Shown: piece by piece, positions 1 to 40,746 of the stretch
Numbering within the stretch: the first letter of the stretch is position 1
Layout: each line of letters opens with the position of its first letter
NCBI GenBank assembly: GCA_002724245.1
Contig: PBOG01000267.1
Coordinates: forward strand, 1-40,746
DNA: 40,746 nt
Origin: Planctomycetaceae bacterium
GTDB taxonomy: Bacteria; Planctomycetota; Planctomycetia; Pirellulales; Pirellulaceae
Direction: 5' to 3'
Notes under the pieces: generated by a model
Database searches by the model: none
What the model was told of the DNA's origin: nothing
The model's input: only the letters and a program-made list of their open reading frames with translations
Program-made: the position numbers and the translations under genes

Positions 1-82
1 AGGTGCCTCCTCTGCAGGTGCCTCCTCTGCAGGTGCCTCCTCTGCAGGTGCCTCCTCTGCAGGTGCCTCCTCTGCAGGTGCC
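1..82. repeat. 15-bp tandem repeat, five full copies plus a partial
   Basis: The unit aggtgcctcctctgc occurs five times without a mismatch over 1-75. The next 7 bases (76-82) match a sixth copy before the sequence diverges. The period is a multiple of three, and read on the minus strand it encodes the pentapeptide A-E-E-A-P of the lipoprotein. The array touches the window edge, so its true copy number is unknown. Confidence 0.95.
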
Positions 83-285
83 GCAGCGTTCGCTTTTTCT
101 TCCGATGCCGCGGCCGCTGCGGCGATGCCTGGAGCCTCTCCCGCCGCGTCGAGCATCGCCTCGCCTGTACCGCCATTGGGCGCATCCGCCGGAGGCAGGC
201 CGCCCCCCGATTCGGTTTCCGAACCGCAACCCACCAGCCACACCATGCTCAACAACGCCGTCACCACAAATGCCGATGATTTCAT
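1..285 (-). CDS. Lipoprotein with Ala/Glu/Pro pentapeptide repeats (3' end outside window)
   Basis: This reads leftward from an ATG at 285 and stays open to base 1, so only the first 95 codons are seen. The N-terminus is a lipoprotein signal: charged start (M-K), a hydrophobic stretch over residues 5-18, then the lipobox L-V-G-C with the lipidated Cys at residue 20. After the Cys comes a linker rich in Gly, Ala, Pro and Glu. The visible part ends in tandem repeats of the pentapeptide A-E-E-A-P, encoded by a 15-bp repeat. A purine-rich GAGAGGG lies just upstream of the ATG and suits a ribosome binding site. The visible part has no catalytic domain, so the function is unknown. The low-complexity stretch would suit a flexible spacer between the membrane anchor and a C-terminal domain beyond the window. 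The gene is divergent from the DUF1501 gene at 635. Confidence 0.75.
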   Translation of the reverse strand, partial: MKSSAFVVTALLSMVWLVGCGSETESGGGLPPADAPNGGTGEAMLDAAGEAPGIAAAAAASEEKANAAAPAEEAPAEEAPAEEAPAEEAPAEEAP

Positions 286-317
286 CGAACCGCCCTCTCG
301 ATGCAAAAACAGGTCAA

Positions 318-356
318 ACCAATAGCGAACGCGTCAGCCGCCCCCACCCTATTGGT
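318..356. promoter_or_regulatory. Inverted repeat ACCAATAG/CTATTGGT upstream of the lipoprotein gene
   Basis: ACCAATAG at 318-325 is exactly complementary in reverse to CTATTGGT at 349-356, with a 23-base C-rich spacer. It begins 33 bases upstream of the lipoprotein ATG (minus strand), where an operator or a 5'-UTR stem-loop could act. Each arm is followed on its right by a related motif (cgaacg after the left arm, cgttcg after the right one), so alternative pairings are possible. There is no T-run, which argues against an intrinsic terminator. The regulatory role is inference. Confidence 0.35.
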
Positions 357-537
357 TCGTTCGCCCAGAATTATGCTTAATCACCGGAATCTGGCAAATC
401 GCGCAGGCGGAAATCGCCACCCAGTACCCAAAACAGCTACCTGGTTTGGCTGATTCACTCGCGCGAAACATTTGCCCAAGACGGTCGACGCACTGCCACA
501 TTCGGCGGGGGATTTCAGTCCCCTGGCATGACCGATC

Positions 538-566
538 TTGAGCGTTGGCAATGCAGTTGGTCTAAT
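538..566 (+). promoter_or_regulatory. Candidate sigma-70-like promoter for the first DUF1501 gene
   Basis: TTGAGC at 538-543 (4 of 6 to the -35 consensus) and TCTAAT at 561-566 (5 of 6 to the -10 consensus) are 17 bases apart. Transcription would start near 573, about 60 bases before the ATG at 635. This is pattern matching only. Confidence 0.35.
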
Positions 567-634
567 AGACTACAGAGACCGGCCTCACGTCGGTACGAAT
601 TGCCCGCAGCTGGTGTTGCCCTTTGGAGACGTCC

Positions 635-2011
635 ATGCTCGAACGTCGCGCACTACTACAGATTGGTGGCTCTAGTTTTCTGGGCCTGGGCCTGTCGAAC
701 CTGCTGACAGATCAGGCCAACGCCAGCAACTCACCACAACACCAGGCAAAATCGGTGATCCTGGTCTTCCTGACGGGCGGCGGGCCGCACATTGACATGT
801 TCGACCCCAAGCCTGAATCGCCCGAAATCAAAGGGGACTATCAGCCCATCGACACATCGATCGCGGGTATCCGATTCACCGACCGCATGCCACAGATGGC
901 GAAACGCGTCGGCAAATTAGCTGTGCTGCGTTCCCTGTCCCACGGTGATAACCGACACCTGTCCGGCTCACATAACACCCTGACGGGTGCCGTGCAACCT
1001 TTCCGTGGCTCCTCAAACCAGGACAAATCGCTGAACCGTGCCGATTGGCCATCGTACGGATCCGCGCTTTCGTATCTGGCACCGCGCACTGACGGACTAC
1101 CCAGTCAGGTCACTTTGCCGAATCCGCTCATTGAAGGAGCGCTGGTCTGGCCTGGTCAACACGCCGGATTTCTCGGGCCCCAGCACGACCCGTTTGTGCT
1201 CAAATACACCCCCAACAACGAGGGCTACGAAGGCAACCCTGTGTTCAAACCGATCAAGGCGGTTTCACTGATCGGCGACCTCGACGCGGAACGCCTGGAA
1301 CAACAACGATCCTTGCTGAGTCAAATCAAGCAGGGACAGGCTGCTCTTAATGCATCACCTTCGGGTAGACGTTACGCGACACAACAAGAACGCGCCTACT
1401 CGATGCTGACATCATCACGGCTCACACGCGCATTGGACATCACGCGTGAAACGGACACCATGCGCGAACGTTACGGGCGACATTTCTACGGTCAGACGCT
1501 GCTATTGGCGCGGCGGCTTGTCGAGTTGGAGATGCCCGTCATTCAATGCAATATGGGACGTGTGCAAACCTGGGACACCCACGTCGATCACTTTGGCCGC
1601 CTGAAAAACATGCTCCCGTACCTGGACGCAGGTGTCAGCGCGCTGCTGGATGACCTCGACGAACGCGGACTGCTCGATCAGACACTGGTCGTCTGCGTCG
1701 GAGAATTTGGCCGGACCCCATCCATCTCTCCCTTGGCGGGTCAGACCAAACCAGGGCGACACCACTGGGCCCACGGGTACACCGCAATCGTCGCAGGTGC
1801 AGGTGTGCGCGGCGGCCAGGTAATCGGCAAGACCGATCGCAAGGGTGCCTACCCCGTGACCACTCCGTACCATCCGAACGACCTGGGAGCCACTATCTAC
1901 AACGCGTTGGGGATCGACCTGGCCAGCAACGTCCCTGATCGCCTGGACCGGCCCCGCCGACTCAACGACGGCGAGGTGATTGAGTCGCTTTACACTGGCG
2001 CGCCAACTTGA
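635..2011 (+). CDS. DUF1501 family protein (orphan copy, Tat-type signal)
   Basis: This is a 458-residue protein of the DUF1501 family, which is abundant in planctomycetes and related to the alkaline-phosphatase/sulfatase superfamily; its substrate is unknown. I chose the ATG at 635 because GGAG at 625-628 is well placed for it. An in-frame TTG at 623 would overlap that site. The N-terminus carries a twin-arginine signal (E-R-R-A-L-L-Q-I-G followed by a Gly/Leu-rich hydrophobic stretch), suggesting export as a folded protein. Family landmarks are visible: the early LTGGGPHIDMFD segment with its Asp/His residues, T-W-D-T-H-V-D-H in the second half, and G-E-F-G-R-T-P followed by H-H-W near the C-terminus. 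DUF1501 genes usually follow a DUF1549/DUF1553 gene, but this copy stands alone. It converges on the DUF6807 gene. Confidence 0.9.
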   Translation: MLERRALLQIGGSSFLGLGLSNLLTDQANASNSPQHQAKSVILVFLTGGGPHIDMFDPKPESPEIKGDYQPIDTSIAGIRFTDRMPQMAKRVGKLAVLRSLSHGDNRHLSGSHNTLTGAVQPFRGSSNQDKSLNRADWPSYGSALSYLAPRTDGLPSQVTLPNPLIEGALVWPGQHAGFLGPQHDPFVLKYTPNNEGYEGNPVFKPIKAVSLIGDLDAERLEQQRSLLSQIKQGQAALNASPSGRRYATQQERAYSMLTSSRLTRALDITRETDTMRERYGRHFYGQTLLLARRLVELEMPVIQCNMGRVQTWDTHVDHFGRLKNMLPYLDAGVSALLDDLDERGLLDQTLVVCVGEFGRTPSISPLAGQTKPGRHHWAHGYTAIVAGAGVRGGQVIGKTDRKGAYPVTTPYHPNDLGATIYNALGIDLASNVPDRLDRPRRLNDGEVIESLYTGAPT

Positions 2012-2079
2012 CGCGTGTCCGCACGACGGTCCAGTACCGGTACTCCTGCCGCTAGCGCACCGCCACCCTCGTGCCTTCC

Positions 2080-3042
2080 CTACAACGGTTCTGGAAGGTC
2101 GTTCCAATCGCCTACGGGCGCCGCGCAAAAGTCACGATGAAATTCTGTGACTTGAGTCGCAGCCAGCGGACCATCATGGGCCACCAGACGTATCCCGTAT
2201 TCGGCGTGCTGACCAACCGTCAACACGCATGGCTCATGCCGCAACGGATTGACATCAATCGTGCCCCAGGGATGCACCCCCCACGTAGCGCCCCCGCGAT
2301 GCGGATAAGGAAAACAGGCCAACCCCGCCTGATGATCCCGGGTAAGCTGTCCACCAATGTGGATCCAATCGCCACCTGAACCATCAATGGCAGCCAACCC
2401 CCTGCGTCCCTCGGAATCAACCAGTTCGGCGTCCCCATCCGGCCGTAGAGGTTCTACCAGGCGAATCCCGAAATACGCATGCCGAGTCGGCCCGATCTGT
2501 AAATCGCAGGCACCAGGCCGGAGTCGTGACCGCACGTCAATCACGTGTGCCAGGTCGCCAGGTTGAACGTCAATCGCTCGGCTTTCATACGCTACGACAC
2601 GCCCCTCAGGCGCACCCCACTCCGCAGGCCCCCGCCACTCAATATCCTGTACTACGCGTAAATGTCTCTCAGCCAGTTCATCCCAATCGATCGCACGCAC
2701 GATCATCCGCCCTGCCGCGCGCCCCTGAAACGTCTCCTGGACGTAAAAATTGTAGTTTGCGACTTCGATCTGCCCCTCTCCATAAGGCAGTAAACAGTCC
2801 ACATGGTCAGCGCCCACCCAAACAGACTGGTGGTGCGGATGGTCGATGGGCGCCTCTTCAGTAAGCGCCAAGCCGGCAGGTGTATAGACCGGAAACAGAT
2901 AGGCTCGAAAGGGATTTGCACTGAGTCCCAATACGGTCCGCCCTCGCCACCGCACGTAATGACGGCGGGCTTTGCAGAAAGCACCACGCGGCAAGTCAAT
3001 CTGATCTGGTTCGACACGGAAGTCACTCATGCGACGTATCAT
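2080..3042 (-). CDS. DUF6807 (PmoA-like) family protein
   Basis: This is a 320-residue cytoplasmic-looking protein without a signal peptide. It resembles DUF6807 proteins, often annotated 'PmoA family' although they are not methane monooxygenase subunits. Recognisable segments are FRAYLFPVYTPAG near residues 46-58, the His-rich D-H-P-H-H-Q-S-V-W near 67-75, and G-G-A-T-W-G-V-H-P-W-G near the C-terminal third. Planctomycetes carry many copies, often near carbohydrate or dehydrogenase genes; the reaction is not established. The start is uncertain: ATG at 3042 or the in-frame ATG at 3030 (M-S-D-F). The second lies 7 bases after a TATGAT hexamer and neither has a Shine-Dalgarno sequence. It is divergent from the SDR gene. 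Confidence 0.8.
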   Translation of the reverse strand: MIRRMSDFRVEPDQIDLPRGAFCKARRHYVRWRGRTVLGLSANPFRAYLFPVYTPAGLALTEEAPIDHPHHQSVWVGADHVDCLLPYGEGQIEVANYNFYVQETFQGRAAGRMIVRAIDWDELAERHLRVVQDIEWRGPAEWGAPEGRVVAYESRAIDVQPGDLAHVIDVRSRLRPGACDLQIGPTRHAYFGIRLVEPLRPDGDAELVDSEGRRGLAAIDGSGGDWIHIGGQLTRDHQAGLACFPYPHRGGATWGVHPWGTIDVNPLRHEPCVLTVGQHAEYGIRLVAHDGPLAATQVTEFHRDFCAAPVGDWNDLPEPL

Positions 3043-3294
3043 AAGTCATTTGCGGGCTATTCTGACAGCCAGTTCACGGGCTCCCCAGAACTAGCCTGCC
3101 GTGATGGCCACTGGCGAGATCGGAGATTGTTTCAATAATGGGTAGACGACGGTTGTTTCGCGGCAAACCGAAAACGCTCTGTCGTGCTATCGCGTCATTC
3201 ACTCAATTGCTCTTGTCACCACGGTCCTCTCTCGGCGTCGCGCCAGCCTGGGCCTCGCGCAGACAAGAGTCCCAAGCAGAAGGCATTTTTTTCC

Positions 3295-4053
3295 ATGGAT
3301 TCAGGCGTCAAAGTCGCTATTGTCACAGGGGCCGGTTCGGGCGTAGGGCGTCATTCTGCCCTGGCACTCCTCGATCTCAACTTCCACGTCGTGCTCGCCG
3401 GGCGCCGGCCCGATGCCTTGCAAGAAACCATCGCATTGGCGGGTGAGCGCGCATCTCAAATGCAGGCGGTCGTCACCGATGTCTGTGACCCCGACTCAGT
3501 CACAGCGCTCTTTCGAGAAGCCGCGACCGTCTCTGGACGAATCGACCTGCTCTTCAATAATGCCGGCATCGGTGCTCCGGTCGGCCCACTCGAAGACCTG
3601 GCACTGAGCGACTGGCAACGCGTCCTCGACGTCAATCTGACAGGTGCCTTTCTCTGCACACAAGAGGCCATGAAACGGATGAAGTCCCAGGACCCCCAGG
3701 GAGGACGGATTATCAATAACGGTTCCGTGTCCGCCCAGGTGCCCAGGCCGCAGGCGGTCGCATATACGGCCAGTAAATGCGGGCTCACAGGCCTCACGGA
3801 AACCACTTCACTCGAAGGCCGCGGTTCCAACATTGCTTGTGGCCAAATCGATATCGGCAATGCCGACACTGCGATGGGAGGCCGCGTCGCCTCCGGCATG
3901 TTACAAGCGAACGGATCGACCTGTCCGGAACCGACGATGCACGTGGACAACGTCGCTCGCGCGGTCGCCTACATGGCCAGTCTGCCACTGGATGCAAATG
4001 TCCTCTCGCTGACGGTTATGGCCACTGAAATGCCACTGGCCGGGCGGGGATAG
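3295..4053 (+). CDS. SDR family NAD(P)-dependent oxidoreductase
   Basis: This is a classical short-chain dehydrogenase/reductase of 252 residues. All core motifs are present: the cofactor loop T-G-A-G-S-G-V-G at residues 11-18, N-N-A-G at 88-91, catalytic Ser at 144 in N-N-G-S-V-S, and the Y-T-A-S-K pair with Tyr157 and Lys161. After the active site it reads [11 protein letters not shown] where many SDRs have a Pro-Gly loop. I have seen the GQIDIGNA pattern as a subfamily mark in other bacterial SDRs. The substrate cannot be told. The ATG at 3295 gives a normal N-terminus; the open frame extends upstream to 3184 but that part is not SDR-like. The DUF971 gene follows on the same strand about 150 bases downstream. 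Confidence 0.92.
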
Positions 4054-4203
4054 CACCGTGACTTCGTTTCTGCAGAATACGCGAGAACAGGCAGTTCAAC
4101 CCCAGGCGTGAACCGCTCACCGCTGACGACATCGCGTTACCTATTTCCTCCTGCAGCACCACTCTACGAGCAGCACACCACACTCACGGGAACACGGACC
4201 AGA

Positions 4204-4506
4204 ATGCCAACACCGACGCGCATTACCCCTGTCCGCGAAAACCTCTGCCTGGAAATCACCTGGACAGACCAGACGGCCCAGGTCCCTTTCCGTGTTATCC
4301 GTGAGCAATGCCCGTGCGCACATTGCGTACACGAAATCACGGGGGAACGTCTGCTTGATCCTGCGACCCTACCCGCCGATTTACACATCGTCGACATGCA
4401 ACTTGTTGGAAATTACGCCCTGAAGATTTTCTGGTCCGATGGCCATGACACTGGCCTCTTCACCTGGGAGGCGTTGGCAAAGCTGAGTTTACCGCACTCT
4501 GACTGA
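4204..4506 (+). CDS. DUF971 domain protein
   Basis: This 100-residue protein matches the DUF971 fold (gamma-butyrobetaine-hydroxylase N-terminal-like domain). The mark is the segment R-E-Q-C-P-C-A-H-C-V-H-E with Cys36, Cys38 and Cys41, followed by T-G-E-R and a C-terminal D-G-H-D-T-G-L-F-T-W-E. Related domains occur alone, fused to Mrp/ApbC-type iron-sulfur carriers, or at the N-terminus of gamma-butyrobetaine hydroxylase, and they can bind metal through Cys/His. The exact role here is unknown. I chose the ATG at 4204 because family members begin about ten residues before the first beta strand. An upstream in-frame start at 4108 would add 32 residues unlike the family. Confidence 0.88.
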   Translation: MPTPTRITPVRENLCLEITWTDQTAQVPFRVIREQCPCAHCVHEITGERLLDPATLPADLHIVDMQLVGNYALKIFWSDGHDTGLFTWEALAKLSLPHSD

Positions 4507-4670
4507 ACATCGGTCATCCCGGCAACTCGCCAGCCCACGGCTGCGCGACGGACTCAATCCCCACCGGGCGTTGCAACGCCTGGCATGGCTGCGATATAAA
4601 CTCAGGACGTCGCATCCACGTGTCGCCTCGCTGTGACCATGCCCGCTTGCTGGCATCCGAACCCCGCGCC

Positions 4671-7600
4671 ATGCAGATCCGAATTATGCACGCTTCCATG
4701 ATTCCCGCATCTACTCGCCTCGCAGCAATCCTGCTGCTGGCCAATCTGTTCGTGACAGGGTGGCCCACACCCCAACTGATGGCCGCCGACTCAGCAGCGG
4801 CCACGAGACCGCCGTGGACTACTTCACGCATCAATGGCACGCCATCTCCCCCTGCGCCGTATCGCGTGGAAATCGCCTTCGCAGGAGTGCGTTTCAAGAC
4901 TCCTACGAGTATCACGGAGATTCCATCCGCCAGTGTGTTTCTGATTACCGAGCGCGAAGGCTGCATCTACACTTTTGCCAACAAGCAGGAGGTCAACGAC
5001 CGCAATCTGGTCGCAGATTTGCGGCAGTCACTGGCACCTGAACTGCTGGACAAACCTCTCTCCATTTACGGAGCAACCGTCCACCCACAGTTCGCAACAA
5101 ATCGGTTCTTATATGTCTGCTACACACATCCTGCTGATGGTGAACAAAGTCGCGTGTCTCGATTTGAAATGACAGCCCAAACGCCTTACCGGCTTGTGGC
5201 AGATAGTGAGCAAATCCTGATTACTTGGCCAGCGGGGGGGCACAATGGGGGCTGCCTGCGGTTTGGTAACGACGGGCATCTCTACATCTCAACGGGAGAT
5301 GGCTGGGGCCCGAACCCTCCTGATTTCAAGAAGACCGCGCAAGACGTCAGCAACTTGATGGGCTCCATTCTAAGGATCGACGTCGACCACCCGGCTCAGG
5401 GCAAATCTTATGGAATCCCCGCCGACAACCCCTTTCTCGAACTTCCCTCAGCGCGACCTGAGATCTGGTCCTACGGTCTGCGCAACCCGTGGAAGTTCGG
5501 TATCGATCGTGTAACCGGTAATATTTTTGTCGCTGACAACGGCTGGGAGACGTGGGAATCGATTCACCAGATCGTTCGTGGTGGAAACTGCGGTTGGCCC
5601 ATTCGGGAAGGGCGAGCAGCGCTGCGCAATGACGTGCAACAAGGCCCGACTCCAATCCGGCCGCCCATCAAAGACCACCCTCATACCGAAGCGAACTCAG
5701 TGATTGGCGGACCGGTCTATCGCGGTAAGACGATGCCGGATCTCGCCGGATACTTCGTATACGGCGATTATATCACCGGAACCATCTGGGGCTTGCGGGC
5801 GACCCCGGAAGGGGACCTCGAACACCGCACCCTGGTGGATACCGACCTGCGGATCGTCTCATTTACGGAGGGTAGTTCCGGTGATCTATACGTGCTGGAC
5901 TACGACCTTACCGGGCAGATTTATCGTTTACTGCCCTCAGATACTCCGGATACCTCTGCAAATTTCCCCAGGCGTTTGAGCGAAACCGGCCTCTTCAAGT
6001 CGCTGAGTCCATTGCAACCGGCTGCTGGCGTGATGCCCTACGATGTAACTGCCGGTCGCTGGCTGGATGGGGCCCAGGCAGCGCGTTGGATCGCCATCCC
6101 GGACCGCGGTCGAGTCCGATTGTCCCGCGATCTGAAGAGCCAGTCCAGCTTTCCGGAAAACACGGTTCTCGTCAAACACCTGACGTGGACCGCAACAGCC
6201 GGGCAACCAACGCGCCCCCTGGAAACCCAATTGCTGCATCGTTTTAACGGCACTTGGAATCCCTACAGCTACCGCTGGACCGCGGACGGCCAGGATGCCC
6301 TGCTGGTATCATCCGAAGGCTCCACCGAAACCATCTCGTTAGCCAGCCGCGCACCCGCCACTGGGCAGGAAGACCGCAGCTGGCACGTCGGCGCGGAAAA
6401 CGAATGCCGCATGTGCCACAACGCCGGCTCGCACTATGTCCTCGGTTTTGTCCCGCATCAACTCAACCTAGCTTCCGCCACCACGAATTCGGACCGCAGC
6501 GGTCAATTGGCGCAACTGGCCACTCAGGGAGTCATTGAACGCGACGCGCCGGTGCCGGCCCAGCACCCTTTGCGTCTGGTTGATCCGCACGACGCATCTC
6601 AACCTCTTGAAGACCGTGCACGATCTTACCTGCACGCCAACTGCAGCAGTTGTCACCATCCGGGTGGAAATGCCATTGTCTCTTTCTATTTACGGCGCGA
6701 CTTGTCACTGGACCAACTCAACGCATTTAAGGGGACTGGGATCGGAACCTTCGGAATTGACGATGCCAGGCTGCTGGTTCCCGGAGATCCGTACCGTTCC
6801 CTGATCCTCTACCGCATGAGTAAACTAGGCTACGCGCGCATGCCGTACATCGGGTCACGAGCTGTCGACTCCCAAGGCGTCGCTCTGGTCGCCCAATGGA
6901 TCAGCTCTCTGGCACCGGGTCAGGCACTGGCCGGACCAGCCAAACCTGGCAGCCCAGAACAGCAGGCACTGGAGGTTCTTGCCCCCCGGGGAGATGCCAA
7001 CCCTGTCCAACGCCGTCAGGCAATCGACACGCTACTGGCCAGCACTCCTGGGGCGTTATCGCTGATCACCCAACTGCATGGCGGACAACTGGCCCCACCC
7101 GATCGGAATCTGGCAATCCGCCTCGGGAGCCAGGCCGCACGTGGCGACGTCGCCGGCTTGTTTGAAGAATTCATTCCCGAGTCGCAACGGCTGGCACGCC
7201 TCGGCCAAAAGATCGACCCCGCGACGATCCTCTCACTCACGGGGAACGCACCACGGGGCCGTCTGATCTACTTTAGCGACAACGCACGCTGCCGCCATTG
7301 CCATCACGTCGACGACCCGGCACAGTCGCTGGGACCGACATTACAACAGATCAACCGCAAATATCCGCGCCGCGGTGAATTCCTGCAGCAAATCCTGCAA
7401 CCTTCCTTGAAAATCGAAGAAAACTTCCGTGCCCGCGTGCTTGTCACCGCGGAGGGCAGGCTGCACACGGGATTGCTTGAACGTGAGAGCCCGCAAGAAA
7501 TCGTGCTTCGCACTGCGGAAAAGAAACAACTCACCATCGAACGTGATGACATCGACGAACTGCAGATCAGCCCCATCTCACTGATGCCCCAATTCCTGCT

Positions 7601-7691
7601 GAGCGACCTGACTGCCCAGCAGGCGGCCGACCTGTTGGCGTACCTGCAGTCTCTGGGGGCAGCACCGCCTCCCCCGAAATCCAAACCTTAG
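4671..7691 (+). CDS. Secreted glucose/sorbosone dehydrogenase-like protein with three heme c motifs
   Basis: This is a 1006-residue exported protein that I read as three fused parts. Residues about 75-430 form a six-bladed glucose/sorbosone dehydrogenase-type propeller, with G-G-H-N-G-G carrying the expected catalytic His and G-L-R-N-P-W carrying the PQQ-contacting Arg. Residues about 460-745 resemble the HNE_0200/TIGR03806 region with two CxxCH motifs (C-R-M-C-H at 579 and C-S-S-C-H at 658). Residues about 860-1000 match the Pirellula-type heme-binding domain TIGR02603, with C-R-H-C-H at 874. The likely role is periplasmic oxidation of a sugar or related alcohol, with electrons passed to covalently bound hemes. 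The start could be 4671, 4686 or 4698. The last gives the tightest signal peptide (M-I-P-A-S-T-R, then Leu-rich). No clear ribosome binding site is visible. The gene converges on the quinone oxidoreductase, 17 bases away. Confidence 0.88.
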   Translation: MQIRIMHASMIPASTRLAAILLLANLFVTGWPTPQLMAADSAAATRPPWTTSRINGTPSPPAPYRVEIAFAGVRFKTPTSITEIPSASVFLITEREGCIYTFANKQEVNDRNLVADLRQSLAPELLDKPLSIYGATVHPQFATNRFLYVCYTHPADGEQSRVSRFEMTAQTPYRLVADSEQILITWPAGGHNGGCLRFGNDGHLYISTGDGWGPNPPDFKKTAQDVSNLMGSILRIDVDHPAQGKSYGIPADNPFLELPSARPEIWSYGLRNPWKFGIDRVTGNIFVADNGWETWESIHQIVRGGNCGWPIREGRAALRNDVQQGPTPIRPPIKDHPHTEANSVIGGPVYRGKTMPDLAGYFVYGDYITGTIWGLRATPEGDLEHRTLVDTDLRIVSFTEGSSGDLYVLDYDLTGQIYRLLPSDTPDTSANFPRRLSETGLFKSLSPLQPAAGVMPYDVTAGRWLDGAQAARWIAIPDRGRVRLSRDLKSQSSFPENTVLVKHLTWTATAGQPTRPLETQLLHRFNGTWNPYSYRWTADGQDALLVSSEGSTETISLASRAPATGQEDRSWHVGAENECRMCHNAGSHYVLGFVPHQLNLASATTNSDRSGQLAQLATQGVIERDAPVPAQHPLRLVDPHDASQPLEDRARSYLHANCSSCHHPGGNAIVSFYLRRDLSLDQLNAFKGTGIGTFGIDDARLLVPGDPYRSLILYRMSKLGYARMPYIGSRAVDSQGVALVAQWISSLAPGQALAGPAKPGSPEQQALEVLAPRGDANPVQRRQAIDTLLASTPGALSLITQLHGGQLAPPDRNLAIRLGSQAARGDVAGLFEEFIPESQRLARLGQKIDPATILSLTGNAPRGRLIYFSDNARCRHCHHVDDPAQSLGPTLQQINRKYPRRGEFLQQILQPSLKIEENFRARVLVTAEGRLHTGLLERESPQEIVLRTAEKKQLTIERDDIDELQISPISLMPQFLLSDLTAQQAADLLAYLQSLGAAPPPPKSKP

Positions 7692-7708
7692 CCACCGCGC
7701 CAAACCGA

Positions 7709-8683
7709 TCAGGGCAACAACACCGTTGACCCTGTCGTCCGCCGACCTTCGAGATCGCGATGGGCCTGCTCCGCTTCGGCCAGCGGGTAGGTCTGCTGTA
7801 CATCCACCTTGACGGCGCCCGCAGCAACCACTTCGAATAACTCGGCTGCATTCTCCAGCAACTCAGAGCGACTGCCGGAGTAGCTCGCCAAGGTCGGCCG
7901 TGTCAGGTAAAGCGATCCGCGCGCCGTCAGCTCATGAACAGGCAAGGGATCCACCGACCCCGACGACTGCCCGAACGTGACCATCAAGCCACGCGGACGA
8001 AGACAGTCCAACGAATCGAAAAACGTCGCCTGGCCGACCGAATCGTAAACGACGGGAACGCCCTGGGGCACCAGCTCACGCACGCGCTGAACGACGGATT
8101 CTGATTTGTAAAGGATCGGATGATCACACCCATGTGCCACTGCCAGATCGGCCTTCTCTGGACTCCCAACTGTACCGATCACAATTGCACCAAGATGTTT
8201 TGCCCATTGGCACAAGAGCAACCCTACCCCTCCTGCAGCCGCGTGCACCAGCACCACATCTCCCGGCTGAACCGCATAGCAATGGCGCACCAGGTACTGC
8301 GTTGTCAAACCCTTGAGCATCATCGCCGCGGCAGTCCGATCATCCACCGCATCGGGTAGCTTGACCAGACGATCGGCTGGAATCAGCCGCTGCTCCGAGT
8401 AACTACCTATCGGCCCGCCCGCGTAGGCCACCCGGTCCCCCACGGACAAATCATCGACCCCTTCTCCCAGGTTTTCGACGACGCCCGCGCCCTCCATGCC
8501 CAGAACGACTGGAAGTGTGTCGGTCGGATACAGCCCACTGCGATGGTAGGTGTCGATAAAATTGAGCCCAACCGCCGTCTGCCGTAACCGAACTTCGCCG
8601 GCACCCGGGACAGGGACTTCCACCTCCTCCCATTGCAGAACCTCTGGGCCACCTGTCTGATGAATACGAATTGCTTTTGGCAT
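7709..8683 (-). CDS. Zinc-free quinone oxidoreductase (medium-chain dehydrogenase family)
   Basis: This 324-residue protein belongs to the quinone oxidoreductase (zeta-crystallin-like) branch of the medium-chain dehydrogenase superfamily, which reduces quinones or enones with NADPH. The N-terminal GroES-like domain contains G-L-N-F-I-D-T-Y-H-R-S-G-L-Y near residues 39-52. The Rossmann nucleotide-binding segment is H-A-A-A-G-G-V-G-L-L-L-C-Q near residue 150. The structural-zinc Cys cluster of alcohol dehydrogenases is absent, as expected for this branch. No signal peptide is present, so it is cytoplasmic. It resembles E. coli Qor in length and motifs, but orthology was not tested. The NHL gene lies 83 bases upstream on the same strand. 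Confidence 0.92.
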   Translation of the reverse strand: MPKAIRIHQTGGPEVLQWEEVEVPVPGAGEVRLRQTAVGLNFIDTYHRSGLYPTDTLPVVLGMEGAGVVENLGEGVDDLSVGDRVAYAGGPIGSYSEQRLIPADRLVKLPDAVDDRTAAAMMLKGLTTQYLVRHCYAVQPGDVVLVHAAAGGVGLLLCQWAKHLGAIVIGTVGSPEKADLAVAHGCDHPILYKSESVVQRVRELVPQGVPVVYDSVGQATFFDSLDCLRPRGLMVTFGQSSGSVDPLPVHELTARGSLYLTRPTLASYSGSRSELLENAAELFEVVAAGAVKVDVQQTYPLAEAEQAHRDLEGRRTTGSTVLLP

Positions 8684-8766
8684 CGCCTTACTATCCTCAT
8701 TTAAGATCGATTCTCAATGTAAAGTCGCTTCCAACTGGAGTGCGATCCCCGTCCACGATCAAGCGG

Positions 8767-9687
8767 CTAACGTGGCGCACCTTGCCGTGCAAACTTCTGA
8801 AATCGCTGGCCCTTGATTTCACCGACATACAAATCTCCACACCGGTCTGTCGCCAACATATGCGGAAGTTGAAACTGTCCTACCCCCGGACCTTCACTGC
8901 CCCAGGAAGCAATCACTTTACCTGTGTCATCCAACTGGAGTATTTTGTTGGCTCGACCGTCCGCAATAAATAGGTTGTCCTCACGGTCACGGGCTAGGCC
9001 AAACGGTGCAAATCCGGTCCAGATCGCGAGTAACTCACCGTTCGCATTAAAAACCTGCAACCGATCATTTTCCCGGTCCCCCACAATAACACGTTCCTGC
9101 CGATCAACCACAATGGCGTGCGGCGTGTCAAACTGGCCGGCCCCTTTACCGGCTTTCCCCCAGCTCCCCAAAAAGCCTCCCTGGGGGGTGAATTTGACAA
9201 TCCGGCTATTGCCGTATCCGTCCGCCACATAGATCTCGCCCCGCGCACCAAAGGCGACGTCCGTGGGCTGATTGAATTCATCGATTCCGTTTCCAGCAGT
9301 GCCTGCTTTCCCAAACGTCACCTTCCGCTCACCATTGGAAGAAAACTGGAAGACCTGGTGGTTCCCGATATCCGTCACCCAAACATGATCGTTACGATCG
9401 ATTCGCAGGCCATGCGGCGTAACGATACAGTCATCTCCCCAGGATCGAATGAACCGCCCCGAGGGATCCAGGCACACGATGGGGTGTTTCCCACGATGCA
9501 ATAGGTAAATCCTCCCCTGACTGTCGACGTCCACTCCAGTGCACGCGCCCAAACCTAACCCGTCAGGCAGTTGAAAAAAGTCCCGCACCGGAGCATAAGT
9601 AAACGGTTCATCAGCAGACAGTGGACCGGTGCATAGCAGCCCCCAGACGAGACAACACGCAACACGGTTCATGATGTATCGTTTCAT
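8767..9687 (-). CDS. Secreted NHL-repeat beta-propeller protein
   Basis: This is a 306-residue exported protein made almost wholly of NHL-type repeats. Six blades can be counted from the recurring pattern P-x-x-[LIV]-x-x-D followed by a [LIV]-[YWF]-[VI]-x-D core, for example PHGLRIDRNDHVWVTD and PTDVAFGARGEIYVAD. The overall look is that of the peptidyl-alpha-hydroxyglycine lyase-like propellers common in planctomycetes, but a specific reaction cannot be assigned. I chose the ATG at 9687 because AGGGAAG lies 9 bases upstream and the residues after it form a signal peptide ending near L-S-A-D-E. The longer open frame from 9759 would put 24 non-signal residues in front. An ATG at 9672 is also possible. 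Confidence 0.85.
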   Translation of the reverse strand: MKRYIMNRVACCLVWGLLCTGPLSADEPFTYAPVRDFFQLPDGLGLGACTGVDVDSQGRIYLLHRGKHPIVCLDPSGRFIRSWGDDCIVTPHGLRIDRNDHVWVTDIGNHQVFQFSSNGERKVTFGKAGTAGNGIDEFNQPTDVAFGARGEIYVADGYGNSRIVKFTPQGGFLGSWGKAGKGAGQFDTPHAIVVDRQERVIVGDRENDRLQVFNANGELLAIWTGFAPFGLARDREDNLFIADGRANKILQLDDTGKVIASWGSEGPGVGQFQLPHMLATDRCGDLYVGEIKGQRFQKFARQGAPR

Positions 9688-9801
9688 TCGACCGATCTTC
9701 CCTAACTCAGGGCGGGGAATAGAATCAGAACCATCAGCGAAACGCCAGCCCACCTTCATGGCATTCTCCAGACCAGACCACGCGTGACGAGCTGCAGACG
9801 T

Positions 9802-12800
9802 TTACCGGGTCAAACGCACATGTGGCGAGGCTGTTTGAAAAGCCACGACTCCCTCATCGGTAATCTTCGAGAACTGCAACGACAGCCGAGACAATCCCGG
9901 AAGTTCCTGGAGATGGACCAAACCCGCATCCGTGATTTTCGCGCAGTTGTAGAGATGCAACTTGGTAAGGCTTGGCAACGTCTTCAGGTGCGCCAAACCC
10001 GCGTCCGTGATTTGAGTCGTACTCAAATCCAGTTCCACCAGTTGCCGCACCGTCGCTAATTGTGCCAAACCTGCGTCATTCAACTGGGAATACCCCAGAT
10101 TCACCGTACGCAAGTGATCTAGCGCGTGGAGCTGCGCCAGTCCCGATCCATTGATCGGCGTCGTCATCAAATTCACACTACGCAGGTTCGTTAAACCTGC
10201 AAGGTGGACCAACCCCGCATCGGTGACACCGGTGTAACTCAAATCGAGGTATTCAAGATGGGTCGCTTGCACTAGATGTGCCAGGCCCGCGTTATTCACC
10301 TTGGTCGAATTCAACCAGAGTTCCGACAACTCCTTCATGCCAGCCAAATGCACCAATCCGGCACCGGTGATCGGTGTTCCGCTGAACTTCATTACTCGAC
10401 AATCTTCCAATCCCGACAAATGGGCCAGGCCCGCATCCGTGACGGGCGTATGCTGTAGAGATAACTCGCGCAAATCACGCAGCCCGGACAGCGCTACCAA
10501 GGCGGCATCCGTGATCGGCAAATGCGCCAAATCAAGGCGTTCCAAATCCGACATCTCCGCCAGATCGGTAAGTCCCTCATCCGTAACCCCCGTACGCCGC
10601 AAAGAAATGGAACGCAGGGATCTGGACGCGGAGATCGCGGCCAGCCCGGCGTTGCTGATGGCCGTACCATCGAGCCGCAGGTCGGCTAATCTGGGCAGTT
10701 TTATGAGCGGTTCCAAGCCCGCGTCGGTAACCTTGGTACCGGCAAGATCAACGCGTTCCAGAGCCGAGAGTGATTCCAGGCAACGCAATGCAGCATCGTC
10801 AACAGGTGCGCCTTGTAGATCGAGCTCCCGCAACTGGCGCAGCGCCTTCAGACACACCAACCCAGAACCGCTGATGGGACTCTTGCCAAGCCGCAATTTC
10901 TGGAGGTTTCCCAGCCCCTGGAGATGAACCAGCCCTTCGTCGGAAATGCGCGTACCTCGCAAGGACAATTCTTCCAGTTGAGTCAATTCCGCCAACGGCC
11001 GTAGACCATCATCATCCAACGGAATTCGATCGAGCGTCAGACGTTCCAATCCCTCCAGTTCAGCCAGCACTGTCAGGTCGCCAGCCACGACCTGAATGCC
11101 AGCCAAATCAAGTACGCGCAAACCCGTAAATTCATTGAGCCGACTCTGCGTCACCGCATCAAATTGGGATTCGCTCAGATCAAGTGATCCAAGTTTGCCA
11201 AGCCCCACCAGATGCGACAGGCCGCGACCGGTTACCGCGGTCCGCGAGAGGTCGAGTACCTGCAAATTCGGCAGCCCGGCCAACTGAACCAGCCCAGCAT
11301 CCGAAACACCCGTGCCGCGTAAACAGAGATCGCTCAGCTGTGTTTGGTTTTTCAAGTGGGCAAGTCCGGCATCACTGACTCGCCATCCTTCGAGTGACAA
11401 TTCCTCCCTCTTTTGGGTCAGCTCCAGATACAGACCAAACCCGACATCGGTTCGCGCCCCAGAGGGCAAGTTCAAAGATTCGAACTGCTTGCCAATCAAA
11501 TGACCCAACCCTGTTTCGGTAACCCCCGTATCGGCAAGGTCCAATTCCTCCAATTGAGCGAGTTGCTTCAGATGAACCAGCCCTGCATCGGTGATTCTCG
11601 TTCCCCGCAAACCAAGCGTTCGCAGTTGTCCCACCGCCGCCAAATGCTGCAATCCGGCATCCGTAGCAGGCGTATGGTCGAGCAGTAACTTCTCCAATTC
11701 CGGTCGTTCTTTGAGATGCACCAAGGCGGCATCCGTGATCTTCCAACGGGACAGATCCAACGTCGGCTGCGCTGCGGTTGCCGCCAGATAATGCGGTAGA
11801 CCGACGTCGCTGCGGGCAGCAATCGGCAGTGCCAATTCCGCTACCCCCGAACCTGCCAACTGTGCAATACCAGCTGCGGTGACAGAAGTTCCTTCCAGAC
11901 AAATGCGCTCGAGTCCTGGGATCTCCTTGAGGTGTGCCAACCCCGCATCCGTCACTTTGGTACCGGCCAAACTGATCTCTCTGAGTCCCGGAAGCATCTT
12001 CAAATGAACTAATCCTGCATCGGTCACAGGAAGCGTATCGAGTGCTACCGTTTCCAGACTCGCCATCGTCTTCAAGTGCGCAAGCCCTGCATCGGTCACC
12101 GACCATTTTCTCAGGTCAATCCGTTGTAGCGGTTGAAATGCGGCCAGGTAATGTTGCAAGCCGGCGTCGTTGCGGGCCGCTTTTGGCAAAGCCAGCAACT
12201 TCATTCCGCGATCGGCCAGTGCCACGAGCCCGGCTGACGTGATCGCGGTCTCTGCAAGCGACAGCTCGACAAGGCCGCTCATGTCCTGCAGGTGAGCCAG
12301 ACCCGCGTTCGTAACTTTGGTGCGAGTCAGGTCGAGTGTTTCCAACCCAACCAGTCCTTTGAGATGCCCCAGGCCCACGTCGCCAATCGGCACGTCCCGC
12401 AGACGGAGCACACGCAAGGCAGTCAATTTCTGTAGCGACCGCAAACCCGCATCGGTGATCGCTGCACCAGACAAATCAACGTCCGTCAACTCCTCCAAAC
12501 GCCGCAAGTAGACCAGACCTCCGTCTGTAATCTGTGCACCAGGAAGCACAATCCGCTTGAGACTTGGCAGCTCCTTGAGCCGCGCTAAATCGCTATTGGT
12601 AGTGGCTACTGGCAATTCCAGTGACACCGCCACCTCATTCTCAAATTCGAACTCCGCGCCCAGCGCTTCGAGTGCCAGAACCGCCTCGCTACGGGGCGGT
12701 GTGGACGCGACTTCAGTAGCTTCCGCCGGGGGCGGTTCCACCGGAGGCTGAGTGACAGAAACATCACAACCACCTGACAACAACAGCAGACCCAGTAGTG

Positions 12801-12810
12801 CTCGTTTCAT
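9802..12810 (-). CDS. Very long leucine-rich-repeat lipoprotein
   Basis: This 1002-residue protein has a lipoprotein signal: M-K-R-A, a Leu run, and the lipobox L-S-G-G-C with Cys15. A Pro/Glu/Ala linker follows to about residue 60. Residues 90 to the end are an almost unbroken array of roughly 37 leucine-rich repeats of 24 residues with consensus T-x-[IV]-T-D-A-G-L-x-H-L-x-x-L-x-x-L-x-x-L-x-L. This is the bacterial TDAGL class seen in planctomycete and GALA-like proteins. No enzyme domain is present, so a binding or scaffold role at the membrane is the reasonable inference. The ATG at 12810 is preceded by AGGGAAG. An upstream ATG at 12846 would bury the signal peptide. Residues 116-475 contain a higher-order repeat, annotated separately. 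Confidence 0.92.
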   Translation of the reverse strand: MKRALLGLLLLSGGCDVSVTQPPVEPPPAEATEVASTPPRSEAVLALEALGAEFEFENEVAVSLELPVATTNSDLARLKELPSLKRIVLPGAQITDGGLVYLRRLEELTDVDLSGAAITDAGLRSLQKLTALRVLRLRDVPIGDVGLGHLKGLVGLETLDLTRTKVTNAGLAHLQDMSGLVELSLAETAITSAGLVALADRGMKLLALPKAARNDAGLQHYLAAFQPLQRIDLRKWSVTDAGLAHLKTMASLETVALDTLPVTDAGLVHLKMLPGLREISLAGTKVTDAGLAHLKEIPGLERICLEGTSVTAAGIAQLAGSGVAELALPIAARSDVGLPHYLAATAAQPTLDLSRWKITDAALVHLKERPELEKLLLDHTPATDAGLQHLAAVGQLRTLGLRGTRITDAGLVHLKQLAQLEELDLADTGVTETGLGHLIGKQFESLNLPSGARTDVGFGLYLELTQKREELSLEGWRVSDAGLAHLKNQTQLSDLCLRGTGVSDAGLVQLAGLPNLQVLDLSRTAVTGRGLSHLVGLGKLGSLDLSESQFDAVTQSRLNEFTGLRVLDLAGIQVVAGDLTVLAELEGLERLTLDRIPLDDDGLRPLAELTQLEELSLRGTRISDEGLVHLQGLGNLQKLRLGKSPISGSGLVCLKALRQLRELDLQGAPVDDAALRCLESLSALERVDLAGTKVTDAGLEPLIKLPRLADLRLDGTAISNAGLAAISASRSLRSISLRRTGVTDEGLTDLAEMSDLERLDLAHLPITDAALVALSGLRDLRELSLQHTPVTDAGLAHLSGLEDCRVMKFSGTPITGAGLVHLAGMKELSELWLNSTKVNNAGLAHLVQATHLEYLDLSYTGVTDAGLVHLAGLTNLRSVNLMTTPINGSGLAQLHALDHLRTVNLGYSQLNDAGLAQLATVRQLVELDLSTTQITDAGLAHLKTLPSLTKLHLYNCAKITDAGLVHLQELPGLSRLSLQFSKITDEGVVAFQTASPHVRLTR
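11386..12465 (-). repeat. Three 120-residue super-repeats (five LRRs each) inside the LRR gene
   Basis: Residues 116-235, 236-355 and 356-475 of the LRR lipoprotein are three units of exactly 120 residues. Each consists of repeats of 24, 24, 24, 23 and 25 residues. The fourth and fifth repeats of each unit are distinctive. The fourth ends in L-P; the fifth begins A-A-R or G-A-R followed by x-D-x-G and contains a Y-L. Trp starts the next unit at 236, 356 and 476. The DNA repeats with a period of 360 bp but has diverged strongly, so the pattern is clear in protein rather than in bases. Confidence 0.85.
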
Positions 12811-12929
12811 CGGAACTTCCCTGATCGTCCTGTCCGTCCACAACATCGCAGCACCGCCTCAAGTGGGTACCATACGGCGTTGCAGGCCGTTTGTCATCCG
12901 TTCCGTGCCACAGGTCGCTCCACCGCGCA

Positions 12930-13298
12930 CTAGCGAAACGCGTCGAAACGCTGCTTGGCCTCTGTTTTGATGACGGTTAGCTGTTCCTTCTCGATCCCCA
13001 GAACGCGGGCTTGCGCCACGACGATCTCCTTTTCATCCGGCGCTAATGCACCATTGCAATATGCGGCAAACAGCATGTCCTCAAGATTCCTGACCTTATC
13101 CGACCAGCGTCCGCCTAGAGTCGCCGTCGTTTTCGATTGTTCATAGGCCGCAATCGCTTTCTTGCGTTCAAAGAACCCCGCCCCTATTTCCCTGGCTATC
13201 ACTTCAAACACCCTGGACTCCGACCGTTCAATATCACCATCCGATGCCAGTACCGCGTAAATGTTAACCAGGTAATTGACGGCATGTTCCTTATCCAT
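12930..13298 (-). CDS. TerB-like domain protein
   Basis: This 122-residue protein has the all-helical pattern of the TerB/DjlA-N family. An N-terminal helix leads into V-L-A-S-D-G-D-I-E-R-S-E and a second half contains G-A-L-A-P-D-E-K-E; both acidic loops match the family's metal-binding-type segments. TerB domains occur in tellurite-resistance and general stress or envelope-linked proteins; here the domain stands alone, so the role is unknown. No signal or membrane segment is present. The ATG at 13298 is preceded by GGAGG at a good distance. The nearest downstream gene on the strand is the LRR lipoprotein, 119 bases away. There are no other ter genes nearby, so tellurite resistance should not be inferred. 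Confidence 0.8.
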   Translation of the reverse strand: MDKEHAVNYLVNIYAVLASDGDIERSESRVFEVIAREIGAGFFERKKAIAAYEQSKTTATLGGRWSDKVRNLEDMLFAAYCNGALAPDEKEIVVAQARVLGIEKEQLTVIKTEAKQRFDAFR

Positions 13299-13398
13299 GT
13301 CACCCTCCAGATGTTCGATTGATCGGTCCCAAAGCCAGCTTGCACTGAGACGCCGAGTTGGACCGCTGTGGCCAGTGCCGAAACATAAACCATCGCTT

Positions 13399-13427
13399 AT
13401 TATAACCGAAACAGGACTGGCTTGCCG
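13399..13427 (-). promoter_or_regulatory. Candidate promoter for the TerB-like gene
   Basis: On the minus strand a perfect TATAAT lies at 13404-13399, in a local A/T-rich patch about 100 bases upstream of the TerB-like ATG. The hexamer 17 bases upstream (CGGCAA, 13427-13422) matches the -35 consensus poorly. The -10 element is the only strong part of this call. Confidence 0.3.
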
Positions 13428-13537
13428 GCGTTGCCCACGTCACGCCCGAATGCCACGGGCCGACGACAAGCCAAACAGCACCCGTGAAGTGGCAAACGAG
13501 GCTCCCACCGCGGCGGCCACCTGCGCTGCGACTCTGG

Positions 13538-13948
13538 TTACCGGATCCAAGCCAGCACAGCCAATGCCAAGGCCACGATGCCACCTGCCAAAGCGCCAAG
13601 TAACGCGAATCCGCCCAACATTTCCATTTGTTCCGCTGGCGTCGTTGTCGTGTCAAGCAGGCCGTAGACACACCAGGCAAGTCCACCCAGCAGGGGCCCC
13701 AGCAAAAGGGCGACCAACGCTGTTCGCGGACCAGCGCTCGACGACATGCCGGACCGCCGGCGCCAAATCGCGTACACCACACCCGCCAGAAGTGGACCGC
13801 CGGCAAACGCCAACAATGCGGTCGATTCTTTCTCGACCACTCTGGGAACACCCCATACCGCCCCCAACACCAGCCCGCTGGCGATTACCGCCAGAGACGT
13901 CAATTGTTGTGCTGCCGCCTTTCCCACTGCATTGCCTTTTGGTCGCAT
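13538..13948 (-). CDS. Small hypothetical integral membrane protein
   Basis: This protein of 136 residues has about four predicted membrane segments: residues roughly 16-33, 43-60, 74-93 and 110-134, all rich in Ala, Gly, Leu and Val. The loops are short, with Arg/Lys clusters (W-R-R-R-S and the N-terminal M-R-P-K) that would favour the cytoplasmic side. I do not recognise a family. It starts 35 bases after the stop of the DUF1501 gene on the same strand and may be cotranscribed with it. No clear ribosome binding site is visible. Confidence 0.7.
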   Translation of the reverse strand: MRPKGNAVGKAAAQQLTSLAVIASGLVLGAVWGVPRVVEKESTALLAFAGGPLLAGVVYAIWRRRSGMSSSAGPRTALVALLLGPLLGGLAWCVYGLLDTTTTPAEQMEMLGGFALLGALAGGIVALALAVLAWIR

Positions 13949-13983
13949 TCAAGCCGAAACAAAACACACCACCGAACGCCATA

Positions 13984-15396
13984 CTAAAACAACTCCCGGA
14001 TCGGTTCCCCTTCGGTGAGGATCGGAATTGGGCGCCCTGTGTGGTCCAAATAGGCACCCGTTGGATCGATGCCAAACCGGTGGTACAGAGTCGCCAACAG
14101 GCAGTTACTATTCATGATCCGCTCGACAGGCTCCTCCGCCCGACGATTGGTCTGGCCAATTACCTGTCCCATACGCAACCCACCGCCAGCCAGCAACACG
14201 CTCATCGCCCGCGACCAGTGATCACGGCCCGGGCGGCCTGATGGATCCTGGTTGCGAATCTGCGGCGTCCGGCCGAACTCGCCGCAAAACACCAGCAGTA
14301 CCCGCTGACCGAGTCCGCGCAGGTCGAGGTCATCAATGAGCGCACTGAGCGACTGATCAAAGCTAGGAAGCTTTTCACGGTACGCCAGAAAGAGATTTGA
14401 ATTGACCGAATGATCGTCCCAGTTACTTGTCCGTCCCGTACTCTTCTGCAAGCGAAACGTCGCCTGGCATTGCACGAACCTGACGCCCGCCTCAACTAGC
14501 CGCCGGCAAGTCAGCAGACTCTTTCCCCAGTGAGTGTGGCCATACCGCTCGCGTGTCGCCGGAGTTTCCTGGCTTAAATCAAATGCCTCACGTGTCCGCG
14601 TACCAGCCAGCATTTCCGCGGCACGCCGTTGTATTTCATCCAGTGCATCAAACCTTCCCTTGACATCCAGCGAGCGCGGAAAGCGATCCAATGACTGCAG
14701 CAATTCCTGTCGACGACGCAGCGCAATTACCCCATCGGGGGAAATTGCTAACCGATCGACTTGCCCCGGATCGCGATAGAGAGGGACCGGATCGTAGCTG
14801 TTATTCCCGCTCGACGTCAGTGGATTAGGAGCAGGCATATAAGGCTTGTGAGCGGCTCCCAGGTAGGCAGGACCACCACCGTAAAATTTCGTGTTCGCCA
14901 CAAAAAGTGGCAATCCGTCCACCGCTGCCCCCAACTGCCTCGACACAACAGAACCGATCTCTGGAAACTCCGAATCAGCCAGGTTTGCCGCCACAGACGG
15001 GTACCCCGTCAGGAACCGATTTGTTCCGCCAGAATGTTCCGTGCGCTCATGGTGCAAACTACGCAGTAACGTAAACTTGTCCGCGCGCCGGGCCAAAAGC
15101 GGCAATAACTCACTGATCTGCATACCGCTCACGTTGGTGGCAATCGGTTGAAATGGGCCTCGATACTCACTGGGAGCATCCGGCTTCAGATCAAACAGAT
15201 CGAGATGGCTGGGACCTCCATTCGCCCAAAACAGGATCACAGAAAAATCGTCCCCCAGTCCCCCCCCCGCTGCCCGCAACTGCCAGTCCCGAGGTTGCAG
15301 ACCGCTGCAGAGTGCACCGAGACTCAAACCGCCGAGCTGTAACCAATGGCGACGATCAAGCGGTCCTTGACAGTGGTTCAAAAGACGCTGGGACAT
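13984..15396 (-). CDS. DUF1501 family protein (second orphan copy, Tat-type signal)
   Basis: This is a 470-residue DUF1501 protein. The twin-arginine signal is D-R-R-H-W-L-Q-L-G-G followed by L-S-L-G-A-L. Conserved landmarks are F-W-A-N-G-G-P-S-H-L-D-L-F-D, N-W-D-D-H-S-V-N and C-G-E-F-G-R-T-P followed by R-D-H-W. The ATG at 15396 puts the RR pair at residues 14-15; the frame stays open upstream to 15573, but that part lacks any export logic. No DUF1549/DUF1553 partner is adjacent on this strand. It is divergent from the coiled-coil gene at 15672 and is followed by a small membrane protein gene. The substrate is unknown, as for the whole family. Confidence 0.88.
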   Translation of the reverse strand: MSQRLLNHCQGPLDRRHWLQLGGLSLGALCSGLQPRDWQLRAAGGGLGDDFSVILFWANGGPSHLDLFDLKPDAPSEYRGPFQPIATNVSGMQISELLPLLARRADKFTLLRSLHHERTEHSGGTNRFLTGYPSVAANLADSEFPEIGSVVSRQLGAAVDGLPLFVANTKFYGGGPAYLGAAHKPYMPAPNPLTSSGNNSYDPVPLYRDPGQVDRLAISPDGVIALRRRQELLQSLDRFPRSLDVKGRFDALDEIQRRAAEMLAGTRTREAFDLSQETPATRERYGHTHWGKSLLTCRRLVEAGVRFVQCQATFRLQKSTGRTSNWDDHSVNSNLFLAYREKLPSFDQSLSALIDDLDLRGLGQRVLLVFCGEFGRTPQIRNQDPSGRPGRDHWSRAMSVLLAGGGLRMGQVIGQTNRRAEEPVERIMNSNCLLATLYHRFGIDPTGAYLDHTGRPIPILTEGEPIRELF

Positions 15397-15671
15397 GCGA
15401 GTACCACATTCGTCGCGGGCGATGGTTCGTCGTGGGGCAAACCGTCGCTCATGCTGGTTGCGTAACGCCCCACTGGCAACGATTGTCCCATTGTACCCCG
15501 CTGTTAAGACGTCCGGCAAACCCAAACATCGCCATGCCACCAATCCATCCCAAAGAGATCCCTGCCGCCGCAAGGTTGCGCTGGCAGCGAGCGGATGCCA
15601 AGGGGTACAATACCAACCGGGCTCGTTTCCCCTTTTCCGCCACAGGAACGCTCGGCACCGGGAGATCGTCG

Positions 15672-16340
15672 ATGTATCAGAAACTCACGCTTGTTGGACT
15701 GGTCACGTTAACCGCTGCCCTGCTTCTCTCACGCCCCCAACTCACGGCCCAACGCAGGTCTTTCGGCAGACCTAGCGGCCTTTACCAGCGATCCAACACC
15801 ATGCAAAGCCAGGCCTTAATGACCCGGCTTCGCCAACTGGAACGGCGGGTCGGCGACCTCGAACGCCTACTCCAGCGCCCAGACACTAAATCCACCGTCA
15901 GCGTACCAGATGTTGCAGAAGCGCAACGACAGTTGACTGCCAGCCATCAGCATTTCGAGTTCGCCCGGCAGTCCTATCGCAAAGGCTATATCAGCCAGGC
16001 CGAGTTCGAAGCCAGCGATTTCGATTTCCAACGCGCGAAAAAGCGACTGGAAATGGCCAAAGCTGCAGATCGACCGGCAGAGCTGAAAGAACTCCAACTG
16101 GACATCGACACCCTGGACGCCCAGGAAGACCTCGCATTGGCGAAACGACGCTTGAAATATGCCACCCACATTGCGGCCCAAGGTTACCCTGACCAGGCCG
16201 CCGTGGAAGCGCATCGTCAATTAGTCGTCGACGCGGAAACCCGCTTGCGAGAGTTGACCGGACCAACGCAAACCGACGCCGCTGCGCCACCGGTACCGGC
16301 TCCCCCCGCAGAAGCACCGCCGCAACCACCGACTCCCTAA
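15672..16340 (+). CDS. Secreted coiled-coil protein with Pro/Ala-rich tail
   Basis: This 222-residue protein begins with a signal peptide (M-Y-Q-K, then a Leu/Val/Thr-rich stretch, with likely cleavage after L-T-A-Q). Residues about 45-195 are almost all helical heptads, with a short R-L-R-Q-L-E-R-R-V-G-D-L-E-R-L-L coil and then a longer Gln/Glu/Lys/Ala-rich coil. The last 25 residues are Pro/Ala-rich. The segment S-Y-R-K-G-Y-I-S-Q-A-E-F recalls the hairpins of HlyD/TolC-type proteins, but no transporter gene is nearby, so this is only a resemblance. GGGAG about 8 bases before the ATG at 15672 decides the start over the much longer open frame. The PSCyt1/DUF1549 gene follows 76 bases downstream. 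Confidence 0.75.
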   Translation: MYQKLTLVGLVTLTAALLLSRPQLTAQRRSFGRPSGLYQRSNTMQSQALMTRLRQLERRVGDLERLLQRPDTKSTVSVPDVAEAQRQLTASHQHFEFARQSYRKGYISQAEFEASDFDFQRAKKRLEMAKAADRPAELKELQLDIDTLDAQEDLALAKRRLKYATHIAAQGYPDQAAVEAHRQLVVDAETRLRELTGPTQTDAAAPPVPAPPAEAPPQPPTP

Positions 16341-16416
16341 TCCTTCAGAACCAGTTCACCGCACAGCCAGCCGCACTGGCGCGCCAACGATTCCCATACC
16401 GCCCGACCCGCTCCCT

Positions 16417-19400
16417 ATGAAAAACGCCGCTGCTTCCTTGCTGCTCCCTTATCTTCTCATCGTACCGCTGAGCGTTTCCGCCACGCAGCCGCCGACAAAC
16501 GATGCGCTTTCCTGGGATGCGGAACGCTTCGATCGCGAGATTGCGCCCTTACTGGCAACACACTGCTTGCGTTGTCATCAGGGGACCTCACCCAAGGGGG
16601 GACTCGATTTGTCACGGCGGCGCACTGCCCTGGCAGGCGGAGAGAGTGGCTCCAGTATCCAACCCGGCGAACCCGCTGCGAGTCTCCTGCTGGAACGTGT
16701 CGAAGCCTCCGAAATGCCACCTGACAAACCACTTCCAGAAACGGCCCGTCAGCGGCTGCGTGCCTGGATCAAAGGAGGGGCCGTATGGGGCAGCAAGCCA
16801 ATTGCTCCGGTGGGACCCGTCGTAGCACGTCGCGCCGGCAAAGATTGGTGGTCGCTACAACCCTTGTCCCGCCCAGCACTCCCCGACACGCAGCATGACG
16901 CGTGGGTGCGGAACCCGATTGACGCTTTCGTACTCCGTCGATTGCGTGACGCGAAACTGACACCATCCCCCCCCAGCACTCTTCCCAGCCTGCTTCGCAG
17001 ACTGTCCTTTGATCTCCTCGGGTTACCCCCCACATCCGAACAGGCAATGGCCTTCGCAGAACCCCCGCCGGGCGATGCGGAAAACCACCTTGAACGCACA
17101 ATAGCCCGCCTGCTTTCCTCAAGGCATTTTGGCGAACGTTGGGCACGTCATTGGCTGGATATCGTACGTTTTGGCGAGAGCCAGGGTTTCGAACGCGACA
17201 AACTACGTCCCCATTCTTACCATTACCGTGACTGGGTTATTCGCGCTTTCAATGCGGACATGCCTTACAACGCGTTCGCGCGGATGCAGATAGCCGGGGA
17301 TGTCCTCACTCCCGACGACCCACAAGCGATCATTGCCACAGGGTTCCTGGTGGCCGGTGCCTACGATGAAGTTGGCCAGTCCCAACGAAGCCAGGCCATG
17401 CGTGCTGTCGTTCGCCAGGATGAGCTGGAAGACATCGTAGGCACGTTGGGCCAGACGTTTCTCGGTCTCACAGTCCAGTGCGCACGCTGTCACGACCACA
17501 AATTCGACCCGATCGGCCAACACGAATACTACCAGCTCACTTCTGCCATGGCAGGAGTCCGGCACGGTGTAAGGCAAGTCATTGCGCCCTCAACCAAACA
17601 ACGCCAAAGAGAACTGACCCGTGAACTTTCAGAACTGCGCGAGCAGCTACGACGCCTCGAACAGTCGGCTCAAAATCGCTTACTGGCCACCCAAACAGGG
17701 GTTCCTGAAAACCGACCCGTACGAGCGCAACCCGTGGCGAGGTGGGACTTCGATGAAAACCAGAACGATCGCATTGGCCAAGCGCACGCGGTTCAACATC
17801 CAGCAGCACGTCGCGACGCTGGCGCACTGATCCTGGATCGCAACACGGGTTACGCAGCGACACATCCACTCGGCTTTCGTTTGCAAGCCAAGACGCTGGA
17901 AGCCTGGGTTCAACTGGCAAATCTCGAACAGCGTGGTGGTAGCGCGATGACCGTACAATATCTCAACGGTCAAAAATTTGACGCCATTGTGTTTGGGGAA
18001 CGACAACCCGGCCATTGGATGGCCGGCAGCGAGGGATACCTCAGATCACGTCCTTTTTCCGCTACGGCCGAAACGAGCACCAATACGTCAGTGCACATTG
18101 CGATCACCTATCAACCCGATGGCACAATCACCGCATACCGCAACGGCAAACCATACGGCACGCCCTACCGCAGCGACAAACCCCTGGTCTTTCCCGCCGG
18201 AAAGTGGATGGTTTTGTTCGGTTTGCGTCACGGCGCCCCAGAGGCTGCGAAACAAATGCAGGGTTTGTTGGACTGCGCCCAATTGTATAATCGCGCGCTG
18301 AATGCATCAGAAATTGAAACCTCGTATCTCCTCGAAACCCATCACATCTCACGAGAACGCGTCGTCGACGCGCTGGGCCCGGTTCAGCAAAGGCAATACG
18401 CGTCCCTGCAAGCCACAATCCGGTTGCGAGAAGAGGCACTGACACACCTCAAGGGATTCCCGGTTTACGCGGTCACACCCCGTCCCCCCGCCGTGACACA
18501 CGTCCTTTCACGTGGCAGCCCAACCGCACCCGGCAAGATCGTTTCCGCGGGTGGCGTAGCAGCGGTTCCAGGCCCCCCGGCCGATTTCGGCCTCGCTCCA
18601 CAGGCCTCCGACAAGGCCCGCCGTATTGCACTAGCCAGGTGGGTTACCGACAACCACAACCCCCTATTTTCGCGCGTCATTGTCAACCGTCTCTGGCACT
18701 ACCACTTTGGCACAGGACTGGTCAGCACCCCCAATGACTTTGGCTACAACGGAGGTCGACCCAGCCACCCCGAGTTACTCGATTGGCTGGCCTCGGAACT
18801 CGTCGCATCGAACTGGAGCTTAAAACATCTGCACCATCTGATTGTGACTTCCGCAACCTATCGCCAGGCCTCTCTGCCCCGTCCCGACTGCCTCCGCCGC
18901 GACTCCGACAACCGGCTTCTTTGGCGTCGCAGTCCCCAGCGACTAGAGGCGGAAGCGCTGCGTGACACCATGCTCTCCGCTGCTGGTCAACTCAATCGCC
19001 AACTCGGAGGTCCTCCGTACCAAGACTTTACGACGTTCGTCTCCAACAGCCAGTTTTATCGCATGACCGACCCGGTCGGCGTCCCATTCAACCGGCGTAC
19101 GATTTATCGCACCTGGTTGCGTTCCGGCAGAAATCCTTTCCTGGATGCGTTTGACTGCCCCGACCCGGCCACTACGGCACCACGGAGAGCGGTCACGACC
19201 ACTCCAACCCAATCGCTTGCCCTGCTGAACAACTCGTTTGTCTTGCGTATGGCCCAGCGCATGGCCGAACGAATCACCCGAGAAACCGGCCCGGAACCGC
19301 GTCAACAGGCTTCCCGCGCCATCCTGCTGGCTTATTCCCGCACTGCCACCCAGGAAGATCTCCCCACTGCGACGCGTTTTATCAGAAAACATGGTCTCGC

Positions 19401-19452
19401 GGCATACTGCCGCGTGCTTTTCAATACCAATGAATTCCTCTATATCGATTAA
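16417..19452 (+). CDS. PSCyt1-DUF1549-LamG-DUF1553 protein (planctomycete cytochrome protein)
   Basis: This 1011-residue exported protein has the standard planctomycete order. A signal peptide is followed by a PSCyt1 cytochrome domain with C-L-R-C-H at residues 50-54. A DUF1549 (PSCyt2) domain spans about 155-385 and carries a second motif, C-A-R-C-H, at 355. A concanavalin/LamG-like insert covers about 439-628, and a DUF1553 (PSD1) domain runs from about 735 to the end, with the typical V-N-R-L-W and T-P-T-Q-S-L-A-L-L-N segments. Such proteins are thought to act with DUF1501 partners in the periplasm, with bound heme and perhaps glycan binding through the LamG-like domain. The reaction is unproven. 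The DUF1501 gene follows after 40 bases, which supports one transcript. No ribosome binding site is visible. Confidence 0.93.
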   Translation: MKNAAASLLLPYLLIVPLSVSATQPPTNDALSWDAERFDREIAPLLATHCLRCHQGTSPKGGLDLSRRRTALAGGESGSSIQPGEPAASLLLERVEASEMPPDKPLPETARQRLRAWIKGGAVWGSKPIAPVGPVVARRAGKDWWSLQPLSRPALPDTQHDAWVRNPIDAFVLRRLRDAKLTPSPPSTLPSLLRRLSFDLLGLPPTSEQAMAFAEPPPGDAENHLERTIARLLSSRHFGERWARHWLDIVRFGESQGFERDKLRPHSYHYRDWVIRAFNADMPYNAFARMQIAGDVLTPDDPQAIIATGFLVAGAYDEVGQSQRSQAMRAVVRQDELEDIVGTLGQTFLGLTVQCARCHDHKFDPIGQHEYYQLTSAMAGVRHGVRQVIAPSTKQRQRELTRELSELREQLRRLEQSAQNRLLATQTGVPENRPVRAQPVARWDFDENQNDRIGQAHAVQHPAARRDAGALILDRNTGYAATHPLGFRLQAKTLEAWVQLANLEQRGGSAMTVQYLNGQKFDAIVFGERQPGHWMAGSEGYLRSRPFSATAETSTNTSVHIAITYQPDGTITAYRNGKPYGTPYRSDKPLVFPAGKWMVLFGLRHGAPEAAKQMQGLLDCAQLYNRALNASEIETSYLLETHHISRERVVDALGPVQQRQYASLQATIRLREEALTHLKGFPVYAVTPRPPAVTHVLSRGSPTAPGKIVSAGGVAAVPGPPADFGLAPQASDKARRIALARWVTDNHNPLFSRVIVNRLWHYHFGTGLVSTPNDFGYNGGRPSHPELLDWLASELVASNWSLKHLHHLIVTSATYRQASLPRPDCLRRDSDNRLLWRRSPQRLEAEALRDTMLSAAGQLNRQLGGPPYQDFTTFVSNSQFYRMTDPVGVPFNRRTIYRTWLRSGRNPFLDAFDCPDPATTAPRRAVTTTPTQSLALLNNSFVLRMAQRMAERITRETGPEPRQQASRAILLAYSRTATQEDLPTATRFIRKHGLAAYCRVLFNTNEFLYID

Positions 19453-19492
19453 CGACCCGTCGGATCCCCCTCCACGCTCACAGACGTACGGT

Positions 19493-20932
19493 ATGCCAGA
19501 TAAATCATTACACCGCAGAGACGTCCTCTCGTTTGCAACACGCGGAATCGGTGCACTTGCGCTCACCGACCTCCTGCTTCGTGATAGTCACGCGTCAAAA
19601 CAGGAGAAACCCACCGAATCCCAGGTCAGCTGGCCCCATTTCCCGCCACGTGTGCGCCGCGTGATTCAAGTCGTTCTCTGCGGCGGCCTCAGTCAAATCG
19701 ACTCCTTCGACTACAAACCCCTGCTGCATCGCTACCACGGCACTCCTCTCGTCAGCCAGCAGCGACCAGACGTGTTCTTCGGCCAGGTAGGCCTGTTGCG
19801 CAAAAACGATTGGGCATTTAAACAACGGGGGCAAAGTGGGCTCTGGATCTCCGACCTGTTCCCACATCTATCGCAAGTCGCTGACGAGCTGACCGTGATT
19901 AATTCGATGTATGCAGAAACCTCAAACCATACGCCCGCGACGTTCCAGCAGAACACCGGATTTCGACTCAATGGATTCCCCACCTGCGGCGCCTGGCTTA
20001 GCTACGGCATGGGAAGCGAGACCGACGAACTGCCGTCGTATATCGTCATTCCCGACTCCCGCGGCGTCCCCGCAGGTGGTTCGATTAACTGGTCCAACGG
20101 CTTCCTGTCCGCGCGACATCAAGGCGTCGTGTTACGCGGCACTGGGCCGCCGCTAGACGAGTTGTTCCCGGCAGAACCGATCCGCCGCGACACCGAATTG
20201 GCCAGTCGAGAACTGCTGGCGGGCTTGAACCAGCGACACTTGCAAAAGCGGGGGAACAGCGACGCCTTGCTTGCACGGATGCGCAGTTATGAGTTAGCTG
20301 CCAGAATGCAAAGCGCCGTACCCGTCGTCGCGGACTTGGACCGCGAAACCGCCCTGACCCAACGGCAATACGGCCTCACCGCCAAAAGCACCGCCGATTT
20401 CGGACGTTCCTGCCTGCTGGCTCGGCGACTGGTCGAACGCGGAGTCCGATTTGTACAACTCTTTTCTGGAGGCGCCTTCGTCAGTCCCCGCATCAACTGG
20501 GATGGCCATGAGAACATGATCAAAAATCACGGGCGTGAGGCAGCCCGCATCGATCGCCCCTTGGCCGCACTGCTCCGTGACTTGCGGCAGCGTGGCCTGC
20601 TGGACGACACGCTGGTCCTGTTCACGTCCGAGTTCGGCCGCACACCCTTTGCCCAGTCTAGCGCGAGCACGCTCGGAACAGGACGGGACCACAACCAGAA
20701 CGGGTTCTCGGTGTGGCTCGCCGGGGCTGGACTGCGTGGCGGCATGACCTACGGCAGCACGGACGATGTCGGCTGGAAATCCGTCGACCAGCGTGTTCAC
20801 TGGCACGACTTCCATGCCACCGTCCTGCATCTCCTGGGAATCGACCACCGCCGCCTCACTTTCTATCACAACGGCATCCAGCGGCGACTGACCAATGTGC
20901 ATGGAAACGTGATCAAGACAATTCTCTCTTAA
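19493..20932 (+). CDS. DUF1501 family protein paired with the PSD1 protein
   Basis: This 479-residue DUF1501 protein lies directly downstream of the DUF1549/DUF1553 gene, the arrangement seen across Planctomycetota. The twin-arginine signal is H-R-R-D-V-L-S-F-A. Landmarks include L-C-G-G-L-S-Q-I-D-S-F-D, N-W-D-G-H-E-N-M and S-E-F-G-R-T-P. The variant Leu-Cys-Gly-Gly-Leu-Ser replaces the TGGGPH/ANGGPSH seen in the other two copies here, so His is absent at that position. I chose the ATG at 19493 because it puts the RR at residues 8-9. An alternative ATG at 19430 would overlap the upstream gene. The function is presumably tied to its neighbour, as a periplasmic hydrolase-like partner. Confidence 0.9.
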   Translation: MPDKSLHRRDVLSFATRGIGALALTDLLLRDSHASKQEKPTESQVSWPHFPPRVRRVIQVVLCGGLSQIDSFDYKPLLHRYHGTPLVSQQRPDVFFGQVGLLRKNDWAFKQRGQSGLWISDLFPHLSQVADELTVINSMYAETSNHTPATFQQNTGFRLNGFPTCGAWLSYGMGSETDELPSYIVIPDSRGVPAGGSINWSNGFLSARHQGVVLRGTGPPLDELFPAEPIRRDTELASRELLAGLNQRHLQKRGNSDALLARMRSYELAARMQSAVPVVADLDRETALTQRQYGLTAKSTADFGRSCLLARRLVERGVRFVQLFSGGAFVSPRINWDGHENMIKNHGREAARIDRPLAALLRDLRQRGLLDDTLVLFTSEFGRTPFAQSSASTLGTGRDHNQNGFSVWLAGAGLRGGMTYGSTDDVGWKSVDQRVHWHDFHATVLHLLGIDHRRLTFYHNGIQRRLTNVHGNVIKTILS

Positions 20933-21065
20933 TACCCGAACCCGATGTACTACACTAACCACCCCGAGTTGTTCCTGCTCTCACCGTGTCCCTGAAAACT
21001 ACCTGCGTCCCACAGCGTCGCCATCCACGATGGCCAGCTGCTCTCTAACACAAAGTTGCACCACC

Positions 21066-22892
21066 ATGTCACATCACAGACGATCTGCTTTTTACTTGCG
21101 CAGCGCGCTGGCCTGGACGCTCTGCTTCACTTGTATCAACCTGACTTCCCACGCCGAGGAAGAAAACCAGCCTGACGCCAAGCCCGCCAAACAAAACGTC
21201 CATTTACTCGCCATGCGTGGCGCCTACGCAGACCTGCCGCAATCGATGGGCCTCGATGTGACCTCCCTGCTGCAAGGACCAGTTAACCAGAAGCCTTTCT
21301 ACCGGCTCTGCGAATACGTCGACAAATTGGCCGACGGGGAAACACACCAATACCTTGTGTTGGATCTTTCGGATCCGACCTTAGCCATGAACATGGCCCA
21401 GCTGGACGAGTTCACGCGGCGCATCGAACGCTTCAAAAAGTCAGGAAAAAAGACGATCGCGTGGCTGGAAGACGCCTCCACTGTCGCATTGGCAATCGCC
21501 GCGTCCTGCGATGAAGTCTTGATGGCCGATTTTGGTGGCATTGACATGCCCTCGCTGGCCATGCAAAGCATGTACTACAAGGACGCCTTCGACCTGCTGG
21601 GGATCCAGGCATCGGTGGTCCGCGCAGGAAATTTCAAGGGAGCGGTAGAACCCTACACACAATCGGTCATGAGCGCTCATTTGCGGGAACATTATCTGCA
21701 AATGCTACGGCGTATTAACGATGGTGTCGTCGCCAAGATCGCGGTCGGCCGTGGACTTGAAAAAGAGCTTATCCGCCGTCTACAGAAGCAGCGAATCGTG
21801 CTACCGGAAGAGGCCTTGGCCGCGGGCCTGATCGACGGTCTGGCACCGTACGGCAGTCTGAAAACAACCCTGTCGGAGCGCATCCCTGGAGAACTCGCCT
21901 GGTCAAGCCCGGCGACGAAACCACAGCGTTCCGTTTCCTTTTTCGAGCTGATGGGAAGCCTAATGTCAGGCCCGAAAACCGCCACTCGAACGCGGGGTTC
22001 CGTCATCGCCGTCTTGCACTTGAGTGGTAATATCATTTCCGGAAGAAATGCCAGTAGCGGTTCGATTGTCTCTGGCGCAACGGTCAAGACCATCCAATCC
22101 CTGATCGACGATGACACGATCAAGGCCGTCGTCATTCGCATCAACTCACCAGGGGGAAGTGCTACCGCCAGTGAAATCATCCGTAGCGCCCTGGAGAAAT
22201 TGGTCGCCGCCAAGCCCACCGTGGTTTCCATGGGAGACACGGCAGCTTCTGGCGGCTATTGGATCAGTTGCATCGGTGTCCCGGTTTACGCTGAGTCCGG
22301 AACCATTACAGGTTCCATTGGAGTATTCTCGATGAAGCTGAGTGGTCGGGCGCTGTTGCGACGTGTGGGAGTTCACATCGAGTCCCTTACACTCGACGAC
22401 TCCGCCGGCATGTTCTCACTTGATCGCATTTGGTCCGTTGACGAAAAAGCAGCACTTGAGAAAACGATCGACAGCGTCTACGGACGATTCCTGGCGTTGG
22501 TCTCCAAAGCACGCAACCTGCCGATCGACAAAGTTCGCGAACTCGCAGGTGGTCGTGTCTGGTCCGGGAGCCAGGCGCGGGAACTCGGGCTGGTCGACCA
22601 CTTGGGCGGTGTCGATGATTGCCTCACCTACCTGGCGGAAAAAGCCGAGCTCGACAAATACACTGTCGTACACCGGCCGCTGGCCAGCACCGGCCTTAAC
22701 CTGATGGAACTGCTGGGTAGTGGAGGGGGCGATGAAATTCTCAGTGGCTTGGGAAGACGTCAACTCCGCGCATTGGCGGCCCGTGGTCTGCAACTCAACC
22801 AGTTGCGATTACTACTCGACGACGCCGAGCGAGCTGGTTCCGGACCACCAACCATCTGGGCGCTACACCCTGAGGAAATCACCATCCGCTAG
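21066..22892 (+). CDS. sppA: S49 family signal peptide peptidase, SppA long type
   Basis: This is a 608-residue duplicated S49 peptidase of the 67-kDa SppA type. The N-terminal half carries the general-base Lys in N-F-K-G-A-V-E-P-Y (Lys191). The C-terminal half carries the nucleophile Ser in A-A-S-G-G-Y-W (Ser395), matching Lys209 and Ser409 of E. coli SppA. The N-terminus has a short basic region and one hydrophobic segment, so the protein is anchored in or exported across the cytoplasmic membrane. There it would degrade cleaved signal peptides and short membrane peptides. The ATG at 21066 starts the signal segment; an upstream in-frame ATG at 21030 is possible. No ribosome binding site is visible. 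The stop lies 7 bases from that of the convergent amidohydrolase gene. Confidence 0.92.
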   Translation: MSHHRRSAFYLRSALAWTLCFTCINLTSHAEEENQPDAKPAKQNVHLLAMRGAYADLPQSMGLDVTSLLQGPVNQKPFYRLCEYVDKLADGETHQYLVLDLSDPTLAMNMAQLDEFTRRIERFKKSGKKTIAWLEDASTVALAIAASCDEVLMADFGGIDMPSLAMQSMYYKDAFDLLGIQASVVRAGNFKGAVEPYTQSVMSAHLREHYLQMLRRINDGVVAKIAVGRGLEKELIRRLQKQRIVLPEEALAAGLIDGLAPYGSLKTTLSERIPGELAWSSPATKPQRSVSFFELMGSLMSGPKTATRTRGSVIAVLHLSGNIISGRNASSGSIVSGATVKTIQSLIDDDTIKAVVIRINSPGGSATASEIIRSALEKLVAAKPTVVSMGDTAASGGYWISCIGVPVYAESGTITGSIGVFSMKLSGRALLRRVGVHIESLTLDDSAGMFSLDRIWSVDEKAALEKTIDSVYGRFLALVSKARNLPIDKVRELAGGRVWSGSQARELGLVDHLGGVDDCLTYLAEKAELDKYTVVHRPLASTGLNLMELLGSGGGDEILSGLGRRQLRALAARGLQLNQLRLLLDDAERAGSGPPTIWALHPEEITIR

Positions 22893-22899
22893 TGGCCTC

Positions 22900-25800
22900 T
22901 CAGCGTCCCCGCCCAATGCGCCCTCCGACGCGTTGGCAACTACAACCGGCGCTGTGTGCCGGGCGTTGGCTGAGCCCGTAGCCATCCCGTTGCCAGTAGA
23001 ACTGGTCGCGTGGCGCGGGATCTCCCCAGGCGTTCATACGGCGGGCGTCAAACACACGGCCGTTGGCCACCACCAGATCGATCCGCTCGGAATGGCGAAT
23101 ATTGAGAGCCGGATCGTACCCTTTCTCAATCACTACCAGATCCGCCAGCTTACCCGCTTCGAGGGACCCCAAGTCACCGTCCAGCCCGAGATAACGTGCA
23201 CCGTTCAGCGTACCGCAGCGTAACGCCTGCAGCGGTGTCATGCCTCCCTGCACAAAGCTCCACATTTCCCAATGTGTGCAAATCCCATTGAGTTGCCCGT
23301 GTCCTCCCGCCTGCACGAGCCCCCCTTCGGCCACAACCCGCTGCGCGATTTCCGCCACCCGAATATGGTTGTAGTCCTCACGTGGCGCCTTGTTTCGTCG
23401 CCGTGACCGCGGGACCAGCTCGTGCGGCGGGATGAACGACTGGAGTCGAGGATGCAACCACAGGTCATCCACTTCATACCAGTACTGCTCACCGGCCAGG
23501 CCACCGTATGCGACACTTAACGTCGGTGTGTATCCCACACCGGTATCGCGCCACAAATCAAACACATCGTCGTAGGCAGTCTGCACAGACAAGGTGTGTT
23601 CAATTCCTGTGTGGCCATCCACGATCATCGTCAGGTTGTGACTTAAGGTCGACCCACCCTCTGGAACGACCATCATCCCCAGCTGACGCGCCGCGGCGAT
23701 CACTTGTTGCCTCTGATCACGGCGAGGCTGGTTGTAGCTTTTCACCGAGAACGCCCCGACGGCTTGCATTCTCCGGAGGTGAAACAACGCATCCTCCAGG
23801 CTATCAATTTCGGCCTTGTTCGCACCCGCAGCTCCGTACAGAATCGTGCCGGTCGAAAATGTTCGTGGCGCCACAATGACGCCCGCGCGTGCCATTTCAC
23901 TCGCGGCAAAGATACTGTGCGTATCGTTAGATGGATCGTGGATCGTGGTCACACCGAACGCCAAACGCGCATAGTCAATCCAGTTTCGCTGCGGAATAAT
24001 CCCCGCCGCCGCCTGCGCACCGTGGGCATGGGTATCCACAAAGCCAGGCAGTACCGTGCGGCCGTCCAGTTCCACTCGCCTTGCATCCTGCGGAATCTTT
24101 ACGTCGCCAGTTGGCCCTATGGCGACAATGCGGTTCCCTTCAATCACCACACTACCATCGGATATCTCTCCCTGTGGACCCATTGTCAAGAGACGCCCAC
24201 CGACCAATGCCAATGTTCCTCGGGGGCGATCCTGGGCAACTTGAAACCCGATCTGACGACCTTGCGACGGTTCTGGTGGCGTCTCACTCTGCGTCGCGCC
24301 AAGACTGAGGCGATGCGAATACAACTGGGAACCCAGCGCCCAGTGCAGACGCTGGCTGTCTCCTGAAAAATGGATCCAGTCTCCGGCCTGCTGACTGGCC
24401 TGGATGACCGGGATTCCTTTCCCACCTGGTCCCACGGCGATCGGTCTGCCGGCATCCACAAACGGTGCCAGATAGACACGAAAGCGTTCAATAAAGGCAA
24501 TCCATTTTCGATCCGGTGAAATCCGGTAGTCCGTGGCCCACAGGCTTGTGTAGTGAACGCGCTGTTCATTTCCCGACAGGTCCATCGAACAGTATTGCAA
24601 ATGGTCACCCGATTTATCTGACTGACTTTTCAGATAATAAACACGGTCAGATTCGGCTCCAAAATCAGGGCGGAAACCGGCACGAGAAATCCGTTCGGCG
24701 CGGCCGCCGGCTGCCGCAACTCGGCAGATGCCGGGATCACGAGACCAGAGGGGCGACGTCAAATGTCCACCACCGCGGCGTTCAAACACGATTGTCTGTC
24801 CGTCGGGTGAAAAAACGGGATGTCCATAATGTCCAGGCCGCTGGGTAACCACTCGGCCCTCTGCCTGACCTGGTTCGGCCACTGCCACGCGAACCGAACC
24901 CAGTTTGTTGTCATTCCAAGTGGTGTAGACAATCTGCGTGCCATCCCGTGAGAACCTGGGAAAAAACTCGAAATGATCGGACTGCGTCGTCAGACGTCGG
25001 GCCCGCCCGTCTGGAAGCGCACGCAAATAGATGTGCCCCAGAGCCTGATAAACTACTTGATCCGCGCGGGGGGACACTTGCACCCAACGCAACATTCGCA
25101 CATCCCAGTTCTCTGGTGCGACTTCCACCGGAACGCGCAAACTGCGCGTCATCTGCCGCTCGTCCTGGATATGAAAGGGAATCACGCGAGCCGTGCCATC
25201 CGCGAGATTAATACGGCGGATTTTCCCTTTCGCCCAGATCACGATCGCTTGCCCGTCCGGCATCCAGGCGAACCCTGGATAGACACCATGAATGGCCCAG
25301 GTTTCCTGCATATCCCGCTCGAGCCCATCATAGACCAGCCGCACCGCCCCGGAATCCAGATCGAAAAGATGAAGCCCCGTCTTGGCACCCACGCGGCGCA
25401 CAAATGCCAGTCGTTTACCGTCCGGAGAAGGCGTCGGCCGACATGCGCCCCCAGCCCCCGTAACGAGCCGTTCCGTTTCTCCCCGCGCCAGGTCGAGTCT
25501 CTGGATCGCGTAAATCTGTTGATTGGAATCCTTGTTGTACTGAAATGTATTCCCTGGGCTGACATCCTGGGAATAGTACAGGTATTTCCCATCCGGAGAG
25601 AAAGCCGGCTCATTGACATCTTTCTGGTCATCCGGCCGCGACGTCAAACGCACCCCGGCTGTCGCGTTCAATGACAGAGCATCGCGATGATAGAGCCACA
25701 TCTCACCCGCCCCGAGGGAACGACGACTTGTGAAGTGCTTGCGGGCCACCAGGTACCTGCCATCGGGTGACCAGTCCGGCCCATTGAGCAGTCGAAACGT

Positions 25801-26244
25801 CTCGTTGGTAACTTGCCGAAGCTGGGTACCGTCCACAGCAATGCGCCAGATATTGTCTCCTCCACGTCCACTTTTGCCTTGGCGGTCACTGGTAAAAGCG
25901 ACGTGCGCCCCATCGGGGCTGAACCGGGGTTGCATGTCCCAGGCACCCCCCGACGTCAACTTTCGCGGAACACTGCCGTCTCTCCCATCAGCGCCTGTAA
26001 CAGGCATCAGATAAAGATCGCCCAGCAGATCAAAAACAATCTGCTGTCCATCAGGGCTCACGTCGACATGGATCCAGGTACCCTCAACCACATCGATTTG
26101 CTGGGTCCACTGTGGACCCATTGGACGATCCACGTCCCAGCCAGACGCAGCCAGGGCCAATCGCCCTCCCCACAGCAAGCAGACAACCAGGCTCCACCCA
26201 CCACGTGCCAGCGTGATACGCGCGTCGTTGTAGAAACTCAACAT
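22900..26244 (-). CDS. TolB-like propeller fused to an imidazolonepropionase-like amidohydrolase
   Basis: This 1114-residue exported protein combines two parts. After a signal segment, the N-terminal two thirds contain about ten PD40/TolB-type blades, recognised by S-P-D-G-x-x-[IVL]-x-[FY] in many variants. From about residue 680 an amidohydrolase domain begins with the typical small beta domain. It continues with P-G-F-V-D-T-H-A-H-G (metal ligands His739 and His741), K-S-Y-N, G-I-E-H-T-L and the C-terminal G-S-L-E-A-G-K-L-A-D-L-V. Similar fusions are annotated as secreted amidohydrolases or dipeptidases; the substrate is unknown. The start is uncertain. The ATG at 26244 gives the cleanest signal sequence, while an in-frame ATG at 26295 has the better ribosome binding site (GAGGGA). 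The VOC gene lies just upstream on the same strand. Confidence 0.88.
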   Translation of the reverse strand: MLSFYNDARITLARGGWSLVVCLLWGGRLALAASGWDVDRPMGPQWTQQIDVVEGTWIHVDVSPDGQQIVFDLLGDLYLMPVTGADGRDGSVPRKLTSGGAWDMQPRFSPDGAHVAFTSDRQGKSGRGGDNIWRIAVDGTQLRQVTNETFRLLNGPDWSPDGRYLVARKHFTSRRSLGAGEMWLYHRDALSLNATAGVRLTSRPDDQKDVNEPAFSPDGKYLYYSQDVSPGNTFQYNKDSNQQIYAIQRLDLARGETERLVTGAGGACRPTPSPDGKRLAFVRRVGAKTGLHLFDLDSGAVRLVYDGLERDMQETWAIHGVYPGFAWMPDGQAIVIWAKGKIRRINLADGTARVIPFHIQDERQMTRSLRVPVEVAPENWDVRMLRWVQVSPRADQVVYQALGHIYLRALPDGRARRLTTQSDHFEFFPRFSRDGTQIVYTTWNDNKLGSVRVAVAEPGQAEGRVVTQRPGHYGHPVFSPDGQTIVFERRGGGHLTSPLWSRDPGICRVAAAGGRAERISRAGFRPDFGAESDRVYYLKSQSDKSGDHLQYCSMDLSGNEQRVHYTSLWATDYRISPDRKWIAFIERFRVYLAPFVDAGRPIAVGPGGKGIPVIQASQQAGDWIHFSGDSQRLHWALGSQLYSHRLSLGATQSETPPEPSQGRQIGFQVAQDRPRGTLALVGGRLLTMGPQGEISDGSVVIEGNRIVAIGPTGDVKIPQDARRVELDGRTVLPGFVDTHAHGAQAAAGIIPQRNWIDYARLAFGVTTIHDPSNDTHSIFAASEMARAGVIVAPRTFSTGTILYGAAGANKAEIDSLEDALFHLRRMQAVGAFSVKSYNQPRRDQRQQVIAAARQLGMMVVPEGGSTLSHNLTMIVDGHTGIEHTLSVQTAYDDVFDLWRDTGVGYTPTLSVAYGGLAGEQYWYEVDDLWLHPRLQSFIPPHELVPRSRRRNKAPREDYNHIRVAEIAQRVVAEGGLVQAGGHGQLNGICTHWEMWSFVQGGMTPLQALRCGTLNGARYLGLDGDLGSLEAGKLADLVVIEKGYDPALNIRHSERIDLVVANGRVFDARRMNAWGDPAPRDQFYWQRDGYGLSQRPAHSAGCSCQRVGGRIGRGR

Positions 26245-26368
26245 GAATTCGCCTGTCCCTTCCTGAAGACCCGCGCCAACGGGCTGCAAAACCATTATTC
26301 CCTCTGTGCTGTTCCACCCCACTCGACCGCTGATGGACTTGGCCCCCCACAAACAACTCCACCCACAC

Positions 26369-26758
26369 CTAGTCATTTAGCGGTGTGGCCCGCTGTACCA
26401 ACTGCAACGCGATACCCCAAGGATCACGCAACATCGCCAAATGATCCCCGGCGGGTGTGACTTGCACCTCGCCGCACGCTGTGGCACCCGCAGACACCAA
26501 CCGGCTCGAATCGGCCTCGATGTCACGTGACACTAATGCCACATGGAGCACCAGTGGGTCGGTCGAACCATAGTCCGGAACTGGCACGTCCGGGTTCCCA
26601 TAAATTTCCAACATCACCTGGCCACTGTCGTCGGCGAGAAAATGAACCCAGGGAGACTCCATCACGCGGCGTTTAACCTTGAATCCCAGGTGGTCCACGT
26701 ACCAGCGTCCCATGGCCAACGGATCAGCCACATTCAAGGCGATGTGTTCAATTTTCAT
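26369..26758 (-). CDS. VOC (glyoxalase-like) family protein
   Basis: This 129-residue protein is a single vicinal-oxygen-chelate module pair. It opens with M-K-I-E-H-I-A-L-N-V-A-D-P (likely metal His5), continues with W-Y-V-D-H-L-G-F-K, and contains M-L-E-I-Y-G and L-H-V-A-L-V-S (His at the third ligand position). It ends with L-R-D-P-W-G-I-A-L-Q-L-V. VOC proteins include glyoxalases, dioxygenases and antibiotic-binding proteins, so the specific activity cannot be given. It lacks a signal and is cytoplasmic. The ATG at 26758 with GGAG 7 bases upstream is a clear start; the open frame extends 54 codons further upstream without family similarity. The downstream amidohydrolase gene is about 70-125 bases away, depending on its start. 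Confidence 0.88.
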   Translation of the reverse strand: MKIEHIALNVADPLAMGRWYVDHLGFKVKRRVMESPWVHFLADDSGQVMLEIYGNPDVPVPDYGSTDPLVLHVALVSRDIEADSSRLVSAGATACGEVQVTPAGDHLAMLRDPWGIALQLVQRATPLND

Positions 26759-26822
26759 AGCGTTCTCCAATTCTTGCCACCTGGCCTTTGTTTCGTCCAG
26801 ACACACGCCAAATGGTATCAGG

Positions 26823-27326
26823 CTACACAAACGGTTCTTCAGGCGATTCACTAAGTTGACTGAGCATAGCCAGATACGCGGTTGCCCACAGCACCGACAC
26901 CAGCGATCCAGAAAACACAACGCCCACGCAACACGTCAAGAAACCGACGAAATACAACAGTGTTGCCACCAAAGATAACAACAGTCCAGTCAACAGGTGG
27001 CCTTTGGTTAGCTGCCTGGACCTTGCCATCACCTCATCCTGACCGTCTACCGCGAAATAAAAACAGGGCCAGTAGGCGAACCACACGAACACTCCTGGTA
27101 CCACACAGAAGAGCGAGCCAAGAATCGTCAATAATGCAAATGGGATCACCACGCCTGCCACCGCACCAAACAAGTATGCGGGAACTACTCCTCCCTTGGT
27201 TTCGCCAGCCGGGGAAACGGCTCTTACGGCACCCCTGTTCAGGGGGTTCCGGAAAGGTAATGGGTGTGCTTGCCAACGCCCTCGCCAAACCTCTGTACAG
27301 AACCAATTTCTCAAATTTGCATACAT
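26823..27326 (-). CDS. Short multi-pass membrane protein, possibly 5'-shortened
   Basis: This 167-residue protein has a hydrophilic, basic N-terminal region of about 45 residues with no clear fold. Four hydrophobic segments follow (about 48-68, 70-92, 110-130 and 132-155). The part V-V-P-G-V-F-V-W-F with a later S-R-Q-L-T-K-G-H resembles the second half of YciC/glycerophosphodiesterase-type membrane proteins. There a P-G-I-x-L segment precedes a conserved S-W-x-L-T-x-G. Those proteins are usually longer, with more membrane segments in front. The gene may therefore be a shortened family member or the remnant of one whose 5' half was replaced. The N-terminal region looks unlike the rest. It is divergent from the Nif11-like gene, only 86 bases away. 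Confidence 0.6.
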   Translation of the reverse strand: MYANLRNWFCTEVWRGRWQAHPLPFRNPLNRGAVRAVSPAGETKGGVVPAYLFGAVAGVVIPFALLTILGSLFCVVPGVFVWFAYWPCFYFAVDGQDEVMARSRQLTKGHLLTGLLLSLVATLLYFVGFLTCCVGVVFSGSLVSVLWATAYLAMLSQLSESPEEPFV

Positions 27327-27332
27327 TTATTC

Positions 27333-27362
27333 TTCATTTCCACACGTCACCATGGTTATAAT
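27333..27362 (+). promoter_or_regulatory. Candidate promoter for the Nif11-like gene
   Basis: A perfect TATAAT lies at 27357-27362, with TTCATT (3 of 6 to the -35 consensus) at 27333-27338, 18 bases upstream, inside an A/T-rich stretch that stands out from the G/C-rich surroundings. Transcription would start near 27369, about 44 bases before the ATG at 27413. The -10 match is strong and the -35 weak. Confidence 0.4.
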
Positions 27363-27412
27363 AGGCGGCTTAGATAAGATACGCACATTGCACACAATTT
27401 GAGCATGCTGGA

Positions 27413-28348
27413 ATGTTGGAATCAACATCAATAGCGTTCCGCACCCTTCTCAACGCAGATCCTGAACTCGAAGAGCTGCTGCGTTTGGGGCTGAGTGATG
27501 GAACGCTCAAACTCATCAATATGGCGGCCGAACACGGTTTTGAATTCGTGGCCTGGATTTCCCAAGAAGAAGCGCGCAAACGCGAGCAGCCTGATCGTGT
27601 TGCTCAGCGTCCCGTCAGCGTGCAATACCGACGTCGGCGACGGCGCTCCCGTACCGACGATAGCGAAAACGGTATTGATACCAACCACGAAAATGGCAAT
27701 GGGAACGGTACAAACGGCCACCGCCGACGCCGCAATGGCGAGACAAGGTCTTCACACGGAGAAGGCAGAAGACGACGCAGAATCACCCGCGACCGAGATA
27801 GCGAATCCAAGGAAACTCGCGAGGTGCCGCACCGCAATGGCGGTCAGCCATCTGGAGAGATTCAGCCCGATACCCACCACGCGGAAGACCGCCACTTTAC
27901 AGGTGACACAGGCCACGAAGACGTTTTGGCCCGTGAACCGATCGCAGACACCAACGGTGAAGCCAGGGAATCTTATCAAACAGCCGGTGACACCAACGGT
28001 GAAGCCAGGGAATCTTATCAAGCAGCCGGTGACACCAACGGTGAAGCCAGAGAATCTTATCAAACAGCCGGCGACACCAACGGTGAAGCCAGAGAGTCCC
28101 ATGAACCGTTCGGGGACAGTGACGACAACGGGAAGTTGTCGCACGATGCAGATTCGCAGTCCGTGACGCCCGCTGAGGCAATCACGCCGGATCAAGCCCG
28201 TCCCAGACGTACGCGACGCAGCGTACGCAGACGAAGCCCCACCGGCACAACGTCAATACCGGTCACCCAAAATGGCCACAACAAGACGTCGACTGACGAA
28301 AACAGGCCTGCTGGCCCATCGAATTCACTGCCTACGAAACTCTGGTAA
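27413..28348 (+). CDS. Protein with Nif11-like N-terminal domain and disordered repeat tail
   Basis: This is a 311-residue protein. Residues 8-53 resemble the Nif11 domain, with A-F-x-x-L-L-N-A-D-P-E-L-E-E-L-L, a helix pair, and the closing A-A-E-H-G-F-E-F. Nif11 domains are best known as leaders of some ribosomally made peptide natural products and also occur in proteins of unknown role. The rest is highly polar and probably disordered. It contains an Arg cluster (R-R-R-R-R-R-S-R-T), a second (R-R-R-R-N-G), four tandem copies of D-T-N-G-E-A-R-E-S-Y-Q-T-A-G at residues 179-234, and a basic C-terminal patch (R-R-T-R-R-S-V-R-R-R). The basic stretches suggest nucleic-acid binding, but this is inference. 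No peptide-modifying enzyme, protease or exporter is adjacent, so a natural-product precursor role is doubtful. The ribosome binding site is weak. Confidence 0.75.
   Translation: MLESTSIAFRTLLNADPELEELLRLGLSDGTLKLINMAAEHGFEFVAWISQEEARKREQPDRVAQRPVSVQYRRRRRRSRTDDSENGIDTNHENGNGNGTNGHRRRRNGETRSSHGEGRRRRRITRDRDSESKETREVPHRNGGQPSGEIQPDTHHAEDRHFTGDTGHEDVLAREPIADTNGEARESYQTAGDTNGEARESYQAAGDTNGEARESYQTAGDTNGEARESHEPFGDSDDNGKLSHDADSQSVTPAEAITPDQARPRRTRRSVRRRSPTGTTSIPVTQNGHNKTSTDENRPAGPSNSLPTKLW
27947..28114 (+). repeat. Four tandem 42-bp repeats encoding a 14-residue unit
   Basis: Units start at 27947, 27989, 28031 and 28073. The first three encode D-T-N-G-E-A-R-E-S-Y-Q-[TA]-A-G and differ by only a few bases. 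The fourth keeps D-T-N-G-E-A-R-E-S and then diverges. The low divergence between the first three suggests recent duplication by slippage or unequal crossing over. Confidence 0.95.
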
Positions 28349-28733
28349 GCCAACCAGGATTCCTGGCAAAACAGGCAGTTCCCCAGCGGCATCAGGTGGC
28401 CAGCTCGGCACGCTCGAGATCGACCTGCGTAACGCCTCCGTGGGTCGTTGACAATCTGCCGAGCAAAATCTTCAACGCCACCCGTGGGTTCTTCTCCAGG
28501 CCAGCAACCCGCAATCTCGCCCGCCTGTCGGAATGCAAAGCCGCCTGCTGGAATGCAAAATTAGTCCCCCAATCTCAGTATACGGCGCTGCAGAAACCTG
28601 CCTCAAAGGGGTACAATTACACCAGCATTCGCTGACGGATTCCGTGAAACTCCGCAGCATTTGTTGAACAGGCCCCTAAAACAGCGCGTGATATACGCCC
28701 TCCCACAAGATCCTTTCTCGCTACGAGGTCCTA
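28349..28733. other. Intergenic region with a 20-bp tandem direct repeat
   Basis: No convincing gene is present in these 385 bases. Short open frames on both strands (for example 28396-28635 on plus) have no recognisable features. Two adjacent 20-bp repeats lie at 28521-28540 and 28541-28560. A weak -10-like TACAAT is seen at 28612-28617. A GAGG a few bases before the ATG at 28734 serves as ribosome binding site for the next gene. No terminator hairpin is evident after the Nif11-like gene. Confidence 0.6.
28521..28560. repeat. Two tandem 20-bp direct repeats upstream of the heme-prenyltransferase gene
   Basis: The sequence at 28521-28540 and its neighbour at 28541-28560 agree at 17 of 20 positions, each beginning ccgcctg and containing ggaatgcaaa. 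They lie in a non-coding gap about 175-215 bases before the ATG at 28734. They could be a binding site for a regulator or simply a small duplication. Confidence 0.7.
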
Positions 28734-29852
28734 ATGCGATCTAACCTGGCTCTACTACTGACCACCGTTACCGCCGCCCTCGCCTGTGGAGCTCGTTCGA
28801 CAGCTGCCGCGGACCCCCAGTACTCTGCCGAAGGCATCACGATACCAGCGGCAACCGCCGACGAGCCGATTCGAAAACAGTTCTCACTTGAGGCTGCCCA
28901 GAACTATCTCGAACAGGGTGCGCTGGCCTGGAAACGGTCCCGCAATTGTATTGCCTGCCATACAACAGGGACCTACGTGCAACTAAGGCCTAGCCTCTCC
29001 CCTGTGCTCGGAACACCACCGCAGGAACTCCGCGAGTTTCTTGTAGAACAAGTAAACGAGGCCCACGGGACGTCGATCGATGAGTTAAAGAAAGGAATCA
29101 AGCCCACCGAGGTCGCTTATATGGCACATGGCATGGCCGAATGGGATGCACATGTTGCCGGCAAACTCTCACCAGAAACCCGTTCCGCACTCTCACTCCT
29201 GCTCAAACTACAGTCTGCTGATGGCAGCTGGGGAAATACCACCTGCTGGCCTCCGTTTGAATCGTCAAATTACCAGGCCGCGACAGTAGCCGCTCTCGCC
29301 ATCGCGGCAGCTCCTGGTTTTACGCGCGACCTGACCCCAGAACAGTCACAAGTCGTAGCGAAACTCGTCAAGTACCTTCAAACCCAACCCGCGCCGCACG
29401 ACTACGGGCGATTACTGCTGCTGTGGACTTCAAACCACATGCCCAAGTTACTATCCACTGAACAAAGACAAGCCATTATTGAAATGCTTTGGTCCCACCA
29501 GCAACCCGACGGTGGCTGGTCCATCCGGACTTTCTCCACTCCAGAAACGTGGGGAGGAGGCAATCGGGCCCAAAAGCTACGTGCCGAAACGGAGTTCAAG
29601 CAACCACCGAGCGACGGACATCAAACAGGACTGGTCGTGTTTGTTCTGCGACAAGCAAATGTCCCCGCAACCGACCCCCGCATTCAACGCGCCGTTCAGT
29701 GGCTCAAATCGAATCAACGCCAGTCGGGCCGCTGGTGGACTCGCAGCCTTAACACGGACAACTACCACTTCATTACCTACAGCGGCACTTTCTATCCCCT
29801 ACTCGCGCTCTACCACTGCAACGCCATTACCACAGTAAGTCAGAACAAATAG
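28734..29852 (+). CDS. Secreted heme c/prenyltransferase-fold (squalene-cyclase-like) protein
   Basis: This is a 372-residue exported protein. A signal peptide (about residues 1-25, ending A-A-A-D) is followed by one heme c motif, C-I-A-C-H, at residues 72-76. The rest is an alpha/alpha barrel of squalene-hopene cyclase/prenyltransferase type. This is shown by repeats of the QW kind: L-Q-S-A-D-G-S-W-G, Q-Q-P-D-G-G-W-S and N-Q-R-Q-S-G-R-W-W. The acidic D-x-D-D motif of true squalene-hopene cyclases is not visible, and export argues against a membrane-lipid cyclase. The protein more likely uses the fold to bind a ligand or partner next to the heme. GAGG before the ATG supports the start. The gene stands alone between gaps of 385 and 108 bases. 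Confidence 0.82.
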   Translation: MRSNLALLLTTVTAALACGARSTAAADPQYSAEGITIPAATADEPIRKQFSLEAAQNYLEQGALAWKRSRNCIACHTTGTYVQLRPSLSPVLGTPPQELREFLVEQVNEAHGTSIDELKKGIKPTEVAYMAHGMAEWDAHVAGKLSPETRSALSLLLKLQSADGSWGNTTCWPPFESSNYQAATVAALAIAAAPGFTRDLTPEQSQVVAKLVKYLQTQPAPHDYGRLLLLWTSNHMPKLLSTEQRQAIIEMLWSHQQPDGGWSIRTFSTPETWGGGNRAQKLRAETEFKQPPSDGHQTGLVVFVLRQANVPATDPRIQRAVQWLKSNQRQSGRWWTRSLNTDNYHFITYSGTFYPLLALYHCNAITTVSQNK

Positions 29853-29960
29853 CCGATCTGCGACTCACCGCTGTCTGCTACTATCACGAACTGGACTTCA
29901 CTCCTGACGGATCACATGCGGCAGCGCGAATCCAGCCATCTGTCTGGAAAGCTTCCCAAC

Positions 29961-32564
29961 ATGGATGCATGTTTTGCCAATTCTGGCCGGTTCTGCAAGT
30001 CTGCTGGATCCATGGTGATCTGGTTACTGGCATGCTCGCTCTCATCTTGCTCTTTAGCGTATGGCGCAAACATTTTTGACGCTGAAGAGCTCTTTGCATC
30101 CGGACAATACACAGAGTGTGCTGAACTCGCCGCAGCAGAAATCAAGAAACGCAACTTCAGCGAACCCTGGCGGATCCTGAAAACACGCGCTGAAATGGCA
30201 CAAGGACAGTACGCCACAGCTCGAGAAACCCTCGAAGTCGCTCTCAACCAATTCCCCGGCAGCATTCGCCTACGCTGGCTCGCGCATGAGGTGCTGCCAT
30301 TCTCTGGTGAATCCGAGAAGAGCCGCACTTTGCTCACGGAATTGGAGCGAATTGCAAGTGCCAACCCAGGCCGTTACAGCGACGCCGGCAACTTGATTAC
30401 TTTGGGACAGTACTACCTGCACAAAGGGGCCGACGCCCGCCAGGTACTCAACATTTTCTTCAAACCGGTGAAGACTCGTCTCCCCGACTACGTAGAAATC
30501 TACCTGGCCTGCGGGGAACTGGCTCTCTCCAAGCACGATTACGAGTTGGCTGCCGAAGAATTTCGCCGCGCCGAAAAACTGCTGCCACTTCATCCGGAAG
30601 TGCATTACGGATTGGCTCGGGCACTCTCCAGCAGTCAACCAGAACTTGCCGGCGAAGCACTCGAGAAGGCTTTGAAGCATAACCCCCGGCACGTGAACTC
30701 GCTGCTCCTTAAAGCGAACCATTTTATTGATGCGGAGGCGTACGCCGCAGCCGAAGATGCGATCCAAGAGGTGCTGGCTGTCAACCCAGAACACCCGTCT
30801 GCCTGGGCGCTGCGTGCTGTTATGGCACACCTGAACAACGACCGTGACAAGGAACAAGAATCACGGTCGCGCGCGCTCAAACACTGGACGGACAACCCGG
30901 CCGTAGATGCATTGATCGGGCGCAAGCTGTCACAAAAGTACCGTTTTGAAGAAGGCGCCACGTACCAGCAACAGGCCCTAAAGTTCGACAAGTCTTACCT
31001 GGCGGCCAAAATTCAACTCTCACAGGATCTGTTGCGCCTCGGACAAGAGGAAGAGGGTTGGCGTTTGGCTGGTGAGGTTTCTGATGCGGATGGCTATCAC
31101 ATCGTCGCGCATAACCTGGTGCAACTGAAACAGGAACTGGCCAAATTTAAAACACTGCGCGCGGACGGACTTATCGTCCGTATGGACTCTCGCGAAGCCG
31201 GGATTTATGGCGACCGCGCCCTCGCCTTACTGACTCGCGCCCGGCAGGAGCTGGGGGCCAGGTACGACACCGATCTGGAAACGCCGGTGATTGTCGAGAT
31301 CTTCCCTCAACAACAGGACTTTGCGATACGGACTTTCGGACTTCCGGGCGGTGCCGGTTTCCTGGGAGTCTGTTTCGGCAATGTGATCACGGTCAACAGT
31401 CCGGCATCACAAGGTGAACACCCGGCTAATTGGGAAAGTGTGTTGTGGCACGAATTCTGCCATGTGGTCACACTTCGGAAAACGCGGAACCGAATGCCAC
31501 GCTGGTTGAGCGAGGGGATTTCTGTCTACGAGGAACGCCAGGAGAACGCTGCCTGGGGTCAGGCAATGACCCCCCGCTACCGTCAAATGATCCTGAGCGA
31601 TGCGCTGACGCCGGTCAGTCAATTGAGTGGCGCGTTCCTGCGCCCAGCAAGCCCGCTGCACTTGCAGTTTGCCTATTATGAGGCCTCTCTGGTGGTTGAA
31701 TACCTCATCGAACAGTTCGGTTTCCCCGCGCTACAGCACGTGCTCACCGACCTTGGCAAAGGCATCTCGATCGTTGATGCGTTACAACGTCATACGGCTT
31801 CCCTGGAGTTCCTGGACAAAGAGTTTGCCAACTATGCCCAGCAACGCGCTAGAGCCTGGGCTTCCCAGGCCGACTGGGAAGAACCCGATCTGCCTCCCGA
31901 CGCCGACCTCGCGCAATGGGTCGAGTGGAATGACAGCCATCCAGACAACTACTGGGGATTGCAACAGCAAGCCAGGCTACTGCTCTCCCAGCAAGCGTGG
32001 CGAGCTGCCGAAACGCCACTCCTGAAACTCGTGGCTCTGATTCCCCAAGACCGCAGCGAAACAAGTGCCTTTCGTATGCTTGCCACCGTGTACGCGAAAC
32101 TGCAAGACCAGGCACGCGAGGAGACCATGTGGAAGCGTGTGGCAGAACTGCAATCTGATTCCCAGGATGCCTATCTACGCCTCATGGAACTTTCCCGTAC
32201 ACAGCGTGCCTGGAAGCGTCTGGCCACCAATGCGCAGCGCATGCTGGCCGTCAACCCACTCCTGCCAGCCACCCATCGCTGGCTCGCGGAGGCAGCCGAT
32301 CACCTCAATGATCGGCCCACCAGCATAGGCGCCTACCGGTCGCTGCTGGCCATGGACCCCGTCGACCCTGCCGAAAGCCACTTTCAATTGGCCCAACTGC
32401 TCTATCGGGAAGGCCAAATCCAAGCCGCGCGCCGGCAAATACTCCAATCACTTGAACACGCACCGGATTACCGCGCCGCCCTGAACCTGCTCCTGGAAAT
32501 ACGGCAGGGGGATTCTTACGAAACGCCACCGGAACCCCCGCTCGCACGCACGGATGCACCATGA
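29961..32564 (+). CDS. Secreted TPR protein with gluzincin metallopeptidase (peptidase MA-like) domain
   Basis: This 867-residue protein has a signal segment, then tetratricopeptide-like helices over about residues 40-400. A zinc-peptidase domain carries H-E-F-C-H (His497, Glu498, His501), followed about 20 residues later by L-S-E-G-I-S-V-Y-E-E, the third ligand Glu of gluzincins. A second TPR block runs from about 640 to the end. Peptidase MA-like domains are probable proteases, and the TPRs would hold a substrate or partner. The start could be 29916, 29961 or 30012; GGAAAG 9 bases before the ATG at 29961 supports that choice, while 30012 begins directly at the hydrophobic segment. The stop overlaps the start of the DUF4159 gene by 4 bases (ATGA), which implies translational coupling. 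This gene is the proposed first member of the MoxR cluster. Confidence 0.88.
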   Translation: MDACFANSGRFCKSAGSMVIWLLACSLSSCSLAYGANIFDAEELFASGQYTECAELAAAEIKKRNFSEPWRILKTRAEMAQGQYATARETLEVALNQFPGSIRLRWLAHEVLPFSGESEKSRTLLTELERIASANPGRYSDAGNLITLGQYYLHKGADARQVLNIFFKPVKTRLPDYVEIYLACGELALSKHDYELAAEEFRRAEKLLPLHPEVHYGLARALSSSQPELAGEALEKALKHNPRHVNSLLLKANHFIDAEAYAAAEDAIQEVLAVNPEHPSAWALRAVMAHLNNDRDKEQESRSRALKHWTDNPAVDALIGRKLSQKYRFEEGATYQQQALKFDKSYLAAKIQLSQDLLRLGQEEEGWRLAGEVSDADGYHIVAHNLVQLKQELAKFKTLRADGLIVRMDSREAGIYGDRALALLTRARQELGARYDTDLETPVIVEIFPQQQDFAIRTFGLPGGAGFLGVCFGNVITVNSPASQGEHPANWESVLWHEFCHVVTLRKTRNRMPRWLSEGISVYEERQENAAWGQAMTPRYRQMILSDALTPVSQLSGAFLRPASPLHLQFAYYEASLVVEYLIEQFGFPALQHVLTDLGKGISIVDALQRHTASLEFLDKEFANYAQQRARAWASQADWEEPDLPPDADLAQWVEWNDSHPDNYWGLQQQARLLLSQQAWRAAETPLLKLVALIPQDRSETSAFRMLATVYAKLQDQAREETMWKRVAELQSDSQDAYLRLMELSRTQRAWKRLATNAQRMLAVNPLLPATHRWLAEAADHLNDRPTSIGAYRSLLAMDPVDPAESHFQLAQLLYREGQIQAARRQILQSLEHAPDYRAALNLLLEIRQGDSYETPPEPPLARTDAP

Positions 32565-33385
32565 AGCCCGCTCTTACCCTGGCCACACTGCCGACGCTGC
32601 TCGTGTTGACCGCCTTATTTGGCCATGGCTGGCAGCGTCCGAGCCGCAGCCGCCCCGTGACAGAGGGAACGTGGGAAATCAATGACGAATTCCAGGGTGA
32701 CACATTTACTTTTGTGCGCATTCGCTACACTTCTTTTGACCGTCGATCCGGCAGACGCGGACGCTGGTCCCGGTGGCGAACGGACTACCCCGATAGCGAC
32801 CTGAATTTTTCATTTCGACTGCAACAACTAACCTCACTCAAAGTCAATCCGACTCCAGTTATCCTGGATCTCACTGACGAACGGCTCTTCAAGTATCCCT
32901 TTATTTACCTGATCGAACCCGGTGCTTTAATCTTCAGCGACGACGAAGTCGTCGCACTCCGCCATTATCTTCACAACGGCGGTTTCCTGATGGTCGACGA
33001 TTTCTGGGGAGAACGCGAGTGGAACAACTTCTACCAGCAAATCAAACGTGTTTTTCCTGGTCGTGAGCCGCAGGAAATCCCTCTGGAGCATGACATTTTC
33101 CACTGCGTATACGATCTCAAAGAAAAGCCACAGGTGCCCAGCATCCAGGCAGCCTGGCAGGGCCGGGGCTCTGGCCGAACATGGGAGAGGCGGGACGCGG
33201 TCGAGCCGCATTACCGTGGTTTTTTCGATGATAATGGACGCCTGATGGCAATTGTCTGTCACAATACAGATCTGGGTGACGGCTGGGAGCGTGAGGGCGT
33301 TGCCGAGTGGTATTTTCGTGAGTTTTCAGAGAAATGGGCCTATCCACTGGGGATCAATATCGTGACGTATGCCATGACACACTGA
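32561..33385 (+). CDS. DUF4159 domain protein
   Basis: This 274-residue protein has an N-terminal signal or membrane anchor (residues 1-22) followed by a DUF4159 domain, a Rossmann-like fold distantly related to class I glutamine amidotransferases. Typical segments are T-F-V-R-I-R-Y, D-Y-P-x-x-D-L-N-F, Y-P-F-I-Y-L-I-E-P-G, the Gly-Gly-Phe-Leu-Met-Val-Asp-Asp-Phe-Trp-Gly patch, and a C-terminal N-I-V-T-Y-A. Its start lies inside the stop of the peptidase gene, and MoxR follows after about 105 bases. In planctomycetes and some other phyla DUF4159 proteins are encoded with MoxR, DUF58 and VWA proteins, so it is probably an extracytoplasmic partner in that system. Its biochemical activity is not known. 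Confidence 0.88.
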   Translation: MKPALTLATLPTLLVLTALFGHGWQRPSRSRPVTEGTWEINDEFQGDTFTFVRIRYTSFDRRSGRRGRWSRWRTDYPDSDLNFSFRLQQLTSLKVNPTPVILDLTDERLFKYPFIYLIEPGALIFSDDEVVALRHYLHNGGFLMVDDFWGEREWNNFYQQIKRVFPGREPQEIPLEHDIFHCVYDLKEKPQVPSIQAAWQGRGSGRTWERRDAVEPHYRGFFDDNGRLMAIVCHNTDLGDGWEREGVAEWYFREFSEKWAYPLGINIVTYAMTH

Positions 33386-33475
33386 GTATCCCTCCCAGGA
33401 TGCCTTGTGGTCCGCTAGTTACGTCCAGCATTCCCGGCCACCGGCCTGACTTGTCCCGAGTTTTTTCTGGTGAAA

Positions 33476-33480
33476 AGGAG
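33476..33480 (+). promoter_or_regulatory. Ribosome binding site that decides the MoxR start
   Basis: AGGAG here is the strongest Shine-Dalgarno match in the cluster. It sits 10 bases before GTG 33491 and is too far inside the frame to serve the upstream GTG at 33470. It therefore favours the shorter MoxR protein starting V-S-S-A-V. Confidence 0.6.
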
Positions 33481-33490
33481 TAACCGCGCC

Positions 33491-34504
33491 GTGTCTAGCG
33501 CTGTCGATTCATACGAAGCTCAACAACAGACCGTTGAGCAGGTCCGTCAGGCCCGCGACCGCATTGAAGCGGAATTGGCAAAGGTAATCGTCGGGCAAAA
33601 AGACGTAATCGGTGAGCTGTTAATCTCGCTATTTTCAGGCGGCCATTGCCTGATCACAGGAGCGCCCGGGCTTGCCAAAACGCTCCTGGTCTGTTCACTG
33701 GCCCACATTTTTGACCTGAAATTCCAGCGGATTCAATTTACCCCCGACTTGATGCCCGCGGACATTACCGGTACTGAAATTCTCGCAGAGCGTGATGACG
33801 GAAGCCGCGGGATGCAATTTGTCAAAGGCCCCATCTTTGCGAACGTCATCCTGGCCGACGAAATCAATCGAACTCCCCCCAAAACTCAGGCGGCGTTACT
33901 GGAGGCCATGCAGGAACACCAGGTGACAACTGCCGGCGTCAGCTATCCACTCGATCAACCATTCTTTGTATTGGCCACGCAAAACCCGATCGAAATGGAG
34001 GGCACCTACCCGCTCCCCGAAGCACAACTGGACCGCTTTATGTTCAATGTGCATATCGACTATCTTCCGGAAAACGACGAGGTAGCGGTCGTCACGCAAA
34101 CAACGTCAACACAGCCTGCTCCGCTGGACAAACTTTTCGGTCATCAAGACGTTCTCAACTTCCACGAAGTTGTGCGCTGTGTACCTGTGGCTGAAGACGT
34201 CGTCCGCTACGCAGTTCGGCTGGCCGCAGCCAGCAGGCCTGGACAACCCGAAACGCCCGGTTTCGTCAATGACTGGGTCAGTTGGGGCGCTGGTTTACGC
34301 GCAGCCCAGTTTATGGTGCTAGGAGCCAAAGCTCGGGCCCTGCTGGCGGGCAATGTCCACGCCACGGTCGCCGACATTCAAGCCCTTGCGCACGCCACGT
34401 TGCGGCATCGCATCATGATCGGTTATCGAGCGGAAGCGGAGGGAATCACCGTCGAACAGGTCATTGACCGACTTCTGGAAGCCGTACCTGTACCGGGAAC
34501 CTGA
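33491..34504 (+). CDS. MoxR family AAA+ ATPase
   Basis: This 337-residue cytoplasmic ATPase of the MoxR class has Walker A G-A-P-G-L-A-K-T at residues 57-64 and Walker B V-I-L-A-D-E-I-N-R with Asp123 and Glu124. It also has the sensor segment A-T-Q-N-P-I-E and the family-typical G-T-Y-P-L-P-E-A-Q-L-D-R-F. MoxR proteins act as chaperone-like ATPases that mature or insert cofactors into partner complexes, usually with VWA-domain proteins from the same operon. Translation most likely begins at GTG 33491. The stop overlaps the DUF58 start by one base (TGATG), a sign of coupling. The downstream DUF58 and VWA genes complete the usual set. Confidence 0.95.
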   Translation: MSSAVDSYEAQQQTVEQVRQARDRIEAELAKVIVGQKDVIGELLISLFSGGHCLITGAPGLAKTLLVCSLAHIFDLKFQRIQFTPDLMPADITGTEILAERDDGSRGMQFVKGPIFANVILADEINRTPPKTQAALLEAMQEHQVTTAGVSYPLDQPFFVLATQNPIEMEGTYPLPEAQLDRFMFNVHIDYLPENDEVAVVTQTTSTQPAPLDKLFGHQDVLNFHEVVRCVPVAEDVVRYAVRLAAASRPGQPETPGFVNDWVSWGAGLRAAQFMVLGAKARALLAGNVHATVADIQALAHATLRHRIMIGYRAEAEGITVEQVIDRLLEAVPVPGT

Positions 34505-35487
34505 TGGCATCACAACCGACCCATACACGAGCTTCCACTGCACCCGGCCCGCGTCGGGAGGCGCGGAGCTTTATCGATCCGCAAGCACTCATGCGAATCG
34601 AAAGTCTACAGCTACGCGCAGCATCAGTCGTTGAGGGATTCCTGCATGGGTTGCACCGCAGTCCCTACCATGGATTCTCCGTCGAGTTCAGTGAATATCG
34701 CGAGTACCTCCCCGGAGATGACCTTCGTTTCCTGGACTGGCGCGTCTTTGCCCGCACAGATCGTTTCTACATCAAGCGGTTTGAAGACGAAACGAATCTG
34801 CGGTGCGAGCTCCTGCTCGACACCAGTCGGTCAATGGGTTTTGGATCCGGCACGTTCTCCAAACTCGACTACGCACGGACCCTGGCCGCCACCATTGCCT
34901 ATTTCCTGTCACTACAACGCGATGCGGTTGGACTACGGACTTTTGACGAGCGGATCGTCGAAACACTTCCCGCTCGCTATCGCCCCGGACACCTCAATCG
35001 CCTCCTGTTAGCACTCGAACGGACGCCTGCCGGCGAAGGGACAGACCTGTCCCTTCCACTCGAAGAAGTTGCCGCTACCGTCACCAAACGGGGCATGATT
35101 GTCCTTATCTCCGATCTGTTGGCCCCACTGGACAAACTCGAAAAATCGCTCGGCTATCTCCGCTCGAGAGGGCAGGAGGTGATTCTGTTACGTGTCCTCG
35201 ATCCCGCGGAAGTCGAATTTTCGTTCGACAGTCCAACCATGTTCCACGACGTCGAGTCGGGGCAGCAACGTTACGTCGACCCACGTTCAGTGCGGGACGA
35301 ATACCAGACGCGTTTCCAGGAACACGCAGATGCCATCAAACGCACGTGCAATATCCTGGGAATCGACCTCTATGATCTGACAACCGACCAACCGCTTGAA
35401 TTGTCCTTATTTGACTTCATTCAATCGCGGCAACAGCGCAGTCGCCACGTGGCGCGCCGATCCAATCGGCCACGGAGGGATGCATGA
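34504..35487 (+). CDS. DUF58 protein with VWA-like fold
   Basis: This 327-residue protein has the DUF58 signature (F-S-x-Y-R-E-Y-x-P-G-D-D-x-R-x-x-D-W) at about residues 62-80. A VWA-like domain follows, with the metal-ion-dependent adhesion-site motif D-T-S-R-S-M (Asp106, Ser108, Ser110). No membrane segments are visible, so it is likely cytoplasmic. DUF58 proteins accompany MoxR ATPases and are thought to be their adaptor or substrate-recognition partners. The start overlaps the MoxR stop by one base, and its own stop overlaps the next start by four bases (ATGA). Three consecutive products are therefore probably made in fixed proportion. The C-terminus is strongly basic. Confidence 0.93.
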   Translation: MASQPTHTRASTAPGPRREARSFIDPQALMRIESLQLRAASVVEGFLHGLHRSPYHGFSVEFSEYREYLPGDDLRFLDWRVFARTDRFYIKRFEDETNLRCELLLDTSRSMGFGSGTFSKLDYARTLAATIAYFLSLQRDAVGLRTFDERIVETLPARYRPGHLNRLLLALERTPAGEGTDLSLPLEEVAATVTKRGMIVLISDLLAPLDKLEKSLGYLRSRGQEVILLRVLDPAEVEFSFDSPTMFHDVESGQQRYVDPRSVRDEYQTRFQEHADAIKRTCNILGIDLYDLTTDQPLELSLFDFIQSRQQRSRHVARRSNRPRRDA

Positions 35488-37571
35488 ATCTGATTCCCAG
35501 CATGCTGTTTCCATGGTTCCTCGCCGGTGCCTTCGCTATTGCATTGCCCATTGCGCTTCATTTCCTGAGGCGATCTCCGCGAGGTCGCACCGAATTCAGT
35601 TCTTTGATGTTTGTCCCGACATCCCCGCCCACGTTGACCAGCAAGAACCGTCTGGACGACTGGTTTTTACTCCTGCTCCGAGCGCTCGCAGTGCTTCTAC
35701 TGGCAATCGCTTTTGCCCGTCCGTTCTTTCGCTCCAGTGACATGCTAGACGAGGTTGCGGCCAGCAATCGGCGCGTGGCCATCCTGGTAGATCGCAGTGC
35801 CAGTATGCGGCGGGCCGACCTCTGGCAACGCGCCGCTGAAGAGGCGGAACGGGCCGCAATCGACGCGTCAAGCGAGTCTGACGTCGCTGTCTATGCCTAC
35901 GATGACTCCCTGGAAGTCATCGTCCCGTTCGCGGAAACCGGCGGACCGCAAGCCGCTGGGACGCATATCAGAGGAGTCAAGCAACGCCTTCTTGATGCCG
36001 GCCCGACCTGGGGCGCGACGAACGTCGCGACCGCGCTGACCTCCGTCGCGGACGCCATGTTGGCCTGGCAGGATCGACAACGCACCCAGACCACCTTGCA
36101 GATCATCTTGATCTCAGACATGCAAAAAGGTAGCCAGCAGGAGCAACTACAGTCCTACGAATGGCCGCTCCAGATTCCAGTCGACGTACGGCCCATTGTG
36201 CCCAGCGTCACCGCCAATGCCGGGATTCAGTTACTGTCCAATGACGACGACTTGAACCCCACCACGGAACAGCGCGTGCGTGTCAGCAATCAACGCGAGT
36301 CGACCCGGGAGCAATTCCAACTCCGCTGGTGGGCTGGTACCAGCCCGCTTGGCGAACCACTTGCCATCTACGTACCTCCGGGCGAAAGCCGCGTCGTGCA
36401 GCTTGCCAGACCCACGCCAGGGAGTGCCGTAGATCGCCTGACGATCACAGGCGACGATTGCGACTTCGACAACAATCGGTTTCTGATCCCTAGTGAACAG
36501 CGAAACGTCACCGTCCTCTATTCCGGAGCAGGTAGCCTCCAGGACACAAAGCAGATGGCCTATTTCTTAAATCTGGCCATGATTGACAGCCAGCGGAGGC
36601 GGCTACGTATGCAGCTGCAACCGGCTTCCGATCCCGGCCCTCTGGCGATCGATGACGAGACAGGCCTGGTCGTGGTCAGCCGCGCACTCTCCGCGGACCA
36701 GATTAGACAGTTGCACAGCTATACCGCTGCAGGTGGAGCAGTGCTGTTCGTTGTTCCAGATGCCAGTGTAGAGGAGACGCTCGGTGCGCTGCTGGAGGAC
36801 CCCGCGATCAAGCTGGCAGAAGCTGCTGGCGATTACGCAATGCTGGGCCAGATAGATTTCGAACATCCCCTGTTCGCGAGCTTCCTCGGAGCGCGTTACA
36901 ACGACTTCACCAAGATACGTTTCCAACGGCACCGCAAAATACTGATGAGCGCAACAGAGACCGTAGAGATCATCGCGCGCTTTGACACCGGCGTCCCGGC
37001 AGTGCTCGTGCAACGACGGGGGTCTGGACAATTAGTCATCCTCTCATCCGGATGGCACCCGGCCGACAGCCAACTCGCTCTCTCGAGCAAATTTGTCCCG
37101 TTCCTGGAAGGCCTGCTAGACAGTACCAGCAATGCATCCCAGACGCCCGTGAACTGGCAAATCCACGATGCGGTGCCAGTGAATGGATTCACCGTAGTGG
37201 AAACCCCGACGGGTGAAGAGATCAAACTGGACACGAACGCCACACATTTTGACGCGACGCTCTCACCCGGCATCTATCAAGCCCGGTTAAGTGACCAGAC
37301 CCGTCGCTGGTCCGTCAATCTGGCACCTTCTGAAAGTCGCACTGCACCCATTGATCGCTCTGCATTGGAACAACATGGAGTCCAGCTCGGAGTGGCAACC
37401 AGTCAAGAAGCCGAATTACAACGGGCACGCCAACTTCGTCGTACAGAATTAGAGAGTAATCAGAAAATATGGCGTTGGGCCATCGTTGCGGCGTTCGGTT
37501 TGCTGATTGTCGAAACCTGGCTGGCGAGCAGACCCAAACCTGAGCCTTCTCCTCTTGGATCGACAGGATAA
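35484..37571 (+). CDS. BatA-type VWA membrane protein
   Basis: This 695-residue protein starts with the BatA N-terminal domain. A first membrane segment is followed by the family-typical A-L-H-F-L-R-R-S-P and a second hydrophobic segment at about 58-75 (W-F-L-L-L-L-R-A-L-A-V-L-L-L-A-I-A-F). The VWA domain follows, with L-V-D-R-S-A-S-M (Asp103). The long middle has few features beyond a class I glutamine-amidotransferase-like stretch. A C-terminal membrane helix (about 660-680) leaves a short tail. The extracytoplasmic or membrane VWA domain would pair with MoxR and DUF58. The start lies within the DUF58 stop codon context, and the next gene follows after 4 bases. Confidence 0.9.
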   Translation: MNLIPSMLFPWFLAGAFAIALPIALHFLRRSPRGRTEFSSLMFVPTSPPTLTSKNRLDDWFLLLLRALAVLLLAIAFARPFFRSSDMLDEVAASNRRVAILVDRSASMRRADLWQRAAEEAERAAIDASSESDVAVYAYDDSLEVIVPFAETGGPQAAGTHIRGVKQRLLDAGPTWGATNVATALTSVADAMLAWQDRQRTQTTLQIILISDMQKGSQQEQLQSYEWPLQIPVDVRPIVPSVTANAGIQLLSNDDDLNPTTEQRVRVSNQRESTREQFQLRWWAGTSPLGEPLAIYVPPGESRVVQLARPTPGSAVDRLTITGDDCDFDNNRFLIPSEQRNVTVLYSGAGSLQDTKQMAYFLNLAMIDSQRRRLRMQLQPASDPGPLAIDDETGLVVVSRALSADQIRQLHSYTAAGGAVLFVVPDASVEETLGALLEDPAIKLAEAAGDYAMLGQIDFEHPLFASFLGARYNDFTKIRFQRHRKILMSATETVEIIARFDTGVPAVLVQRRGSGQLVILSSGWHPADSQLALSSKFVPFLEGLLDSTSNASQTPVNWQIHDAVPVNGFTVVETPTGEEIKLDTNATHFDATLSPGIYQARLSDQTRRWSVNLAPSESRTAPIDRSALEQHGVQLGVATSQEAELQRARQLRRTELESNQKIWRWAIVAAFGLLIVETWLASRPKPEPSPLGSTG

Positions 37572-37575
37572 AGTC

Positions 37576-40500
37576 ATGACCGACTCCCGAATCCAACATT
37601 CACTTGAGTCCGTTGCCACTCGCATCTGGCGACTGGAGTGTCTGCGTGTCAGTGCGGTCAGCTGGGCAATCCTTACCGTCGCTGGCGCAACCTTGTGGTA
37701 CCTGCAAACCACGGGCGTCTGGTCCTCGCGTTGGACCCTGGCGGCGTTGTTCGCTGCGGCCATCCTGATCCCCTGGCAGGTCCTCCGTTCCAGGCGTCGC
37801 TACTGGACAAACTTCCGCCTTATGGCGACGCGAATCGAACAGGAGTACCCGACGCTCAACACCCGACTTCTGGCTGCTATGGAACAACAACCTCAGGTAC
37901 CGGGTAACGGGCTGAACTATCTACAAGAGACATTAATTCGCCAGGCATTGAAACAGGGTGGACAACGAGGCTGGGAGCGTATGGCCCCACTGCGTGCTCA
38001 ACTGCTGACCTGCACCGCCTGTTTTACCGCTCTGTCCACGCTAGCCATCAGCGGCGTCGGTCTGGCAGTCACGAGTCCGCCCCTACCAGAGCCACAAGCA
38101 ACCACGACCAGCAGCGCCGACGCTCCACCCGATTCGCTCGGTATTCAAGTAGACCCTGGAGACACTGAAATCGAACGCGGTACAAGTTTGCAGGTGATGG
38201 TCCGATTTGAGAAGAAACTCCCGTTTGAGGTCACATTGCATCACCAGGGCGGCGCCGCTGTCTCGCAACAGGTGCCGATGTCACAAAGCCTGGACGACCC
38301 TGTATTTGCCAGTCGCCTGTCCAACGTACAACAGGACATGGTCTACCACGTTTCCTATCCTGGCTGGAAAAGCCCCAGCTACCGCGTTCGCGTTTTCGAT
38401 TATCCCGCACTTCAACAAGCGGATGCCAAACTCGTCTACCCTGGCTACACGGGGCTCTCTGAAAAGCAAGTCACCGATGTACGCCGCTTGACCGCTGTTG
38501 AAGGTACCCAGGTGACGCTCGCCATGTACCTCAACAAACCAATTCAGGTCGGGCATCTGCGAGACTCAGAAAACCGTGAAATCCCGCTGCAACCCACTGC
38601 AATAAATCCACACATGTACACCGTGGAAATGCCCCTGATGGCCTCCGGCCGCTATCGACTTCACCTGGTAGACGACCAGGAACGTTCCAATAAATTTCCG
38701 CCCGAATTCGTCTTCCGGGCGACTCCCAACCAGACGCCAAAACTCACCATCAAACACCCCGGACGCGATGTCCTCGTATCTCCCCTGGAAGAACTTCGCC
38801 TTAAGGCTGACGCGTGGGATGATTTTGGCCTGACCGATCTCGGATTAACGTACAACCTGGCTGGTCAGGAATCCCACGAAATACTCTTTGACCAACCATC
38901 CGAAACCGTCCGCCAACAGTCACTGGATCAGCTATTGGCCATGGAAGATCTCCAAGCCGAGCCTGACCAGTTACTCTCTTTTCATTTCTGGGCACAGGAT
39001 ATTGGTCCTGATGGCCAACCCCGTAAAACCTACAGTGACATGTACTTTGCCGAGGTCCGGCCGTTTGACGAAATCTACCGTTCTGCACCCTCGCCTCCCG
39101 GTGGCCAATCCCAGCAACAGGGGAACAACGCACAACAGTCCCCCTCAGGCGCCAGCGAGCAGCTCGCCGAGCTGCAGAAACAGATCATCAACGGCACCTG
39201 GAAATTACAGCGTCAGGTGGGAATTCGCTCTACACCGGAGACCTGGTCAGCCGACGCAACGGTCCTGCGTGACTCACAACAGTCCGCGCTCGATCAGCTG
39301 AGTGCGGTTGGTGCGGCAAGCGAAGACCCTGACGCCGCCGCCGACATCGACGCCATCCAAAAGCACATGAGGGCAGCTGGCACACACCTTGCTGAAGCGC
39401 TCCAGGCTGACACCGAAGCTGCACAAGTTGAAGCTGCCTTGAAATCTGCACTCCAACAAGAACAAGCGGCCTACCAGGGCCTCCTCCGCTTGCGAGCTCG
39501 GGAGCATCAAGTCAGTCGACAAAACAACCAGAGAGGCCGTTCATCAAGCGCCCGCGGTTCGGCCAGCCGTTTTCAACAACAACTCGAACAACTCGAACTC
39601 GCAAATTCAGACAACCGTTACGAAACGCAAAGCCAGGCACAACCACAAACCGAGGAAGATAGCCAGCAGCGCGAAGACCGGCAGATCCTCAATCGTCTCC
39701 GCGAACTTGCGCGGCGTCAGGAAGATCTCAATGATCGCATCAAGGAGATGCAATCAGCGTTACAAGAGGCGGCTAACGAAGAGGAGCAGGAGGAAATCCA
39801 GAAACAGCTGCAGCGGTTACGAGATCAACAACAAGAAATCCTCCGCGACACGGATGAACTCAGCAGCCGTATGCAGCAACCCGAAAACCTACCCAGAATG
39901 GCCGAGGCCCAACAACAGCTCGAAGACGCTCGCCAGAATTTGACGCAGTCATCGGAAGCACTTCAGGACGGACAAGTCTCACAGGCAGCAGCCTCGGCGA
40001 CCCGCGCCGAGCGTGACTTCAAGGAGCTCCGGGAAGAATTCCGCCAGTCCACCGCTGAACGTTTCTCCGATGCCATGAAACAGATGCGCGAAGATGCGCG
40101 TGAACTGACGCGAAACGAGCAGGCCATTGCCGACGAATTGAAATCACTCGATGAACCCAAGTCACGTTCCCTTCGCGAGACTCCGCAACGTGACCAGCTC
40201 GAGGAGGAGCTCGCCGAACAGCAGGCCGACATCGACAAACTACTCCAACGCATGGAAGAGACGATTACAGAAGCTGACGAGACAGAACCGCTCCTGTCCA
40301 ATCAACTCTACGACACACTTCGCGACACACGGCAAGGACGATTACAGGATGCGATGCGCTCGACTCGGGAGTTGATCAAACAGGGTTTCCTGGAGAATGC
40401 CCGCAACGCTGAGGAAGTCGCTCGAGGTGAACTTGAAAAGCTCGAGGAGGGTGTCGAGAAGGCTGCCGAGAGTGTCCTGGGCGATGAAACCTCCGGTCTA

Positions 40501-40746
40501 CGTCGTGCGCTCGACGAGGTCCGTGATCTTCAGGACCAGCTGGAAAGTGAAATCTCCCGCGCCACCGATGAACAGCCAAACGACTCGGATGCGCCGGAAC
40601 CACAACAGGATCAACCACAACAGGATCAACCACAACAGGATCAACCACAACAGGATCAACCACAACAGGGACAACCACAACAGGGACAACCACAACAGGG
40701 ACAACCACAACAGGGACAACCACAACAGGGACAACCACAACAGGGA
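37576..40746 (+). CDS. DUF4175-like coiled-coil membrane protein (3' end outside window)
   Basis: An open frame of 1057 codons runs from the ATG at 37576 to the last base, so the C-terminus is missing. The N-terminus has hydrophobic segments at about 28-45, 52-70 and 143-167, matching the membrane start of DUF4175-type proteins. A region of beta character follows, including Y-P-G-Y-T-G at about residue 290. After about 510 the protein becomes a very long, highly charged coiled coil rich in Gln, Glu, Arg and Asp. It ends in a Pro/Gln repeat. As last gene of the MoxR, DUF58 and VWA set, it is probably the large structural partner of that complex. It starts 4 bases after the VWA stop. The function is unknown. 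Confidence 0.85.
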   Translation, partial: MTDSRIQHSLESVATRIWRLECLRVSAVSWAILTVAGATLWYLQTTGVWSSRWTLAALFAAAILIPWQVLRSRRRYWTNFRLMATRIEQEYPTLNTRLLAAMEQQPQVPGNGLNYLQETLIRQALKQGGQRGWERMAPLRAQLLTCTACFTALSTLAISGVGLAVTSPPLPEPQATTTSSADAPPDSLGIQVDPGDTEIERGTSLQVMVRFEKKLPFEVTLHHQGGAAVSQQVPMSQSLDDPVFASRLSNVQQDMVYHVSYPGWKSPSYRVRVFDYPALQQADAKLVYPGYTGLSEKQVTDVRRLTAVEGTQVTLAMYLNKPIQVGHLRDSENREIPLQPTAINPHMYTVEMPLMASGRYRLHLVDDQERSNKFPPEFVFRATPNQTPKLTIKHPGRDVLVSPLEELRLKADAWDDFGLTDLGLTYNLAGQESHEILFDQPSETVRQQSLDQLLAMEDLQAEPDQLLSFHFWAQDIGPDGQPRKTYSDMYFAEVRPFDEIYRSAPSPPGGQSQQQGNNAQQSPSGASEQLAELQKQIINGTWKLQRQVGIRSTPETWSADATVLRDSQQSALDQLSAVGAASEDPDAAADIDAIQKHMRAAGTHLAEALQADTEAAQVEAALKSALQQEQAAYQGLLRLRAREHQVSRQNNQRGRSSSARGSASRFQQQLEQLELANSDNRYETQSQAQPQTEEDSQQREDRQILNRLRELARRQEDLNDRIKEMQSALQEAANEEEQEEIQKQLQRLRDQQQEILRDTDELSSRMQQPENLPRMAEAQQQLEDARQNLTQSSEALQDGQVSQAAASATRAERDFKELREEFRQSTAERFSDAMKQMREDARELTRNEQAIADELKSLDEPKSRSLRETPQRDQLEEELAEQQADIDKLLQRMEETITEADETEPLLSNQLYDTLRDTRQGRLQDAMRSTRELIKQGFLENARNAEEVARGELEKLEEGVEKAAESVLGDETSGLRRALDEVRDLQDQLESEISRATDEQPNDSDAPEPQQDQPQQDQPQQDQPQQDQPQQGQPQQGQPQQGQPQQGQPQQGQPQQG
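40606..40746 (+). repeat. 15-bp tandem repeat encoding Q-D-Q-P-Q / Q-G-Q-P-Q
   Basis: Four copies of caggatcaaccacaa (40606-40665) are followed by five copies of cagggacaaccacaa (40666-40740) and six more bases of the same unit at the window edge. A single change, from Asp to Gly codon, separates the two blocks. The array is in frame and extends the disordered tail of the DUF4175-like protein. The true copy number is unknown because the window ends inside it. Confidence 0.95.

Follow-up and report, generated by a model that had tools for sequence, protein, structure and literature searches.

The window, i.e. the whole 40,746-nucleotide stretch of DNA that was analysed, corresponds to contig C236 of a planctomycete assembly of 7.8 Mb in 287 contigs. 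On its forward strand, an open reading frame (ORF) of 311 aa, running from ATG to TAA (27413-28348), encodes a protein which combines a Nif11-like head with a long Arg-patched tail. According to Pfam, the neighbouring genes encode a VOC/glyoxalase protein, an unnamed membrane-like protein, a WD40/amidohydrolase protein, a squalene-cyclase-like protein and a TPR/peptidase-MA protein. Farther along the window, downstream of DUF4159, MoxR-type AAA, DUF58 and BatA genes, lies a large Gln/Glu-rich protein (37507-40746) with QQDQPQQGQP-type repeats at its end, which leave the window.

Gene Conservation and Distribution

Orthologues have been detected in both other genomes of the same genus (G002 and G001) among the 60 genomes compared, one with 283 aa (G002) and the other truncated by a contig end (G001), and the ATG start is common to all three genes. 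The window aligns with G002 over most of the 20-41 kb range (fetched parts), with gene order kept. In G001, the VOC and amidohydrolase genes are kept beside the orthologue, with the intervening membrane-like gene unmatched; the G002 version of this membrane-like neighbour shows a sub-threshold zinc ribbon. Overlapping ORFs exist in other frames at the locus. A chance ORF or a wrong frame can be ruled out, since the differences from G002 over residues 1-80 fall 4/5/31 on codon positions 1/2/3, and the coordinates, strand and frame given by the initial annotation are correct. The ORF is a real, conserved gene under selection. As measured against the syntenic G002 orthologue, and thus for a single pair of sequences, dN/dS is 0.055 for residues 1-80, comprising 0.081 for residues 1-52 and 0.026 for residues 53-80, the strongest constraint in the protein. 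It then rises to 0.168 for residues 81-170 and to 0.573 for the repeat region (residues 171-245, 40 codons aligned), where constraint is weakest, and stands at 0.321 for residues 246-311. Compared with G001, synonymous sites are saturated, and dN is 0.158 over residues 1-80. Some 50 bp before the ATG, at 27356-27365 on the forward strand, stands the box TTATAATAGG, which could be a -10 element. G002 has it unchanged and G001 with a single difference (TTACAATAGG); a consensus scan reported no promoter at this position.

A profile built from the three heads matched 4 of 149 family genomes at E <= 0.01, the analysed genome included, these being the three members of the genus and G017 (E 0.007). 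The G017 match, located inside a 515-aa frame with TPR-like repeats by eye, was discarded. The gene had no match among 50,697 phage records and no relative was found in viral contigs, which speaks against a phage origin. A Nif11-like protein of this form is so far seen only in this genus, in three genomes among those searched. Both orthologues derive from metagenome assemblies, and with so few genomes the reach of the finding is limited for now.

Architecture of the Protein

The Nif11-like domain covers residues 1-47 (27413-27553, forward strand), with helices predicted at residues 3-15, 17-27 and 32-40. It is followed by a basic segment (residues 53-80; 27569-27652, forward strand) ending in the first Arg patch (RRRRRR, residues 73-78). 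Arg patch 2 (residues 103-126; 27719-27790, forward strand) contains RRRR and RRRRR runs which are both present in G002, and Arg patch 3 (residues 263-274, RPRRTRRSVRRR; 28199-28234, forward strand) reads RPRRSRRSVRRK in G002. The C-terminus, NSLPTKLW (28322-28345, forward strand), is identical in G002, with the G001 fragment ending before it.

Residues 81-311 (231 aa) are made up of 12.6% R, 10.8% G and 7.4% N, with 9% hydrophobic residues and a net charge of -9, a composition from which the tail is inferred to be disordered. The Arg patches described in the initial annotation are borne out, as runs of at least three Arg occur at residues 73-78, 104-107, 119-123 and 272-274. Three of these four runs are present in G002, where the fourth reads RRK, and G001, as far as its contig reaches, has runs at 73-77 and 103-106. 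Shuffling of residues 67-311 never gave as many residues in Arg runs (0 of 10000 shuffles) and rarely reached the observed charge blockiness (1 of 5000), while 184 of 10000 shuffles attained the peak net charge of a 15-residue stretch, which is therefore not very unusual in a sequence of this composition. A search of the same genome for a second copy of the Arg-rich segment found only the segment itself. As the tail has no family match, the argument for nucleic-acid binding is drawn from composition and conservation only. Arg-rich disordered RNA-binding tails are a general class, and the likeness to them consists in Arg clusters separated by polar, disordered-looking sequence. Those tails bind RNA, whereas binding is putative here and no homologous tail was found.

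The four 14-residue tandem repeats reported earlier could likewise be recovered (residues 179-234; 27947-28114, forward strand), with Tandem Repeats Finder giving a 42-bp unit in 3.5 copies with 96% matches, located after Arg patch 2. Each unit consists of DTNGEARES plus five residues, the copies starting at residues 179, 193, 207 and 221, and the fourth having diverged at its end. In G002, a 21-bp repeat in 3.3 copies lies between Arg patches 1 and 2, and in G001 a different 21-bp repeat (GEARETN) in 3.1 copies lies after Arg patch 2 and runs into the contig end (C37, 1-67), which is probably an assembly break at the repeat. All three orthologues thus possess a tandem repeat with abundant N, G, E and T, its unit, place and copy number differing. 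Different repeats next to conserved Arg runs indicate that the patches and the C-terminus are kept while the repeats turn over, and the best reading of the repeat region is that of a spacer rather than a conserved core. The presence of a repeat in every copy may mean that an N/G/E/T-rich repeated spacer is favoured, or that such sequence merely slips easily.

Nif11-like Proteins Elsewhere in the Genome

A genome-wide search for the same N-terminus, as suggested in the initial annotation, did reveal other Nif11-like proteins, on contigs C64, C122 and C286. A profile including the rows of the present gene and of these three, together with one from G020, matched 4 of 396 order genomes at E <= 0.001, and its four places in the analysed genome are this gene, C64, C122 and C286. 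The matches in this genome and in G020 are given by construction, because the profile contains those rows; the new matches are G057 and G562. PF07862 used by itself matched 7 of the 149 genomes of the family at E <= 0.001, 6 of them above the cut-off, including all three genus members. As in the protein described here, the C64, C122 and C286 proteins (88 aa for C64 and 216 aa for C286) have a Nif11-like head and no leader end of the L(X)4L plus Gly-Gly type. Unlike it, none of them contains runs of at least three Arg, and their neighbours differ. The C64 protein (315-581), which has no Cys, lies beside a GFO/IDH/MocA oxidoreductase, an arrangement which is the same on contig C118 of G001. It has an apparent, degenerate leader end (LTEFEEEMLSSTG).

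The C286 protein (604-1254) shares a long low-complexity tail with the present protein. It has a Nif11-like N-terminus, ends in WWKFW and adjoins a PAAR protein and VgrG; the preceding ORF of 127 aa (187-570) is similar by eye. These features raise the question of whether the protein described here is an adaptor or cargo of a secretion system, with the head recognised by an export machine and the tail serving as payload or tether, as may be the case for C286. Consistent with this, Trp is the last residue of both the present protein and its G002 orthologue, which recalls the Trp-rich C-terminus of C286. Against it, the 21 window proteins scanned with Pfam include no secretion gene, and the tails differ, Arg runs being absent from C286. 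The C286 protein itself had no Pfam match at 0.001, and only a close relative on contig C9 of G002 scores at the Pfam Nif11 cut-off. A role in secretion is considered unlikely.

Relationship of the Head to Nif11

The initial annotation had likened the N-terminus to Nif11 leaders. Direct searches gave this no significant match, as Pfam hmmscan returned no PF07862 match for the full protein or for its first 72 residues (E <= 10), or for either orthologue (E <= 1), and the NCBIfam model TIGR03798 did not match the protein. A TIGR03798 search of the genome gave four places at E <= 1, none being this gene and none above the cut-off. The resemblance was upheld by profile-profile comparison. The three-row head profile, composed of close rows only (Neff 1.2), was compared by hhalign with a mixed set of 14 Nif11-like proteins, giving 97.2%, although this set included proteins found with the same profile. 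Compared with eight proteins found only by PF07862, it gave 91.6% and a score of 34.6, which none of 200 column shuffles reached (maximum 18.6), while the reversed profile scored 8.2. These eight were taken from the 14 places of the PF07862 search of 149 family genomes, leaving out three duplicate translations, one with an internal stop, one below the cut-off and one near-copy in G002; all hhalign E-values are those of single comparisons. The similarity stops at about residue 47, and the structured part of Nif11-like leader peptides (PF07862/TIGR03798, N11P) aligns with residues 1-47, including F9 and the G42-F43 turn.

A search of 392 phylum genomes with the head profile matched two short proteins in G124, a member of another planctomycete family (per-genome E 8.2e-6 and 9.1e-4), both of which pass TIGR03798 (E 7.2e-14 and 2.8e-12). 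At E <= 0.1, 38 of the 392 genomes matched, and the analysed genome, G124 and G207 were used. A match in G446 (E 6.4e-5) has an internal stop and longer ORFs in other frames and was dropped. Matches of HTH_47 (E 0.034), Raftlin (PF15250, E 0.0042) and PHROG families (E 0.0025, 0.07 and 0.22), being weak, below the Pfam cut-offs or on the low-complexity tail, were set aside.

Structural comparisons have been less informative. In AlphaFold models of the head, helices are predicted with low confidence (mean pLDDT of 57.8 and 66.2, the latter for a model of 57 residues), and as Foldseek found no match in the PDB with such a model, no claim on the fold is based on it. Among PDB sequences, Nif11 profiles reach 9zn4, a 'Nif11 domain-containing protein', at E 2.2e-17 without the head rows and 1.7e-14 with them, and the three-row head profile by itself reaches only 2lnj (E 0.49) and 9zn4 (E 0.69). 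Together with the lack of direct Pfam and NCBIfam matches and the low diversity of the query profile, these values leave some room for the view that the head is an unrelated short helical bundle resembling Nif11, on a disordered protein which is specific to the lineage and plays some structural part. The score against the independent Nif11 set, well above shuffled and reversed profiles, and the recovery of two TIGR03798 precursors from another family of the phylum argue against this view, which is held to be quite improbable. Homology of the head to Nif11, below curated thresholds, thus appears well supported by the profile comparisons.

Leader Motifs and Peptide Biosynthesis Genes

Nif11-like leaders have been described as a structured nucleus followed by an Asp/Glu-rich disordered region with an L(X)4L motif (PMC12715784) and a Gly-Gly site (PMC2887384), and double-Gly leaders as being cleaved by a C39 protease (PMC6363468). 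In the present protein, residues 48-80 read WISQEEARKREQPDRVAQRPVSVQYRRRRRRSR, and the basic segment at 53-80 occupies the place of the acidic L(X)4L/Gly-Gly part. In a motif scan, L(X)4L occurred only within the head, at residues 22 and 27, and not beyond it. A single GG, at residue 143, has no L(X)4L stretch before it and does not align with any GG in G002. No Cys occurs in the 311 aa or in the 283-aa G002 orthologue. For the proteins of G124 and G207, the same scan did pick up both L(X)4L and GG where they would be expected. Compared with Nif11-like leaders, the protein lacks the acidic part and carries about 260 further residues with Arg patches, and its scanned neighbours comprise no modification or export genes. 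The G124 proteins, which scored highest among the head's relatives from outside the genus when the phylum was searched, differ from the 311-aa protein in being Nif11-type precursors of 78 and 81 aa; they contain ELSDFELELVSGG and have a short end. They are encoded with their GG sites on contig C655 (83-4933), near HlyD and a radical SAM/SPASM-like protein which falls slightly below Pfam cut-offs. The locus may represent a RiPP cluster of the radical-SAM type, although only one of the two precursors contains Cys, and just a single residue of it.

The initial annotation had noted the lack of modification enzymes, proteases and exporters nearby, and this holds for the 21 Pfam-scanned proteins of the window save for two peptidase-family matches, S49 (21030-22892) and peptidase-MA (29916-32564). 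Neither is known as a RiPP leader protease. When the search was extended to the genome, as had been proposed, YcaO gave no match. LANC_like and peptidase C39 each matched at a single place, both on contig C278, which carries a class II lanthipeptide cluster (377-8655) with LanM (TIGR03897, E 7e-289), a C39 ABC transporter and an HlyD protein. The genome is thus not free of modification enzymes, the case in which the initial annotation would have given up the precursor idea. This cluster has two mersacidin/lichenicidin-type precursors of its own (TIGR03898, E 3.6e-15 and 3.3e-15), with Cys after GG.

The alternative offered in the initial annotation, that of an undescribed precursor with a repeated core processed by enzymes encoded elsewhere, would call for a Cys-free core (e.g., ester-linked or radical-SAM-modified), as lanthionines cannot form where Cys is absent. 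It can draw on the relationship of the head to Nif11 leaders, on the N-, G-, E- and T-rich tandem repeats in 3/3 orthologues, and on the fact that the genome encodes a LanM as well as a C39 transporter, one of each; Nif11 precursors can also be distant from their LanM (PMC2887384). Nonetheless, it is weakened by the missing leader motifs and Cys, by a repeat unit and place that differ in each orthologue, in the least constrained region of the protein (dN/dS 0.57), and by a LanM already provided with two TIGR03898 precursors in a genome with no YcaO. The protein is very probably not a RiPP precursor, and an origin of this kind ranks as highly unlikely. The other branch of the initial annotation, a Nif11 protein with a separate role, fares better, the N-terminus being Nif11-like with the leader motifs missing.

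Proposed Role and Meaning for the Nif11 Family

The explanation tentatively preferred is that of a non-RiPP Nif11-like protein with a docking head, a polyanion-binding basic arm with Arg patches, and repeats acting as spacing. The protein would probably be cytoplasmic. Its three-helix head (residues 1-47) may dock on a protein partner or self-associate, while the basic arm (residues 53-80) and the two further Arg patches, placed on a disordered, otherwise acidic, N/G-rich tail, would bind a polyanion, with RNA or the ribosome as the most likely candidate and DNA as a less likely one. The repeats would constitute a fast-changing spacer which sets their spacing. In favour of this explanation, constraint peaks in the basic arm (0.026) and reaches its minimum in the repeat region (0.57), the Arg runs exceed those of shuffled sequences, and the genome encodes further Nif11-like proteins (C64 and C286) that do not have a Gly-Gly leader end. 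Against polyanion binding, the tail carries a slight negative net charge, and some shuffles match its peak charge; furthermore, no hint of function comes from the neighbouring genes. A search of open-access literature on Nif11 brought up no account of such a protein.

Nif11 proteins have mostly been mined as RiPP precursors. The family had been named for proteins without known function (PMC2887384). A conserved member without the cleavage part and with a constrained basic arm suggests that the domain can be retained for another purpose, and for genome mining it implies that a Nif11-like head with tandem repeats does not by itself make a precursor. A broader and more doubtful proposal is that, in this genus, the structured Nif11 nucleus left peptide biosynthesis and came to serve as the docking head of various unrelated proteins of the cell. 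If this were so, it would be carried by the present protein, with its Arg patches and an association with RNA or DNA, by C286 within a T6SS-like island, and by C64 and C122 as small proteins standing alone. Nif11 would then act, beyond RiPPs, as a module that recognises peptides or proteins.
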